Assembly: GCA_947372465.1 (NCBI GenBank)
Contig: CANBTT010000009.1
Location: forward strand, 1-64,000
DNA from: Burkholderiales bacterium
GTDB lineage: Bacteria > Pseudomonadota > Gammaproteobacteria > Burkholderiales > Burkholderiaceae_C
Length of the DNA stretch: 64,000 bases
Direction of reading: 5' to 3'
Part shown: in pieces, positions 1-64,000 of the stretch
Layout: each line of letters begins with the position of its first letter
Position numbering within the stretch: the first letter of the stretch is position 1
Position numbers and translations under genes: made by a program
The notes under the pieces: generated by a model
The model's input: only the letters and a program-made list of their open reading frames with translations
What the model was told of the DNA's origin: nothing
Database searches by the model: none

Positions 1-569
1 TCTAACGAGCCAATCGCCAGATGTGTAAGTGTGCCAGAAAGAGTGGGCTTTTGAGCAATGATTCTTTGCACGTAACGCGTCGGTTCGCTGAGCAAACCTT
101 CTTCGTAGCCCAAAACTTTAAATGCATTGAACACACGCAAGAGTTCACCACTTTGAAGCAAAAAATCCGCCCTTGTGGGCCTGCCATACATCTGGTGCCC
201 TTCAGAAAAGGTCTCATAGATGACAAATCCGCCGTCTTTGACACAGTCCAGGAGTTCGGGCCAAAGTGCGCGCCACAGGTAATTGGTGACCAGCACCGCA
301 TCAAATTGCTCGCCCACCAGTGGCCAGGGGGCGTTTTCTAGATCTGCACATAGGGTCTGGATGCCCATTTTTTGAATCTGCTCAAGCGCCGCCAAGTCTT
401 TGTCCACCGCCAAAACGTCCATTTTTAAGCTTGAGAGCCACAAGGCGTGTCTGCCAGACCCACAGGCCAAGTCCAAAATCCGGCTTCGCGGTGCAAGGAC
501 GTGCGACCACTTTTTGAGCCAATCAGAGGCTTGCAGGGGTGGACGGCTTGGATCGTGCAAAATAGGCAT
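1..569 (-). CDS. SAM-dependent methyltransferase (TehB-like), 3' end outside window
   Basis: The reverse strand reads an open frame from an ATG at 567-569 to the window edge (189 codons, no stop), so the C-terminus is missing. It begins MPILHDPSRPP and carries the class I SAM-binding motif LDLACGSGRHALWLS at about residues 33-47, an acidic motif AVDKD at about 55-59 and a post-core motif DAVLVTNYLWR near 86-96. Further on, EEGLLSEPTRYVQRIIA resembles small TehB/UbiE-type methyltransferases found in many Burkholderiales. The methylated substrate cannot be told from sequence. It is transcribed divergently from parE, 169 bp away. The family is clear; the specific function is not. Confidence 0.8.
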   Translation of the reverse strand, partial: MPILHDPSRPPLQASDWLKKWSHVLAPRSRILDLACGSGRHALWLSSLKMDVLAVDKDLAALEQIQKMGIQTLCADLENAPWPLVGEQFDAVLVTNYLWRALWPELLDCVKDGGFVIYETFSEGHQMYGRPTRADFLLQSGELLRVFNAFKVLGYEEGLLSEPTRYVQRIIAQKPTLSGTLTHLAIGSL

Positions 570-607
570 GGGTACTAAAGTATGATAATTTCATTGATTA
601 AAATCAC

Positions 608-636
608 ATTATCCCCCAGGGCTGCTCTGGGATAAT
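608..636. repeat. imperfect palindrome in the parE / methyltransferase divergent gap
   Basis: The arms ATTATCCC (608-615) and GGGATAAT (629-636) are exact inverted repeats, extended inward by AG/CT with a two-base bulge. The site lies between two divergent genes, so it is not placed as a terminator. It could be an operator or an RNA hairpin in the parE leader. Function is inferred only from position. Confidence 0.4.
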
Positions 637-738
637 GGGTTTTGATGCAAATACGCCAACAAGGTGCTTGGTGTCTTGTCTTTGCTAAAATACTGTTTTT
701 TCATACAGATCACTTGAGAACCTGTCTACAATCTAACC

Positions 739-2709
739 ATGGCTACAAAGCAAACTCCAGAATATTCAGAAAGTTCCATCCGCGTCTTGAAGGGCCTAGA
801 GCCTGTCAAGCAACGCCCTGGTATGTACACACGAACCGACAACCCCTTGCACATCGTGCAAGAGGTGCTTGATAACTCGGCCGATGAGGCCTTGGCCGGA
901 CACGGAAAAAAAATCAAGGTCACCTTGCACGCAGACGCAAGCATCAGCATCGAGGACGATGGGCGGGGCATTCCGTTTGGAATGCACCCTGAAGAAAAAG
1001 CACCTGTGATCGAGCTGGTTTTTACCAGACTCCATGCGGGTGGCAAGTTTGACAAGGGCTCAGGCGGCGCATACAGCTTCTCTGGCGGATTGCACGGCGT
1101 CGGGGTGAGTGTCACCAATGCCTTGTCCAAAAGAATGGAGGTCACCTCTTTTCGAGAAGGCAAGGTCGCCAAACTCGTCTTCCAAGGTGGTGATGTCATC
1201 GAGTCTTTAAAAGTAAAAGCGGCCACCAAAGAGGATCGCAAATCAGGTACCTTGGTGCGGGTGTGGCCCGATCAAAAGTACTTTGAGAGTGCGGTGCTGC
1301 CTTTGAACGAGTTGACGCATTTGCTCAGAAGCAAAGCGGTGTTGATGCCTGGTGTCACGGTCACACTTTTGAGTGAAAAAAGCAAAGACGAGCAAACTTG
1401 GGTTTACAAAGGGGGCTTGAAAGATTACCTTGGACAGTCTTTGCATGCCGATCCCGTGATCCCGATGTTTGAGGGTGAAGGTTTCGCTGACAGTGCCCAT
1501 GAAAGCTTTGCAGAAGGCGAGGGCGCGTCTTGGTGTGTGGCCTTTACCGAGGATGGACAAGCCCTGCGCGAGAGCTATGTGAATTTGATCCCCACGAGTG
1601 CTGGGGGCACCCATGAGAGTGGTCTGAGAGAGGGTTTGTTTCAAGCGGTCAAGAGTTTCATTGACCTGCATGCCCTTTTGCCCAAGGGGGTTAAATTGCT
1701 CCCTGAAGATGTGTTTGCTCGGGCCAATTATGTGTTGAGCGCCAAGGTCTTGGATCCCCAGTTTCAGGGTCAAATCAAGGAACGATTGAACTCCAGGGAT
1801 GCCGTGCGATTGGTTTCTTCGTTTGTCAAACCCGCCCTCGAGTTGTGGCTCAATGAGCATGTTGAATATGGCCGCAAGTTGGCCGAATTGGCCATCAAGG
1901 CCGCTCAATTTCGCCAGCGTGCGGGTCAAAAGGTTGAGAAACGAAAAGGCTCTGGGGTGGCTGTTTTGCCGGGCAAATTGACCGATTGTGAAAGCAAAGA
2001 TTTGGCGCACAACGAGGTGTTCTTGGTGGAGGGCGACAGTGCGGGTGGGAGTGCCAAGATGGGGCGAGACAAGGAGTCTCAAGCCATTTTGCCTTTAAGA
2101 GGCAAGGTCTTGAACACTTGGGAGGTGGAGCGCGATCGACTTTTTGCCAACAATGAGATCCACGACATTGCGGTGGCCATTGGCGTTGACCCCCATGGAC
2201 CTGAGGACGTGGTCGATTTGAGCGGGCTCAGGTACGGCAAGATTTGCATCTTGAGCGATGCGGACGTGGACGGCTCACACATCCAAGTTTTGCTGTTGAC
2301 TTTGTTCTTTAGACATTTCCCAAGGCTGATCGAGAGTGGCAATGTGTTCATCGCGCGTCCCCCACTGTTTCGGGTCGATGCGCCGGCCAGGGGAAAGAAA
2401 CCGGCCACCAAAATTTACACCCTTGATGAGGGGGAATTGACCGCCGTTTTGGACAAACTCAGAAAAGACGGCGTCAAAGAGGGCGCTTGGTCCATCAGTC
2501 GTTTCAAAGGCCTTGGAGAGATGAATGCCGAGCAGTTGTGGGAGACCACTTTGAATCCAGATACGAGACGTTTGTTGCCTGTGCAATTGGGTGACTTGGA
2601 CTTTTTGCAAACGCAGTCCTTGATGACCCAGTTGATGGGCAAGGGAGAGGCCCAGGCAAGAAGAGAGTTGATGGAGTTGCATGGCGACGCCATTGAAGTG
2701 GATATTTAA
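739..2709 (+). CDS. parE: DNA topoisomerase IV subunit B
   Basis: This 656-residue protein has the GHKL ATPase fold at the N-terminus (GRGIPFG near residue 75, [15 protein letters not shown] near 116-130). The transducer domain follows, then the TOPRIM metal site with EGDSAGGSA near 431 and DADVDGSH at 507. The C-terminal [17 protein letters not shown] motif is shared by ParE and GyrB. Its length is close to E. coli ParE (630) and it lacks the long GyrB insert, which separates the two. With ParC it forms the A2B2 enzyme that decatenates daughter chromosomes. The parC ATG begins three bases after the parE stop codon, so the two are cotranscribed. The ATG start is used because the conserved region begins soon after it. 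Confidence 0.95.
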
Positions 2710-2711
2710 TC

Positions 2712-5063
2712 ATGAGTGAAAACAACGTGAATACCAATTTGTTGCCCGCTAAGGATGAGGAGCTTGGACTTGGCGCTTATGCACGGCAGGCCTATCTGGA
2801 GTACGCTTTGTCCGTGGTCAAGGGACGCGCATTGCCCGATATTTGTGATGGTCAAAAACCCGTTCAACGCCGCATTCTTTACTCCATGTCTCGCATGGGC
2901 TTGGGGTTTGGCGGCGCCAACGGCGCCGTTGGTGCCAGACCGGTCAAAAGTGCGCGGGTGGTGGGCGATGTGCTCGGACGCTTTCATCCCCATGGCGACC
3001 AAGCGGCTTATGACGCCTTGGTGCGCATGGCACAAGATTTTTCACAACGCTACCCCCTGATCGACGGGCAAGGCAATTTTGGTTCGCGCGACGGCGATGG
3101 CGCTGCGGCCATGCGTTACACAGAGGCGCGTTTGTCAAGAATCACCAGTCTCTTGCTCGATGAACTGGACGAGGGCACCATTGATTTTCAGGCCAATTAC
3201 GATGGCTCAACGCAAGAGCCCCAACAGCTTCCCGCTCGACTTCCCTTTGCCATTTTGAATGGGGCGAGTGGCATTGCTGTTGGTCTGGCGACTGAAATTC
3301 CTTCTCACAACTTGAGCGAGGTGGCCGATGCCTGTGTTGCACTGATCAAGAATCCAAAACTGAGCGATCTTGAGTTGGCGGCGATCTTGCCTGGCCCCGA
3401 TTATCCGGGTGGGGGGCAAATCATCAGCAGTCCCCAAGAAATTTCAGATGCCTATCGCACAGGCCGCGGATCTCTTAAAGTGAGAGCCCGCTGGGTGATT
3501 GAGGACTTGGCCAGAGGTCAATGGCAAATTGTGGTCAACACCTTGCCCCCTGGCGTGAGCTCACAAAAGGTGCTGGAGGAAATTGAAGAGCTCACCAATC
3601 CAAAAGTCAAGGCAGGCAAAAAGACCTTGACGCCAGAGCAAAACGCGCTGAAAGCGTCTGTGTTGAGTGTTTTAGATGGTGTGCGAGATGAGTCTTCAAA
3701 GGACGCGGCTGTGCGCTTGGTGTTTGAGCCCAAGACCCGAACCATTGAGCAGCAAGAGTTGATACAAGTTCTCTTGGCGCACACCAGCCTTGAGAGCTCC
3801 TCGTCGATCAACTTGACGGCGATTGGCATTGATGGCAAGCCCGTGCAAAAGTCTTTAAGACAGATGTTCAACGAGTGGATTGAGTTCAGGCAACTCACCG
3901 TTCAGCGCAGATCAAACTTCAGGCTTCAAAAGGTCTTGGACCGCATCCATATTTTGGAGGGTCGACAACTCGTGTTGTTGAACATCGATGAAGTCATTGC
4001 CATCATTCGTCAAAGCGATGAGCCCAAACAAGCACTGATTGAGCGTTTCCGCTTGAGCGAACGACAAGCAGAAGACATTTTAGAAATTCGCTTGAGGCAG
4101 TTGGCGCGTCTGGAAGCCATCAAAATTGAGCAAGAGTTGAAGAACTTGGGTGAAGAGCGAACAAAGCTTGAAGAGATTTTGGCCAGTCCTGCCGCCCAAA
4201 GGCGACTGATGATCAAAGAAATTGAGGCGGATGCAAAAATCTTTGGCGATGCGCGTCGCACATTGATCCAAGCTGACAAGAGATCCAATGTCGAGGTCAA
4301 AGTTGTTGATGAACCCGTCACGGTCGTCATCTCTGACAAGGGCTGGGTGCGTGCACGCTCAGGACATGGCCACGACCGTGCGGCCTTCTCCTTTAAAGCC
4401 GGTGACGCCTTGTACGACACCTTTGAGTGTCGAACGGTGGACACCGTCCTGTGCTTTGGAAGCAATGGGCGGGTGTACTCCGTGCCGGTGACTCAACTGC
4501 CAGGGGCCAGAGGTGATGGTCAACCCTTGACGACTTTGGTAGAGCTTGAAAGTGCAACGCAGTTGGTGCATTACGTTGTGGGCCCAACAACAGCGATGTA
4601 TCTGTTGAGCAACTCCGCGGGTTACGGCTTCATGGCCACCATCGAGTCCATGATGTCAAGAAACAGAAGCGGTAAGTCCTTCTTGAGCATCAACGAGCAA
4701 GAGCGCGTTTTAAGGCCTTCAATCGTGGACGCCGCCTCGCAAAACAACAACCTGGCCGTGGCAAAATCGGTGGCCTGTGTCACGCAAGGTGGGCGAATTT
4801 TGAGCTTTGATATTTCAGAGATGAAGATCATGGAGAAAGGCGGTCGTGGCCTGCAGTTGATCGACTTGGACAAGAAGGACGAGTTGGCCGGGGCTGCCGC
4901 TTACGTTCGAAGTATTTTGATCAAAGGCATCGGTCGAGGAGGCAAGGAGCGAGAAGAAACGCTTGAAATCCGCTCCTTGAACAATGCCAAGGCCACACGT
5001 GCCAAGAAAGGCAAAACCACCGAGCTGGGCTTCAAGCCCAATGAGGTGCGTCGAGTTGAGTAA
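2712..5063 (+). CDS. parC: DNA topoisomerase IV subunit A
   Basis: This 783-residue protein is the DNA-cleaving subunit of topoisomerase IV. The catalytic tyrosine is Tyr136 in [12 protein letters not shown], and the winged-helix motif [17 protein letters not shown] spans about 92-108. The C-terminal part has the degenerate beta-pinwheel repeats of ParC rather than the GyrA box set. At the position equivalent to E. coli Ser80, the main quinolone-resistance site, the residue is Gln97, and at Glu84 it is Asp101; this may be lineage-typical. The gene follows parE with a two-base gap and is followed by a strong terminator hairpin shared with the convergent ridA-type gene. Confidence 0.95.
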
Positions 5064-5078
5064 GCCCTAGGGGGTGGA

Positions 5079-5110
5079 GATGCACCTCTTTTTGAGAGAA
5101 GAGGTGCATC
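5079..5110. terminator. bidirectional terminator between parC and the RidA-family gene
   Basis: The arms GATGCACCTCTT (5079-5090) and AAGAGGTGCATC (5099-5110) are a perfect 12-bp inverted repeat with an 8-base loop, followed by TTGTTGTT on the plus strand. It sits between convergent genes and can serve both. Confidence 0.85.
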
Positions 5111-5128
5111 TTGTTGTTGGACGTGTTT

Positions 5129-5602
5129 TTAGGCCTTGAGCTCAACAATCATTTCAATTTCGACGCAGGCGCCTAGGGGCAGTTGCGCGACACCAAAAGC
5201 GGATCTGGCGTGAAGGCCTCGGGCTTGAAAGACCTCTGCGAGCAAGTCGCTGCAGCCATTGGTCACCAAGTGCTGCTGCGTGTATTCTGGCGTTGAGTTG
5301 ACCAAACTCGTGACTTTAACGATCTGTTTGACCGCTTCCAGATCTTTGCCGATGCTTTGACAAGCCGCTTGCAAGGTGCCCATGAGATCGATGGCCACTG
5401 AAGTGGCCGCCTCTTGGCCTTCTGCTGTGTTCATGGTGAGGCCGAGTTGACCCACCCAAGCTGCGCCTTCTTTTTTGGCAATGTGGCCACTTAAGTAAAC
5501 CATGTGGCCACTGATGCAAAAGGGCTGGTAGGACGCTGCAGGCGTGGCAGCCGGGGGCAAGCTGATCTTTAATCGCTCAAGGGTTGCGTAGATGGTGCTC
5601 AT
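5129..5602 (-). CDS. RidA family protein (YjgF/UK114 type)
   Basis: The 157-residue product begins MSTIYATLERL and contains YQPFCISGHMVYLSG, then VNSTPEYTQQHLVTNGCSDLL and the closing signature GLHARSAFGVAQLPLGACVEIEMIVEL. The Arg of ARSAFGVAQLP is the residue that binds carboxylates in RidA proteins. The family removes reactive enamine/imine intermediates (for example from PLP enzymes), but this is the longer subgroup whose members are less well studied. It is a single gene convergent with parC. The family is confident; the substrate is unknown. Confidence 0.85.
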   Translation of the reverse strand: MSTIYATLERLKISLPPAATPAASYQPFCISGHMVYLSGHIAKKEGAAWVGQLGLTMNTAEGQEAATSVAIDLMGTLQAACQSIGKDLEAVKQIVKVTSLVNSTPEYTQQHLVTNGCSDLLAEVFQARGLHARSAFGVAQLPLGACVEIEMIVELKA

Positions 5603-5803
5603 GTTGGACTTTTTAAGTTAAATGCAGGCCTGCAAAGGGTGTTCAAGGCATTTTAAACGGCCTGGGTGAGCCAATGGGGGTCAAAAAGGATTAAAGTTTT
5701 GATGCTGTCGTGTCGAAGATAGGGAGGTGATGGAGGTGTTTGAAGTGCTCAGGGCGACCTGGTCCGAGAAGTTTTGTACACCAAAGTTGCAGCGCCCTTT
5801 GCG

Positions 5804-5848
5804 TTTTTGCGCTTTTGCGCCTTTTGCACCTTTTGCACCTTTTGCACC
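5804..5848. repeat. five tandem 9-bp units, TTTTGCRCC type
   Basis: Units start at 5804, 5813, 5822, 5831 and 5840. The last three are identical (TTTTGCACC) and the first two differ at one or two bases. The array lies about 30 bp upstream of the small exported-protein gene that starts at 5878, so its copy number would change promoter or leader spacing. No coding role is apparent. Confidence 0.75.
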
Positions 5849-5877
5849 GTTTGACGGTTAACACTTGATTTACTTTG

Positions 5878-6333
5878 ATGAAACCCTTGCTCTCACTGCA
5901 AATGAACTCTTTGAAGCCGCCTGTCTCGGCTTGGCTGTCGGCCGTGGTCTGCTTGTGCTTGATGTGCTTTGTAGGTGCTTCAAACGCGGAGTGGGCCGAA
6001 ATTGACAAAGACGAGGACGTCACACATTTGTGGGACAAAGAGGCGGTCAAGGCGGTTCATGTGAGTCGCTACGTTTGGACACTCAGCGACTATGCAAAGG
6101 CGGGTAAAACCTTCAAAGGCGACACCTTTCAGTCCGAGATGGTGCGCTGGCGTTTGTATTGCAAGAACGACACCTTTGTGAGATTGTCGTCCAGCTATTT
6201 TGACAAGCCCTTGGGCAAAGGCAAAGAAGTGATGTCCTTGGATGAGCAGGAGTGGAAAACCAAAGAGTTTCCCATCCGTCCCAACACCTATTTGGCCGCT
6301 TTGAAAAAGCAAGTCTGTGAAGCCCAGTCATGA
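5878..6333 (+). CDS. exported surface-adhesin-E-like protein
   Basis: The 151-residue product starts MKPLLSLQMNSL and has a hydrophobic stretch (SAWLSAVVCLCLMCFVGASNA) that ends in an Ala-X-Ala-like cleavage site before EWAEIDKDED. The mature part has the pattern of the small 'surface-adhesin protein E' family common in Burkholderiales: WAEIDKDEDVTHLWD, RYVWTLSDY, MVRWRLYCKNDTFVRLSSSYFD and a C-terminal Cys (QVCEAQS), with two cysteines that could pair. An in-frame TTG (5875) precedes the chosen ATG and another ATG lies at 5902; no strong ribosome site decides between them. It converges on cphA with a 16-bp gap. The role is unknown. Confidence 0.65.
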   Translation: MKPLLSLQMNSLKPPVSAWLSAVVCLCLMCFVGASNAEWAEIDKDEDVTHLWDKEAVKAVHVSRYVWTLSDYAKAGKTFKGDTFQSEMVRWRLYCKNDTFVRLSSSYFDKPLGKGKEVMSLDEQEWKTKEFPIRPNTYLAALKKQVCEAQS

Positions 6334-6349
6334 GCGCAAAGGCGTGCGC

Positions 6350-8926
6350 TTAGGGCGTGATGCCGTTGACCTTTTTCATGATGTGATTGAGCGCTTCTTC
6401 CACTTGATCGATCAAGATCAAACACAACTCACCAGGCTTCAAGTTGTTCATGGCATGATCGATGGCCAAAAACTCGCCATAAATTTCTTCGACTTTTTCA
6501 GTCTTGCTCGCGCCTTTGAGGCCCTCTCTTAAAAGTGCCAAAACCTCGCCATCGACGCGACCGCGTTGACATGCATCTTGGTACAAAATCACATCGTCAA
6601 AGACGTTGCCAATGATGCGCGTTTGCTCCTTGATGTCTTCATCGCGTCTGTCGCCTGCGCCACTGATCACAACACTTCTGCGCTTGGCGGGTAAGTTGGT
6701 GACCGCTTGGACCAGGGCCTTGATGGCGTCCGGGTTGTGACCATAGTCGGCAATGACTGTTGAGCCTTTGTAATCAAACACATTAAAGCGCCCAGGAACG
6801 GCTGTTGGATCGCTCACAAAAGTAGAGAGGCCTTTGCAAATGACGCCCCATGGGATGGCCACGGCCCAAGCAGCGGCAATGGAGGCCATGGCATTTTCAA
6901 TCTGAAAGTTCACCACCCCTCGGCGCGTGAGTGGAATGTCAACCATCGGGATTCTGACTTGCATGCTGCCTTGCATGGCAACGATTTGATCGTCCTCAAC
7001 AAACACCACGCGCTTGCCTTGTGCTCGGTGTGTGGCGATCACGGGATGGTGAGCATCAAGTGCAAAATAGGTGACTTGGCCCGGGCAAGTGGATGCCATG
7101 GCCGCCACCATTGGGTCGGCGGCGTTCAAGACCGCCATGCCAGAGGGAGACACGTTTTGCACGATCACGCGCTTTAAGACCGCCAAGTCTTCAACCGTGG
7201 TGATGTAATTGAGTCCCAGATGGTCCCCCATGCCAATGTTGGTGACAACCGCCACTTGGCACCGATCAAAGGCCAAACCTTCTCTGAGCATGCCGCCTCT
7301 GGCCGTTTCAAAAACGGCCGCATCAACATCGGGGTGCATCAATACGTTTCTGGCCGATCGGGGTCCTGAGCAGTCACCGTCATCAATTTGCCGTCCATTG
7401 ACGTAGACACCGTCCGTGTTGGTCATGCCTACTCTGAGCCCTTGCGCTCTTAACAAGTGAGCGCACAATCGAACGGTGGTAGTTTTACCATTGGTGCCTG
7501 TTACAGCAATCACGGGCACGCGTCCATCTTCACCCTTGGGGTAGAGTTGAGAGATGATCGCCTCACCCACATCGCGCCCTTTGCCGTAAGAGGGGTTCAA
7601 GTGCATTCTGAGACCAGGCGCCGCATTGACCTCAACCACGCCGCCTTGCTGCTCCTCAAGAGGGCGCAAAACGGTCTCGCACACCACGTCCACACCGCAG
7701 ACATCAAGACCAACCATTTGGGCCGCTTCGATGGCTCTGGAGGCCACCTCTGGGTGCACGTCGTCGGTCACATCGGTTGCACTGCCACCCGTAGACAAGT
7801 TGGCGTTGTTTCTCAAAATGACGCGCACACCTTTGGCAGGAATGCTGTCGGCCTCCAGTCCCTGCTCCCTCAGTCGAGCAATGGCCACCTCGTCGAATCG
7901 AATTTTGGTGAGGGACGTGGCATGCCCATCCCCCCTTTTGGGGTCGGCATTGACTTGGTTGACCAAGTCCTTGACGGTGTGAACACCATCGCCTGTGACA
8001 AAGGGCGGCTCTCTCCTGGCGGCAGCAACCAATTTGTCGCCCACCACCAAAAGGCGGTAATCGCTGCCCGGCAAATAGCGTTCAACCATGACGTCGTCTT
8101 TGAAGCGCTTGGCATTTTCAAAGGCGGCGAACACTTCCTCTTTGGTGTTGATGTTGACCGTCACCCCTTTGCCCTGGTTGCCGTCTTGGGGTTTGATCAC
8201 CACAGGAAAACCAATGGATTGCGCTGCAATCCATGCGTCCTCCTTGTCCTCGACGGGGCGACCATGCGGGACGGGTACGCCGGCGGCAAACAGGAGTTTT
8301 TTGGTCAGCTCTTTGTCTTGCGCAATGGACTCCGCAATGGCGGAGGTGGCGTCGATTTCTGCCGCTTGTATTCTTCTTTGCTTAGAGCCCCAACCAAATT
8401 GGACCAAACTGCCTTGCGTCAAGCGTCGATAAGGGATGCCTCGTGTGAGCGCAGCGTCAACGATGGAACCCGTTGAGGGGCCAAGGCGAATGTCTTCATC
8501 CAAATCTCTCAAATTTTTGATCGCCGTGTCCAAGTCAAAGGCTTGGTCGTTCAGCGCACAGGCACACAATTTTTGAGCAAACTCCAAGGCCATCACGCCC
8601 ACTTCCTCCTCGGTGTACTCGACCACCACTTGATAGAGCTGTGCTTCAGAGGTGGGGGTGGTTCTGGAGAAAGTGACCGGGCAACCGGCTTCGGTTTGAA
8701 GGTGGAGGGTGGCGATTTCAAGCGCGTGGGCGATGCCCATTTTTGCGCCTCGCTCGGTGGGTCTTAGGGCGCCCATGCCGGGGAAAAGATTGCGCAATTT
8801 CTGCTCGAAATGGGGCATCAAATTCAAATCATCTTGATGCACGTCGCACTCCACCAAGGCCTCAATGGCAGTGTGACGGGTCCATAGATTGGGCCCTCTA
8901 AGAGCTCTAATTCGTGAAACGTTCAT
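6350..8926 (-). CDS. cphA: cyanophycin synthetase
   Basis: This 858-residue enzyme polymerises aspartate and arginine into the storage polymer cyanophycin. It has the family architecture. The N-terminal domain starts MNVSRIRALRGPNLW. The ATP-grasp domain runs from about 200 to 470 with FPVVIKPQDGNQGKGVTVNI and ends at VEVNAAPGLRMHLNPSYGKGR. The Mur-ligase-like domain has an intact P-loop, GTNGKTTT, near residues 477-485, then TNTDGVYVNGR and VIADYGHNPDAI. The length matches cyanobacterial CphA1 (about 875). Its ATG overlaps the stop codon of the upstream homologue (ATGA), indicating translational coupling. No cyanophycinase or isoaspartyl dipeptidase is seen in this window. Confidence 0.93.
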   Translation of the reverse strand: MNVSRIRALRGPNLWTRHTAIEALVECDVHQDDLNLMPHFEQKLRNLFPGMGALRPTERGAKMGIAHALEIATLHLQTEAGCPVTFSRTTPTSEAQLYQVVVEYTEEEVGVMALEFAQKLCACALNDQAFDLDTAIKNLRDLDEDIRLGPSTGSIVDAALTRGIPYRRLTQGSLVQFGWGSKQRRIQAAEIDATSAIAESIAQDKELTKKLLFAAGVPVPHGRPVEDKEDAWIAAQSIGFPVVIKPQDGNQGKGVTVNINTKEEVFAAFENAKRFKDDVMVERYLPGSDYRLLVVGDKLVAAARREPPFVTGDGVHTVKDLVNQVNADPKRGDGHATSLTKIRFDEVAIARLREQGLEADSIPAKGVRVILRNNANLSTGGSATDVTDDVHPEVASRAIEAAQMVGLDVCGVDVVCETVLRPLEEQQGGVVEVNAAPGLRMHLNPSYGKGRDVGEAIISQLYPKGEDGRVPVIAVTGTNGKTTTVRLCAHLLRAQGLRVGMTNTDGVYVNGRQIDDGDCSGPRSARNVLMHPDVDAAVFETARGGMLREGLAFDRCQVAVVTNIGMGDHLGLNYITTVEDLAVLKRVIVQNVSPSGMAVLNAADPMVAAMASTCPGQVTYFALDAHHPVIATHRAQGKRVVFVEDDQIVAMQGSMQVRIPMVDIPLTRRGVVNFQIENAMASIAAAWAVAIPWGVICKGLSTFVSDPTAVPGRFNVFDYKGSTVIADYGHNPDAIKALVQAVTNLPAKRRSVVISGAGDRRDEDIKEQTRIIGNVFDDVILYQDACQRGRVDGEVLALLREGLKGASKTEKVEEIYGEFLAIDHAMNNLKPGELCLILIDQVEEALNHIMKKVNGITP

Positions 8927-11133
8927 GAGGCAAGGGTCCTGATATCAAGGGGAGGAGAGATGGAGTTCTTTTGGCCAAAATTTTTGAGGCCAGCACGGAT
9001 CAAGAGCGGGGCAATGTCCAAGGCCCAGCCGCATGCAACGCCAGCGAGCAAGGTGGAGAGGTTGAAGCCGTCTTGCTTGATGCGCATGGCAATGGGAGGA
9101 AAGTCCAAGTGAAACAGCAAGGTCTCTTGGTCGCCCCTGGCCAAGACCACATGTCCATCTCTGTAGTAGACATTTCTTCTGCCTTCTGAGCGGTGTGCTT
9201 TCATCACCTCATTGTCAGGATCGGTGGAGTAAAAGATCACATCCCCATCGCTGTACTGCGCCAAGTCGACCACAGCGGGGTCTTCTGCATTCAAGACGCT
9301 GACGCCGTTGGTGAGCACCAAATCGATTTGGGTTCTCATCACGCTTTTGAACTTTTCTTCGGAGGAGATGTCGTGGTCACTCAAATCCCAAACATCTCGC
9401 TTCATGTCGGTGACAACACCTACCAAACAGCGGTCATAGGGCAGTCCATCTTGGCAAATGTGCCAAGGGGACGTTTGAAACACGGCGGCCTCCAAGGTGC
9501 GGTTGATCAGCAAGCGCTCCCCAATGCCGTAATCTCTGGCATCGGTGGACTCGACTTTGCGTTGATCCATGTACAAACCCTCATCACAGGCCAAGCCCAC
9601 TCTTTTGCCCGACAAGTGCAAGAACCATGCAATCAAATGCGAGAGCAAATTGGTTTGAATCGATCCCAGCACACCCACAATTGGGATGCGGCCGTTTTCA
9701 TTGTTGGTAAATAGGTGGTCAACAATCGAGCGGCCCACAGGCCTGGCTTGACCGTTCAAAGGCTTGAGATGCATCAAAAGCCCTGGACCCGCATTGACTT
9801 CGACAATGGCCGCATCTTGCTCATTGAGGGGCTTGGAGATATCTTGTGCCACCAAGTCAATGCCTGCAATGTCCAAACCCACCACACGTGCTGCCAAGCA
9901 AACCGTGGCCGCCACCTCGGGGTGGATCAAATCGGTGACGTCGTTGTTCATGTTGCCGTTGCGCTGAACGATGATCGAGGTGCCCACATCGAGCACACTT
10001 TTGGCGTTGTAGCCTTGGCTCTCAATTTGAAGCACGGCTTGTGGATGGTCTTTGAGTCGCACGGAATTCAGTGGATAGTCTTCGGTGGGACCTCTTCTGG
10101 GGTCGGAGTTGATTTGCAACTCAATGAGCTCCTCAACGGTGTGCTTGCCGTCTCCCGTGATGTAGGCGGTTTCTCCTTTGGCTGCAGCAACCACTTTGTC
10201 GCCCACCACAAGCAATCGGTGCTCATCGCCTTGAACGTAACGCTCAACCAAGACCTCGGTGCCGTAACGGCTCGCTATATCAAAGGCGGCTCTGATGTTG
10301 GCTTCGTTTTTAAGCCCCAAAGAAACACCCCGTCCTCGGTTGGCGTCGCTTGGTTTGACCACCACAGGCAGACCAATTTCTTGTGCAGAGCTCCAAGCGT
10401 CGTCTGCATTGTTGACCAAGTTGCCTTGGGGGACAGGAATGCCGCAGTGTTGGAGGAGTTGTTTGGTGAGGTCTTTGTCGCTTGAGATGCTCTCAGAGAT
10501 CGCCGACGTGCGGTCCGTCTCAGCCGTCCAGATGCGGCGCTGTTTGGCGCCATAACCCAGTTGCACCAAATTGCCTTCTGTTAAGCGAATGGAAGGGATT
10601 CTTCTCTCGTTGGCGGCCTCCACAATGCAGCCCGTGCTGGGGCCAAGACAATACTCATCCACCGTGTCTTTTAAGTCATCCAAGTGCGTTTGAAGGTCAA
10701 AAGGTGTGTCGTTGATGGCGGCCATGACCAATTTTTGGGCCAGCAAAAGACTTTGTTCGCCGACCTTTTCTTGAACGGCGTAAATGATCACTTTGTAGAC
10801 GCCCCGTGAGGTGGTTTCACGCGCTTTGCCAAAACCCGTCTCTAAGCCTGACAGGGTTTGGAGCTCGAGCGCGACGTGTTCCATCACATGCCCGGCCCAT
10901 GTGCCATCTTTCAATCGCATCAAAAAGCCCCCGCGCTCTCCAATTCCACATCTGTGCTCAATGAGTCCTGGCAGCCAAGTGGTCAATCTTTCATAAAAAC
11001 CGGGGATCAAATTGGAGGGGAAATCCTCCAAAACGCCAATGTCCACCCATGCCTCAATGACCGAACGGTAGGTCCAGATGTTAGGGCCCCTGAGGTAACG
11101 CATGCGAAGAATTTGAATGTCTGGATGTGACAT
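8923..11133 (-). CDS. second cyanophycin synthetase-like protein (CphA' type), Mur-ligase P-loop lost
   Basis: The 736-residue product is a paralogue of the next gene. It keeps the N-terminal domain (RMRYLRGPNIWTYRSVIEAWV) and an intact-looking ATP-grasp domain (GLPVVVKPSDANRGRGVSLGL, VEVNAGPGLLMHLKPLNGQ). In the Mur-ligase-like domain the P-loop has become GVLGSIQTN, with no GKT/S, and the protein ends about 120 residues earlier. Pairs of this kind are known in betaproteobacteria (cphA and cphA' of Ralstonia eutropha). A synthetase with only one working ATP site recalls cyanobacterial CphA2, which polymerises beta-Asp-Arg dipeptides; that role here is inference. It is first in the leftward operon and couples to cphA by a 4-bp overlap. 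Confidence 0.88.
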   Translation of the reverse strand: MSHPDIQILRMRYLRGPNIWTYRSVIEAWVDIGVLEDFPSNLIPGFYERLTTWLPGLIEHRCGIGERGGFLMRLKDGTWAGHVMEHVALELQTLSGLETGFGKARETTSRGVYKVIIYAVQEKVGEQSLLLAQKLVMAAINDTPFDLQTHLDDLKDTVDEYCLGPSTGCIVEAANERRIPSIRLTEGNLVQLGYGAKQRRIWTAETDRTSAISESISSDKDLTKQLLQHCGIPVPQGNLVNNADDAWSSAQEIGLPVVVKPSDANRGRGVSLGLKNEANIRAAFDIASRYGTEVLVERYVQGDEHRLLVVGDKVVAAAKGETAYITGDGKHTVEELIELQINSDPRRGPTEDYPLNSVRLKDHPQAVLQIESQGYNAKSVLDVGTSIIVQRNGNMNNDVTDLIHPEVAATVCLAARVVGLDIAGIDLVAQDISKPLNEQDAAIVEVNAGPGLLMHLKPLNGQARPVGRSIVDHLFTNNENGRIPIVGVLGSIQTNLLSHLIAWFLHLSGKRVGLACDEGLYMDQRKVESTDARDYGIGERLLINRTLEAAVFQTSPWHICQDGLPYDRCLVGVVTDMKRDVWDLSDHDISSEEKFKSVMRTQIDLVLTNGVSVLNAEDPAVVDLAQYSDGDVIFYSTDPDNEVMKAHRSEGRRNVYYRDGHVVLARGDQETLLFHLDFPPIAMRIKQDGFNLSTLLAGVACGWALDIAPLLIRAGLKNFGQKNSISPPLDIRTLAS

Positions 11134-11475
11134 GGTGTTGGTCTTAATTGGGCTGAGGGTGTGGGGAGGACAAAAAAGGGTGTTTTTTTGAAATTAAACA
11201 GAAAAACGAGTCGTCCAGTGGTGGTCTTCAAACGTTATACAAAACATGATTATTATGACGTTATTTCAGACTCGGTTTTGTGCTTTTGCTCTAAAGTCGA
11301 TCAATATTGGAAGTCCACACTGTGCTGCGAAGTTACAATGGCTGAGAAGTTTTGAGCTCCATTGTAAGAAAAGTTGCTTTGACTTCATGTTTTTTGTTTT
11401 CCTTTTGTTGCATCCCAAGAGGCCCATCTTTTCCAAAAGAGCACCCTTGACCTCGATTAATTTAAAAACCCCCTC
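11134..11475. promoter_or_regulatory. divergent control region of the cyanophycin locus
   Basis: These 342 bp separate the leftward cphA pair from the rightward ABC/DUF1854 pair and hold no credible gene. Visible features are a direct repeat ACGTTAT at 11232 and 11258, an AT-rich stretch between them that could hold the leftward -10, and a short palindrome TCTTTT-CC-AAAAGA at 11427-11440, 35 bp before the ABC gene. I see no recognisable ArgR or NtrC site. The assignment as a shared control region is from position. Confidence 0.45.
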
Positions 11476-13854
11476 ATGACTGACATGCCAAGTGCTTCTC
11501 AAGTAGAGCTTCCCCAAGGCTGGCAAGCGCTGGTTTTTGCCAGCCTGTCTTCCAATGAAAACGTTTTAGCCGCCCTAGAGGTTGACTTGGACAGCCGACT
11601 TTGTTTCACAAGTGGCTTGTTGGTGCTCACCCATGAGAGGCTTTTGAGTTGGTCTTTGCCCGAAGGGGGCAATCCTCAAGATCTGGGTGATTTGAAGGCC
11701 AGTTCATTCCACTTGGAGACGTATCCGATGGAAGGACAGGCTCGCTTAAAGCACATCGATTTTGCGGGCGTTGGGACCTTGGAGTTGGTCAACGAGCACC
11801 GATGTCTGGCCAAGTGGCGCTTTACCCTGGCCAACAATGTCCGAGCTGTGGCCCTTCAGATGGCTTGGAATCGTGCGCACGAACTCCACCTCTTGGCAAG
11901 GCAAGAGACTTCACTGGGCGCATTCCAAGGCTCTCATGGATCGGGAAAAATCAATCCCCTGTCAGCGCACGATGAGCAGTTCTCCCCTTTGCTTGAAAGT
12001 GCTGAGGGTCGCCACACTCCTACTGCGCCCTTGAACGAGGTCGATGAGGCGCCCGCTTCGACGTGGGGCCTCTTTAGATTGTGGCGTTTTGCCAAGCCCT
12101 ATCAAATGCGCTTGTTGCTAGGCTTTTTGCTGACCTTGGCCTCCACGGCAGCGACCTTGGTGCCACCTTACCTCACCATGCCCTTGATGGACAAAGTCCT
12201 CATTCCCTTTCAAAACGGCAAGCCCATTGATTTTGAGCAAGTTTCGACTTATCTGATCGGCTTGCTGGGCGCAGCACTTTTGGCTTGGTCCTTGGGTTGG
12301 CTTAAAACTTACATTTTGGCGCTGGTGTCTGAGCGCATTGGGGCCGATTTGCGCACCAGTGCCTATGACCATTTGATGAAGCTCTCCCTTGAGTATTTTG
12401 GCGGTCGGCGAACCGGTGACTTGATGACGCGCATTGGCGGGGAGACGGACCGCATTTGTGTGTTTTTGTCGCTTCATCTTTTGGATTTTGCGACCGATTT
12501 TTTGATGATCGTGATGACCTCCATCATTCTTTTCACCATCGACCCTTATTTGGCCATGGTGACCTTGTTGCCTTTGCCATTCATTTATTGGCTCATTCAT
12601 GTGGTCCGGGATCGTTTGAGGCTGGGGTTTGAGAAAATTGATCGCGTGTGGTCTGAGCTCACGAACGTCCTGGCCGACACCATTCCAGGCATTCGGGTGG
12701 TCAAAGCGTTCGCCCAGGAGGGGCGAGAAAGTGCCCGTTTTCGTGAGGCCAACAAGCACAATTTGGCGGTGAACGATCGAATCAATTTTCTGTGGTCCTT
12801 GTTCTCGCCAACGGTCACATTGATGACCGAGGTTGGCTTGTTGATCGTTTGGGCTTTTGGCATTTGGCAAGTCGCCCAACACCAAGTGACGGTTGGCGTG
12901 CTGACCGCCTTTTTGGCCTACATTGGACGCTTTTATACGCGCTTAGACTCCATGAGTCGAATTGTCTCTCACACGCAAAAGGCGGCGGCTGGGACCAAGA
13001 GAATTTTTGAAATTTTGGACCATGTCTCAAGTGTGCCTGAGCCCACTGAGCCCGTGAAGGTGCAAAGCATCCAAGGGGAGATCAAACTCACGAATGCCGC
13101 CTTTAGGTACGGTAACCGATTGGTCATCAAGGACCTGAGCCTGACCATCAAGCCCGGAGAGATGATCGGCTTGGTTGGACAAAGCGGTTCGGGTAAAAGC
13201 ACCTTGGTCAATCTCATTTGTCGTTTTTACGATTTGAGTGAAGGCAGTGTCGAGCTCGATGGGGTCGACATTCGACGCTTTATGTTGGCCGATTACAGGG
13301 CGCACATTGGTTTGGTGTTGCAAGAGCCGTTTTTGTTTTTTGGCACCATTGCCGACAATATTTCTTATGGCCGCAGCGATGCGTCTCGCAGTGAGATCAT
13401 CGCAGCCGCTCGGGCTGCTCATGCCCACGAGTTCATTCTTCGCCTGCCTCAGGGGTATGACTCACTGGTGGGTGAGCGAGGACAAGGCCTGTCTGGCGGC
13501 GAGCGGCAACGCATCTCCATTGCACGTGCTTTACTGATCAATCCTAAAATTTTGATCATGGACGAAGCCACCTCTTCGGTGGACACGGAGACGGAGCAAG
13601 AGATCCAAAAGGCCTTGGACAACTTGGTCAAAGGTCGCACCACCATCGCCATTGCTCACAGGCTCTCAACGCTCAAACGGGCCGATCGTTTGGTGGTCAT
13701 GGAGCAAGGTGAGAAAGTCGAAGAGGGCAGCCACGATGAGTTGATGGCCCGGCAAGGGGCTTATTGGCGGCTTTACCAAGCCCAGGCGCATCAAGCCGAG
13801 TTGGGTCTGCCTCTTTCTGCACCACCAAGTGCCTATGATCAAGGGATGATTTAA
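11476..13854 (+). CDS. ABC exporter (fused TMD-NBD) with extra N-terminal domain, cyanophycin-linked
   Basis: The 792-residue protein has three parts. Residues 1 to about 200 form an unusual soluble head (GLLVLTHERLLSWSLPEGG, then HIDFAGVGTLELVNEHRCLAKWRF) that resembles bacterial PH-like folds by pattern only. Residues about 210-510 are a six-helix exporter membrane domain. The rest is an ATPase with Walker A GLVGQSGSGKSTL, signature LSGGERQRISIARAL and Walker B KILIMDEATS. The architecture is that of MsbA/LapB-type half-transporters. The next gene starts on the base after its stop codon. I recall ABC and DUF1854 proteins of this type being annotated as cyanophycin-metabolism-associated, which the neighbouring synthetases fit; the cargo is unknown. 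Confidence 0.85.
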   Translation: MTDMPSASQVELPQGWQALVFASLSSNENVLAALEVDLDSRLCFTSGLLVLTHERLLSWSLPEGGNPQDLGDLKASSFHLETYPMEGQARLKHIDFAGVGTLELVNEHRCLAKWRFTLANNVRAVALQMAWNRAHELHLLARQETSLGAFQGSHGSGKINPLSAHDEQFSPLLESAEGRHTPTAPLNEVDEAPASTWGLFRLWRFAKPYQMRLLLGFLLTLASTAATLVPPYLTMPLMDKVLIPFQNGKPIDFEQVSTYLIGLLGAALLAWSLGWLKTYILALVSERIGADLRTSAYDHLMKLSLEYFGGRRTGDLMTRIGGETDRICVFLSLHLLDFATDFLMIVMTSIILFTIDPYLAMVTLLPLPFIYWLIHVVRDRLRLGFEKIDRVWSELTNVLADTIPGIRVVKAFAQEGRESARFREANKHNLAVNDRINFLWSLFSPTVTLMTEVGLLIVWAFGIWQVAQHQVTVGVLTAFLAYIGRFYTRLDSMSRIVSHTQKAAAGTKRIFEILDHVSSVPEPTEPVKVQSIQGEIKLTNAAFRYGNRLVIKDLSLTIKPGEMIGLVGQSGSGKSTLVNLICRFYDLSEGSVELDGVDIRRFMLADYRAHIGLVLQEPFLFFGTIADNISYGRSDASRSEIIAAARAAHAHEFILRLPQGYDSLVGERGQGLSGGERQRISIARALLINPKILIMDEATSSVDTETEQEIQKALDNLVKGRTTIAIAHRLSTLKRADRLVVMEQGEKVEEGSHDELMARQGAYWRLYQAQAHQAELGLPLSAPPSAYDQGMI

Positions 13855-14367
13855 ATGAGCGAGTCACACGCATTGGCAACCAGCTCCTCCAGTCAAGAGG
13901 GCGCTCTCATGGACTTTAAGTTGTGGGCTGACCCCTTTGGTATTTGGCATTTGAGCCTTGCCGAGCAAACCCATGAGCATGTGATTGCCGTCAGAGCCTT
14001 TCCCATCAATGCCCCCAATGAGGGGGTATCGATTTTGAGCCGTGATGGGCGAGAGTTGTTGTGGTTGGATCAACTCACAGAGTTGCCCCAGACGCACAGG
14101 CAAAGCATTGAGAAGTGTTTGCAAAACAGAGAATTCATGCCTGAGATCACCAAACTCGATGGTGTGAACTCTTTTGTGACGCCCAGTCGTTGGTCGGTAC
14201 AAACCACGCGAGGGGCCACTGAATTGCTTTTAAAAGGCGAGGAAGACATCAAGCGACTCAATGCCAATACATTGATCATCTCTGACGCCTATGGCGTTCA
14301 GTTTTTGATCAAAGATCTCTCTGCACTTGATCGCCACAGTCGCAAGCTCATGGACCGTTTCTTATAA
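13855..14367 (+). CDS. DUF1854 family protein, cyanophycin-linked
   Basis: The 170-residue product has no signal peptide or membrane segment. It contains the pattern expected for DUF1854: FKLWADPFGIWHLSL, then VRAFPINAPNEGVSILSRDGRELLWLDQL, and a C-terminal ANTLIISDAYGVQFLIKDLSALDRHSRKLMDRFL. No catalytic motif is evident. Its ATG directly abuts the stop codon of the ABC exporter gene, so the two are cotranscribed and probably coupled. The pairing with that transporter beside cyanophycin synthetases suggests a soluble partner or regulator of the transporter. The biochemical role is unknown. Confidence 0.8.
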   Translation: MSESHALATSSSSQEGALMDFKLWADPFGIWHLSLAEQTHEHVIAVRAFPINAPNEGVSILSRDGRELLWLDQLTELPQTHRQSIEKCLQNREFMPEITKLDGVNSFVTPSRWSVQTTRGATELLLKGEEDIKRLNANTLIISDAYGVQFLIKDLSALDRHSRKLMDRFL

Positions 14368-14433
14368 AGTTTTTGCGGGTGGCACGGCCTTGGTTTGATT
14401 CACCCATGAGCGCAAAGGGTGACAAGGCGCGGA

Positions 14434-16500
14434 TCAATTCAGGAATGTGTTCAAGCCTGGAGAGGGGAGTTTTTTGATCTGGGACGGTTGAGTCACAAAA
14501 GCTTTGATGCCAATGTGTTCATTGAGTTCATTGGGGTAGATGTATTTGCCCTTTGTGATCACCAAATCGACCTTGCGAAGGTCTTCGATGTTGAGCGTTG
14601 GGTCGCCATCCACAATGATCATGTCTGCGAGCTTGCCGCTTTTGATGGTGCCGAGTTCGCGATCGACACCAGCAATTTTTGCGGCATCAAAACTGGCCAC
14701 TTTCAAGGCCTGTGCAGGCGTGAGGCCCGCTTGGACGTAAAGGGCCAATTCGCTGTGCAAAGAAAATCCTGGCAGTGCATCGGTGCCGGCCACCAGGGGC
14801 ACACCACTGCGGTACAGCAGGCCCGTGAATTCAATCATTTTGAGGTAAGAGGCCCGATAAATTTTGGCTGTTTCCTCATCGGCAATGAGCATCGAGCCCA
14901 CCTTGAAGCTTCTCTCTACATCGGGTGGCATGTGCGGGGCAATGCTTTCATAGGCCTTTGACATCTCACCGTCTTGTTGCTGGATGAACTCAAAGGCGGT
15001 GAGCGTGGGATCCACGACCACCTTGTGCTTGAGCAGCAAATCAATGAAGTCTGTCACCTCTTTGGACTCGAAATCCATGCCTGCAATTTTTTGGGCCGGC
15101 AAATAAAAACGGTCCAAGGTTCGGGTATCGGTTTGCGGTGTGACCAAGAAGGTTAAAAGCAGCTGATTGATGTGATTGATTTCATCAAAACCCGACTCCA
15201 CGGCCTCTTTGGCCGTCATGAAGGCGGGCACGTGTCCACCCACCGTCAAACCCAGATCGTGGGCGTAGGCCGTGGTTTCTCGCACAATTTCTTTGGGAAA
15301 TGAGTTGTAGAGTTTGATGTGTCTGTAGCCATTGGCCTTGTACCAGTCGATGGCTTTTTTCGCTTGATCCAAGGTTTCGATCAAAATGCCGTCATAAGAG
15401 GAGTATTCGCTCTTGCCTTCAATGAAGCCGCTCGGGATGATGCGCGGGGAGATGATGTCGCCGGCACTCACCTCAGTGATCATCTCTTGCAACTCCCGGT
15501 TGGAGTTGCCCAAGTCTCGAATGCTGGTGACCCCAGAGGTCATGCTGTAGAGTGCTGACCAACGGTTGATGTGTGTGTGCATGTCAAACAGACCTGGAAG
15601 CACCATGCGCTCTTTTGCATCGATTTCAAAGCCCGCTTGCAAGGGTTGCACGCCTTTGGGATAAATGCCCAGGATGTAATCTTTGTTGAAGTAGATGTTG
15701 GAGGGCTCGCTCACCGTGCCTGTGTCACTTTGGAATATTTTGGCGTTTTTGATGAGCACAATGCCTTCGATGTTTCTTTGCAGTGTTTGGGCTCTGAGCT
15801 TGAGGATCTTCTTTTCCGCATCGTTTTGTTTTTGATTGAGTTCGGTCAAGTAGTCTTGCCAACCCTCTTCGATCATCAAGGAGTAGCCTGGCAAAATGAC
15901 CGCAAAAAGCCTCGCGTGTTCACCCAAGGTGGCCCAAAAAAATTGTGGACTCAAGCCCAGTCCTGTTTGCATCAACAGCTCAACACGCCTGACTTGCTTG
16001 CCTTTTTTTAAGGTGGCCCTTGCAATGCTTTCCATGCGGAGTTTGCCGGATGGCAGCAAAGGCAGTGTGTTGGTTTTCCTCTTTTTGAGGGCCTCAATGA
16101 TCAAGGCATTCAAGCCCCAGGATGAGTCCATAGGGATGTAGACTTGGCCTGGCATAAAAGGGCTCGATCCCCTTTCAGCATTGGAGTGCCAACTGGCCAC
16201 ACCGTTTTTGATTTGAAAGTGTTCTTGCACCTTGGAGCCCATCTCGGAGGTGCCTTGGATGTGAAAGGATTTAAAGCCACCCAAGGCATCAAGCTGATAG
16301 CTCTCTTGGTAGGTCGGGCCACGGCCATTTTCTTTGAAGTCAAAGGAGGTTTGAACACGGTTGGGCGCTTTTTTTTCAATCGTCTGAAACCCAGCTTGGA
16401 TGCCGTTTTCCATCAAGATGATGTATTTGATTTTTTCGCCTGCCCAAGCATTGAGCGCGAAAAAAACAATCAAGATTTGGAGGAGGGCGTGTCTGCGCAT
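14434..16500 (-). CDS. exported amidohydrolase family protein with N-terminal extension
   Basis: From the ATG at 16500 the product is 688 residues and begins with a signal peptide (MRRHALLQILIVFFALNAWAG). About 240 residues of unassigned mature sequence follow, then an amidohydrolase domain. The domain shows the metal motif LPGLFDMHTHINRW, a lysine in YRHIKLYNSFPKE, later His in VGGHVPAFM and INHINQLLL, the Asp in LVAGTDALPGFSLHSEL, and a closing SGKLADMIIVDGDP typical of imidazolonepropionase/prolidase-like members. The substrate is unknown. An upstream in-frame start at 16557 would add 19 residues without a signal-like start. The gene overlaps the end of the nucleotidyltransferase gene by 31 bp, implying coupling. 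Confidence 0.8.
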   Translation of the reverse strand: MRRHALLQILIVFFALNAWAGEKIKYIILMENGIQAGFQTIEKKAPNRVQTSFDFKENGRGPTYQESYQLDALGGFKSFHIQGTSEMGSKVQEHFQIKNGVASWHSNAERGSSPFMPGQVYIPMDSSWGLNALIIEALKKRKTNTLPLLPSGKLRMESIARATLKKGKQVRRVELLMQTGLGLSPQFFWATLGEHARLFAVILPGYSLMIEEGWQDYLTELNQKQNDAEKKILKLRAQTLQRNIEGIVLIKNAKIFQSDTGTVSEPSNIYFNKDYILGIYPKGVQPLQAGFEIDAKERMVLPGLFDMHTHINRWSALYSMTSGVTSIRDLGNSNRELQEMITEVSAGDIISPRIIPSGFIEGKSEYSSYDGILIETLDQAKKAIDWYKANGYRHIKLYNSFPKEIVRETTAYAHDLGLTVGGHVPAFMTAKEAVESGFDEINHINQLLLTFLVTPQTDTRTLDRFYLPAQKIAGMDFESKEVTDFIDLLLKHKVVVDPTLTAFEFIQQQDGEMSKAYESIAPHMPPDVERSFKVGSMLIADEETAKIYRASYLKMIEFTGLLYRSGVPLVAGTDALPGFSLHSELALYVQAGLTPAQALKVASFDAAKIAGVDRELGTIKSGKLADMIIVDGDPTLNIEDLRKVDLVITKGKYIYPNELNEHIGIKAFVTQPSQIKKLPSPGLNTFLN

Positions 16501-17165
16501 GTGCTCGGGGTGTGTATCAACTGAGCGCCCAAGCCTTTGATGGGCTTGGGTCCCCAAGTCAAAGTCAGACCACTGGATTGTTCAAACGCTTGGATGTCCT
16601 CTGGGGTGTCCAGATCACAAGCGAAGTGCATATTGTCGCTCAATAAACCTTGGACTTGGTGGGCATGCTCTGCTCGCCACTCTCGGCACCCGTATGAGCT
16701 GTCTTTGCCCAATATGTCTTCTCGCACCGTGTTGGAGATGATCACTGGGTTGCCCGGCCCAGAGCTCAACAAAGGAAAAAGCATCTCAGTGCTTGGTGCC
16801 AGCGCGCGAAACTGAGACATCAGCAGCTCGATGTCTTGAGCCTCAATGAGCGGCTGATCGGCCAGTGCCATGATGATGGCGTCGTGATTGTGCTTGAGCG
16901 ATTGAAGCCCCAAGCGCTGGGAGGAAATGGGGCCCTCATCTGGGTAGGGGTTGATCACACAATGGGCTTGTAAGGGGTCAATGAATGGCTGGATGCTCTC
17001 ATGGTAATGACCCAGCACCACGATCAACTCCTGAACCCCGACGCCCTTGAGCGCATGGATCGTGCGCACAATCAAAGGGATTCCATCCAAGTGCAAAAGA
17101 CACTTGGGTCTAAAGCCCATTCGAGACCCTGAGCCCGCCGCCATCAACACAGCAGCAATGCTCAT
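16470..17165 (-). CDS. MocA/MobA-like nucleotidyltransferase
   Basis: The 231-residue product opens with the NTP-transferase signature MSIAAVLMAAGSGSRMGFRPKCLL. It continues with GPISSQRLGLQSL, the metal-binding ALADQPLIEAQDIELL, GPGNPVIIS and DLDTPEDIQAFEQ near the end. This is the layout of molybdenum-cofactor cytidylyl/guanylyltransferases, which finish the cofactor for hydroxylases of the xanthine-dehydrogenase family. Such an enzyme is encoded 28 kb away (44-48 kb), but a functional link is inference. The C-terminal 30 residues past the fold look unstructured and overlap the start of the amidohydrolase gene. Confidence 0.8.
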   Translation of the reverse strand: MSIAAVLMAAGSGSRMGFRPKCLLHLDGIPLIVRTIHALKGVGVQELIVVLGHYHESIQPFIDPLQAHCVINPYPDEGPISSQRLGLQSLKHNHDAIIMALADQPLIEAQDIELLMSQFRALAPSTEMLFPLLSSGPGNPVIISNTVREDILGKDSSYGCREWRAEHAHQVQGLLSDNMHFACDLDTPEDIQAFEQSSGLTLTWGPKPIKGLGAQLIHTPSTCADTPSSKS

Positions 17166-17235
17166 GGTGACCTTGATTGCACGGTGTGCAGTTCAACCAA
17201 GATCACGCCTTTAAGTTCATCAACCGGCATCACGA

Positions 17236-18363
17236 TCAATTGAAAAAAGTCTTGAGCTTCTCTGCCCAACCCTTTTCATTGGGTGAATGCTTCATGCCGC
17301 CCTTTTTGAGCGACTCGTCGAGTTCCTTGAGTATTTTGCGCTGGTGCTCCGTCAACTTGACGGGTGTCTCGACTGTGATGTGACAGTAAAGGTCACCTTG
17401 AAAACTTGAGCGTATGCCTTTGATGCCTTTTCCTCTGAGCCTGAACTGTTTGCCCGTTTGTGTGCCCTCAGGAATGTCAATGGCCGCCTCACCTTGCAAA
17501 GTGGGCACTTGTATTTCGCCACCCAAAGCAGCCGTTGTGAACCCAATGGGCACGGCGCAGTGCAAGTCATCACCGTCGCGCTCAAAGATGTCGTGCTTGT
17601 GAATTCTGATCTCAATGTAGAGGTCGCCAGCAGGCCCTCCATTCGCACCTGGCTCACCATTGCCCGTGGAGCGAATTCGCATGCCGGAGTCAATGCCAGA
17701 AGGGATTTTGATCTCAAGCGTTTTTTGGCTTTGAATTTTGCCTTGACCTCGGCAAGGGCTGCATGGATCGGGGATGACTTTGCCAGCCCCTCGGCAATGG
17801 GGGCAGGTTTGTTGAACACTAAAGAAGCCTTGGCGCATTTGCACCGCACCTGAGCCGCCGCAAGTGCCGCAGTTTTTGGCGCTCGTGCCTGGTTTGGCGC
17901 CTGTGCCGTGGCAGGTGTCACAACTCTCCCAACTGGGGACTTGGATCTGTGTTTCCTTGCCCGCTGCCGCTTCCTCTAGCGTGATTTCCATGGCGTAATT
18001 CAGATCGTTGCCACGGTAGACTTGTCGTCCTCCTTGTTGTCTTCTGGCTTGCCCAAAGATGTCGCCAAAGATGTCGCCAAAGGTGTCTGCAAAGCCCGCT
18101 CCTCCAAAGCCGCCTGCTGCGCCACCGCGCATATTGGGATCCACACCAGCAAAACCATATTGGTCATAGGCCGCGCGTTTATCGCCGTCAGAAAGCATTT
18201 CATAGGCCTCCTTGACTTCCTTGAACTTGACCTCGGCCTCCTTGTCCCCATCGTTGCGATCGGGATGGAACTTCATCGCCAATTTGCGATACGCCTTTTT
18301 GATTTCGTCTTCGGTGGCGCTTTTGGAGACGCCTAGGACTTCGTAAAAATCTCTTTTTGCCAT
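17236..18363 (-). CDS. dnaJ: chaperone protein DnaJ
   Basis: The 375-residue co-chaperone stimulates DnaK ATPase and delivers unfolded clients. The J domain contains His33-Pro34-Asp35, followed by a Gly/Phe-rich linker ([21 protein letters not shown]). Four zinc-binding CxxCxGxG repeats follow ([32 protein letters not shown]), then the C-terminal client-binding domains. The start at [11 protein letters not shown] is chosen over an upstream in-frame codon because family members begin there. It is the last gene of grpE-dnaK-dnaJ, separated from dnaK by 96 bp that hold a hairpin. Confidence 0.96.
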
Positions 18364-18394
18364 GATATAGAGCGATTCCTTTTTGAACAACAAA

Positions 18395-18430
18395 GCCGCG
18401 CTGGCCTCAAGAAGAGGTCAAAAGCGCGGC
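18395..18430 (-). terminator. intercistronic hairpin between dnaK and dnaJ
   Basis: The outer arms GCCGCGCT (18395-18402) and AGCGCGGC (18423-18430) pair perfectly. An inner imperfect stem (GGCCTC with GAGGTC) adds to it, and on the minus strand TTTGTTGTT follows. It can act as a partial terminator or an mRNA-stabilising structure that sets dnaJ below dnaK. Confidence 0.6.
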
Positions 18431-18459
18431 GAATGAAGGGGGTAAGAGCAGCTGTCTTC

Positions 18460-20394
18460 TTAACCCTTTTTAACTTCCTTGACCTCGGCGTCCACCACAT
18501 TGTCATCGGCCGGTTTGGCTGCTTGCTGTGCAGCCTCTGGGCCATGCGCGTGGGGAGCACCGGCAGCCGCTTGTTGATCGGCGTAAGCTTTTTCACCCAG
18601 CTTTTGACTCACCGTCATCAGGGCTTGTGTTTTTTCATCGATGCTGGTTTTGTCTTCGGTTTTTAAGGCCTCTTCCAATTCCTTCAAAGCCGCTTCGATG
18701 GCCGACTTTTCATTCGCATCGATCTTGTCGCCGTGCTCGGCCAAGCTCTTTTGAACGGTGTGCAAAGCAGCATCGCCTTGGTTCTTGGCTTGAACGATTT
18801 CGAGTTTCTTTTTGTCCTCTGTGGCATTGAGCTCGGCATCCTTGACCATCTTTTGGATCTCGTCTTCAGACAAACCGGAGTTGGCCTTGATGGTGATTTT
18901 GTTTTCCTTGCCCGTGCCTTTGTCCTTGGCGCCGACGTGCAAAATACCGTTGGCGTCGATGTCAAAGGAGACTTCAATTTGAGGTGTACCTCTGCTCGAA
19001 GGGGGAATGCCCTCGAGGTTGAACTCGCCAAGCATTTTGTTGACATTGGCAATCTCGCGCTCGCCTTGGAAGACCTTGATGGTCACGGCGGGTTGATTGT
19101 CTTCAGCGGTTGAGAAGGTTTGAGCAAATTTGGTTGGGATGGTGGTGTTCTTGGTGATCATTTTCGTCATCACACCGCCCAAAGTTTCAATGCCGAGTGA
19201 CAAGGGGGTGACATCCAACAAGAGCACATCGGTTCTGTCGCCAGAGAGCACCTGCCCTTGAATGGCAGCGCCAACGGCAACGGCCTCATCGGGGTTCACA
19301 TCTTTGCGCGGCTCTTTGCCAAAGAATTCTTTGACTTTGTCTTGAACCTTGGGCATGCGGGTCATGCCGCCGACCAAAATGACGTCGTCAATTTGGTCAA
19401 CACTCACGCCGGCATCTTTGATGGCCATGCGGCATGGTGCAATGGTGCGCTCAATCAACTCGTCAACCAAGGACTCAAGTTTTGCACGGTTGAGTTTGAT
19501 GTTCAAATGCTTGGGACCTGTGGCATCGGCCGTGATGTAGGGCAAATTGACATCGGTGGAGGCAGAAGAAGACAACTCAATCTTGGCTTTTTCAGCGGCT
19601 TCCTTCAAGCGTTGAAGGGCCAAAACGTCTTTGCCCAAGTCAACGCCTTGTTCCTTTTTGAACTCTCCAATGATGAAGTCAATGATGCGTTGGTCAAAAT
19701 CTTCGCCGCCAAGAAAGGTGTCTCCATTGGTCGAGAGCACTTCGAATTGCTTCTCACCGTCTACATCAGCGATCTCAATGATGGAGACGTCAAACGTACC
19801 GCCACCCAAGTCATAAACGGCAATTTTTCGGTCGCCTTTTTCGGTTTTATCAAGGCCAAAGGCGAGCGCAGCTGCTGTGGGCTCATTGATAATTCTTTTG
19901 ACCTCAAGACCGGCGATTCTTCCCGCATCTTTGGTGGCTTGACGTTGCGCGTCATTGAAATAAGCAGGCACGGTGATGACGGCTTCGGTGACGGCCTCGC
20001 CAAGATAGTCCTCGGCGGTCTTTTTCATTTTGCGCAGGACCTCAGCACTGACTTGGGGAGGCGCGAGTTTGCTGCCGCGAACCTCGACCCAAGCGTCGCC
20101 GTTATCTGCTTTGGCAATGGTGTAGGGCATCAAATTGATGTCTTTTTGAACTTCTTTTTCTTCAAATTTGCGGCCAATCAAACGCTTGACTGCATACAAT
20201 GTGTTGCGTGGGTTGGTCACCGCTTGGCGTTTGGCGGAAGCGCCCACCAAAATTTCACCATCTTCTTGATAAGCAATGATGGAAGGGGTGGTCCTAGCGC
20301 CCTCGGAATTCTCGATCACCTTGGTGGTGTTGCCCTCCATGATGGCCACGCAAGAGTTGGTGGTTCCTAAGTCGATGCCGATGATTTTGCCCAT
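18460..20394 (-). CDS. dnaK: chaperone protein DnaK (Hsp70)
   Basis: The 644-residue Hsp70 begins [22 protein letters not shown]. It has the ATPase signatures [18 protein letters not shown] and [14 protein letters not shown], the interdomain linker [16 protein letters not shown], and the acidic C-terminal tail ([15 protein letters not shown]). The length is standard. It folds and protects proteins with DnaJ and GrpE. The gene lies 122 bp after grpE; a second, weaker sigma-32-like site sits in that gap. Confidence 0.97.
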
Positions 20395-20458
20395 TTTTTA
20401 GCTCCGTTTGCCGCTGATCGAGTCGATGCAGCGTTTGATTTGAAAAGTGTTGTTAAAG

Positions 20459-20486
20459 ATATGTGGATGAAACACCTGAAATCAAG
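20459..20486 (-). promoter_or_regulatory. possible secondary sigma-32 promoter of dnaK
   Basis: On the minus strand CTTGATT (20480-20486) is followed after 13 bp by CCACATAT (20459-20466). Against the heat-shock consensus CTTGAAA/CCCCATNT this is 5 of 7 and 7 of 8 matches, with the same spacing as the grpE promoter. It lies 65 bp upstream of the dnaK start. Confidence 0.45.
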
Positions 20487-20516
20487 GTGTGGTTTTCAAT
20501 TTTTTTGCCAATGGGC

Positions 20517-21110
20517 TCAAGAGGCCGTGACGGTCACGAGTGCAGGGCGCAAGATGCGCTCAGAGATCAGGTAACCCTTTTGCAAAACCATGACGACTGT
20601 ATTGGGCTCTTGCTCTGCAGGCACAACGCTGATGGCTTGGTGGTGATGGGGGTCGAATTTGGTGCCTGCAGCAGGCTCAATGGCGATGACTTTGTTGCGC
20701 TCAAGAGCGCTTTTGAGTTGCCTGAGGGTGGCTTCAGCGCCTTCTTTGATTTGTTCTGGCGTGGCTTCCTTGATCAACAAGCCCGCCTCCAAGCTGTCGA
20801 GCACGGGCAACAAACCTTCTGCAAAGGACTCGATGGCAAATTTTCTGGCTTTGCTGACCTCTTCGTCCGCTCTTTTTCTGGCATTGAGCACCTCGGCTTG
20901 ACCCCGCAAGTACTGGTCTTGTAATTCACCCACCTTGGCTTGAAGGGCTTCTAGCTCTGACAGTGCTTTTGCCAAAGCCTCGACAGGCTCGAGCGCCGAG
21001 TCTGCGAAAGGGTGGGCTTGATCGTGAGGGGGTGCGTCGTGAGCTTGCGACTCAGGGGTGGAATCGTGGGGTGTCATGGAAGGGTTTTGAGTTTGAGTCG
21101 GATCGGACAT
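20517..21110 (-). CDS. grpE: nucleotide exchange factor GrpE
   Basis: The 197-residue protein has a disordered acidic/His-rich head, a coiled-coil (ALAKALSELEALQAKVGELQDQYLRGQAEVLNARKRADEEV) and the GrpE core KFAIESFAEGLLPVLDSLEAGL. It ends in the beta-domain with HHHQAISVVPAEQEPNTVVMVLQKGYLISERILRPALVTV. It releases ADP from DnaK. It is the first gene of the heat-shock operon, 40 bp downstream of a near-perfect sigma-32 promoter. Confidence 0.95.
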   Translation of the reverse strand: MSDPTQTQNPSMTPHDSTPESQAHDAPPHDQAHPFADSALEPVEALAKALSELEALQAKVGELQDQYLRGQAEVLNARKRADEEVSKARKFAIESFAEGLLPVLDSLEAGLLIKEATPEQIKEGAEATLRQLKSALERNKVIAIEPAAGTKFDPHHHQAISVVPAEQEPNTVVMVLQKGYLISERILRPALVTVTAS

Positions 21111-21149
21111 GGTTCGAAAAAAAAGACGTGAAAACAGGTATGTACAACA

Positions 21150-21176
21150 GATGGGGGTAAAAACACCGTTTTCAAG
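21150..21176 (-). promoter_or_regulatory. sigma-32 heat-shock promoter of grpE-dnaK-dnaJ
   Basis: On the minus strand CTTGAAA (21170-21176) is separated by 13 bp from CCCCATCT (21150-21157), an exact match to the E. coli-type sigma-32 consensus CTTGAAA and CCCCATNT. It lies 40 bp before the grpE ATG. Confidence 0.88.
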
Positions 21177-21242
21177 GCCTGAAAGAGATGTTTTTGCGTC
21201 AAACTGAGTTTTTTTATGGCGCCTAAAGGGGTTTCTTTAGAA

Positions 21243-21268
21243 AAAAACCGACCCTTTGGTCGGTTTTT
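21243..21268. terminator. terminator after the MetE-like gene
   Basis: The arms AAAAACCGACC (21243-21253) and GGTCGGTTTTT (21258-21268) form a perfect 11-bp stem with a 4-base loop and T tracts on both strands. It lies 26 bp past the stop codon of the MetE-like gene and insulates the heat-shock promoter. Confidence 0.88.
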
Positions 21269-21293
21269 GGGTCCGCTTAAGCAAGCCTTGGGG

Positions 21294-22421
21294 TCAATGG
21301 TTGCCCCAAACCTCTTGGGCGGTTTCAATGACCAAGCGCAATTTGTTTCTTTGCGCTTCAACGGCAATGTTGTTGCCGTGAACGGTGCTTGAAAAGCCGC
21401 ACTGAGGCGACAAGGCCAATTGCTCCAAAGGCGCATATTTGGCCGCCTCTTCAATGCGGCGCTTGATGCTGTCTTTGGTCTCCATTTCGCCAAACTTGGT
21501 GGTGACCAGGCCCAAAACCACAATCTTTCCTTTTGGCAAGAAACGCAAAGGTTTGAAGTCGCCACTCCTGTCGTCATCGTACTCAAGGAAATAAGCATCC
21601 AAATTCATCTCTGAGAGCAAGGCCTCGGCAACGGGCTCGTAGTTACCGGCGGCCGCATGGGTGCTTTTGAAGTTGCCACGGCAAAGGTGCATCGCCAAGG
21701 TCATGCCTTGGGGTTTCAGGGCCACCACTTTATTCACAAAGGCCGCGTAACGGTGGGGCAATTCATTGGGATCGTCCCCTCTCAAGCGAGCAGCTTCGCG
21801 CATTTTTTCGTCGCAAAGATAGGCCAGGTTCGTGTCATCCATTTGCACATAGGTGCAGCCCGCTTGTGCCAAGGCATGCAACTCGTCGCCATAGGCCTTG
21901 GCCACGTCGTCATAAAACTGGGGGTCAAGCTCGGGGTAGGCTTGCTTGTTGATCGCGGCTCTGCCGCCCCTGAAATGCAGCATGGTGGGTGAGGGAATGG
22001 TGACTTTAGGGGTCATGCCCTTGCCAGCATTTGCCTTGAGGAAATTGAAGTCAGCCAATTGAATGTTTTTCTTGTGCGTGACTTTATCGGTGACTTTGAT
22101 CACGGGTGGGGCCAACTCTTCGCTGCCATCAGGTTTAATGATGGTCACTGGAATGTCGGTCTTCACGCCACCGAGTTGCTCTAAAAAGTCGATGTGAAAG
22201 TAAGTTCTCCTGAACTCTCCGTCCGTGATGCTTTTGAGGCCCACGCTTTGTTGGAAATCAATGATTTCCTTGATGGCCTTGTCCTCAACTTCTCTCAAGG
22301 CTTCGGGCGTGATCTCGCCTTTAGCCTTTTGTGCCCTGGCTTCCAAGAGGTAAGCGGGGCGAAGAAAACTACCTACGTGGTCATAACGAGCGGGCAAAAT
22401 TTGATCTAGTGCAAGGGACAT
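21294..22421 (-). CDS. cobalamin-independent methionine synthase-like protein (MetE C-terminal/YxjG type)
   Basis: The 375-residue protein matches the catalytic half of MetE only, as in YxjG-type proteins. Likely zinc ligands are His245 and Cys247 (AMHLCRGN), Glu280 (YFLEYDD) and Cys341 (LSPQCGFSS). DHVGSFLRP near the N-terminus and ITDGEFRR are the homocysteine-side motifs, and VQMDDTNLAYLC lies mid-protein. Full MetE (about 750) has a second folate-binding half that is missing, so the methyl donor is uncertain. It is transcribed divergently from the vanillate-demethylase-like oxygenase and shares its 163-bp control region, which suggests a role in handling methyl groups; that is inference. 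Confidence 0.82.
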   Translation of the reverse strand: MSLALDQILPARYDHVGSFLRPAYLLEARAQKAKGEITPEALREVEDKAIKEIIDFQQSVGLKSITDGEFRRTYFHIDFLEQLGGVKTDIPVTIIKPDGSEELAPPVIKVTDKVTHKKNIQLADFNFLKANAGKGMTPKVTIPSPTMLHFRGGRAAINKQAYPELDPQFYDDVAKAYGDELHALAQAGCTYVQMDDTNLAYLCDEKMREAARLRGDDPNELPHRYAAFVNKVVALKPQGMTLAMHLCRGNFKSTHAAAGNYEPVAEALLSEMNLDAYFLEYDDDRSGDFKPLRFLPKGKIVVLGLVTTKFGEMETKDSIKRRIEEAAKYAPLEQLALSPQCGFSSTVHGNNIAVEAQRNKLRLVIETAQEVWGNH

Positions 22422-22502
22422 ATCAACTCCAAAAAAAGTGCTTGGATCTTAATCCATTTAAAGCAGGCGAAAGCGATCTGAATCGGGGTATTTGGATTAT
22501 AC

Positions 22503-22512
22503 GTGTATACAA
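22503..22512. promoter_or_regulatory. candidate GntR operator, upstream copy
   Basis: GTGTATACAA contains the palindromic core GTATAC and fits the TNGTNNNACNA-like pattern of FCD-type GntR regulators. Its centre is 63 bp (about six helical turns) from the second copy at 22566. Confidence 0.45.
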
Positions 22513-22565
22513 AAAACAGTTATATCAGGATTTTATTGGGTGTTTTTAGGGGTTATTTTGTATTT

Positions 22566-22575
22566 TTGTATACAA
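22566..22575. promoter_or_regulatory. candidate GntR operator, promoter-proximal copy
   Basis: TTGTATACAA is a perfect 10-bp palindrome nine bases before the ATG of the VanA-like gene, where a bound repressor would block transcription or initiation. The GntR gene lies two genes on. This is inferred from symmetry and position. Confidence 0.5.
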
Positions 22576-22584
22576 TCTGTATTC

Positions 22585-23715
22585 ATGGAACCTTCGTCAT
22601 CAAATTTTTCTTCATCCCCGTCTCCTTTTCCTTTGAACGCTTGGTACGCCTGTGCCTATGATGTTGAAGTGGGCAGAGACTTGTTGGCCCGCACCATTTG
22701 CAATCAAAAAGTGGTCATGTACAGGACCCTTGATGGCGAGGTCTGTGTCTTGGCGGATGCTTGTTGGCATCGTTTGTTGCCGCTGTCCATGGGTCGACTA
22801 GAGGGCGACGAATTGGTCTGTGGTTACCATGGGCTGCACTACAACGCACGCGGACGGTGCACCAGCATGCCCAGTCAAGAGGGGGTGAACCCTTCGGCCT
22901 GTGTAAAGTCTTATCCTGTGCTTGAGCGCCATCGTTTGATTTGGATTTGGATGGGAGAACCGTCTTTGGCCGATCCAGCAAGTGTTCCAGATTTGCACTG
23001 GAATCACGATCCCGATTGGGCCGCAGACGGCAAATTGATCCACGTTAAATGCGATTACCGATTGGTGATTGATAATTTGATGGACCTCACGCACGAGACC
23101 TACGTTCACGGCTCCTCCATTGGCAATTCAGCCGTTGCCGAGGCGCCTTTTGTGGCAACGCATGGGCACCGAACCGCCACGATCACGCGTTGGATGGAGG
23201 GCATCGAAGCGCCTCCATTTTGGGCCAATCAACTCTTTCAGGCGCGCGACTACAAAGGCCCAGTGGATCGCTGGCAAATCATCCGCTTTGAGGCGCCTGG
23301 GACGGTGACCATTGATGTGGGGGTGGCGCCAGCGGGGTCGGGTGCCGTGCCCAAAGAAGGCCATGCATCGGATCGCAGCCAAGGCGTGAACGGTTTTGTC
23401 TTGAACACCATGACGCCTGAGACCGATCAGTCGTGCCACTATTTTTGGGCCTTCGCAAGGAATTACAGTCTCACGGAGCAACGTTTGACGCATCAATTGC
23501 GCGAAGGCGTTGCCAATATTTTTCGAGAAGATGAGCTGGTGCTTGAAGCACAGCAGCAAGCCATCAACGCCAACCCCGGCCACCGTTTTTACAACTTGAA
23601 CATCGATGCGGGTGCCATGTGGGCCAGGCGCTTGATTGACAAAATGGTCGACGAGGAGTCCACCCCAGCCCCGCATCAAAGCCAAAGAAGCATTGTGATA
23701 AAACAAGCGGCTTGA
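22585..23715 (+). CDS. Rieske oxygenase, vanillate O-demethylase oxygenase subunit-like
   Basis: From the ATG at 22585 the product is 376 residues. The Rieske [2Fe-2S] ligands are Cys60-His62 (ACWHR) and Cys79-His82 (CGYHG). The mononuclear iron site is in VIDNLMDLTHETYVHGSSIG with His170 and His175. The opening FPLNAWYACAYDVE and closing FYNLNIDAGAMWARRLIDKM resemble VanA, which converts vanillate to protocatechuate and formaldehyde. Other members of this subgroup act on phthalates or chloroaromatics, so the substrate is not proven; the protocatechuate pathway downstream favours vanillate. An in-frame start at 22492 would add 31 hydrophobic residues and lies across the operators, so it is rejected. 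Confidence 0.82.
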   Translation: MEPSSSNFSSSPSPFPLNAWYACAYDVEVGRDLLARTICNQKVVMYRTLDGEVCVLADACWHRLLPLSMGRLEGDELVCGYHGLHYNARGRCTSMPSQEGVNPSACVKSYPVLERHRLIWIWMGEPSLADPASVPDLHWNHDPDWAADGKLIHVKCDYRLVIDNLMDLTHETYVHGSSIGNSAVAEAPFVATHGHRTATITRWMEGIEAPPFWANQLFQARDYKGPVDRWQIIRFEAPGTVTIDVGVAPAGSGAVPKEGHASDRSQGVNGFVLNTMTPETDQSCHYFWAFARNYSLTEQRLTHQLREGVANIFREDELVLEAQQQAINANPGHRFYNLNIDAGAMWARRLIDKMVDEESTPAPHQSQRSIVIKQAA

Positions 23716-23751
23716 TGCCCTTTGAAAACGTCTTGAGTCACAGAGTCACAC

Positions 23752-24537
23752 ATGGTCAAAATCCACCCCTTGAACACAGCCACAAGCTCTCCCGATGGGT
23801 CAGCGAATGCAAACCCCCTGACCCAAGCGCTCAGGGCCACCATTCAATTAAGAGAAATGATTTTGGCTGGAGAGGTTCAAGGCGGAGCAAGAATTGCAGA
23901 GATGAGCTTGGTGGAGCTCCTTGGGGTTTCAAGAACCCCCATTCGGCAAGCACTGATGAAACTCGAGCAAGAGGGGCTCTTAGACGAGTTGCCCCAAGGG
24001 GGCTATGCGGTTCGAATTTTTTCTGAATTAGAGGCCAGTGAGTCCATTGAGTTGCGAGGCGTGCTCGAGGGCATGATGGTCCGTTTGGCCAGTGAGAGAG
24101 GCTATGCGCCATCATTGATGAGAGAGGCCAAGAGGCTTTTGGGGCAAATTGATGAGATATTGAAATCAAATGTGTTGGCCGATGAGGCGTTTTCTAAATA
24201 CATTGATTTCAATGCCCGTTTTCATGACGTTTTGGTGGACATGGCGGACAGCCCATTCCTGAAAAAAGAATTGGCGCGCATTTATAAATTGCCTTTCGCT
24301 TCGCCCTCTGGGTTTGTGGGCGTGCAGTTTGATTCCGAGTTTTCCAGAGACTTGTTGGTCGTGGCGCAAGATCAGCACAGGCAAGTCCTCCAAGCCATTG
24401 AATCCAAAGAGGGCACCCGAGCGGAGATGATCATGAGAGAACATTCAAGAATTGCGCAACGCAATCTGCGCTTGGTTGCCAACAATGTCAGTCACGAGCA
24501 GATGCCCGTTGCCAAGTTGCTTAAAAAACGCAGTTAA
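23752..24537 (+). CDS. GntR family regulator, FCD subfamily
   Basis: The 261-residue protein has an N-terminal winged helix (ALRATIQLREMILAGEVQGGARIAEMSLVELLGVSRTPIRQALMKLEQEGLLDELPQ, positions about 28-80) and a helical FCD ligand domain (LRGVLEGMMVRLASERG, then FNARFHDVLVDMADSPFL and DQHRQVLQAIESKEGTRAEMIMREH) with the metal-binding Asp/His pattern. Regulators of this class usually repress aromatic-acid genes and are released by a pathway acid. It lies between the VanA-like and VanB-like genes and probably acts at the GTATAC palindromes before the first of them. Confidence 0.88.
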   Translation: MVKIHPLNTATSSPDGSANANPLTQALRATIQLREMILAGEVQGGARIAEMSLVELLGVSRTPIRQALMKLEQEGLLDELPQGGYAVRIFSELEASESIELRGVLEGMMVRLASERGYAPSLMREAKRLLGQIDEILKSNVLADEAFSKYIDFNARFHDVLVDMADSPFLKKELARIYKLPFASPSGFVGVQFDSEFSRDLLVVAQDQHRQVLQAIESKEGTRAEMIMREHSRIAQRNLRLVANNVSHEQMPVAKLLKKRS

Positions 24538-24681
24538 GCCTTTGCTCTTGTGAGCGCCTTCTAAGCGCGAGAGCTCCTGGCTCAGGTGCCGTTGTTTGAG
24601 GCCCTTTTTTTGAGAAATCATTGAATTCAACTCTTTGACGACCCCCCTTCCTTAAGACAATTTTTTTCCGAGATCAGCCGC

Positions 24682-25698
24682 ATGAACGAGCCCCTTCACA
24701 ACGAATTGACAACACAAGCCAAAATCATTGCACTCAAGGATTTGACGCCGACGGTCCGCGAGTTCACGCTAGAGCTTCCAAGAGCGATGCCTTGGGCCCC
24801 CGGCAGCCATTTGCCCATCTCCTTGGAGCTCAAAGGCTTTAAGACATGGCGGCATTATTCATTGACGGGCGCGTCTCATCCCCAAAGGTATCAATTTGCC
24901 GTCAAGAAACTCGATCAGGGCAGAGGGGGCTCCAAGGCGTTGTGGTCCCTTGAGTTGGGGCAATTCGTGCATGTGGGGGCACCCAAAAATCATTTTTCAT
25001 TGGACACCTCAGCGCCTTCTTATCTGTTGGTTGCTGGGGGCATTGGGGTCACGCCCTTTGTCTCCATGGTTCAAGCGATCAAGTCTCAACGCCTGTTGAA
25101 TGAGTCAGGCGCGCCCAAGATCAAAATGCTTTATGGCGCCAGAGATGAACAAGAATTGGCCTACATCGATGTTTTTCAAGCGGCTTTGCAAGCCACAGCG
25201 CTGCATGTGTGTCTCGATAACAAGGGCGAGCGATTTGATTTCAAGGCTCAAATTGCAGAGTTGTCACCCAAAACCCAGGCCTATGTGTGTGGTCCCCAAG
25301 CCATGTTGAGCGCTTTTAAGCTGGCATGGTCACAAAGCGAGCGTGCTTTGGAGGACTTGCATTTTGAGACCTTTGGCACGAGTGGTGCCCAGGTCAATGA
25401 GGCCTTTTCACTCAAAGTGCCCAGGCATGGCGTGGATTTGACGGTGGGTCAAGACGAGACGCTGCTAGAAGTTCTTGAGAGGAACGGCGTACAAACCCTA
25501 TATGATTGTCAACGTGGTGAGTGTGGACTTTGTGCCATGGATGTCTTGGCGCTTGATGGGGTCATTGATCACAGGGATGTTTTTTTGAGTCCACACGAAA
25601 AAAGCAGCAATCAAAAAATTTGCGTCTGTGTCTCAAGAGTTTGTGGGACAATAATTCTGGACAGCGCTTACCGCGAAGATGAAATTTTTGTGAATTAA
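24682..25698 (+). CDS. PDR/VanB-type oxidoreductase (flavin and 2Fe-2S reductase)
   Basis: The 338-residue reductase has the phthalate-dioxygenase-reductase order. First comes a flavin-binding barrel (WRHYSLTGAS), next an NAD-binding domain (SYLLVAGGIGVTPFVSMVQAI, VCGPQAML), and last a C-terminal plant-type ferredoxin with Cys276, Cys281, Cys284 and Cys314 (CQRGECGLC and KICVCVSR). It passes electrons from NAD(P)H to the Rieske oxygenase two genes upstream. The 144-bp gap after the regulator gene may hold a separate promoter. It is followed by a Liv-type transporter in the same direction. Confidence 0.88.
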   Translation: MNEPLHNELTTQAKIIALKDLTPTVREFTLELPRAMPWAPGSHLPISLELKGFKTWRHYSLTGASHPQRYQFAVKKLDQGRGGSKALWSLELGQFVHVGAPKNHFSLDTSAPSYLLVAGGIGVTPFVSMVQAIKSQRLLNESGAPKIKMLYGARDEQELAYIDVFQAALQATALHVCLDNKGERFDFKAQIAELSPKTQAYVCGPQAMLSAFKLAWSQSERALEDLHFETFGTSGAQVNEAFSLKVPRHGVDLTVGQDETLLEVLERNGVQTLYDCQRGECGLCAMDVLALDGVIDHRDVFLSPHEKSSNQKICVCVSRVCGTIILDSAYREDEIFVN

Positions 25699-25716
25699 AA
25701 AAATGAAGGAAGACAC

Positions 25717-26886
25717 ATGAATAAAAGAACCTCGTTCAAAAGCCTTGCGCTCTTGGCACTTTTTTCTTTAGGCGGCTCCTTGCATGCCGCAGAGCCTTTT
25801 AAAATTGGGATGATTTTGCCCATGACTGGGCCCTTTGCGTCAACAGGGATCCAAATCGTGGCTGCTGCCAAGTTGTACATGGCCCAAAATGGAGACACCG
25901 TGGCGGGCAGAAAAATCGAGTTGATTGTCAAAGACGACACCTCAGCGCCCGATGTCACGAAACGACTGGCTCAAGAGTTGGTGGTCAATGACAAGGTGAG
26001 TGTGTTGGCCGGCTTTGGTTTGACCCCTTTGGCCTTGGCTGCGGCTCCCATTGCCACACAAGGCAAGACCCCTCAGATCGTGATGGCTGCAGCCACTTCC
26101 AGCATCACCCAGGCGTCTCCTTACATCATTCGCACGAGTTTCACCTTGCCCCAAGCCGCCGTTGCGATGGGCGATTGGGCGGCTAAAAATGGCATCAAAA
26201 AAGCTGTGACCTTGGTGAGTGACTTTGCGCCCGGCATCGATGCCGAAAAGTATTTCAAAGACCGCATGCTCTTTAACGGCGCACAAGTGCTCGAGACCAT
26301 TCGTGTTCCCATGAGAAACCCCGATTTTGCCCCTTTCTTGCAAAAGGTAAGAGACCTCAAGCCTGACGCTTTGTATGTCTTTGTGCCCTCTGGTGCAGGC
26401 ACGGCGTTGATGAAGCAGTTCACGGAAAGGGGCTTGGACAAGGCGGGCATCAGATTGATCGGGACCGGGGATGTGACGGACGATGATTTGTTGAACTCCA
26501 TTGGCGATGTGGCCTTGGGCGCGGTGACCACCCACCATTATTCGGCTTCGCACAAGTCGGCATTGAACCAAAAATTTGTGGCGGCCTTTGAAAAGGCCAA
26601 CAACAACATGCGACCCAATTTCATGGCGGTTGGCGGCTACGACGGTATGCACGTGATTTATGAGGCTATAAAAGCCACCAAGGGCAATGCCAATGGAGAT
26701 CAATTGTTGGCGGCCATGAAAGGACAAATTTTTGAGAGTCCTCGCGGTCCCATGTTCATTGATGCCCAAACGAGAGATGTGGTGCACAACATCTACATCA
26801 GGAAAGTAGAGAAAGTCAACGGGCAACTCTACAACATGGAATTTGATTCGATCAAGGACGTCAAAGATCCCGGTAAAAATAACTAA
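25717..26886 (+). CDS. ABC transporter substrate-binding protein (branched-chain amino acid type)
   Basis: The 389-residue protein has a signal peptide (KSLALLALFSLGGSLHA) and the type I periplasmic fold of LivJ-like proteins: EPFKIGMILPMTGPFASTGIQ, VIVKDDTSAPDVTKRLAQELVV-like segments, PQIVMAAATSSITQASPYIIRTSF and VGGYDGMHVIYEAI. A good ribosome site (GAAGGA) precedes the ATG, 18 bp after the reductase gene. In catabolic clusters of Burkholderiales such proteins often bind aromatic acids rather than amino acids. The location between demethylase and ring-cleavage genes favours an aromatic ligand such as vanillate; this is inference. Confidence 0.88.
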   Translation: MNKRTSFKSLALLALFSLGGSLHAAEPFKIGMILPMTGPFASTGIQIVAAAKLYMAQNGDTVAGRKIELIVKDDTSAPDVTKRLAQELVVNDKVSVLAGFGLTPLALAAAPIATQGKTPQIVMAAATSSITQASPYIIRTSFTLPQAAVAMGDWAAKNGIKKAVTLVSDFAPGIDAEKYFKDRMLFNGAQVLETIRVPMRNPDFAPFLQKVRDLKPDALYVFVPSGAGTALMKQFTERGLDKAGIRLIGTGDVTDDDLLNSIGDVALGAVTTHHYSASHKSALNQKFVAAFEKANNNMRPNFMAVGGYDGMHVIYEAIKATKGNANGDQLLAAMKGQIFESPRGPMFIDAQTRDVVHNIYIRKVEKVNGQLYNMEFDSIKDVKDPGKNN

Positions 26887-26908
26887 AATAGCCTTTTTTT
26901 AATCCAAG

Positions 26909-26944
26909 GCCATGCGGACAAGAGACGTTTCTTGTTCGCATGGC
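26909..26944 (+). terminator. hairpin after the Liv binding-protein gene
   Basis: The arms 26909-26923 and 26930-26944 pair over 15 bp with one G-U pair and a 6-base loop, followed by TTTCACTTTT. Such structures after binding-protein genes reduce read-through and protect the upstream mRNA, giving more binding protein than permease. Confidence 0.65.
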
Positions 26945-27004
26945 TTTCACTTTTGCCTTGAGTGATGATCTGTTCACACTTGATACGGAGCGATCTGACA
27001 CATC

Positions 27005-27877
27005 ATGCTGACCCTCTTATTTGACGGCGTTGCCTACGGCATGCTCTTGTTTGTCTTGGCGGTAGGGCTCTCCATTACCTTGGGCTTGATGAATTTTATC
27101 AACTTGGCACACGGCGCATTTGCCATGCTGGGTGGCTATGTGATGGTCATCTTGTGCAAGCGTTTGGAGTTGCCTTTTTTACTTTGTTTGCCGCTTGTTT
27201 TTGTGGTGGTGGCCTTTGTGGGGGCGCTCTTAGAAAGACTTCTTTATCGCCGGCTTTATCAAAAGACACATCTCGATCAAGTACTTTTTTCAATCGGATT
27301 GGCCTTCATGTCCGTCGCCGCTGTTGACTATTTGATGGGCTCTTCACAGCAAAATTTGGTCTTGCCTGAATGGCTGCAAGGTCGAGGTGAATGGGGTGAG
27401 GGCACGTGGAGCATCGGTTTTGGTTACTACCGTTTGTTCATCATTGTGGTGTGTGCATGTCTGACCATCGTGTTGCAGTTGATCCTTTCAAAAACCCGTT
27501 TTGGCTCTCAGCTTCGCGCCTCGGTGGACGATCCCACAGTGGCTGCGGGACTGGGCATTGCGGTCAACAAGGTCTTCTTGTTGACCTTTGCCGTGGGCTC
27601 TGGGCTGGCAGGCTTGGGGGGCGCATTGGGTGCAGAGATTCTCTCCATTGAGCCCTTGTTCCCCTTGAAGTACATGATCTATTTTTTGATCGTCGTGGCC
27701 GTTGGCGGCACATCCTCCATCACTGGCCCCCTTTTGGCTGCCGTCTTTTTAGGGGTCGCAGATGTCATGGGCAAATACTACGTTCCTAAATTGGGTGGCT
27801 TTGTGGTTTATGTCTTGATGATCGCTATTTTGCTTTGGAGGCCCCAAGGCTTGTTCTCAAGAGGGGGTAAATCATGA
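27005..27877 (+). CDS. branched-chain amino acid-type ABC permease (LivH)
   Basis: The 290-residue membrane protein opens LLFDGVAYGMLLFVLAVGLSITLGLMNFINLAHGAFAMLGGYV, the hallmark of LivH permeases. It ends with VVAVGGTSSITGPLLAAVFLGVADVMGKY. About eight membrane segments are visible. Its stop overlaps the ATG of the next permease gene by 4 bp. It forms the inner-membrane channel with the LivM partner. Confidence 0.92.
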   Translation: MLTLLFDGVAYGMLLFVLAVGLSITLGLMNFINLAHGAFAMLGGYVMVILCKRLELPFLLCLPLVFVVVAFVGALLERLLYRRLYQKTHLDQVLFSIGLAFMSVAAVDYLMGSSQQNLVLPEWLQGRGEWGEGTWSIGFGYYRLFIIVVCACLTIVLQLILSKTRFGSQLRASVDDPTVAAGLGIAVNKVFLLTFAVGSGLAGLGGALGAEILSIEPLFPLKYMIYFLIVVAVGGTSSITGPLLAAVFLGVADVMGKYYVPKLGGFVVYVLMIAILLWRPQGLFSRGGKS

Positions 27878-28836
27878 GCGCGCCCTGGGGTGTTTCTGAA
27901 GTCATGAGTTACCACAAGACCAAGTGGTGGGAGTGGCTAGGTGTGTTGATCGCTTTGGCCACCCCTGTGGTGTTCTCTGCACATGCAATGATGGTCAATG
28001 AGATCGCCATCACAGCACTTTTTGCGGTTGCGCTTGATTTGATTTTGGGCTACTCGGGGATAGTTTCTTTGGGACATGCCGCTTTTTTTGGTTGGGGCGC
28101 GTACAGCGCAGGCCTCTTTGCAAAACATCTGCACAACGATCCTTTGATGGGTTTGCTGTTTGCGCTCCTCTCCAGTGGCGTGCTCGGACTGATGTGTAGT
28201 TTGACGGTCTTGCGCGGCAGCGATTTGACGCGTTTGATGGTCACCCTTGGCGTGTCCCTCATTGGTTTTGAATTGGCAAACCGTTTGAGTGATTTGACGG
28301 GTGGTGCTGATGGCTTGCAAGGAGTTTTGATGGGCCCAGTACTAGGTGTTTTTGAGTTTGATTTGAGTGGCCAAGTGGCGTGCATTTATTCGGTGTTTGT
28401 GGTGTTGCTGGTGATGGTGTTGTTGCGTCGTTTGGTGCATTCGCCATTTGGCGCCTCTCTCATGGCCATCCGGGACAATCGTCTGCGTGCAATGGCCATT
28501 GGCTTGTCGGTTTCAAAGAATTTGATGATTGTGTACTGCTTGTCTGCTGCGGTCGCTGGTTTGGCGGGCGCTTTGCTGGCTCAAACAACGGGTTTTGCGT
28601 CACTGGATGTTTTCTCCTTTGAAAGATCCGCGGATGTCATGCTGATGCTGGTGATTGGTGGCGTTGGGTGGTTATATGGTGGCGTGCTTGGTGCCATTGT
28701 TTTTAAACTGATTCAAGACCAACTCTCCTCTTTGACGCCCCAGTATTGGATGTTTTGGATTGGATTGTTGTTGGTGATATTGGTCTTGGTGGGCAGAGAG
28801 CGCTTGCTTGGTCCTTTGAAAGGTTTGCGATCATGA
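27874..28836 (+). CDS. branched-chain amino acid-type ABC permease (LivM)
   Basis: The 320-residue membrane protein has the LivM motifs LDLILGYSGIVSLGHAAFFGWGAYSAG, SPFGASLMAIRDNRLRAMAIGL and GGVGWLYGGVLGAIVFKLIQDQL. It pairs with the preceding LivH-like permease. Overlaps of 4 bp at each end (with livH and livG) indicate a tightly coupled operon. Confidence 0.92.
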   Translation: MSAPWGVSEVMSYHKTKWWEWLGVLIALATPVVFSAHAMMVNEIAITALFAVALDLILGYSGIVSLGHAAFFGWGAYSAGLFAKHLHNDPLMGLLFALLSSGVLGLMCSLTVLRGSDLTRLMVTLGVSLIGFELANRLSDLTGGADGLQGVLMGPVLGVFEFDLSGQVACIYSVFVVLLVMVLLRRLVHSPFGASLMAIRDNRLRAMAIGLSVSKNLMIVYCLSAAVAGLAGALLAQTTGFASLDVFSFERSADVMLMLVIGGVGWLYGGVLGAIVFKLIQDQLSSLTPQYWMFWIGLLLVILVLVGRERLLGPLKGLRS

Positions 28837-29630
28837 ACGCGAAGCATCACACCAACAGCGCGACCCCTGCTGTGCTGAGTGCGAGAGCCCTTTGCAAAAA
28901 CTTTGGTGGCATCTTGGCCACGCAAAGCGTGGATTTGGATATTTTTGAAGGCGATCGGCATGCGCTGATTGGCCCCAATGGTGCAGGCAAGACGACCTTG
29001 ATCAATCTCCTCACGGGTGTGCTCACGCCAAGCTCAGGGCGCATTGAGCTGTTGGGACATGACATTTCTAATCTGGCACCCCATTTGCGCGTTCAGCGTG
29101 GTTTGGTCAGAACCTTTCAAATCAATCAGCTCTTTCTCACCATGTCCCCCTTTGAGACCTTGACCTTTGTGGTCTCGCAAAGAAGGGGCTTGGCCACCCG
29201 GTGGTGGTCCAGGTTGGGCCAAGACAAAGCGGTGCTGGAGCGTGTGCAGTCTCTTTTGGAGCAATTTCATTTGAGCGATGTTTGTCACCAGCCTTCTAGG
29301 CAGCTCAGCTATGGAAAACAAAGGCTTTTGGAAATTGCGATAGCTTTGGCGTGTGATCCCAAGGTACTTTTGCTCGATGAGCCCGTCGCGGGCGTGCCAG
29401 CTGGGGAGAGGGATGAATTGCTGGCCACTGTGGATCAATTGCCTGCGGATGTATCCATTTTATTGATTGAGCACGACATGGATTTGGTTTTCAGCTTTGC
29501 CAAGCAAATGACGGTCTTGGTCAATGGGGGCGTTTTGTGTTCAGGTGAACCCTCGATCATTGCCAAAGATGAGCGTGTCAAAGAAGTGTATTTGGGCCAT
29601 GGTGCCGTGCAAGGAGTGCCCAATGAGTGA
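28833..29630 (+). CDS. branched-chain amino acid-type ABC ATP-binding protein (LivG)
   Basis: From the ATG that overlaps the livM stop, the product has 265 residues. Walker A is GPNGAGKTTLINLLTG, the signature region is RQLSYGKQRLLEIAIALA and Walker B is KVLLLDEPVAG. The insert GLVRTFQINQLFLTMSPFETL is typical of LivG. An upstream in-frame start at 28746 would extend into the permease gene and is rejected. Confidence 0.92.
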   Translation: MNAKHHTNSATPAVLSARALCKNFGGILATQSVDLDIFEGDRHALIGPNGAGKTTLINLLTGVLTPSSGRIELLGHDISNLAPHLRVQRGLVRTFQINQLFLTMSPFETLTFVVSQRRGLATRWWSRLGQDKAVLERVQSLLEQFHLSDVCHQPSRQLSYGKQRLLEIAIALACDPKVLLLDEPVAGVPAGERDELLATVDQLPADVSILLIEHDMDLVFSFAKQMTVLVNGGVLCSGEPSIIAKDERVKEVYLGHGAVQGVPNE

Positions 29631-30348
29631 GCTGCTTGAGGTCTCGGGTTTGACGGCTGGGTATTCGCAAGCCGTGATCATTTCTAAGATTGACTTTGTC
29701 ATCAAAGAGGGTGAAACCTTGGCGCTTTTGGGGCGCAATGGTGTGGGCAAAACAACGTTGATCAATTCACTGATTGGTGTGACCCAAAGACACGCGGGTC
29801 AGATCAAGCTCGGTGGCGTTAACATCGAACAGTGGTCCCCTTATGAGCGCGTTCGCAAGCTTGCTGAGGGTGGCATTGGTTGGGTCCCTCAAGAGAGAAA
29901 CATCTTTAAATCGCTGACGGTTCACGAAAACTTGACGGCTGTTGAGCGTCTTGTTCAGGGTCCCCACGCTTGGACCACTGAGCGCGTTTATCATTTGTTT
30001 CCAAGGCTTCTTGAGCGCCAAGGCAATTTGGGCAGTCAACTGTCTGGAGGTGAGCAGCAAATGCTGGCCGTTGCACGCGCACTCATGGTGAACCCTCGCG
30101 TGCTTTTACTTGATGAGCCCCTAGAAGGATTGGCGCCCATCATCGTTGAAGAGTTGCTTCACGCTTTGAAGAAGATCACTCGAAACGAAGGCGTTTCGGC
30201 GATCATCGTGGAGCAGCATCCGCAAATGATCCTCTCCATTTCAGATCAAGCCTTGGTCTTGGAGCGGGGTCAAGTGGTTTTGCAAGAAAGCGCTGAGGTG
30301 CTTTTAAGTCAACCCGCCTTGTTGGAGCGTTTGCTGGGCGTACAATAA
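29623..30348 (+). CDS. branched-chain amino acid-type ABC ATP-binding protein (LivF)
   Basis: The 241-residue ATPase begins MSELLEVSGLTAGYSQAVII. It has Walker A LLGRNGVGKTTLINSLIG, signature QLSGGEQQMLAVARALM and Walker B RVLLLDEPLEGLAP. The motif GGIGWVPQERNIFKSLTVHENL is characteristic of LivF. It overlaps livG by 8 bp and completes a five-gene transporter (binding protein, two permeases, two ATPases). Confidence 0.92.
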   Translation: MSELLEVSGLTAGYSQAVIISKIDFVIKEGETLALLGRNGVGKTTLINSLIGVTQRHAGQIKLGGVNIEQWSPYERVRKLAEGGIGWVPQERNIFKSLTVHENLTAVERLVQGPHAWTTERVYHLFPRLLERQGNLGSQLSGGEQQMLAVARALMVNPRVLLLDEPLEGLAPIIVEELLHALKKITRNEGVSAIIVEQHPQMILSISDQALVLERGQVVLQESAEVLLSQPALLERLLGVQ

Positions 30349-30355
30349 AAAAGAG

Positions 30356-30375
30356 CTCGCCTCATTCAAGGCGAG
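30356..30375. repeat. small hairpin between livF-like gene and Bug gene
   Basis: CTCGCCT (30356-30362) and AGGCGAG (30369-30375) pair over 7 bp with a 6-base loop, flanked by A tracts rather than T tracts on the plus strand. It may be a leader structure of the next gene; a terminator role is weak. Confidence 0.35.
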
Positions 30376-30405
30376 ACTCCTAAAAAAATCATTTGAAAGA
30401 GGTTC

Positions 30406-31404
30406 ATGAAAACTTTGTTCCAAAGTTGTGTTTTGGGTGGTTTAAAGGCGCTGCTTGTGCTGAGTTTGTGTGCCACGGTTCATGCGCAAACCACTGCAAG
30501 TGCTGCGAACTTCCCCAGTAAACCCATCAAGATTGTTGTGCCATTTGGTGCAGGAGGCATCGCCGATTTAACGGCTCGAGTGATTGCTCAAAAAATGTCT
30601 GAAAACGTCGGTCAACCAGTTGTGATTGACAATCGGCCAGGGGCGGGTGGCGTTGTCGCCGCCGATGTGGTGGCAAAGTCCGAGCCCGATGGACACACCT
30701 TGTTTCTGATCTCCAATGGAACGGCCGTCAGTGCCACCCTCATGAAGTCATTGCCTTTTGATCCCATCAATGATTTTGTCAACGTTGGTCTCTTGGCTAC
30801 TTTTGACATCTCTATTCTCAGCACCTTTGACGCCAAGTTCAACTCATTGGCCGATGTCATTCAATATGCAAAAAACAAACCCGGCACATTGAACATTGGC
30901 AGCATCAACATTGGAAGCACACAAAACTTGACCGCTGAGTTGTTCAAGTCCAGCACTGGTTTGGACGCTCAAGTGGTGCCTTTCAATGGCACGCCAGCCT
31001 TGATGACCGCCTTGAAGGGCAATCAGGTGGACGTGGCCGTTGAAATTTTGGGTCCCGTGATGCCTCAAATCAAGGCAAAAAACTTCAAAGTTTTGGCTTT
31101 GACGGGTGAGCAAAGAAATGCTTCACTGCCAGACGTGCCGACGGCAAAAGAATTGGGCTTTAAAAACTTGGTGGCTTCGTCGTGGAATGGCTTGGCCGCT
31201 CCTGCAAAAACACCCAAAGCGGTCGTGGAACGCTTGAACAAAGAGATCAATGCTGCACTGCATGACCCACAAACCGAGAAAAAATTTCAAGAGCTGAACA
31301 TCAATCCCAAAACCTCCAGCCCCGCTCAAGCTCAAGAGTGGTATTTGTCGGAGATTAAAATTTGGGGCCGAGTCATTGAAAAAGCAGCAATCGCAAAACA
31401 ATAA
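30406..31404 (+). CDS. Bug/TctC family solute-binding protein (1 of 4)
   Basis: The 332-residue exported protein has a signal peptide ending TVHAQ and the family's opening FPSKPIKIVVPFGAGGIADLTARVIA. The beta-strand motifs VIDNRPGAGGVVAADVVAKSEPDGHT and FVNVGLLATF follow, with the C-terminal LNINPKTSSPAQAQEWY. The family binds carboxylates and aromatic acids in the periplasm. No TctA or TctB membrane partner is encoded nearby, as is usual for the many orphan Bug proteins of Burkholderiales. It is followed by a dehydrogenase gene 24 bp later and may supply its substrate. Confidence 0.9.
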   Translation: MKTLFQSCVLGGLKALLVLSLCATVHAQTTASAANFPSKPIKIVVPFGAGGIADLTARVIAQKMSENVGQPVVIDNRPGAGGVVAADVVAKSEPDGHTLFLISNGTAVSATLMKSLPFDPINDFVNVGLLATFDISILSTFDAKFNSLADVIQYAKNKPGTLNIGSINIGSTQNLTAELFKSSTGLDAQVVPFNGTPALMTALKGNQVDVAVEILGPVMPQIKAKNFKVLALTGEQRNASLPDVPTAKELGFKNLVASSWNGLAAPAKTPKAVVERLNKEINAALHDPQTEKKFQELNINPKTSSPAQAQEWYLSEIKIWGRVIEKAAIAKQ

Positions 31405-31428
31405 TTTACTCAAAAGGGACATTTCAAG

Positions 31429-32361
31429 ATGGAAGATTTTTCACAGTGGCGCATTGGCGTCATCGGATTTGGTGAAGTCGGTAAGACCTTTGCACAGGGA
31501 TGGAAAGACAAAGTCAACCCGAAAAACGGGATGAAGGTATGGGATTTAAAGCTGTCTACCCGTTTTGAAAGCTCAACGGTACACCAACAAGAACACAGCA
31601 AAGCCAAGGACATGGGTGTTTCAAGTGCTTTAAATTGCGCAGATTTGGTCAGTGGGGTGAATTTAATTGTCTCTTGCGTCACGGCCTCCAACACCTTGGC
31701 CGTGGCCAAAGAGGTGAGTCAAACCATCCAGCCAGGACAGTTTTTTATTGATTTGAATTCTGCCTCGCCTGGCACCAAACAAGCCTGTGCGGCGTTGATT
31801 GATGCAAAAGGCGCCTACTATGTGGAGGCGGGCGTGATGACCTCCGTGCCGCCTTATGGCATCAAGGTCCCCATGTTGCTTGGCGGCACCAAGGCCGAGT
31901 ACTTGGCCCGTGTGATTCAGTCTTTCGGCGGCGACGCGAAAGCCGTGTCAGAAAAATTGGGCGTTGCCAGTGCCATCAAAATGTGCAGAAGCATCATGAT
32001 CAAAGGCCTTGAAGCCTTGGTGATTGAAAGTTACACGACGGCAAGGCATTACGGTGTCGAAGAAGCCATGTTGGCAACATTGAAAGAGACCATGCCCGGC
32101 ATCGATTGGGTTGAGCAAGGGGCCTACCTCTTTAGCCGCGTTGTCCAACACGGCAAGCGGCGCGCTGAGGAGATGCGCGAGTCGGCGGTTACCGTTGCAG
32201 AGACCGGTGCCACGCCTTTCATGGCCCAAGCCATTGCGGAGAAACAAGATTGGGTCTCTCAATTGGCCAGTCAAGGGGTGTTCTCTCAGACCCATGGGCA
32301 ATCCCCTTGGCAAGCGTATGCAGACGCACTGATTGCTCATTTGGACCACCCAGCCAAATAA
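31429..32361 (+). CDS. NAD(P)-dependent oxidoreductase, 6PGDH-like with DUF1932 C-terminus
   Basis: The 310-residue protein has an N-terminal Rossmann fold (WRIGVIGFGEVGKTFAQGW, residues about 7-25) followed by FIDLNSASPGTKQACAALI and VEAGVMTSVPPYGIKVPMLLGG, as in the beta-hydroxyacid dehydrogenase superfamily. The C-terminal helical part, with GLEALVIESYTTARHYGVEEAML and RRAEEMRESAVTVAETG, fits DUF1932. The catalytic lysine is probably in ASAIKMCRSIMIKG. The substrate is unknown; placement between the demethylase/Liv genes and the pmd genes suggests an aromatic or hydroxy-acid intermediate. A good ribosome site (AAAGGGA) lies 8 bp before the ATG. Confidence 0.8.
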   Translation: MEDFSQWRIGVIGFGEVGKTFAQGWKDKVNPKNGMKVWDLKLSTRFESSTVHQQEHSKAKDMGVSSALNCADLVSGVNLIVSCVTASNTLAVAKEVSQTIQPGQFFIDLNSASPGTKQACAALIDAKGAYYVEAGVMTSVPPYGIKVPMLLGGTKAEYLARVIQSFGGDAKAVSEKLGVASAIKMCRSIMIKGLEALVIESYTTARHYGVEEAMLATLKETMPGIDWVEQGAYLFSRVVQHGKRRAEEMRESAVTVAETGATPFMAQAIAEKQDWVSQLASQGVFSQTHGQSPWQAYADALIAHLDHPAK

Positions 32362-32377
32362 GAGATTTCAACACTTT

Positions 32378-32416
32378 GGCTTGGGTGCACCCGAGCCAGG
32401 GACGCGCCTGCGTCCC
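32378..32416. terminator. tandem hairpins between convergent dehydrogenase and LysR genes
   Basis: A 20-bp near-perfect palindrome (32378-32397, one G-T pair) is followed by a second hairpin with arms GGGACGC (32399-32405) and GCGTCCC (32410-32416). Neither has a long T tract, but the convergent position supports a shared terminator. Confidence 0.55.
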
Positions 32417-32437
32417 GCGTTCTCTTTGAGGCCTTTC

Positions 32438-33349
32438 TTACTTCAGCGCGTCTGAGATCACTTTTTGGGTCAAGCCCAAAGCGACCCGCTGTGTCCCCGT
32501 GCTGGGTCGTTTGGAAGACCAAACCAGCATCAGTTGAGACAGGAGTTGAGGGCGCTGAATGGCGTGGGTTGTGAAGGCCTCTGGATCAGGGAAATCATTG
32601 AGCGTGTAGGTCGGTAACACAGCAAAGCCAAGGCCTTCTTTGACCAACTCTAAAATTGCGTTGATGCCATCAATTTCTAGAGCGATTTGGGGCCGGACAT
32701 TGAGTTTTTGCATTTCAATCTCAATCAAAAGTCGAAAAGCATTGGGCCGGCTGGGTAATATCAAGGGCAGTTCGCACAAATCTTTGAGAAAAACGCTCGG
32801 CTTGAGCAGTGCCTGTTGCTTTTTACCGATGCGTTTGCTGCCTGCAATCAAGATCAAGGCGTCTTCGTGCAATTGCATCATCTCTATGTCTTGAGAGGGT
32901 GCCGGGTTGTACAAAACAGCCATGTCGATGCGACCCGCTCTCAAGCTTTCATACATCAGCGCAGAAAACCCCTCGGTGAGCGAGAGTTTTGCTTGAGGGA
33001 GTGCGTTCTTGAAGGCCAAGGTCAAGGGCACGGTGATCAGTTTGGAGAGGCTTGGCGGCAAACCGATGGAGATGGGGCCCGCCAAGGCGCCGCTCGTGCC
33101 GCTCAACTCCTCTTTGGCCAAAGCGACTTGGTACAAGATGCCTCTGGCGTGCTCAAGCATCAACAAGCCTGACTCGGTTGGCGTCACGCCCCGGCCATTT
33201 CTGATCAAAAGGCTTTGATGCAATTCCACCTCCAGTTGCCTGACTTGGCGGCTCAACATCGGTTGTGCCACCCCAAGTGCAGAGGCCGCTTTTGTAAAGC
33301 TGCCCAGTTCGGCAACCCTCACAAACGATTCGATTTGTTTTAAATCCAT
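32438..33349 (-). CDS. LysR family transcriptional regulator, probable pmd regulator
   Basis: From the ATG at 33349 the product is 303 residues. The helix-turn-helix is MDLKQIESFVRVAELGSFTKAASALGVAQPMLSRQVRQLE, followed by a two-lobed inducer-binding domain (GPISIGLPPSLSKLITVPL, RIDMAVLYNP, LVKEGLGFAVLPTYTL). An upstream in-frame start would add 14 non-conserved residues and is not used. It is divergent from pmdE, and an inverted repeat with T-N11-A geometry lies in the gap, so it is likely the activator of the protocatechuate 4,5-cleavage operon, responding to protocatechuate or a ring-cleavage product. The inducer is inferred. Confidence 0.85.
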   Translation of the reverse strand: MDLKQIESFVRVAELGSFTKAASALGVAQPMLSRQVRQLEVELHQSLLIRNGRGVTPTESGLLMLEHARGILYQVALAKEELSGTSGALAGPISIGLPPSLSKLITVPLTLAFKNALPQAKLSLTEGFSALMYESLRAGRIDMAVLYNPAPSQDIEMMQLHEDALILIAGSKRIGKKQQALLKPSVFLKDLCELPLILPSRPNAFRLLIEIEMQKLNVRPQIALEIDGINAILELVKEGLGFAVLPTYTLNDFPDPEAFTTHAIQRPQLLSQLMLVWSSKRPSTGTQRVALGLTQKVISDALK

Positions 33350-33681
33350 GTGGAACAATGTGTCAGCACCCAGCGAGAGATCAAATCGCATGGGATGTTT
33401 GAGAAGGGCTTGTATCTAGTTGGGATTTGCATATTTTAACCCCTGTTATGCGTATTTGTTATAACAGATAGTGGGGAATGCATTGATTTAAGGCGGATTT
33501 TGAGATCGTTTTAAAGTCGTTTGTCTCTAAAATCATCACCAGTCATTCAAAGACAGGCAGGTGCTTGTTTTGAGCCTCAATTGGGTCTTGCCAAGGCCTA
33601 ATTTTTTGACCGCTTGAGCACTGAGAGTCAAAGAGGGCGAAATTTTTAAGACAAATCATTTTTTAAAGTGAAGGACAAACG
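33350..33681. promoter_or_regulatory. divergent control region between LysR gene and pmdE
   Basis: These 332 bp hold no gene. They contain the LysR-type box listed separately at 33443-33467. The rest, about 33490-33680, is AT-rich leader ending in a strong ribosome site (GAAGGA) before pmdE. No clear sigma-70 hexamer pair could be fixed. Confidence 0.5.
33443..33467. promoter_or_regulatory. LysR-type operator, CTGTTAT-N11-ATAACAG
   Basis: CTGTTAT (33443-33449) and ATAACAG (33461-33467) are exact inverted repeats 11 bp apart, the T-N11-A geometry of LysR-type sites. A nested 10-bp palindrome TGTTATAACA lies at 33457-33466. It sits about 95 bp from the LysR gene start and 215 bp from pmdE. Confidence 0.65.
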
Positions 33682-34728
33682 ATGAGTACCAGCAAGCCCC
33701 TGATCATTGATGTGCACGGTCACTACACCACTGCACCCAAAGCACTTGAAGAGTGGAGGAACAAGCAAATTGCTGGCATCAAGGACCCAGCCATGATGCC
33801 CAAAGTCTCTGAGCTCAAGATCAGCGACGACGAATTGCGTGAGACGATCGAGTCCAATCAGTTAAAACTCATGAAGCAGCGCGGCAGTGACATCACGATC
33901 TTCAGTCCACGCGCCAGTTTTATGGCTCACCACATCGGAGACTTTCAAGTCTCCTCGACTTGGGCCGCTATTTGTAACGAGTTGTGTCACCGAGTGGCGC
34001 AGTTGTTTCCCGATCACTTCATGGGTGCCGCCATGTTGCCTCAGTCACCAGGCGTTGACCCCAAGACGTGCATTGCGGAAATTGACAAGTGCGTGAAAGA
34101 TTACGGTTTTGTGGGCATCAACTTGAACCCTGATCCATCAGGTGGGCATTGGACTTCACCACCCTTGTCTGATAAACATTGGTACCCCATTTATGAAAAA
34201 ATGGTGGAGTACGACATTCCTGCAATGGTGCACGTCTCAACGAGTTGCAACGCTTGTTTCCACACCACGGGTGCGCATTATTTGAACGCGGACACCACTG
34301 CTTTTATGCAGTGTCTGACGTCTGATTTGTTCAAAGACTTTCCAACCCTTCGGTTCTTGATTCCTCATGGCGGCGGAGCCGTGCCCTACCATTGGGGGCG
34401 TTTCAGAGGCTTGGCGCAAGAGCTGAAGAAGCCTTTGCTCTCAGAGCATTTGATGAACAACATCTATTTCGACACCTGTGTGTACCATCAGCCTGGCATT
34501 GATCTTTTGACCAAGGTCATTCCAGTGAAAAATATTTTGTTTGCCAGTGAGATGATTGGTGCAGTTCGTGGCATCGATCCCGAAACAGGGCATTATTTTG
34601 ATGACACCAAGCGTTACATCGAATCGACCCCTCATTTGACTGAGCAAGAGCGTTACATGGTTTATGAGGGCAACGCCAGAAAAGTGTTCCCCAGAATGGA
34701 CGCTGCATTGAAGGCCAAAAATATCTAA
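33682..34728 (+). CDS. pmdE: 4-oxalomesaconate hydratase (LigJ/PmdE type)
   Basis: The 348-residue amidohydrolase-superfamily protein begins MSTSKPLIIDVHGHYTTAPKALEEWR, very like LigJ of Sphingobium. His12 and His14 are the first metal ligands; HVSTSCNACFHTTGAHYLNADT and IPHGGGAVPYHWGRF carry further histidines, and LFASEMIGAVRGIDPETG closes the site. It hydrates 4-oxalomesaconate to 4-carboxy-4-hydroxy-2-oxoadipate in protocatechuate meta-cleavage. It is the first gene of an operon ordered E-F-Bug-D-A-B-C, close to Comamonas pmdEFDABC. Confidence 0.88.
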   Translation: MSTSKPLIIDVHGHYTTAPKALEEWRNKQIAGIKDPAMMPKVSELKISDDELRETIESNQLKLMKQRGSDITIFSPRASFMAHHIGDFQVSSTWAAICNELCHRVAQLFPDHFMGAAMLPQSPGVDPKTCIAEIDKCVKDYGFVGINLNPDPSGGHWTSPPLSDKHWYPIYEKMVEYDIPAMVHVSTSCNACFHTTGAHYLNADTTAFMQCLTSDLFKDFPTLRFLIPHGGGAVPYHWGRFRGLAQELKKPLLSEHLMNNIYFDTCVYHQPGIDLLTKVIPVKNILFASEMIGAVRGIDPETGHYFDDTKRYIESTPHLTEQERYMVYEGNARKVFPRMDAALKAKNI

Positions 34729-34770
34729 TTCGCCCGTGAGCTGAGTTTTAACAATGAAAAGGATTTGATC

Positions 34771-35460
34771 ATGTCAATGAACACCTTGGGCTGCGTGAAA
34801 CGTGGCATCCCCAGAGCCGATGCCAACCAAGTCAAGCGTTTGGAGCATTTTGGCGTTGCGACTGTCCACGAGGCCATGGGTCGTGTGGGCTTGATGCAGC
34901 CTTATATGCGTCCGATTTACTCAGGCGCTAGAGTGGCCGGCACGGCTGTGACGGTTTTGGTTCATCCGGGTGACAACTGGATGCTTCACGTGGCCGCTGA
35001 GCAAATTCAGCCAGGCGACATTGTGGTCGTGGCGCTGAGTGCAGACAACTGTGATGGTTTTTTTGGCGACTTGCTCGCCACCTCGTTCAAAGCACGGGGC
35101 GCCAAGGGTTTGATCATTGATGCAGGTGTCAGAGACGTCAAAGAGTTGACTGAGATGGGTTTCCCCGTTTGGAGCAAAGGCATCAGCGCCAAGGGCACGA
35201 TCAAGGCCACGCTAGGGTCGGTGAATTTCCCAGTCGTTTGTGCCGGCGCCTTGGTCAATCCAGGCGACGTTGTGTTGGCCGATGACGACGGTGTCGTTGT
35301 GGTGCCAGCCCACATTGCGGCCCAAGCGGCAGATGCAGCCCAAGCGCGTGAAGACAATGAAGGCGCCAAGAGAGAAAAGTTGGCCGCCGGTGTCTTGGGC
35401 TTGGACATGTACAAGATGCGTGAACCGCTCGAAAAGGCAGGTTTAAAATACATCGATTGA
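34771..35460 (+). CDS. pmdF: 4-carboxy-4-hydroxy-2-oxoadipate aldolase (LigK/PmdF type)
   Basis: From the ATG at 34771, preceded by AAAAGGA, the protein is 229 residues of the RraA-like class II aldolase family. Arg121-Asp122 in [10 protein letters not shown] correspond to the catalytic Arg-Asp pair of the Pseudomonas HMG/CHA aldolase; [22 protein letters not shown] is the metal-side loop. It splits the product of pmdE into pyruvate and oxaloacetate, the last step before central metabolism. An in-frame TTG six bases earlier is a less likely start. Confidence 0.9.
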
Positions 35461-35521
35461 GCGCTTTGGCCTTTCAGGTCAAGGTCCCTTTTTTTGCACG
35501 AACCACACAAAGACAACCAAC

Positions 35522-36565
35522 ATGGCCAAGCATTTGAAGTCGCTTGATGCATTCGCAGTGAAGGAGGGATCGCGCCGAGCTTTGCGCATGGTCTTTTGTG
35601 GGCTGCTTGCACTGATGGGGCTCTCAAGTGCCACGGCGCAAACAGCCGCGTCGACGAATGCGCCGCTTTTCAATCCGAACAAGCCCATCAAAATGGTGGT
35701 GGGCTATTCTGCTGGCGGAGCCGTGGATTTGGTTGCTCGATCCCTGTCTAAGAGTCTGGCCACCCAAATGGGCGTGAGCTTTGTTGTTGAGAACAGGCCA
35801 GGCGCTGGGACCAACATCGCTGTGAAATCGGTGATTGCGGCTGAGCCCGATGGACACACATTGATGCTCGCGGCCAACGCCTTGGCGGCAAACATGTCTC
35901 TTTATCAGCCCGCGCCTTTTGATGCAGAGAAAGAATTGGCGACGGTTGCATTGGTTGGCAAAATACCCGTGGTGATTGCTGTGCAGTCGAGCTCCAGCTT
36001 TCGGGGCATGAGCGCTTTGATTGATAAAGCCAAATCCGATCCCCAAAGTTTGTCATATGCAAGCCCCGGCAATGGATCGACGCCACATTTGGCGATGGAG
36101 ATTTTTGCCAGAGCCGCTTCCATTGACTTGAGCCACATCCCTTACAAAGGGGGCGCCCAAGCCATCACGGATGTCTTGGGCGGACAAGTGCCCGTGTTGG
36201 CCATGAATGCGCTTGAGGTCTTGCCCCATGTGAGCAGCGGAAAACTCAAGGTCTTGGCGGTGCTGAGTGCCAAAAGAACGCCAATGTTTCCCGATGCCCT
36301 CACGCTTTCCGAGCAAGGCTTTCCTGGCTTTGAGGCGGCTGTATGGTATGGGGTGGTCGCACCATTTGGAACGCCCAAAAACATGCTTGTGCATTTGCAC
36401 CAGGAAGTGCAAAAGGCCCTTGCCAGTGCCGAGGTCAAAGAAAAGATGAGCTCTGTGGGAGGCGAGGTGACGCTTGCATCCAGGGAGCAATTTGCAGAGT
36501 TGCTGCATGCAGAGCGTGTGCGGTATGAAAAACTCATCCGCCAAGCTCAAATAAAACCAGATTGA
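35522..36565 (+). CDS. Bug/TctC family solute-binding protein (2 of 4)
   Basis: The 347-residue product has the family opening FNPNKPIKMVVGYSAGGAVDLVARSLSKSLATQ, then VVENRPGAGTNIAVKSVIAAEPDGHT and SYASPGNGSTPHLAMEIF. The first 22 residues precede the hydrophobic signal (MVFCGLLALMGLSSATAQ), so the real start may be the ATG at 35588. It lies inside the pmd operon, where Comamonas has the MFS transporter gene pmdK upstream, so it may bind protocatechuate or a related acid. No membrane partner is encoded beside it. Confidence 0.88.
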   Translation: MAKHLKSLDAFAVKEGSRRALRMVFCGLLALMGLSSATAQTAASTNAPLFNPNKPIKMVVGYSAGGAVDLVARSLSKSLATQMGVSFVVENRPGAGTNIAVKSVIAAEPDGHTLMLAANALAANMSLYQPAPFDAEKELATVALVGKIPVVIAVQSSSSFRGMSALIDKAKSDPQSLSYASPGNGSTPHLAMEIFARAASIDLSHIPYKGGAQAITDVLGGQVPVLAMNALEVLPHVSSGKLKVLAVLSAKRTPMFPDALTLSEQGFPGFEAAVWYGVVAPFGTPKNMLVHLHQEVQKALASAEVKEKMSSVGGEVTLASREQFAELLHAERVRYEKLIRQAQIKPD

Positions 36566-36612
36566 AATCAAACACACCAACTGCTCAATGGTCTTGAAAA
36601 AAGGAACTTAAG

Positions 36613-37531
36613 ATGACAGACTTTACGAAAACACCCGGATGGCTTGATTGGTACCAAGGTCCCTCAAAGCCAAAATTCAAATTGCCTGCAGGTGCGATTG
36701 ATTCGCATTGCCATGTGTTTGGCCCGTCCACTATTTTTCCTTATTCACCAGAGAGAAAGTACACGCCCTGTGATGCCAGTAAAGAGCAGTTGTTCGCTTT
36801 AAGAGACCATTTGGGCTTTGCTCGAAACATCATTGTTCAGGCGACTTGCCATGGTGCGGACAACCGTGCGCTTGTGGATGCACTGACTCACTCGGATGGC
36901 AAAGCCAGAGGGGTCGCCACCGTCAAGAGAGATGTGAGCGATGAAGAGATTCAACGACTGCACGATGCGGGTGTGCGCGGTGTGAGATTTAATTTTGTCA
37001 AGCGGTTGGTGGACTTCACCCCCAAAGATGAGCTGATGGAAATTGCAGGCCGCATTGCAAAATGGGGTTGGCATGTGGTCATTTATTTTGAGGCAGTTGA
37101 TTTGCCCGAGTTGTGGGACTTCTTCACGGCTTTACCAACGACGGTGGTGGTCGATCACATGGGTCGACCCGATGTCACCAAGCCTGTTGATGGACCTGAG
37201 TTTGAGTTGTTCATTAAATTCATGCGTGAGCACAAAAACGTCTGGAGCAAGGTCACTTGTCCAGAACGTTTGACCGTGTCGGGTCCTGCGGCACTGAATG
37301 GTGAAACCCATGCCTACCACGATGTCATCCCGTTTGCCAAAAAGTTGGTGGATACATTCCCGGACCGAGTGATTTGGGGGACAGATTGGCCCCACCCCAA
37401 TTTGAAAGACCACATGCCTGATGATGGCTTGCTGGTGGATTTCATTCCTTTGATTGCAACAACGCCTGCGCTTCAACAGAGTTTGTTGGTGGACAACCCA
37501 AGCAGGCTGTATTGGTCAGAGGAGAGCAGCA

Positions 37532-37542
<11 letters not shown>
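36613..37542 (+). CDS. pmdD: 2-pyrone-4,6-dicarboxylate hydrolase (LigI/PmdD type)
   Basis: The 309-residue amidohydrolase begins near AGAIDSHCHVFGPSTIFPYSPERKYTPCDASKEQL, the LigI signature with the His-X-His pair. GVRGVRFNFVKRLVD, VVDHMGRPDV and VIWGTDWPHPNLKDHMPDDGLL supply the remaining active-site residues (Asp in GTDWPHP). It opens the pyrone ring to 4-oxalomesaconate. It is preceded by AAGGA and overlaps pmdA by 11 bp. Confidence 0.92.
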
Positions 37543-38831
<1,289 letters not shown>

Positions 38832-38870
38832 GCCGTTCATTTTTCAACATTTGTTATAGAGGAAAATTTC

Positions 38871-39824
38871 ATGAAAACGATTAAAGTCGCCCTTGCCGGT
38901 GCAGGTGCATTTGGCAACAAGCACCTAGATGGCATTAAAAAAATTGATGGCGTTGAGGTCATCTCCTTGGTTGGACGCACCCTTGATAAAACCCAGGAAA
39001 TTGCCAAGCAATACGGTATTCCTCACGTCACCACCAATTTGGCTGACAGTTTGGCCATTGCGGACGTTGATGCCGTCATTTTGTGTACCCCCACTCAAAT
39101 GCATGCTCAGCAAACGATTCAATGTTTACAAGCTGGCAAGCACGTTGAGGTTGAAATCCCCATGGCCGATCGACTCGATGATGCAAAAGCAATTGTGGCG
39201 CTTCAAAAGTCAACGGGACTCATCGCGATGGCGGGACACACGCGTCGCTACAACCCCAGTCACCAGTGGATCAACAAAAAAATCAAAGCAGGGGAATTCA
39301 ATATCCAGCAAATGGATGTTCAGACTTATTTCTTCCGCAGAACCAACATGAATGCCTTGGGTCAAGCCAGAAGTTGGACGGATCACTTGTTGTGGCACCA
39401 TGCTGCTCACACCGTTGATTTGTTTGCTTACCAATGTGGCAGTCCCATCGTGAAAGCCAATGCCATTCAAGGCCCGATCCACTCGGCTTTGGGTATTTCA
39501 ATGGACATGAGTGTTCAGCTCAAAGCGGCCAATGGTGCCATTTGTACCTTGTCTTTGTCCTTTAACAACGATGGTCCTTTGGGCACATGGTTCCGATACA
39601 TTGGCGACACGGGAACTTATTTGGCCAAGTACGATGATTTGTACAACGGCAAAGAAGAGCAAATTGATGTCTCCAAGGTCGATGTCAGCATGAACGGCAT
39701 TGAAATTCAAGACCGTGAATTCTTCGCTGCCATCAGAGAGGGGCGTCAGCCTAACTCTAGCGTTGAAAACGTTCTGGCTTGCTACCAAGTGCTGCACGAT
39801 TTAGAGCAACAAATGCACAACTGA
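38871..39824 (+). CDS. pmdC: 4-carboxy-2-hydroxymuconate-6-semialdehyde dehydrogenase (LigC/PmdC)
   Basis: The 317-residue Gfo/Idh/MocA-fold dehydrogenase starts MKTIKVALAGAGAFGNKHLDGI with the dinucleotide-binding glycines. It has AGKHVEVEIPMADRLDDAKAIV (the conserved EKP-like region here reads EIP) and RSWTDHLLWHHAAHTVDLFAYQ as in LigC. It oxidises the hemiacetal form of the dioxygenase product to 2-pyrone-4,6-dicarboxylate with NAD(P). A GAGG ribosome site precedes it, 39 bp after pmdB. Confidence 0.9.
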   Translation: MKTIKVALAGAGAFGNKHLDGIKKIDGVEVISLVGRTLDKTQEIAKQYGIPHVTTNLADSLAIADVDAVILCTPTQMHAQQTIQCLQAGKHVEVEIPMADRLDDAKAIVALQKSTGLIAMAGHTRRYNPSHQWINKKIKAGEFNIQQMDVQTYFFRRTNMNALGQARSWTDHLLWHHAAHTVDLFAYQCGSPIVKANAIQGPIHSALGISMDMSVQLKAANGAICTLSLSFNNDGPLGTWFRYIGDTGTYLAKYDDLYNGKEEQIDVSKVDVSMNGIEIQDREFFAAIREGRQPNSSVENVLACYQVLHDLEQQMHN

Positions 39825-39849
39825 TTTTTCTTTACCAGAGCAAGCTCCT

Positions 39850-40854
39850 ATGTCTACACGCGCGATTGGTCCCTTTAATGTTCAACCCATTGGATTGGGA
39901 TGCATGAATCTTAGTCATGCCTACGGCACACCTCCAACGCCTGAGGCAGCGACCAAGGTGGTCCATCGAGCGCTGGATTTGGGGGTGGATCTGTTTGACA
40001 CGGCCGCTCTTTATGGCTTTGGCGCCAACGAGAGCTTGCTGGGTCCACTTTTGAAATCGCACCGCTCTGAGATCACTTTGTGCTCAAAGGGTGGCATGGC
40101 TGGGGTGCAATTTCCAGATGGGTTAAAGCGAGTCATTGACGGCACGCCCCAAGCCATCAAGAAAAATTGTGAAGACAGTTTGACGCGACTGAAAACGGAT
40201 GTCATCGATCTCTATTATTTACACCGTTGGGATAAAAAAGTACCCATTGAGGACAGTGTTGGCGCGCTGGCTGATCTGATCACTGAGGGCAAGGTCAGGG
40301 CCATTGGTTTGAGTGAAGTCTCAGCAGCCACCATTCAAAAGGCCCACAAGGTGCACCCTATTTCTGCCGTTCAGACCGAGTATTCATTGTGGAGTCGCAA
40401 CCCTGAGATTGGGGTTTTGAAAACTTGCGCGGAACTCAACATCGCATTTGTGGCCTTCAGTCCAGTCGCGAGGGGCTTTTTGTGTGCCTTGGGTTTGGAT
40501 GTCACTCAGTTCGATCCCAAGGACATTCGGCGCGCCATGCCAAGGTTTGAATTGGAGAATTTCAAGAAAAATCAAAGCTTGCTGCCTGGCTACTTGAAGA
40601 TTGCTCAAGAAGTTGGATGCTCGCCAGCTCAATTGGCCTTGTCGTGGCTTTTGACCAAAGAGCCCAAACTCATCGCCATTCCTGGTACTCAAAATGCCGA
40701 TCACTTGGCTGACAATTGCGGGGCTGTCGAGTTGCGCTTGAGCGCAGAAGTGATGCAACATTTGGATCTCTTGATCAACCAAAAGACAGTCGCCGGACAG
40801 CGCTACAACGCGCAAAATTCGCTAGAAGTCGACACCGAAGAATTCAGTGCTTAA
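39850..40854 (+). CDS. aldo/keto reductase
   Basis: The 334-residue protein has the catalytic tetrad Asp50, Tyr55, Lys80 and His125 (FDTAALYGFGANE, LCSKGG, YYLHRWD) and the NADP motif IPGTQNADHLADN, as in YajO/YakC-type aldo/keto reductases. It begins 25 bp after pmdC and is probably the last gene of the operon. It could reduce aromatic aldehydes such as vanillin-type compounds, or protect against ring-cleavage semialdehydes; neither is shown. Confidence 0.88.
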   Translation: MSTRAIGPFNVQPIGLGCMNLSHAYGTPPTPEAATKVVHRALDLGVDLFDTAALYGFGANESLLGPLLKSHRSEITLCSKGGMAGVQFPDGLKRVIDGTPQAIKKNCEDSLTRLKTDVIDLYYLHRWDKKVPIEDSVGALADLITEGKVRAIGLSEVSAATIQKAHKVHPISAVQTEYSLWSRNPEIGVLKTCAELNIAFVAFSPVARGFLCALGLDVTQFDPKDIRRAMPRFELENFKKNQSLLPGYLKIAQEVGCSPAQLALSWLLTKEPKLIAIPGTQNADHLADNCGAVELRLSAEVMQHLDLLINQKTVAGQRYNAQNSLEVDTEEFSA

Positions 40855-40864
40855 CGGTTGACGC

Positions 40865-41092
40865 TCATCTGCCTGCGCTTGAAGGGTGGGCTTGGCTCAG
40901 GGCTGAGTGTTTGCCGCCCTTGATGCCCACTGCCGCGTAGAAGAGGCAACGGCTCACGCTGGCTGACAGCAGCAGCGCCAAGCCGAAGTAAAAACTCCAT
41001 GCACCCAAGAGGCCTGTGAGCGAGAGGCTGAGCATGATGCTGCCAGCCAGAATTCTAAAGACGCGCTCTGCTTGAGACAAATTGGGTTTCAT
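40865..41092 (-). CDS. DUF2892 family small membrane protein
   Basis: The 75-residue protein has NLSQAERVFRILAGSIMLSLSLTGLLGAWSFYFGLALLLSASVSRCLFYAAVGI, two membrane helices and the N-terminal 'ER..R...G' pattern of DUF2892 (the membrane part found in YgaP-like proteins). It converges on the aldo/keto reductase gene with a 10-bp gap. Its role is unknown. Confidence 0.75.
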   Translation of the reverse strand: MKPNLSQAERVFRILAGSIMLSLSLTGLLGAWSFYFGLALLLSASVSRCLFYAAVGIKGGKHSALSQAHPSSAGR

Positions 41093-41621
41093 TTGTGGGT
41101 CTCCAAAATAAACGGATCTGCTTTGATGTCTGGGCTCTATTTGATCGTTGAAAGTTGAGCTTGAGCCCTCGGACTAACCCCTAGTTGCTGCGGGGTGTTT
41201 GTGCCAGTTCATGGGGCCATGAAGTGGAGGCCATGGGGGTGACGTTTTGTTCGATGGTGTTGTGAGCGTGCATGCCCGCGTGCCTTGAAAAAATATATTT
41301 TGATGAGCGTAACAACGAACACATCTTGGTCTTTGCTCTGATGGGCTTTTGTGCTGTGTTGGATGGAGTTGCTTGCATTTTTTTGCGGACAAACTTGAGG
41401 GGTCATTGTCCAAAGTTCATCATCAAGCACGTTGTCTTTGCATTCAAAGATGAATGAAACTGGTTTTGTAAAGATTCAATCTTTTGATGTATTGCCTGTC
41501 ATTTTTTTTGACAAGATCAAGGCTTTCTAAGGGGTTCGCCTCTTGCTTTAAACACAAATTAAGCAAATAATATTTTATTCAACAAAAGGGCAAAACACGC
41601 GCTTGTTTTGTTTGTCCATCG
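41093..41621. other. 529-bp gene-free stretch
   Basis: Short open frames here (around 41174-41457) show no recognisable protein pattern, and nothing suggests coding. A 15-bp palindrome AAAGATT-C-AATCTTT lies at 41470-41484, and TTGCTT (41543-41548) faces AAGCAA (41561-41566) 12 bp apart; the latter is near the likely promoter of the UbiD/molybdenum-hydroxylase cluster. The final 60 bp are AT-rich. This may be the control region of that cluster. Confidence 0.5.
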
Positions 41622-42611
41622 ATGACTTACGCACTCTTTCAATCCGTTTTAATTTTTTTTCTTGTTTTGTCAGGATTGGGTATCGGCAGTGCATGGAGTG
41701 CGGATGCATACCCGAATAAGCCGATCTCCTTGATCGTGCCTACGGCACCTGGAGGTCCAGTGGACATGACGGCAAGAATTGTTGCCAATGACTTGTCCAA
41801 AATTTTGGATCAACGGGTGGTGATCATCAATAAGCCTGGGGCCTCACAAAAAATTGGTATTGAGGCACTGCTGCGTTCTCCAAAAGACGGCTACACCTTT
41901 GCTGCGTGTTCGGCCGCATCCATGACCATCAGCCCTGCCATTGAGAAAAACATGGGATACGATCCACTCAAGGATTTTGTCATGCTGGCCAATGGGATTG
42001 AGAACAACCGTGTTTTGGTCATCCATCCTTCCACGCCAGCAAAAAACCTCCTTGAATTGATTGCTTATGCCAAGGCCAATCCGGGCAAGTTGACTTTTGG
42101 AAGTGGAGGCAATGGCACGACCCTGCATTTCTCGACGGCATCGTTTTTGAATGTTTTGGGTCTGAATGTTTTGCACGTGCCTTATAAATCCAGTGGTCCA
42201 GCACTCATGGGGGTTTTGTCTGGAGAGGTCAACATGCTCATGCCAGATGTTGGCGACGTTTTGAATCACCTCAACAACGGCGCCTTGATTGCCTTGGGCA
42301 TCACTGGGGCCAGTAGAAATGATCGATTGCCAAGCTTGCCAACCATGAAGGAAAGTGGTGTTGCAGAGCTCAAAAATTGGACTTACTCCTCTTGGATTGG
42401 GTTTGTCGCTGCAGAGGGCATACCGCAAGAGGCCTCTATCAAGCTACAAAATGCTCTGCAAACCGCATTGCGAAGCCCTAAAACCAAGGAGGCTTTTGAG
42501 GCTGTTGGCTTTGCTGTGTTGGCCTCCACCAGTGAGCAATTTCATGCTCGAGTGAGAGATGAGTATGAGCTGAATTTAAAACTGCTCTCTAGCGGCCGTG
42601 TTTTAAAGTGA
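41622..42611 (+). CDS. Bug/TctC family solute-binding protein (3 of 4)
   Basis: The 329-residue protein has a signal peptide (SVLIFFLVLSGLGIGSAWSA) and AYPNKPISLIVPTAPGGPVDMTARIVANDLSK, then INKPGASQKIGIEALLRSPKDGYT and TFGSGGNGTTLHFSTASFLNVLG. It is the first gene of a cluster with a UbiD decarboxylase and a molybdenum hydroxylase, 57 bp ahead of the former, and probably captures the substrate of that pathway. No TctAB partner is present. Confidence 0.88.
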   Translation: MTYALFQSVLIFFLVLSGLGIGSAWSADAYPNKPISLIVPTAPGGPVDMTARIVANDLSKILDQRVVIINKPGASQKIGIEALLRSPKDGYTFAACSAASMTISPAIEKNMGYDPLKDFVMLANGIENNRVLVIHPSTPAKNLLELIAYAKANPGKLTFGSGGNGTTLHFSTASFLNVLGLNVLHVPYKSSGPALMGVLSGEVNMLMPDVGDVLNHLNNGALIALGITGASRNDRLPSLPTMKESGVAELKNWTYSSWIGFVAAEGIPQEASIKLQNALQTALRSPKTKEAFEAVGFAVLASTSEQFHARVRDEYELNLKLLSSGRVLK

Positions 42612-42668
42612 GTCGAGCTTTTGTTGAGATTTTTTGTTGTTGACTCGCAATGGGTCTGAAAGTGTTCC

Positions 42669-44303
42669 ATGTCTGAGAATTTAAAAGTAAAGCCCTCAAG
42701 CAATTTCCAAGCGCATCTTGCGGATTTGGATAAAAGAGGTTTGCTGGTGACCATCGATCAGCCGATCAATAAAGACACGGAGATGCAGCCCTTGGTTCGT
42801 TGGCAGTTTGTAGGTGGATTGCCAGAGGAGCAGAGGAAAGCTTTTTTATTCACCAATGTCGTGGATTCCAAGGGCAAGCGTTATGACATGCCTGTCTCTA
42901 TTGGCGCATTTGCCTCATCGGCTGATATCTATGCGATTGGTATGGGGCAAGAGGTCAATGACATCGGTAAGGCCTGGATGCAGGCGATCAAAAATCCGAT
43001 TGCGCCGGTTTATATCAACGACGCACCCTGCCAAGAAGTGGTCATTCAAGGCGAGGCGCTTAAAAAGCCTGGGGGAGGATTGGCCATGTTACCCGTGCCC
43101 ATTTCAACGCCAGGTTTTGATGCTGCTCCTTATTTGACTGCAACTTTGTGCATCTCCAAAGATCCCGACAGCGGTATTCAAAACATGGGCACTTATCGAG
43201 CGGGTCTCAAAGCCACGGACCGTTTGGTCGTTCGCATGGTTGCGCGTGTGGGCGGTGCTGGGGGGTGGGTGCATTGGCTCAAATACAGAGAGCGAAAGGA
43301 GATGATGCCGATGGCCATTGTGATCGGCTCCTCTCCCATTGTGTTCTTTACGGGGCCACAGAAATTGGCTGTGGATTTGGATGAAATCGCAGTGGCTGGC
43401 GCTTTGGCTGGCGAGCCCATTCGAATGGTGAAGTGCGTGAGTGTTGATCTACAAGTGCCCGCTGACAGTGAAATTGTGATTGAGGGTTTGATTGATCCAT
43501 CAACCTTGGAGCCAGAGGCGCCCTTTGGCGAGAGCAACGGGTATGTGGCACTTGAAGCCTTCAATATGCCCATGCAAGTCACGGCCATCACGCATCGCAA
43601 AAAAGCGGTCTTTACGGCCATCATCAGTCAAGTCACCCCCAGCGAGTCAAGCGTTGTCAAACGAGTTGCCTATGAGCCGATCTTTTTATCTCATCTGAGA
43701 GACGAGATGTCCATCAAGTGCATCAAACGTGTCGTGATGCATGAGCCTTTGTCGAATTTGCGACCGGTCATTTTTTTGCAGTTTGAAAAGGGTGCACCCA
43801 AAACGGAAGTATGGCGTGGTTTGCATGGCGCATCCACGCTCAGACCAGAGTGTGGGAAAATTGTGGTTGCTGTGAGTGAAGACATCGATCCTCAAAGCAC
43901 CGATGCTGTGTTTTGGTCCATGGCCTACAGAATGACGCCGATGACCGATGTGCAGTTGGTGCCCTATCGTCGAGGCGTTCAAGGCTCTCAATATGGCCCC
44001 AAAAAAGAGGAGTCAACGCTATTGATCGATGCGACTCAAAAACATGACCTGGCCCCCTTGGCCTTGCCCGCGAAGCCTTATATGCAGCGAGCAAAGGATC
44101 TTTGGGACGAGCTTGGACTGCCGCCCTTGGTGATGAAACAGCCTTGGCACGGTTATACCCTTGGCGACTGGAACGATACGTGGGAGAAGTTTGCCCAGCG
44201 AGCCGTTGCTGGGGATTGGGAGGCCAATGGTTTGGAGACCATTTTGCGTCGTCGTGAAGATTTAAGTCCAGAGACGCCCACATCAACTGTAGAAAAATTT
44301 TAA
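42669..44303 (+). CDS. UbiD family (de)carboxylase
   Basis: The 544-residue protein belongs to the prenylated-FMN-dependent UbiD family. Its motif EAPFGESNGYVALEAF places Glu283 and Glu288 in the conserved acidic loop. FTNVVDSKGKRYDMPVSIGAFASSADIYAIGMG lies near the N-terminus, and YRAGLKATDRLVVRMVARVGGAGGWVHWLKYRER and IIGSSPIVFF-like segments cover the cofactor site. Members act on aromatic and heteroaromatic acids, for example HmfF on furandicarboxylate. No UbiX-type prenyltransferase gene is next to it, so the cofactor must come from elsewhere in the genome. The substrate is unknown; the following hydroxylase genes suggest decarboxylation of a heteroaromatic or aromatic acid. Confidence 0.87.
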   Translation: MSENLKVKPSSNFQAHLADLDKRGLLVTIDQPINKDTEMQPLVRWQFVGGLPEEQRKAFLFTNVVDSKGKRYDMPVSIGAFASSADIYAIGMGQEVNDIGKAWMQAIKNPIAPVYINDAPCQEVVIQGEALKKPGGGLAMLPVPISTPGFDAAPYLTATLCISKDPDSGIQNMGTYRAGLKATDRLVVRMVARVGGAGGWVHWLKYRERKEMMPMAIVIGSSPIVFFTGPQKLAVDLDEIAVAGALAGEPIRMVKCVSVDLQVPADSEIVIEGLIDPSTLEPEAPFGESNGYVALEAFNMPMQVTAITHRKKAVFTAIISQVTPSESSVVKRVAYEPIFLSHLRDEMSIKCIKRVVMHEPLSNLRPVIFLQFEKGAPKTEVWRGLHGASTLRPECGKIVVAVSEDIDPQSTDAVFWSMAYRMTPMTDVQLVPYRRGVQGSQYGPKKEESTLLIDATQKHDLAPLALPAKPYMQRAKDLWDELGLPPLVMKQPWHGYTLGDWNDTWEKFAQRAVAGDWEANGLETILRRREDLSPETPTSTVEKF

Positions 44304-44314
44304 TTTAAAAAGCC

Positions 44315-45190
44315 ATGAAACCCGCACCCTTTACCTACCATGACCCCCACTCTCGCAGTGAGGTGTTGGATTTGCTTTCAACACTGGAAAACACGAAGTT
44401 ATTGGCTGGGGGGCAGTCCCTTATGCCGATGATGAATTTTCGATTTCTCATGCCGGACCACTTGATTGATCTCAAGGGCGTCAAGGATTTGGACTTCATT
44501 CGTTTGACGGGCAATCGCTTGAGCATGGGTGCCATGACGCGTCAAAGGAGCATCGAATTTTCTAAAGAAATTGCGGCCCAATGTCCTGTGCTCACGCGAG
44601 CATTGACTTTTGTTGGGCACAGACAAACAAGGAACCGAGGTACCCTTGGAGGATCCCTGTGTCATTTCGATCCAAGTGCTGAGTTGGTCAACATTGCCGC
44701 CTTGCTGAATGCGAAACTCAAACTTGAATCTAAGTCGGCATCGCGAGAAATTGCCATGGATGATTTTGGACAAGGGTACCTGACCACGCAAATCCAAGAG
44801 GGTGAGATCTTGTCCGAAATCACCCTGGAGGTACCTTCTTCAAAGCACGGTTATGCGTTCGATGAGTTTGCGAGAAGGCATGGAGACTACGCCATCGTTG
44901 CATGCTCGGCTTTGATACTATTGGCTTCTAATGGGACCATTTCTGAGGCTTCTTTCTCTATCTCAGGCATGACACACAGGCCTTTGCGGCTCAGAGACTT
45001 GGAAGCTTCTTTGATCGGGCAGGTGCCCAGTGAGTCGACTTTGAAGGCCTGTGCGGCCAAAGTGTCTGAGTTGGATGCCATGGAGGACTCTTACGTCAAT
45101 GCCACATACAGAAAGCACTTGGCCAAAATCATGTCTTATCGAGTTTTAAAAGCAGCTTGTTTGAGCGCTCAGGAGAAAATCAATGGCTGA
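44315..45190 (+). CDS. molybdenum hydroxylase FAD subunit (CoxM-like)
   Basis: The 291-residue subunit has the FAD-binding motifs LLAGGQSLMPMMNFRFLMPDHLIDL and RQTRNRGTLGGSLCHFDPSAELVNIAALL, then the C-terminal CO_deh_flav_C-like part (EASFSISGMTHRPLRLRDLEASL). It receives electrons through the iron-sulfur subunit. It lies 11 bp after the UbiD gene and overlaps the next gene by 8 bp, so the three hydroxylase subunits are cotranscribed with the decarboxylase. Confidence 0.9.
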   Translation: MKPAPFTYHDPHSRSEVLDLLSTLENTKLLAGGQSLMPMMNFRFLMPDHLIDLKGVKDLDFIRLTGNRLSMGAMTRQRSIEFSKEIAAQCPVLTRALTFVGHRQTRNRGTLGGSLCHFDPSAELVNIAALLNAKLKLESKSASREIAMDDFGQGYLTTQIQEGEILSEITLEVPSSKHGYAFDEFARRHGDYAIVACSALILLASNGTISEASFSISGMTHRPLRLRDLEASLIGQVPSESTLKACAAKVSELDAMEDSYVNATYRKHLAKIMSYRVLKAACLSAQEKING

Positions 45191-45668
45191 TACAAGAACA
45201 ATCACGGTTCACGTCAATGGTGTGCCGTATTCAAAGTCCATTGAAACGCGCACGACTTTGGTGGATTTTATAAGGCACGAGTGTGGTCTCACAGGCACCC
45301 ATGTGGGCTGTGAACACGGCGCATGTGGCGCATGCACGGTTTTGGTCGATGGTCACAGTGCAAGATCATGTCTGATGCTTGGAGTTCAATGCCATGACGC
45401 TCAAGTCCAAACGGTTGAGGGCTTGGCAAACAATGGTGTCTTGAATGTTCTTCAACAATCCTTTCAAGACCATCATGCCTTGCAGTGTGGTTTTTGTACG
45501 GCAGGCATTTTGATGACCATGACGGAGTTCTTAAGAGACAACGCCCATCCTTCAGAAGATGAGGTGCGCGATATTTTGTCGGGCAACGTCTGCCGGTGCA
45601 CGGGTTATCTGCCCATCGTTGAAGCCGTCCTTCATGCTGCCAAAATTTTACGTGAGATGAAACAATGA
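45183..45668 (+). CDS. molybdenum hydroxylase 2Fe-2S subunit (CoxS-like)
   Basis: The 161-residue subunit has two [2Fe-2S] sites. The first is plant-ferredoxin-like (THVGCEHGACGACTVLVDG plus a later Cys in RSCLML). The second is the helical one (LQCGFCTAGILMTMTEFL and GNVCRCTGYLPIVEAVL). The arrangement is standard for xanthine-dehydrogenase-family small subunits. Its stop overlaps the start of the large-subunit gene (ATGA). Confidence 0.93.
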   Translation: MADTRTITVHVNGVPYSKSIETRTTLVDFIRHECGLTGTHVGCEHGACGACTVLVDGHSARSCLMLGVQCHDAQVQTVEGLANNGVLNVLQQSFQDHHALQCGFCTAGILMTMTEFLRDNAHPSEDEVRDILSGNVCRCTGYLPIVEAVLHAAKILREMKQ

Positions 45669-48007
45669 AGACACCTTGGTTTGGCCAATCCTTTAAAAGG
45701 AAAGAGGATCCCGCTTTTTTAAAAGGCGAGGGTCGCTATGTTGACGATATTCAGATGCCTGGCATGCTCCACGCGGCTTTTGCCAGAAGTTCGCATGCGC
45801 ACGCCAAGATTTTGTCCATCGACAAGTCTGCAGCCTTGGCGGTTCCTGGCGTGCATGCTGTTTTGATCTACGCCGATTTGCCCGATATTGTTAAAGCGCA
45901 GACGCTGCCCCTGTTGGTGCCTCACCCTTCGATCACCGTGACCAAGTTGCCCTATACCTTGGTCAAGGATGAGGCCTGCTACGTGGGCGAGCCCATTGCA
46001 TGTGTGATTGCTGATAATCGCTACATTGCAGAGGATGCTGCGCAATTGATCGACATTGAGTATGAGCCTTTGCCCGTTGCCAGTGATTGTTTGAATGCTT
46101 TGCAAGAGCACGCACCCAAAGCGCATTTGGACATGACAAGCAACGTGGCTGCGTACTTTGAAGTCAAGTCGGGGGATACAGAGAAAGCCTTTGCCCATCC
46201 AAAGCACGTCTTTAAGGAAAAGCTTTTTCAACACCGCGGTGGTCCTTTCTTCATGGAGTGTCGCGGAGCGGTGGCTCAATATGAAAAATCCGGGGACAAC
46301 TACACCTTGCATGTGTCTTCACAGGGCTCGCACCGCATCAAGCGTTGTATGCTCGAGCTCTTTGATATCAGCGACAGCCAGTTGCGAGTGATTGCGCCTG
46401 ATGTGGGGGGTGGCTTTGGTCCCAAGGGCTCTTTTTACCCAGAGTATGCCAACGTCTCGATTGCTTCCAAGATGCTGGGGCGACCCGTGAAATGGATTGA
46501 AGACCGGCGAGAGAATTTTTTAACCACGCACCAAGAACGCGATCAATATTGGGATGTCGAGATTGCTGTGGATGAAGATGCAAAAATCCTTGGCGTTCGG
46601 GGGCGTTTGGTTCATGACAATGGGGCCTATGTTCCTTGGGGCATCGTGGTGCCTTGGATCAGTGCCACGACTGTGCCTGGACCCTACGTGATCCCTGCAT
46701 TCAAGTTGGACGTGTACTCCATGTACACGAACAAAATACAAGTGACCTCTGTGCGGGGCGCTGGGCGTCCTCAAGCGGTTTTGGCCATGGAGCGCTTGAT
46801 GGACCGTGTGGCCAATGAGCTGCATTTGGATCCTGCTGAGGTCAGAAGGAGAAATTTCATTCAGCCCGAGCAAATGCCCTACAACGTGGGAATCATTTTT
46901 AGGGACGGCAGGCCTGTGACCTACGACAGTGGAGATTATCCGGCGTGTCAACAAGCCGCTTTGGACCAGGCCGACTACAAAGGATTTGGTCAACGCCAAA
47001 AGGAGGCTTTGAGCAAGGGACGCTATTTGGGCATTGGCATAGCCAATGGTGTGGAGGCCACTGGACTTGGCCCCTATGAAGGGGCGACGGTCAAAATCTC
47101 CACCACTGGAAAAATCACGATCTACACCAGTGCCGTGCCACAGGGGCAGTCTCATAAAACAACGCTTGCGCAAATCGCAGCAGATCAACTGCATGCAAGT
47201 CCAGCAGATATCACCGTGGTGACAGGTGACACGGCCAACTTGGGCTTGGGGGTTGGTACTTTTGCTGCGCGCACGGCGGTCAATGCAGGTTCATCTGTGC
47301 ACATGGCCGCCATTGAAGTGGCCAAGAAGATCAAAGCGTATGCTGGCGTGATGTTGTCTAAAAACCCCGATGAGCTGGAAATTGACAACGATGTGGTGTT
47401 TGTCAAGGACAACCCCAGCATCAGCTGCAAACTCAAAGACATTGCCGTCAAATCTGTTGGGATGCCTGGGTTTGCGATGCCCAATGGCATGCAGCCAGGC
47501 CTTGAACACACAGCGTATTTCATGCCTGATCGCTCGACTTACTCCAATGCAACGATCGTGGCGGAGGTGGAGGTGGATGTAGGCACTGGGATGGTGAACA
47601 TTCTGCGCCTTTGCATTGCACACGACTGCGGCAAAGTCATCAATCCCATGGTGGTCAATGGGCAAATCATTGGGGGGGCTGCACACGGCATTGGAAATGC
47701 TCTGCTTGAGGAGATGGTGTTTGATGAAAACGCGCAACCTGTGTCCACCAATTTTGGTGAGTACTTGATGCCTTTGTCCACGAACATGCCAGTGATCGAT
47801 TTGGTTCACCTTGAAACGCCGTCTCCCTTGAACCCCTTGGGTGTCAAGGGCGCGGGCGAGAGTGGTACCATCCCGGCCATTGCTGCGATCATTGGTGCGG
47901 TTGAAAATGCCCTCAAGCCTTTTGATGTCAAAATTTCACAAGCGCCCATCAGTCCGCAAAAGATCATTGAGTTGCTTGGCCCCCATTTGGCCAGCATCAC
48001 CGAGTGA
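45665..48007 (+). CDS. molybdenum hydroxylase large subunit (CoxL-like, form II)
   Basis: The 780-residue subunit binds the molybdenum-pterin cofactor. Motifs include GRYVDDIQMPGMLHAAFARSSHAHA, QLRVIAPDVGGGFGPKG and GKVINPMVVNGQIIGGAAHGIGNALLEE, and the catalytic Glu732 in GVKGAGESGT. The active-site loop reads SVRGAGR (residues 362-368) instead of the AYRCSFR of true CO dehydrogenase, so it lacks the copper-binding cysteine and should hydroxylate an organic ring or acyl-CoA, as 2-furoyl-CoA dehydrogenase or nicotinate-type enzymes do. The substrate cannot be read from sequence. Confidence 0.9.
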   Translation: MKTPWFGQSFKRKEDPAFLKGEGRYVDDIQMPGMLHAAFARSSHAHAKILSIDKSAALAVPGVHAVLIYADLPDIVKAQTLPLLVPHPSITVTKLPYTLVKDEACYVGEPIACVIADNRYIAEDAAQLIDIEYEPLPVASDCLNALQEHAPKAHLDMTSNVAAYFEVKSGDTEKAFAHPKHVFKEKLFQHRGGPFFMECRGAVAQYEKSGDNYTLHVSSQGSHRIKRCMLELFDISDSQLRVIAPDVGGGFGPKGSFYPEYANVSIASKMLGRPVKWIEDRRENFLTTHQERDQYWDVEIAVDEDAKILGVRGRLVHDNGAYVPWGIVVPWISATTVPGPYVIPAFKLDVYSMYTNKIQVTSVRGAGRPQAVLAMERLMDRVANELHLDPAEVRRRNFIQPEQMPYNVGIIFRDGRPVTYDSGDYPACQQAALDQADYKGFGQRQKEALSKGRYLGIGIANGVEATGLGPYEGATVKISTTGKITIYTSAVPQGQSHKTTLAQIAADQLHASPADITVVTGDTANLGLGVGTFAARTAVNAGSSVHMAAIEVAKKIKAYAGVMLSKNPDELEIDNDVVFVKDNPSISCKLKDIAVKSVGMPGFAMPNGMQPGLEHTAYFMPDRSTYSNATIVAEVEVDVGTGMVNILRLCIAHDCGKVINPMVVNGQIIGGAAHGIGNALLEEMVFDENAQPVSTNFGEYLMPLSTNMPVIDLVHLETPSPLNPLGVKGAGESGTIPAIAAIIGAVENALKPFDVKISQAPISPQKIIELLGPHLASITE

Positions 48008-48068
48008 CAACCCAGGCATCTGAGTCGCTTAAACCCATTGCAAATGAAAACATACAGTTAGGAACGAA

Positions 48069-48788
48069 ATGTCTGAATTCGAATTCAAGGTCACCCAAAA
48101 AGGCTCCGTAGCGCACATTGATTTAAGCCGTCCAAGCGAGGGCAATGCTTTGACGCGCGGCATGATGTTTCAATTGGCCAAAGTACTCAGGGATTGCGGC
48201 GCCAATCCTGGCGTGAACTTGGTGGTGATTGAGGCCACTGGGGATTTCTTTTGCAAGGGACGGGACGGCAAGGGTGAGTCCCGTGCTGGCATGACGCCCT
48301 ATGAAATCAGGGTCAACATGATGGGCGCGGTGCTGGATGTTTATAAAGCCATCACCGACGTTCCTGTTCCTGTGCTTGCCAAGGTGCATGCCGATGCAGT
48401 GGGCTTTGGCAGCGCCATGGCCGTGGCGTGTGATTTGACGCTCGCCTCTTCGCAAGTGAAGTTCTCTTTCCCTGAGATTGAACACGATATTCCACCCACC
48501 ATGGCGATGTGTGCTGCGCTTGGGAAGATTCCTGCCAAGGCACTGTCTTATTTGATTTATTCAGCCGAGGCGGTGGATGCCCAGGAGGCCAAACAGCTGG
48601 GCATTGCCAGCAAAGTGTACCCTCAAGCCTCTTATGACGCAGAGGTCAGTGCCTTCATTGAAAAGCTGTCCTCTAAGCCTCGATTGGTGCTCGAGACGAT
48701 CAAAAAATACCAAGAAAAAGCCACACATGCCTCACCCGACATGGCACTGGAGTACGCCGGTACATTGTTGGCTTTGGTGAGGTCTTGA
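48069..48788 (+). CDS. enoyl-CoA hydratase/isomerase family protein
   Basis: The 239-residue crotonase-fold protein has the oxyanion-hole segments GDFFCKGRDGKGES and PVLAKVHADAVGFGSAMAVACDLTLASSQVKFSFPEIEHDIPP. It is shorter than typical hydratases (about 257). Family members hydrate, isomerise or hydrolyse acyl-CoAs; the hydrolase HmfE in furoate breakdown belongs here. Position after the molybdenum hydroxylase implies a CoA-bound intermediate, although no CoA ligase is encoded in this cluster. AGGA lies before the ATG. Confidence 0.85.
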   Translation: MSEFEFKVTQKGSVAHIDLSRPSEGNALTRGMMFQLAKVLRDCGANPGVNLVVIEATGDFFCKGRDGKGESRAGMTPYEIRVNMMGAVLDVYKAITDVPVPVLAKVHADAVGFGSAMAVACDLTLASSQVKFSFPEIEHDIPPTMAMCAALGKIPAKALSYLIYSAEAVDAQEAKQLGIASKVYPQASYDAEVSAFIEKLSSKPRLVLETIKKYQEKATHASPDMALEYAGTLLALVRS

Positions 48789-48818
48789 GCCGAGCGCTTG
48801 GAAGTCTATAAAGAACAT

Positions 48819-49430
48819 ATGCAATTAAAAAATCAATTCACTGTGCCCCTTGCTCCTCGCGATGCTTGGATTTTTTTGATGAACATCCAGGAGGTGGCAC
48901 CCTGCTTTCCCGGCGTGGAATTGACGCAGTACATTGACGAAAACAATCAAAAGGGTCGCATCAAGGTCAAGCTCGGTCCTGTCTCTATGGTCTTTGCTGG
49001 GACGGTGCAATTCAAGATGAAGGATGAACACAACTTGCGCGCAGAGGTATCTGCCAATTGGCGAGAGGAAAAGGGCAGGGGCAGCGCTCAAAGTGACATC
49101 AATTTCCAGCTTCTCGCCTGTGATCAAGGCACACAAGTCAGCATTGACAGCGATGTTCAGTTGGCAGGACAAGTGGCCCAATATGGGCGTGGTGTGGGCA
49201 TGATTGCGGAAATTTCTGAGCAGTTGATTTCTCAGTTTGCAAAAAACTTAGAACAAAAGGCGAGAGATTTCAAGGTGAGCGCGTCCTCGGGTGCGAGCGA
49301 TGTTGCGCTCTCCAGCGGGGCGCCTGCAGCAAGCGCTCCGCAAGCCGCGCAGTCCAATGAGATATCGGCCTTGTCCTTGCTTTGGCGTGTTTTGCTTGCC
49401 AAGCTCAGAGTCCTCTTCAAGAGGTCTTGA
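48819..49430 (+). CDS. CoxG-like SRPBCC family protein
   Basis: From the ATG at 48819 the protein has 203 residues. Residues 1-145 match the CoxG/SRPBCC fold (MQLKNQFTVPLAPRDAWIFLMNIQEVAPCFPGVELT, then GRIKVKLGPVSMVFAGTVQF and QLAGQVAQYGRGVGMIAEISEQLISQFAKNLE). After an Ala/Ser-rich linker there is a C-terminal amphipathic or membrane-attaching helix (ALSLLWRVLLAKLRVLFKRS). In CO dehydrogenase systems CoxG attaches the enzyme to the membrane, and a similar role for this hydroxylase is likely. The in-frame TTG at 48798 is an unlikely start. Confidence 0.85.
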   Translation: MQLKNQFTVPLAPRDAWIFLMNIQEVAPCFPGVELTQYIDENNQKGRIKVKLGPVSMVFAGTVQFKMKDEHNLRAEVSANWREEKGRGSAQSDINFQLLACDQGTQVSIDSDVQLAGQVAQYGRGVGMIAEISEQLISQFAKNLEQKARDFKVSASSGASDVALSSGAPAASAPQAAQSNEISALSLLWRVLLAKLRVLFKRS

Positions 49431-49443
49431 GCGCTGCTTCATC

Positions 49444-49468
49444 AGAGGGCCCTGTGAATGGACCCTCT
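49444..49468. terminator. hairpin between convergent coxG-like and Bug genes
   Basis: Nine-base arms at 49444-49452 and 49460-49468 pair with one mismatch around a 7-base loop. There is no T tract. The 46-bp gap between convergent genes makes a shared termination role plausible. Confidence 0.4.
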
Positions 49469-49476
49469 AGCGAGGG

Positions 49477-50445
49477 CTATTCGTTGAAGTTCAGGTTTCT
49501 GTCTTTCATGATCTTTTTGAACATGTAAATATCAGATTTCATTTGTTCAGACAACTCCTCCGGTGTGCCCAGTCCAGGCATGTTGCCCATGGATGAGATC
49601 ACAGTTCGAACTTTTTCTTCTTTCAAAGCCTCGGACAATGCTTTGCTTAAAACTTGGATCACTTGATCGGGGGTGCCAGCGGGTGCCATGATGCCGTTCC
49701 AGCCGTTGTAAGTGAAGCCGGGAACACTTGTTTTGGCAAGCGGCGGTAAATTGGGCATGGGTGCCCAAGTGTCTTTGTTGGTGGTTGCCAGGCCCACCAC
49801 GAGCTTGCTGTCCATGAAGGGCTTGGCGCCTGCCATGAACATCAGTTGCACGCGACCCGCCGCAATTTCTGTGGCAGCCAAGGCCTCACCTCGAAAGGGG
49901 ATGTGTTGCATGTCAATGTCGGTCGCAACGGCAAACATCTCGCCCACCAAGTGTTGACTTGACCCAATACCGATGCTGCCAAAAGACAATTTTCCAGGAT
50001 TGGCCTTGGCGTATCTGATCAACTCCTCCACGCTTTTGAGGCCAAGTGTTGGCGCAATCACCAGGGTTTGGGTGGCATTGCAAATTTTACCGATGGGTTT
50101 AAAGCCCGTGATCACATCAAAGCTGTTGTGTGGACGAGTGGCCAAACTGGCTGTGTTTGCAGCACTGGGCACGACCAAGGTATAGCCATCGGCTGGGGCG
50201 CTGGCGACTTTGCTCAGTCCAATGCTGCCCGTTGCACCGGTCACGTTTTCAATGGTGATGGATTGACCCAAAATGGTTTGCATGGCCTGCGCAACGGCTC
50301 GCATGCAGGTGTCACTGGGTCCTCCAGACGCGGTGGGAACAATGACTTTGATGGGCTTGGTGGGGAAGGTCTGGGCCTGAAGAAAGCAGTGCGTCAAAAG
50401 AGCGCAAGTCATCAGAATTTTTTTATAAGTGCTTTGATCAGCCAC
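49477..50445 (-). CDS. Bug/TctC family solute-binding protein (4 of 4)
   Basis: The 322-residue protein starts at a GTG (50445) preceded by AGGAGA. An internal ATG at 50412 would also leave a signal peptide (MTCALLTHCFLQAQ). It has FPTKPIKVIVPTASGGPSDTCMRAVAQAMQTILGQ, ENVTGATGSIGLSKVASAPADGYT and FGSIGIGSSQHLVGEMFAVA. It faces the hydroxylase cluster from the other end, so two Bug genes flank it, perhaps for two related substrates. Confidence 0.87.
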   Translation of the reverse strand: MADQSTYKKILMTCALLTHCFLQAQTFPTKPIKVIVPTASGGPSDTCMRAVAQAMQTILGQSITIENVTGATGSIGLSKVASAPADGYTLVVPSAANTASLATRPHNSFDVITGFKPIGKICNATQTLVIAPTLGLKSVEELIRYAKANPGKLSFGSIGIGSSQHLVGEMFAVATDIDMQHIPFRGEALAATEIAAGRVQLMFMAGAKPFMDSKLVVGLATTNKDTWAPMPNLPPLAKTSVPGFTYNGWNGIMAPAGTPDQVIQVLSKALSEALKEEKVRTVISSMGNMPGLGTPEELSEQMKSDIYMFKKIMKDRNLNFNE

Positions 50446-50623
50446 GATGCGTCTCCTGAATTTTTATGTATTGGGTGTTGACAGAGGAGTATAGTCAATT
50501 GCGAGCATTTTTGCGGATCTGTTGTGCAAACAGTTCTAGCTGGGTTCTTTTTTCTGCCCTCGGTGAGACAGTGATTTGCACGAAGTGCAACCTCTTTGAT
50601 GTCAATCGTCAGTGCCCCATATG

Positions 50624-50663
50624 AAAAAAAGTCGGACAGAAACCCCACTGTTTTCTGTCCGAC
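50624..50663 (-). terminator. terminator of rpoD
   Basis: The arms GTCGGACAGAAA (50631-50642) and TTTCTGTCCGAC (50652-50663) pair perfectly over 12 bp with a 9-base loop. On the minus strand seven T residues follow (50624-50630). It lies 45 bp past the rpoD stop codon. Confidence 0.92.
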
Positions 50664-50707
50664 CCTTTGTCTGATGCGCTCAGAGCGCCGTGTTTTAAAA
50701 AAGAGTT

Positions 50708-53293
50708 TTAAAGCGTGTCAATAAAACTTCTTAGTTTGTCACTGCGACTTGGGTGCTTGAGTTTTCTGAGTGCTTTGGCTTCTATTTGTCGGATGCGTTC
50801 GCGGGTCACATCGAATTGTTTACCAACCTCTTCAAGCGTGTGGTCCGTGCTCATCTCAATGCCAAAGCGCATGCGCAAAACCTTGGCCTCGCGCGGTGTC
50901 AGCCCATCTAGAATGTCTTTCACAACGTCTCTAAGGCCCGCTTGCATGGCCGCTTCAATGGGCGCCGTGTTGGCGGAGTCTTCAATGAAATCCCCTAAGT
51001 GAGAGTCGTCATCATCTCCGATGGGTGTTTCCATGGAGATGGGCTCCTTGGCGATCTTCATGATTTTTCTGATCTTGTCTTCTGGTATTTCCATCTTCTC
51101 AGCCAAGATGCTGGCATCTGGTTCAAAGCCAAATTCCTGCAAGTGTTGGCGACTGATGCGGTTCATTTTGTTGATGGTCTCAATCATGTGAACAGGAATA
51201 CGAATGGTTCTGGCCTGGTCAGCAATGGAACGAGTGATCGCTTGCCTGATCCACCAGGTGGCATAGGTTGAGAACTTGTAGCCACGACGGTATTCAAACT
51301 TGTCAACCGCCTTCATGAGACCAATGTTGCCCTCTTGAATCAAATCCAAGAATTGAAGCCCACGGTTGGTGTATTTCTTGGCGATAGAGATCACCAAGCG
51401 CAAATTGGCCTCGATCATTTCTTTCTTGGCGTTTCTTGAGGCGGCTTCCCCCTCGTTCATGCGTTTGTTGATGTCTTTCAGTTCGCCCAAGGGGACCACA
51501 ACTTTGGTTTGTAGGTCGATCAAGTTTTGCTGCAGCTCTTGAATGGGAGGCACGTTTCTGCTGATGGTGGCAGACCAATTTTTTCCGGCGGATGCTTGTT
51601 TTACAACCCATGCAAGATTGAGCAGATTGGGCGGGAAGTCCTTGACGAAGATGTCTTGAGGCATGCCGCATTTGTCGACAATGATGCGTCTGAGTTGGCG
51701 TTCTTTTTTGCGCACATCTTCAACCTGTGCACGCACCATTTCGCACAACTTTTCAATCGTTTTGGCCGTAAAGCGAATGGTCATGAGCTCTAGGCTCAAA
51801 GCCTTTTGAGCTTTTTGGTAGGCGGGGGTGCCGTAACCTTCTTTGTCATAAATTTTGTGCACGGCATCAAACAAGGAGGCGATCAAATCAAAGCGACCCA
51901 GGGCTTCTTTTTTAAGCTCTTCTAATTTCTTGGTCAAGGCTTTTGAGCCGCCTTTGCCGTCATCATCATCGGCTTCGTCGAACTCATCAAAATCTTCTTC
52001 GGCCACGTAGTCATCGGCCTCATCGGTGTTGCTGAATCCATCGACCACGCTAGAGATCACGACTTTTCCTTCGCGAATTTCTTCTGCCATGCGCAAGATC
52101 TCAGCAATGGTGGCCGGAGACGCAGAGATGGCCTCCATCATGGCCATCAAACCGCCTTCAATTCGTTTGGCGATTTCGATCTCGCCTTCGCGGGTCAAGA
52201 GCTCAACGGTTCCCATTTCCCGCATGTACATTCTGACAGGATCGGTGGTCCGACCAAATTCGCTATCAACGGTGGACAAAGCCGCTTCGGCTTCTTCCTC
52301 AGCCTCTTCTTCGGTGGCTGGCGCCACGCCAGTGTTGTTGATCAACAAGGTTTCGGCATCAGGGGTTTGCTCGTAGACGGCGATGGCCATGTCATTGAGC
52401 ATCGTGATCACCACCTCCATGGTTTCTGCATCAACCAACTTATCAGGCAAGTGATCCGAGATCTCGCCGTGAGTCAGGTAACCCCTGGTTTTTCCCAGTT
52501 TGATCAAGGTTTTAAGACGTTGGCGACGTTTTGCAATGTCCTCTTCAGACAGAACAGTCTCATCAAGACCAAACTCTTTCATCAAAGCACGTTCTTTGGC
52601 TTTGCTGATTTTCATTCTGAGGGGTTTGACCTTCTCTGTTGAGGTGCTGGTGCTTTCTTCGGCAAACTCGGCCTCAATGTCAATCAACTCCTCTTCCTCT
52701 TCCACCATGGCCACTTTGGCTTTTGTTTTGCTTGCCGCTTTGGCTTTCGATTGGGTTTGCGTTGCTTTCACCGCCTTTTCTGGCGCGTGGGCAAGCTTGG
52801 CGGGTGCTTTTGCTGCAGTTTTTGCAACGGGTTTTTCTGCAACGGTCTTTTTGGCTTGAAGCACGGGTTTTGCTGGAGCTTTGATGGGTGCTTTAGGGGT
52901 GGGTTTGAGCGCAACTTTGCCCGTTGGCTTGTTTGCCGAAGAGGCTGTCTTAGTGAGGGCTTTTGCTGCTGTTTTCGCGACAGGTTTGGCCACTGCCTTA
53001 ACGGGTGCTTTGGAGACGGGCTTCAACACTTTTGATGTATTTGTTTTTGATGAGGACACTGTTGCTTTCGGAGGGGCTTTTTTCTGTGAAGTCGCGGCCG
53101 GTTTGCTGGCGGCTTTGACGGGTTTTTTAGCCAGGGCTTTCACGGGCGCTTTGGCGATGGCTTTCGGGGCAACTTTTTTAGCGACGGCTTTGGGCGCGGC
53201 TTTGGGCACGGCTTTGGGCACGGCTTTGGCCACGGTTTTTGGGGTCGAGGTTTTTTTGGGAGCAGCTTTTTTTGCGGGCTTTTTGGTCGACAT
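50708..53293 (-). CDS. rpoD: RNA polymerase primary sigma factor (sigma-70)
   Basis: From the ATG at 53293, with AAGGA seven bases before it, the protein is 861 residues, far longer than E. coli RpoD (613). Residues 1 to about 195 are a Lys/Ala/Pro-rich histone-H1-like tail (repeats of the PKAVAK kind), followed by the acidic [17 protein letters not shown]. Region 1.2 begins [22 protein letters not shown]. Region 2 contains [59 protein letters not shown]. Region 4 ends [31 protein letters not shown] six bases earlier is not the start. It follows dnaG, 204 bp downstream. Confidence 0.95.
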
Positions 53294-53497
53294 GTTCAAT
53301 CCTTGACAGAAAGAAGGTGACTCCTCATCAGTGATGAGAGGAGAGACGTGGAAGGGGTGGCAGTTTGGGGAGGCTCAAGGGCAAGTTGTTTGGGCGAACA
53401 TTTGGAATGCAATCCTTGCGATATTTGGCGGTTGATGACGTCTAATAGTCAAGATTTGCCTGCTCGGAGGTGTTGCTGTCGCACTTGCGTGTTTGGA
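53294..53497 (-). promoter_or_regulatory. dnaG-rpoD gap, rpoD leader with hairpin
   Basis: The 204-bp gap has no gene. A small palindrome CTCATCA-G-TGATGAG lies at 53324-53338, about 30 bp before the rpoD start, and may shape the leader mRNA. No promoter hexamers could be assigned with confidence. Confidence 0.35.
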
Positions 53498-55345
53498 TTA
53501 TACCAAAGGGGTCGATTTGAGTAAAGCCAGTCGGGCGCTTAGGCTTTTAAATTGTTTATAAATTTGAGGGTCAGAGGCGACCAGGGGTGCCATTTGGGTC
53601 AGTTTTTCAGAAACATCTGCTTTCTCAAGCTCAAAAAGAATATTTCTCAGCTCTCCATTGCCTTCCTCCGCCTCCAAGGGGGTGCTGTTGACCAACGCAA
53701 TCAGCCAATCTGACCATGCTTGGGTGGGGACCGTCTCTTTGAGTTGCAGCCAATTCATGGCACCGAACTCATTGAATTGCCGCTCCAGCCAGGTGAAGGC
53801 CAAGCCATGGGGTGCGGGCAAATGGCACAGGATGTTTTGCTGCTCCGAGCTGATGGCGGCCCACTGAGCCATGTGCTGAAACAGGATTTGTATGCCCCTG
53901 TCTTGTCGACTCATGGGGGCTTGGCGAATAGACGAGCGTCTTTGGCCCATCTCTTGACGAGGGTTCGCGCCCCAGGGCGTTTGCTTGGGCCGCTTGTTTG
54001 TGAAGGGATTTTTTGTGGCACTGTTGGTATTTTGAGGCGGCGCATCGGACCAAAGCTGTTTGAGTTCATAGTGTCCGATGTGAACCAGATCAGCGATTTC
54101 ATTGAGCAGTTGTGTCTGTAAAACACCTTGTGGTAATGCGCTCCACATGGGTTTGGCTTGAGCAGCCAGCATGGAGCGACCCTCAGCCGTGGACAAATCG
54201 CAGCCATTTCTTGCAATGTCCAATAAGAACTGACTCAAAGGTGTTGAGCTAGAGACGAGTCTTGAGAATGCATCGACACCCATGGCGCGAATATAGCTGT
54301 CGGGATCATGTTCTTGGGGAAGAAAGAGGAACTTTAAACTGCGTGTGTCTTTTGCAAAGGGCAAGGAGACTTCCAGCGCTTTTTTGGCCGCTCTTCGACC
54401 TGCTGGGTCTCCGTCAAAACTAAAAACAATGGTGTCGGTGAAACGAAACAGTTTTGAGATGTGATCGGGGGTGCAGGCCGTCCCAAGTGTAGCGACTGCG
54501 TTGGGGACACCCAGTTGAGCCAAGGCGACGACATCCATGTAACCTTCGGTCACGATGGCGTGGCCTTTTTCCTTGAGGTGTTGGCGAGCTTCAAAAAGAC
54601 CATAAAGCTCCTTGCCCTTGGAGAAGACTGGCGTCTCAGGTGAGTTCAAATACTTGGGCATGGCATCCCCCATCACACGCCCTCCAAAGCCAATGCATTC
54701 TCCCTTGACGTTCCTGATGGGGAACATGATCCTGTCTCTGAATCGATCGTATCGTTTCGCCTGAGCCGGGTCCTCGTTGTGCTCAATGACCAAACCCGCC
54801 TCGACCAAAGTGGGTGCGGTGTAGTTTTCAAACACATGCGCCAAGGCCGTCCACTCATCCAAGGCGTAGCCCAGGCCAAACTGCTTGGCGATTTCCCCCG
54901 ACAAGCCTCTGAGCTTGAGGTAGTTGATCGCCTTGGGAGATTCTTTGAGATTTTTTTTGTAACTCTGGCAGGCCGTTTCAAGCAAATCAACGATGGAATG
55001 CTGCTTTTTTTGAATCTCGACAGCCTTGATGCGTTCTTCTGGGGAAAAGTCTGTTTCTGGGACCACCAGGCCGTAGCTTTGCGCCAAATCTTTCACCGCC
55101 TCTACAAAGTGCATGCCGGTGTGTTCCATTAAAAAACCAACGGCATTGCCAGTTTTACCGCATCCAAAACAATGAAAAAATTGTTTTGTGGGACTGACAG
55201 AAAATGAGGGGGACTTCTCGTTGTGAAAGGGGCACAACCCTACAAAATTTGCCCCTCCCTTTTTCAATTGAACGTGCTTGCCCACAACATCCACGATGTC
55301 GACTCTGGCTAACAGATCTTGAATAAAGGTTTGAGGTATGGACAT
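53498..55345 (-). CDS. dnaG: DNA primase
   Basis: The 615-residue enzyme makes RNA primers for replication. The zinc finger uses Cys38, His41, Cys59 and Cys62 (GLCPFHNEKSPSFSVSP, FHCFGCGKTG). The RNA polymerase core has GFGGRVMGD and the TOPRIM motifs IVTEGYMDVVAL and FSFDGDPAGRRAAKK, and the C-terminal third is the variable helicase-binding region. It is followed by rpoD, as in the macromolecular-synthesis operon, but rpsU is not in the 200 bp upstream. Confidence 0.95.
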   Translation of the reverse strand: MSIPQTFIQDLLARVDIVDVVGKHVQLKKGGANFVGLCPFHNEKSPSFSVSPTKQFFHCFGCGKTGNAVGFLMEHTGMHFVEAVKDLAQSYGLVVPETDFSPEERIKAVEIQKKQHSIVDLLETACQSYKKNLKESPKAINYLKLRGLSGEIAKQFGLGYALDEWTALAHVFENYTAPTLVEAGLVIEHNEDPAQAKRYDRFRDRIMFPIRNVKGECIGFGGRVMGDAMPKYLNSPETPVFSKGKELYGLFEARQHLKEKGHAIVTEGYMDVVALAQLGVPNAVATLGTACTPDHISKLFRFTDTIVFSFDGDPAGRRAAKKALEVSLPFAKDTRSLKFLFLPQEHDPDSYIRAMGVDAFSRLVSSSTPLSQFLLDIARNGCDLSTAEGRSMLAAQAKPMWSALPQGVLQTQLLNEIADLVHIGHYELKQLWSDAPPQNTNSATKNPFTNKRPKQTPWGANPRQEMGQRRSSIRQAPMSRQDRGIQILFQHMAQWAAISSEQQNILCHLPAPHGLAFTWLERQFNEFGAMNWLQLKETVPTQAWSDWLIALVNSTPLEAEEGNGELRNILFELEKADVSEKLTQMAPLVASDPQIYKQFKSLSARLALLKSTPLV

Positions 55346-55404
55346 GTTGAGCAGGTGCGAGACGGTATTTTAGGGGGCAAAAAACGGTTATTCTTCTGGG
55401 CCAC

Positions 55405-55432
55405 TTGCAAGCCGTTTGAAACCTACTAAAAT
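55405..55432 (+). promoter_or_regulatory. candidate sigma-70 promoter of the patatin gene
   Basis: TTGCAA (55405-55410) and TAAAAT (55427-55432) are 16 bp apart, 4 of 6 and 5 of 6 matches to consensus. The start codon is about 120 bp downstream. Confidence 0.35.
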
Positions 55433-55552
55433 CATTTGTGAATTCTTTCGTATTCATTCATCACCCCTATTAAACACCAAGTTGATCAAAATTGCGCCGA
55501 CAATGGTGGAAATTTTTCCCTTCTTTTTGCTTTTCTCACGAGGACCCCACGC

Positions 55553-56509
55553 ATGCTTTCTTTTAAAGCTCTGATTCTCGCAGGCCGAGTCGCAAGTGCT
55601 GCGAGTTGTCTTTTGATCTTGGTCTCATGCTCAAGTCCACAAGTGTCCATGGGCTCCAATGGCAATTCTGCACTGCCTACCTCCATGGGAGCAGAGCAAG
55701 ATAGAAAAGACGCGGTGCTCTCAAAGCGGCCCGTGAAGCTTGGTTTGGCCTTGGGAGGTGGTGCGGCAAGGGGGTTTGCTCACGTGGGTGTTTTCCAAGT
55801 GCTGGAGGAGGCGGGTATCAAACCTCAACTGGTGGTGGGCACATCTGCTGGCAGCGTGGTCGCTGCACTTTATACAAGCGGTAAAAATGCGTCTCAACTG
55901 CTCAAACTGTCTGAAAGCATGGATGAATCCGCTTTGACAGACTGGACCGTGCCCTTGATCTCCAGAGGCATGATGCGAGGAGATGCACTGGCCAAGTACA
56001 TGAACCAAAACTTGGACATCAAGAAAATTGAGGAGATGAAAATTCCCTTGGGTGTGGTGGCCACAGATTTGCACTCAGGCGAGTCGATCTTGTTTCAAAG
56101 AGGAGACGCTGCAACCGCCGTTCGCGCATCCAGTGCGGTACCGGCGGTTTTTCAACCCGTTCAAATTGGTGGCAAAGAATACGTGGACGGGGGCCTGGTG
56201 GCGCCTGTGCCCGTGCGCTTTGCTCGGCAAATGGGGGCAGATATTGTGTTGGCCATCGACATCTCTACGCCTTTGGAGGCGAACAAGGCCGATGGCATGT
56301 TGCAAATTTTGTTGCAAACTTTCAGCATCATGGGCAAAAGCATCAGTGACCTGGAGCTGAAGGAGGCTGACTTGGTGGTCAAACCTGCACTGAGTGGCAT
56401 TGGGTCGGCCGCATTCAACGAGAGGAAGCGTTCGATTGAAGCTGGGCGTGTGGCCATGACCCAAGCGCTGCCTCAATTGAAGATTTTGTTACAAAAACAA
56501 TTGCCTTAA
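55553..56509 (+). CDS. patatin-like phospholipase, predicted lipoprotein
   Basis: The 318-residue protein has a lipobox (LILVSC, lipidated Cys26) and a patatin domain. The oxyanion loop is GLALGGGAARGFAHVGVFQVLEE, the nucleophile Ser98 lies in VVGTSAGS, and the catalytic Asp212 in YVDGGLVAPVPV. These form the Ser-Asp dyad of patatins. It resembles the RssA/NTE-type bacterial esterases and probably acts on lipids at the envelope. AGGA precedes the ATG. It stands alone, ending at a strong bidirectional terminator. Confidence 0.9.
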   Translation: MLSFKALILAGRVASAASCLLILVSCSSPQVSMGSNGNSALPTSMGAEQDRKDAVLSKRPVKLGLALGGGAARGFAHVGVFQVLEEAGIKPQLVVGTSAGSVVAALYTSGKNASQLLKLSESMDESALTDWTVPLISRGMMRGDALAKYMNQNLDIKKIEEMKIPLGVVATDLHSGESILFQRGDAATAVRASSAVPAVFQPVQIGGKEYVDGGLVAPVPVRFARQMGADIVLAIDISTPLEANKADGMLQILLQTFSIMGKSISDLELKEADLVVKPALSGIGSAAFNERKRSIEAGRVAMTQALPQLKILLQKQLP

Positions 56510-56512
56510 AAA

Positions 56513-56540
56513 AAAGAGACTGCACAGGTGCAGTCTCTTT
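56513..56540. terminator. bidirectional terminator between patatin and phasin genes
   Basis: The arms 56513-56525 and 56528-56540 are a perfect 13-bp inverted repeat (core GAGACTGCAC/GTGCAGTCTC) with A and T tracts on its flanks. It lies between convergent genes. Confidence 0.88.
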
Positions 56541-56586
56541 GGAGCTTTCACATCTCTCGATGCCATGAAGGCACCGGGGTCAGAGC

Positions 56587-57129
56587 TTAAGCGCGCTTTT
56601 TAGTCGCTTTGCTTGAAGCCGTTGCAGTGCTGACCGCTGCATGCATGTTGGCCTCAGCTGTTTCTGTGACCTGTTTCATGGCCTTTTGTGCAGTTTCAAT
56701 GGCATTTTGGCTGGCAGTCATTGCATTTTTGAACATGGCCACCGCAGCCTCAGAGCCTTGGGGTGCATTTTTAGAGGCGCCTTCAATCAAAGACATCATG
56801 GCGTGTTGGGCTTCTTGAGCTTGGGACTCCAATGATTTTGACAGTTCTGAGCTGGTGCTTGTCGCAATGTCATAGATGTGACGGCTGTAAGCGACGCTTT
56901 TTTCAGCAATGGGCTGATAAAAGGAAGACTGAAGGGCCACAACTTCTGCAGGGTCTTTGATAGAGATCATGGATTGAACGTGGTGAACGTTTTCGTTGAA
57001 AGCGGCTTTGGCTGCAGCCAAATTGAGCTCTACCAATTTTTCCACGCCTGAGAAGGCGGTTTCTGTGAGTCCAAAAAGAACGCTGAGGTTGTTTTTTTGA
57101 GCTGAGGTGATTTGTTCGACGGTTAACAT
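56587..57129 (-). CDS. phasin family protein
   Basis: The 180-residue protein is helical and amphipathic, beginning [54 protein letters not shown], the pattern of PhaP-type phasins. It ends in an Ala/Thr-rich segment and ATKKRA. Phasins coat polyhydroxyalkanoate granules and limit their size. A strong ribosome site (AAGGAG) suggests high expression. No pha synthesis genes are in the window. Confidence 0.9.
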
Positions 57130-57394
57130 GGAGAACTCCTTGTGTGAGGTGATAAAAACTAAATTTGGGGCAATTCATCACTTTCAATCGATGATGCGTT
57201 GCAACATGATTCAAGTATAGGGTTCAAGGCGTTTAATGCAAGGCTTTCAATGCTGCGATGCACCATATTAGAGGAGGCCCTCTAATAAAAAGGTAAAAAG
57301 GAATGGGTGTGCTGAATCAGAAAACCTGTGACAGAATCGTTTTGAGTGGTGGTGGTTGAATTAACTTAAGTTATTGTTTTTATTGGTGTTTTTT
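57130..57394. other. 265-bp divergent gap between phasin and HDAC-like genes
   Basis: No gene is seen. It carries AT-rich stretches on both sides and should hold both promoters; I cannot fix their hexamers. Confidence 0.3.
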
Positions 57395-58324
57395 GTGAAA
57401 ATCTTTTTTGCCGGTACGCAGCTTCAAACCTTGCCCCTGGGGCATCGATTTCCGATGAGCAAGTACGAACTCTTAAAGTCAAGGGTGGTTCAGGAGATGC
57501 GCTTTATAGAGCTCATTCGTTCCCATGCGGTGAGTGAAGGGGAGTTGGCCTTGGTGCATCTGCCCAGTTACATCGATCAAGTCTGCTCTGGCACCTTGTC
57601 CTTGGCGCAGCAAAAGGAGATCGGTTTTCCTTGGTCGTTGGGCATGGTTGAGCGTGCAAGGTGTTCTACAGGTGCCACGATTGAGGCCGCCAGGCAAGCC
57701 CTCAAAGAGGGCATCAGTGCCAATTTGGCGGGGGGAACACACCACGCTTATGCGGACAAGGGGGGAGGGTTTTGTGTGTTCAATGATGTTGCCGTGGCGG
57801 CCAGGCTGCTACAAACCGAGCACCACAGAGTCAGCAAAGGGCCCTTCAATGTCTTGATCTTGGATCTTGACGTTCATCAGGGAAACGGCACTGCCAATAT
57901 TTTTTGCGATGACGACACGGTTTTTACAGTGTCCCTTCACGGCGCCAAAAATTTCCCCTTTAAAAAAGAGATGAGCGACTTGGACGTGGCCTTGCCCGAT
58001 GGCACGCAGGACGCGCTCTATCTAGAGCATTTGGCTCAGGCCCTTGAAACGGTGCAGGCTCGGTTCAAGGCAGATTTTGTTTTCTACCTTGCTGGTGCAG
58101 ACCCCTACAAAGGCGATCGATTGGGTCGACTGTCCTTGAGCATGGATGGTTTAAGATTGAGAGATGAGCGGGTCTTTCGTTGGGCTCGGGACAGAGGCCT
58201 TGCGCTCGCCTTTGTCATGGCTGGGGGCTATGGTCACGATATGCAAGAAACCGCTCAAATTCAGATCAACACTTTCAAGGAAGCTTATGCCTCATGGGTT
58301 TTGTGGCAAACGCACAAGCGTTGA
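57395..58324 (+). CDS. histone deacetylase family protein
   Basis: Starting at the GTG at 57395 the protein has 309 residues; relatives begin with a KIF-like strand followed by LPLGHRFPMSKY, which supports this start over an in-frame TTG at 57374. The zinc-site elements are AGGTHHAYADKGGGFCVFNDVAVAAR (His116-His117), DLDVHQGNGTA (Asp159 and His161) and AGADPYKGDRLGRL. It belongs to the class IV-like bacterial deacetylases, which act on acetylated amines or lysine; the substrate is unknown. It lies upstream of a thioesterase gene with a 31-bp gap. Confidence 0.88.
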   Translation: MKIFFAGTQLQTLPLGHRFPMSKYELLKSRVVQEMRFIELIRSHAVSEGELALVHLPSYIDQVCSGTLSLAQQKEIGFPWSLGMVERARCSTGATIEAARQALKEGISANLAGGTHHAYADKGGGFCVFNDVAVAARLLQTEHHRVSKGPFNVLILDLDVHQGNGTANIFCDDDTVFTVSLHGAKNFPFKKEMSDLDVALPDGTQDALYLEHLAQALETVQARFKADFVFYLAGADPYKGDRLGRLSLSMDGLRLRDERVFRWARDRGLALAFVMAGGYGHDMQETAQIQINTFKEAYASWVLWQTHKR

Positions 58325-58355
58325 GGACGTCCCCATTCGCTTTAAAACGATCAAC

Positions 58356-58799
58356 ATGAATTCTTCAACAAGCAAAGTCAGGCCCTGTGCAAGAGATGAA
58401 TATTTCTACCACATCCAAATCACCACAAGGTGGATGGACAACGATCTGTATGGACACGTCAACAATGTGATTTACTACTCTTGGATCGATACGGTCGTCA
58501 ATCAATGGTTGATTGAGAACGGATTGCTCAAAAGCGACAAAAATCCATCCATTGGTTGGGTCGCTCATTCGGAATGCAATTACTTCTCACCCATTGCCTA
58601 CCCCTCACCAGTGGTCCTTGGACTAAAGCTTGCACACATGGGCAATTCAAGCGTTCACTACGACGTAGGTATCTTCGTTCAAGGGGCCCTGCAACCCAGT
58701 GCTCAAGGCAAGTTCGTGCATGTCTATGTCGATCCATTGAACCATCGACCGATGCCCTTGAGTCAGGCCTTTAAACACACCCTAGAAACTTTGATATGA
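58356..58799 (+). CDS. acyl-CoA thioesterase, 4HBT/YbgC-like
   Basis: From the ATG at 58356 the hotdog-fold protein has 147 residues. The motif RWMDNDLYGHVNNVIYYSWID carries the catalytic Asp-X-X-Gly-His pattern of 4-hydroxybenzoyl-CoA-type thioesterases, and CNYFSPIAYPSPVVLGLKLAHMGNSSVHYDVGIF follows. In-frame codons further upstream run into the deacetylase gene and are rejected. Its stop overlaps the nitroreductase start (ATGA). Confidence 0.88.
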   Translation: MNSSTSKVRPCARDEYFYHIQITTRWMDNDLYGHVNNVIYYSWIDTVVNQWLIENGLLKSDKNPSIGWVAHSECNYFSPIAYPSPVVLGLKLAHMGNSSVHYDVGIFVQGALQPSAQGKFVHVYVDPLNHRPMPLSQAFKHTLETLI

Positions 58800-59500
58800 G
58801 CACGGTTAAAGATTCAATTGACGAGATCATTCGCGCAAGGCACTCAGTCAGAGCTTTTTTGCCCAATCCTGTGCCCAAAACCTTGATCATGGAGTTGTTG
58901 GATTTGGCGGCAAGAGCGCCTTCTGGATCCAATTTGCAGCCTTGGCAAGTCTATGTGCTGCTTGGTCCCTCCAAAGAACAATTGGTGAAGAAGGTGTGTG
59001 CATTGCACGATGACTTGTTTTTGCATCCCGAAAGGCGCGAGGAATTCAAGCCTGATTATGCGTACTACCCAAGCAAGTGGATCTCCCCCTTTATCGAGCG
59101 CAGGCGAGAAAACGGCTGGGGACTCTACTCTTTGCTGGGCATTGCAAAAGGCGATAAAGAAAAAATGCATCAACAACACCGAAAAAACTTCGAGTTCTTT
59201 GGCGCACCGGTGGGACTTTTTTTTACTGCACATCGCTCCCTAGAGGGAGGCTCGTTGATCGATTATGGAATGTTTTTGCAAAACTTGATGCTCTTGGCGA
59301 AATCGCGAGGCTTGGATACTTGCCCGCAGGCAGCATGGAACTCGTTTTCTGAGGTTATCATGTCACACATTGGTGCGAGCAGGGAGGAAAAACTCATCTG
59401 TGGCATGAGCCTTGGGTGGCCAGATGCTGCGCATGTGGTCAATTCTTTTTTGACGCCTCGTTTGAGCGCAGAGGCCTTTACCACCTGGTTGGGCGAATAG
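58796..59500 (+). CDS. nitroreductase family protein
   Basis: The 234-residue FMN oxidoreductase has IIRARHSVRAFLPNPVPKTLI and DLAARAPSGSNLQPWQVYVL at the flavin site, and LRGLDTCPQAAWNSFSEV-like and CGMSLGWPD motifs in the C-terminal half. Family members reduce nitroaromatics, quinones or enals with NAD(P)H. It overlaps the thioesterase gene by 4 bp, forming a three-gene unit with the deacetylase. The substrate is unknown. Confidence 0.9.
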   Translation: MSTVKDSIDEIIRARHSVRAFLPNPVPKTLIMELLDLAARAPSGSNLQPWQVYVLLGPSKEQLVKKVCALHDDLFLHPERREEFKPDYAYYPSKWISPFIERRRENGWGLYSLLGIAKGDKEKMHQQHRKNFEFFGAPVGLFFTAHRSLEGGSLIDYGMFLQNLMLLAKSRGLDTCPQAAWNSFSEVIMSHIGASREEKLICGMSLGWPDAAHVVNSFLTPRLSAEAFTTWLGE

Positions 59501-59569
59501 TTTTCGATCCTTTCCTCTGTGTAAGCGCACTGTTTCAAAGTCTAAAAAATCCTTGTCTCTCAAACATCC

Positions 59570-60757
59570 ATGATCATCACCAGCCTTTTAGATACTGATT
59601 TGTACAAGTTCACGATGATGCAAGCCGTGTTGCATCAGTTCCCTGGTGCAACAGTGGAATATCGATTCAAGTGCAGAAATAAAGGCGTGAAGTTGGCCCA
59701 CTTGGCGCAAGAGATTCGTCAAGAGATCAAACACCTTTGCACTTTAAGCTTTAGGGATGATGAGTTGAAATGGCTAAGGGGACTGAGGTTCATCAAAAGT
59801 GATTTTGTTGACTTTTTAGGCCTGTTTCGCTTGAACGAAAAATACATCACCGTCAATGCCATGGACAACGGTGAGTTGGATATCGTGATCAATGGGCCTT
59901 GGTTGCACACCATTTTGTTTGAAATACCTGTGCTGGCCATCGTCAATGAGGTCGTCTTCAAAAGCTTGTATCCAGCGCCTGACTTGGCACGGGGTCGGGC
60001 TTTGTTGCATCAAAAAATTGAGCTGCTCAAAGGACCTCATTTATCTGAACTCAAGATTGCAGATTACGGCACCAGAAGACGTTTTTCCAAAGATTGGCAA
60101 CTCGAAGTGCTGAAAACGCTTGCCCAAGACTTGGGCTCTGGGGCCAAGGGGCAGCTTGCAGGCACATCCAATGTCTTTTTTGCCAAGCAGTTGGGCTTGA
60201 CCCCCCTTGGCACAATGGCTCATGAGTACCTACAAGCCTGCCAAGCTTTGGGCCCTAGGCTCAGGGACAGTCAAGTCTTTGGCTTTGAGTCGTGGGCCAG
60301 AGAATACCGAGGAGACTTGGGCATCGCTCTCTCAGATGTGTATGGCATTGAGCCCTTTTTGAGAGACTTTGACCTCTACTTTTGCAAGCTCTTTGACGGC
60401 GCAAGACACGACAGTGGCGACCCCTTTGCATGGGGTGAGCGAATGATCGCTCATTACAAGAAAAATCGGGTCGACCCCAAGACCAAGATACTGATTTTTA
60501 GCGATGGTCTTACGGTGCCCAAAACCATAGAGCTCTACCATCAGTTCAAGGGTCGTTGTCAATTGGCCTTTGGAATTGGGACGAATTTGACCAACGACTT
60601 GGGGTATGAGGCGCTACAAATTGTGATCAAGATGGTTCACTGCAATGGTCAACCTGTGGCAAAACTCTCTGACACCCCGTCTAAAAACATGTGCAACGAT
60701 GAGAAATATTTGGCTTATCTTAGACAAGTGTTTGAAATAGAGTCTCCCAGTCAATGA
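59570..60757 (+). CDS. pncB: nicotinate phosphoribosyltransferase
   Basis: The 395-residue enzyme makes nicotinate mononucleotide in NAD salvage. It begins [39 protein letters not shown], which matches PncB. The phosphoribosyl site is within [47 protein letters not shown] and the phosphate loop [24 protein letters not shown] is near the end. The length matches E. coli PncB (400). Confidence 0.95.
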
Positions 60758-60824
60758 TGCCCCATTTTTTGGCTTTGAGGCGTTGCCTTCGCGCGTTGCT
60801 TCAACATTTTTTTGAGTTCAAACG

Positions 60825-62126
60825 ATGACCATGATTGGACTCATCGCTTTGGTCTTTGTGATTCTTTATGTTGCCATCATTTTAGAGGAGTGGCTGCGCT
60901 GGGACCGAGCTGTTTTGGCCTTGGGTGGTGCGCTTGGCTTGTGGGGTTTGTATGCGCTGAGCGAGTCTGAGTCCACCCAGATACGTCTTGCGCTAGAGGC
61001 GACCGCTTTCAAGACTTCGCAAATCGTGCTTTTCTTGTTGGTGGTGATGCTGCTGGTTGAGTGGATCAATGAGAACGGTGGTTTTGACGTTTTAAAAAAA
61101 TGGCTTTTGCACGACAGTGCAATTCAAGAGGTGTGGCGCGTCACCTGGGTCACCTTTTTTCTGAGTGCTGTCATCGACAACATGACATCGACATTGATCA
61201 TGTTGGCCATTGTCAAGGGGAGATACTTGGAGAGAGATCGGCAGTGGACCTTGGTGAGTTTGGTTGTTTTGGCGGCCAATGCGGGTGGCGCTTGGTCACC
61301 CATTGGAGACGTGACGACCACCATGCTGTGGATTGCGGGCAAGGTCTCTCCCCTTGGTCTGATGAAGGGTGGCTTTTTTGCCGCAGTGCTCAATTGTTTG
61401 ATTCCCTTGTTGCTGTGCTCATGGTCATACATGGGCTCTCGAGCCTCTCACATGAGGCCCCCTTTGCTAGAAGCCAAGCCGCAGCCCGCGCATCTTGAGA
61501 AAGCTCAACACGCCATATTGTTCATCGGTCTGATCTTCATGCTGTTCATTCCCTTGCTGGCCCATTTCTTTAACTGGGCCCCTGCCATGGTGGCCGTCAT
61601 GTGTTTGGTCTGCATCGCTGCTTTGATAGACCCCTTGCTGATCTTCACCAAAAAGAAGAAACCTCTTGGCAAAAGCGGGCTGCCTCACTCAAAAATTTTG
61701 GGTGCTTTTTTCAAAATTGATTGGCCCTCCTTGTTCTTCATATTGGGTATTTTGCTGTGCATGGATGTGTTGCATGAGGTGGGCTTGCTCGGCTTGCTGT
61801 CCAGTTGGATGCAGCTTTATCTAGGACATGAGTTCAATCAAGTCTTTTCTTTGGGGCTCTTGAGCGCCGTGTTGGACAACATTCCCTTGGTCAGTGCGAG
61901 CTTGAACCTGTTTGATCCAAGCGTTTACCCTTGTGATCACAGTTTGTGGCTCTTTTTGGCGTATTGTGCGGGCACGGGCGGCTCTTTGCTCATTCTGGGC
62001 TCGGCCGCTGGCGTTGTCGCCATGGGGCAAGAGGGTTTAAAATTCGCTTGGTATTTGAAACATTTCTCCCTCAGGGCCTTCATGGGGTATGTCGCAGGCG
62101 CACTTGTCTTTTGGTTTGCCCGCTAA
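60825..62126 (+). CDS. nhaD: NhaD-type sodium/proton antiporter
   Basis: The 433-residue membrane protein has about 11 hydrophobic segments and the ion-transporter features VTFFLSAVIDNMTSTLIMLAIV and AANAGGAWSPIGDVTTTMLWIAGKVSPL, repeated near the end as GLLSAVLDNIPLVSASLNL and GTGGSLLILGSAAGVVAMG. These motifs are diagnostic of NhaD. It expels sodium in exchange for protons. Confidence 0.88.
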   Translation: MTMIGLIALVFVILYVAIILEEWLRWDRAVLALGGALGLWGLYALSESESTQIRLALEATAFKTSQIVLFLLVVMLLVEWINENGGFDVLKKWLLHDSAIQEVWRVTWVTFFLSAVIDNMTSTLIMLAIVKGRYLERDRQWTLVSLVVLAANAGGAWSPIGDVTTTMLWIAGKVSPLGLMKGGFFAAVLNCLIPLLLCSWSYMGSRASHMRPPLLEAKPQPAHLEKAQHAILFIGLIFMLFIPLLAHFFNWAPAMVAVMCLVCIAALIDPLLIFTKKKKPLGKSGLPHSKILGAFFKIDWPSLFFILGILLCMDVLHEVGLLGLLSSWMQLYLGHEFNQVFSLGLLSAVLDNIPLVSASLNLFDPSVYPCDHSLWLFLAYCAGTGGSLLILGSAAGVVAMGQEGLKFAWYLKHFSLRAFMGYVAGALVFWFAR

Positions 62127-62202
62127 TTGCTTTGCTCGCTCTCTATAAGGGGGAGCCGCCCAAGCCTTGATCAATCAACATAAAACCTTCAAAGACCCAA
62201 CA

Positions 62203-63210
62203 GTGAACGCCAAGCCCAAGATCTACATCCCTAGACCCAATTTCCCTCAAGTCATTGAGCGTCTTCAAACGCATTTTGATGTGACACACAACCAAGAGGA
62301 TCAAGCGGTGTCGAAAGAGCATTTTTTTGCTCAGGCTTCTAAAGCCGATGGATTGCTGACCACAGGTTCGGACTCGATCGACCTGGCTTTGCTCAATGCC
62401 TGCCCCCATTTAAAAATTTGCGCCAACATGGCGGTTGGATTCAATAATTTTGATTTGACGAGCATGACAAAGGCTGGGGTGCTCGCAACCAATACGCCCG
62501 ATGTCTTGACACAAACAACAGCGGATTTTGGATTTGCTTTGCTCATGGCTTGCTCGCGTCGCTTGGTTGAAAGTGAGCACTATTTGCGAGATCAACAGTG
62601 GAAGCAGTGGCGTTTTGACTTGTTGGCGGGTCAAGATGTGCATGGCGCCACTTTGGGAATCATTGGCATGGGCAGAATTGGGCAAGCCATTGCCAAGCGA
62701 GCCTCCAAAGGTTTTGACATGAAGGTGCTTTATCACAACCGCACGCAGCTCGCCCCTTCTGTCGAGAGCGAATGCGGTGCATCATGGGTTGAACTGGCGC
62801 AGCTCTTGGCACACTCGGACCACGTCATGCTGGTGTTGCCTTACAGCCCCGAGGCGCACCACATGATTGGTGCCAGCGAGCTTGCAATGATGAAGCCAGG
62901 CGCGCATTTGATCAACATCGCCAGAGGCGGTTTGGTCGATGAGAATGCACTGGTGGATGCACTTGAACGTGGCCATTTGGGTGGTTTTGCATTGGATGTC
63001 TTCGAAGGCGAGCCCCGCATCAACCCAAGACTCTTGACGCAAAAAAGGGTGGTCTTGACGCCCCACATTGCAAGTTCAACCCTTGCAACGCGCTTGAAAA
63101 TGTCCAATCTTGCTGCCGACAATTTGATTGAGTTTTTCGCGCGTCACCGGGCTCTGACACCTTTGAATCCGCAGGTGCTGGATTCAGTAAAAGCGCCCAA
63201 ACATGTCTGA
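62203..63210 (+). CDS. D-2-hydroxyacid dehydrogenase (glyoxylate/hydroxypyruvate reductase-like)
   Basis: From the GTG at 62203 the protein has 335 residues. It has an N-terminal catalytic domain (KPKIYIPRPNFPQVIERL, ICANMAVGFNNFD) and a central NAD-binding domain (GATLGIIGMGRIGQAIAKRAS). The catalytic Arg is in INIARGGLVDENAL, the Glu in FEGEPRINPRLL and the His in LTPHIASST. It probably reduces glyoxylate or hydroxypyruvate. A TTG at 62167 would add 12 residues and lies closer to a GGGGGAG-like site; the GTG is preferred because relatives begin at this point. It overlaps rmuC by 8 bp. Confidence 0.85.
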   Translation: MNAKPKIYIPRPNFPQVIERLQTHFDVTHNQEDQAVSKEHFFAQASKADGLLTTGSDSIDLALLNACPHLKICANMAVGFNNFDLTSMTKAGVLATNTPDVLTQTTADFGFALLMACSRRLVESEHYLRDQQWKQWRFDLLAGQDVHGATLGIIGMGRIGQAIAKRASKGFDMKVLYHNRTQLAPSVESECGASWVELAQLLAHSDHVMLVLPYSPEAHHMIGASELAMMKPGAHLINIARGGLVDENALVDALERGHLGGFALDVFEGEPRINPRLLTQKRVVLTPHIASSTLATRLKMSNLAADNLIEFFARHRALTPLNPQVLDSVKAPKHV

Positions 63211-64000
63211 ACTTTACTCAACCGTCTTGTCCGTGGCATCGGTCCTGATGCTGCTTTTTTTGATATGGAGACCCTCCAAGGCTGCCAAAGATCAAGAGTT
63301 GGTGGCTCAACTCAAAATGCTTGAGGAAAAAATTGAAAAGCTCGAGCGCGATGTGCGTTTTGAAGTCACCGAGTCTTCCAGACTGTCTCGTCAAGAGTTG
63401 ACGCAAAACTTCAACCTGTTTCAAAGCAGCCAAACCGAGCAATTGAGCGTCTTGCAAAAAGGCTTGAGCGATTCATTGCACACGCAGATTCACTCTTTGA
63501 GCGAGAGCAACTCTCAGCGAATGCTTGAGGTGCGCTCAACACTGGACCATCAACTCCAACAGTTGCAAATCAACAATGCCGCCAAGCTCGATGAGATGAG
63601 AAAAACGGTCGATGAGAAACTCCAGTCTACGCTTGAGTTGCGCTTGTCTGAGAGTTTTAAACAAGTCGCAGACCGACTCGATCAAGTGCACCAAGGTTTG
63701 GGTCAAATGCAAACCCTCGCACAAGGGGTGGGGGACTTGCAAAGGATCTTGACGAATGTCAAATCGAGGGGTATTTTTGGTGAGGCGCAGCTCGAGTCTT
63801 TGCTCGAGCAAGTGCTCACCCAGGAGCAGTATGGCAAGCAAGTAGAGACGCGTCCCAGGAGCAATCAACGAGTTGATTTTGCCATCAAGTTCCCTGGTCG
63901 AGGTGAGGCCTCAGAGACCGTTTGGTTGCCCATTGATGCGAAGTTTCCACGAGACGACTATGAAAGACTTTTGGACGCCAGAGACCAAGCCGATGTGCAG
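63203..64000 (+). CDS. rmuC: DNA recombination protein RmuC, 3' end outside window
   Basis: The frame is open from the ATG at 63203 to the right edge (266 codons, no stop). The N-terminus has one membrane helix (SVLSVASVLMLLFLIW-like) and a long coiled coil. The RmuC core then begins: RLDQVHQGLGQMQTLAQGVGDLQRILTNVKSRGIFGEAQLESLLEQVL, RPRSNQRVDFAIKFPGRG and LPIDAKFPRDDYERL. The last motif contains the nuclease-like Asp-Ala-Lys. RmuC limits inversions between short inverted repeats. It overlaps the dehydrogenase gene by 8 bp. Confidence 0.93.
   Translation, partial: MSELYSTVLSVASVLMLLFLIWRPSKAAKDQELVAQLKMLEEKIEKLERDVRFEVTESSRLSRQELTQNFNLFQSSQTEQLSVLQKGLSDSLHTQIHSLSESNSQRMLEVRSTLDHQLQQLQINNAAKLDEMRKTVDEKLQSTLELRLSESFKQVADRLDQVHQGLGQMQTLAQGVGDLQRILTNVKSRGIFGEAQLESLLEQVLTQEQYGKQVETRPRSNQRVDFAIKFPGRGEASETVWLPIDAKFPRDDYERLLDARDQADVQ

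Follow-up and report, generated by a model that had tools for sequence, protein, structure and literature searches.

The closest described relatives of the locus reported here are the hmf clusters for furoate and furandicarboxylate (FDCA), two of which were recognised by gene content and used as references (i.e., those of Cupriavidus necator pENH92 and Geobacillus kaustophilus pHTA426). They share with our locus a UbiD decarboxylase, a three-part molybdenum (Mo) hydroxylase and a crotonase-fold protein. Related Mo enzymes also occur in other settings: in aerobic CO dehydrogenase the subunit order is FAD-FeS-Mo, and we know of no UbiD or crotonase partner for quinoline 2-oxidoreductase or 6-hydroxypseudooxynicotine dehydrogenase.

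In the window (i.e., the whole 64-kb stretch of DNA analysed here), the original prediction had placed a UbiD/Mo hydroxylase/crotonase gene set at 41622–50445. This was borne out, with ORFs at the coordinates given and the main domain of each scoring above its cut-off in a Pfam profile search. Seven genes run in one direction and a second Bug gene faces them:

41622..42611, + strand, Bug (TctC) periplasmic binding protein A (PF03401, E 9.9e-60)
42669..44303, + strand, UbiD-family prFMN decarboxylase, 544 aa (PF01977, E 8.9e-50)
44315..45190, + strand, FAD subunit of the Mo hydroxylase (FAD_binding_5 PF00941, E 6.1e-42; CO_deh_flav_C PF03450)
45183..45668, + strand, 2x[2Fe-2S] (FeS) subunit of the Mo hydroxylase (Fer2_2 PF01799, E 3.4e-29; Fer2 PF00111)
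45665..48007, + strand, Mo (large) subunit of the Mo hydroxylase (MoCoBD_1/2 PF02738/PF20256)
48069..48788, + strand, short crotonase-fold protein, 239 aa (ECH_1 PF00378, E 7.4e-34)
48798..49430, + strand, CoxG-like protein (COXG PF06240, E 2.1e-15)
49477..50445, - strand, second Bug (TctC) protein, facing the cluster (PF03401, E 1.9e-47)

The tight core that had been described was likewise confirmed, with an 11-bp gap between the UbiD and FAD genes followed by overlaps of 8 bp (FAD-FeS) and 4 bp (FeS-Mo). The remaining gaps are 57 bp (Bug-UbiD), 61 bp (Mo-crotonase), 9 bp (crotonase-CoxG, counted from a TTG start) and 46 bp (CoxG to the facing Bug gene); judging from the sequence, the CoxG start is likely the ATG at 48819, seven codons past the TTG. 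Scans for promoter-like sites (3 found vs. 7.1 in shuffles) and terminator-like sites (12 vs. 11.9) gave nothing above shuffled sequence, so that the case for co-transcription is one of spacing and conservation only. An Rfam search of the window yielded no family at or above its gathering score. Neither TctA nor TctB was among the Pfam matches of the cluster, and one TctA was found in the genome.

Other Burkholderiales also carry the module (UbiD 71–76% identical), as do Alphaproteobacteria (64–72%). Conservation was counted over 17 loci with a window-type UbiD and 5 kb or more of sequence to either side, the window included. A Bug gene was present in 16 of them and a Mo subunit (at least 45% identical) in 14; no Mo subunit was seen within 9 kb at the other three (L066, L069 and L076), although FAD and FeS genes lie farther away at L076. 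The crotonase (at least 45% identical) was found in 10/17, with none at 45% in the other seven, and CoxG (at least 30% identical) in 9/17, not being seen at L078, a close relative of the window locus. Counterparts of Bug A also lie upstream of UbiD in L054, L055 and L078, and a 57–58% identical relative of the second Bug protein sits within the module in L147 and L149. In the UbiD tree as well as the Mo tree, the window, L054/L055, L147, L148 and L149 form one group, although the two trees place L148 differently inside it. Some alphaproteobacterial versions add genes for a PcaD-like (enol-lactonase-like) hydrolase, a CaiB CoA-transferase and a thiolase, as well as OB-fold genes, and in some relatives the CaiB-type transferase may take the place of a ligase in CoA activation.

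UbiD-Mo modules form a family, with two further members in the same genome that had been overlooked earlier. One, on contig C1, has the order UbiX-UbiD-LysR-FAD-FeS-Mo-hydrolase-crotonase-CoxG-Bug and includes a 27% identical relative of the PcaD-like hydrolase. It comprises the same part types as the window cluster, but UbiD is only 54%, Mo 31% and crotonase 31% identical, and its Mo subunit groups with HmfA, unlike that of the window. A UbiD-Mo module of this genome other than that of the window contains a gene resembling 2,6-dihydroxypseudooxynicotine hydrolase (E 1e-44).

The closest solved relative of the window UbiD is HmfF (6h6x, E 6e-41). Its R, E and E residues, at what we take to be the positions of the E-R-E triad, are conserved in all 50 superclade rows aligned, giving the protein both the domain and the residues of a prFMN-dependent UbiD decarboxylase. 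In place of the furan-specificity His of HmfF, 50/50 superclade UbiDs aligned have Ser. These roles of the triad and of the His follow PMC8988006 and PMC7976604, respectively. UbiX, which had been noted as missing from the cluster, is indeed encoded elsewhere: the genome search placed a single copy, above the NCBIfam cut-off of NF004685, in the paralogous module on contig C1 (G000:C1:44406-44912), so that UbiX is available for making prFMN. Within the wider UbiD lineage a Mo subunit lies within 9 kb in 41/54 loci, vs. 0/20 other UbiD loci; the lineage of the window UbiD is thus linked to Mo hydroxylases.

The Mo hydroxylase has the FAD, 2x2Fe-2S and Mo subunits and the active-site Glu of the xanthine oxidase family, with the equivalents of Gln240 and Glu763 conserved in the active-site columns of the Mo subunit. 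Aerobic CO dehydrogenase (form I) was ruled out, since the loop reads SVRGAGR instead of AYRCSFR and Cys388 is missing. In the tree, from which nicotinate and benzoyl-CoA-type enzymes were left out, the Mo subunit forms its own fully supported clade, joined to none of HmfA, QorL, KdhL or CoxL (1n5w). Tight clustering with a characterised enzyme, which would have spoken against the original prediction, was thus not seen among these four. The best solved relatives include quinoline 2-oxidoreductase and 6-hydroxypseudooxynicotine dehydrogenase, with CO dehydrogenase 8uem scoring equally. Mo hydroxylases are numerous in this genome (16 match rows in about 13 frames). In the crotonase alignment (presumably rat enoyl-CoA hydratase numbering), the Glu164 equivalent is conserved and the Glu144 equivalent, which HmfE retains, is Ala, so that the protein lacks one of the two catalytic Glu residues of enoyl-CoA hydratases.

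It is about an even call, in our view, that these genes form a catabolic cluster, probably an operon and the Bug gene opposite it, with which a (hetero)aromatic mono- or dicarboxylic acid is taken up and broken down by hmf-like chemistry. That the substrate is another acid of this kind, as had been suggested, is probable; the sequence-based tests of hmf membership all came out negative. The Bug proteins would capture the acid, and UbiD, with prFMN from the UbiX encoded on the other contig, would take off a carboxyl group; here family homology suggests the chemistry, while substrate and direction are conjectural. By analogy with their families, the FAD-FeS-Mo enzyme would hydroxylate a carbon of the ring, drawing the oxygen from water, and CoxG may aid its maturation or membrane attachment. 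The hydroxylated ring could convert to its lactone-like or cyclic ketone tautomer, to be opened by a PcaD-like hydrolase such as that encoded in the cluster in several Alphaproteobacteria, after which the crotonase-fold enzyme would process the opened product, which may be a CoA thioester formed by a CaiB-type transferase whose gene lies elsewhere. The window cluster itself has no gene for a ring-opening hydrolase or CoA activation. UbiD and the Mo enzyme could also act on separate compounds.

Among the alternatives, a pathway for a pyridine- or quinoline-type carboxylic acid, in which the Mo enzyme hydroxylates beside the ring nitrogen and UbiD removes the carboxylate, survives best, yet is unlikely. 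It would fit the two N-heterocycle enzymes among the best solved Mo relatives and the pseudooxynicotine hydrolase-like gene of another module in the genome, and a distant 2,5-dihydroxypyridine dioxygenase (NicX) relative occurs in 4/17 window-type loci. However, the equal score of 8uem and the lack of a link to QorL or KdhL in the Mo tree argue against it, as does the absence of a pyridine ring-opening or amidase gene from the window cluster. Moreover, the NicX-like gene that some Alphaproteobacteria carry was not accepted as proof of pyridine chemistry, given its E value of 3e-6 and a Glu where the aligned NicX has His265, which we take to be a metal ligand.

A benzenoid acid pathway feeding protocatechuate 4,5-cleavage is somewhat less likely still. 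A gene set for this cleavage, overlooked previously, adjoins the cluster upstream (i.e., protocatechuate 4,5-dioxygenase and 4-carboxy-4-hydroxy-2-oxoadipate aldolase), and its order is conserved in L054 and L055. Nevertheless, a gene for an aldo/keto reductase and a gap of 767 bp lie between this set and the cluster, and the linkage is confined to close relatives, with no LigB/LigC match in the stretches read at L147, L148, L149 and the alphaproteobacterial loci. The crotonase and PcaD-like hydrolase would also seem unnecessary for reaching protocatechuate.

A furoate-pathway annotation is tempting for this cluster. Among solved proteins its UbiD is closest to HmfF, and the reference clusters also have a Mo enzyme and a crotonase. 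A true but rearranged hmf pathway for furandicarboxylate or furoate is nonetheless improbable. Identities to the two hmf clusters are low (UbiD 29–33%, Mo 33%, crotonase 24–29%), the furan-specificity His and the crotonase Glu are replaced, and HmfA groups with a different module of the same genome. The cluster has no CoA ligase, as had been stated, and a genome search with C. necator HmfD gave no close homologue (best of 13 matches 32% identical). Hmf membership was therefore rejected and, as far as sequence can tell, the annotation is corrected here: this is not the hmf furoate/FDCA pathway.

Finally, a chance assembly of unrelated genes, conceivable given the numerous Bug genes in the stretches of genome read and the many Mo hydroxylases, is hardly credible and was rejected, because matching gene sets are found in genomes of two classes and because, with about 13 Mo loci in 3.05 Mb, a random gene would by our own estimate have one within 9 kb in ~9% of cases, vs. 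the 41/54 counted.

Returning to the (hetero)aromatic acid module, we consider it possible, at slightly under even confidence, that its UbiD belongs to an uncharacterised lineage that has repeatedly teamed up with Mo hydroxylases of different lineages. This pairing would amount to a general strategy for aromatic acids, by decarboxylation and hydroxylation with water, and the window module would be a pathway not described before. Among the titles and abstract openings searched, no paper was found describing this gene set, and none on UbiD together with CoxG. The cluster marks a UbiD lineage in which we found no characterised member, supplies it with a candidate partner enzyme and points to a possible new route for aromatic acids; a new UbiD substrate class would be valuable because these enzymes attract interest as a means of attaching CO2 to aromatic rings.

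Compared with known systems, the cluster resembles hmf in logic, with differences, as originally proposed and as the shared part types, low identities and replaced residues bear out. The C. necator (Cupriavidus) hmf cluster has a Bug gene, as does the window, and a CoxG-like stretch inside HmfA, and that of G. kaustophilus has a CoxG gene, again as in the window. Both have a UbiX-type gene, whereas the window cluster has neither UbiX nor an HmfD ligase, and its FAD-FeS-Mo subunit order is unlike that of hmf. Quinoline 2-oxidoreductase and 6-hydroxypseudooxynicotine dehydrogenase have a related Mo subunit with the catalytic Glu conserved, but are not sister to the window clade. Aerobic CO dehydrogenase (CoxMSL, CoxG) shares with the window both a CoxG gene and its subunit order.

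The eight genes of the cluster, as established from open reading frames and Pfam matches, were found both at the positions and with the identities of the original prediction:

41622-50445: Bug, UbiD, FAD, FeS and Mo subunit, crotonase and CoxG genes on the + strand, with a second Bug gene facing them

The core was as tightly packed as had been described: the UbiD and FAD genes lie 11 bp apart, FAD overlaps FeS by 8 bp and FeS overlaps Mo by 4 bp, and the successive gaps downstream of the Mo gene measured 61 and 9 bp. Since the GC content of the cluster (51.1%) equalled that of the window, base composition did not mark a recent insertion.

Linkage between UbiD and Mo genes was counted (via tblastn) in 54 loci of the superclade, i.e., the wider UbiD lineage including that of the window. 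A Mo subunit was located within 9 kb of the UbiD gene in 41 of these loci and a Bug gene in 47, the count being confined to loci with at least 5 kb of flank on both sides, some of them from the same or near-identical genomes. Excluded were two superclade UbiD genes on contig C1 of the window's own genome and 38 of 92 rows with short flanks (14 of which have a Mo subunit); in locus L146, the Mo piece at the contig edge was too short for counting. The 20 control loci surrounded other UbiD genes, which shared 25-31% identity with the queries and are probably mostly housekeeping; one flank fell short of 5 kb in L204, L205, and L209. None of these controls had a Mo subunit and one had a Bug gene. 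In the closer window-type subgroup, set by hand from the UbiD tree, the 17 loci yielded 14 Mo subunits, 10 crotonases, 9 CoxG genes, and 16 Bug genes; no Mo subunit was found by tblastn within 9 kb of UbiD in L066, L069, and L076. The remaining superclade loci carried a Mo subunit in 27 of 37 cases, belonging to several lineages of the Mo tree.

Neighboring genes, called with a simple codon model, followed the order Bug-UbiD-FAD-FeS-Mo-crotonase-CoxG in L054 and L055, and the calls at L078 gave the same set, except that no CoxG match was found. L147 and L149 were arranged as CoxG-Bug-crotonase-Bug-Mo-FeS-FAD-UbiD, and L148 as UbiD-FAD-FeS-Mo without a crotonase. Many alphaproteobacterial loci placed FAD-FeS-Mo and a crotonase and/or alpha/beta hydrolase ahead of UbiD, often with a CoxG or Bug-like gene. 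The nearest models of this hydrolase (one L071 and one own-genome protein scanned) were 3-oxoadipate enol-lactonase PcaD, with scores under the cut-offs. L068, L071, and L074 additionally encoded an OB-fold protein, a thiolase, and a family III CoA-transferase, assigned from L071 and by similarity in the other two. L046 was a mosaic in which a C1-type UbiD accompanied a Mo subunit close to that of the window type, with thiolase, OB-fold, and SDR genes. Beside the module in L060, L062, L063, and L155 lay a distant relative of 2,5-dihydroxypyridine dioxygenase (relationship tested on L062); the L062 protein kept two of the three metal-ligand positions of NicX, the other aligning with Glu.

A genus-centred search recovered the window UbiD at 81-100% identity in 5 of 101 genomes (G000, its own, and G018, G029, G034, and G038); no match at E <= 0.001 was found in several near-complete genus members, e.g., G003 and G011. 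Matches at E <= 1e-150 occurred in 26 of 399 Burkholderiales genomes, four of which, own genome excluded, showed 71-76% UbiD identity, and matches at E <= 1e-220 in 5 of 397 genomes from the order of L062, including L062's own. Scanning of genome contigs yielded 27 UbiD loci, i.e., 22 in records with alphaproteobacterial group names (64-72% identity), four in Burkholderiales (81-98%), and one in Halalkalibacter (53%). Two classes share the module, as an accessory trait of sparse distribution.

The original prediction left a ubiX partner and an hmfD-like ligase to be sought elsewhere in the genome. A single UbiX was indeed present, on C1 and adjoining a paralogous UbiD; a second PF02441 match, in a frame of 418 aa on contig C8, is a putative CoaBC. 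Five of six alphaproteobacterial module genomes had a PF02441 match in a frame of 204-327 aa plus a longer one, and G106 only the longer. An HmfD orthologue was not found in the own genome, the best of 13 matches being 32% identical, and twelve family III CoA-transferases could serve as a substitute for the missing ligase.

Loci L039-L041 on C1 comprise two further UbiD-Mo modules, one with a 2,6-dihydroxypseudooxynicotine hydrolase-like gene and the other with UbiX and a Mo subunit grouping with HmfA. Three of the four own-genome UbiD genes were scanned, and all scored far under the cut-off of NF008175 (ubiquinone enzyme, NCBIfam). The window itself also holds:

22492-30348: Rieske oxygenase with VanA C-terminal domain, reductase (no NCBIfam match at E <= 1e-30 found for either), GntR-type regulator, and branched-chain-type ABC transporter
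32438-33391: LysR regulator, with the following set
33682-39824: protocatechuate 4,5-cleavage genes, with LigK-type aldolase, LigA (37454-37975), and LigB above NCBIfam cut-offs, two amidohydrolases, and a Gfo/Idh/MocA oxidoreductase that we take to be LigC-like; gene order retained in L054 and L055

By homology, the cluster combines a prFMN decarboxylase, a Mo hydroxylase, a crotonase fold, CoxG, and Bug. The active-site columns of the Mo subunit showed Gln/Glu, without the Cys of CODH. We infer substrate uptake and the order of steps, and CoA activation and ring opening would be supplied in trans. A description of this gene set was not found among the open-access literature matches listed. 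Specific substrates rank as rival readings, a pyridine-type acid first, a benzenoid acid second, and a furan last.

A search guided by HmfF of solved structure, the UbiD decarboxylase of furoate/furandicarboxylate (hmf) degradation, retrieved two clusters, one from C. necator pENH92 and the other from G. kaustophilus pHTA426. Each encodes HmfF and a crotonase together with an AMP-binding ligase and the Mo, FAD, and FeS subunits; both were assigned to hmf by gene content, the records themselves not bearing that name. Compared with these, the window proteins were 29-33% (UbiD), 33% (Mo), 24-29% (crotonase), 32-38% (FAD), and 54-61% (FeS) identical. As the original prediction had proposed, the large subunit was placed in a tree: the window Mo subunit fell in an 18-row clade (support 100/100), apart from HmfA, which grouped with those from the UbiX-bearing C1 module and its relatives (8 rows, 100/99). 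QorL, KdhL, and CoxL (1n5w) lay outside both clades, as long single branches whose own placement is unsure. In the UbiD tree, long branches parted the two HmfF rows from 50 superclade rows.

PMC7976604 describes HmfF H297 (the position of PA0254 N318) as key for furan specificity. This His (296 in 6h6x numbering) is replaced by Ser in the superclade UbiDs of two alignments (34/34 and 50/50 rows), and the R, E, E residues were retained in 50/50 rows; Tyr occupies the His position in two UbiDs outside the superclade, UbiD3 of C1 and the second one of L079. The Glu of FELSLACD, kept in HmfE, is Ala in the window crotonase, which ends early. Finally, PMC12064950 includes a putative ring hydrolase in its table of hmf gene functions, of which the PcaD-like hydrolase may be the functional counterpart.
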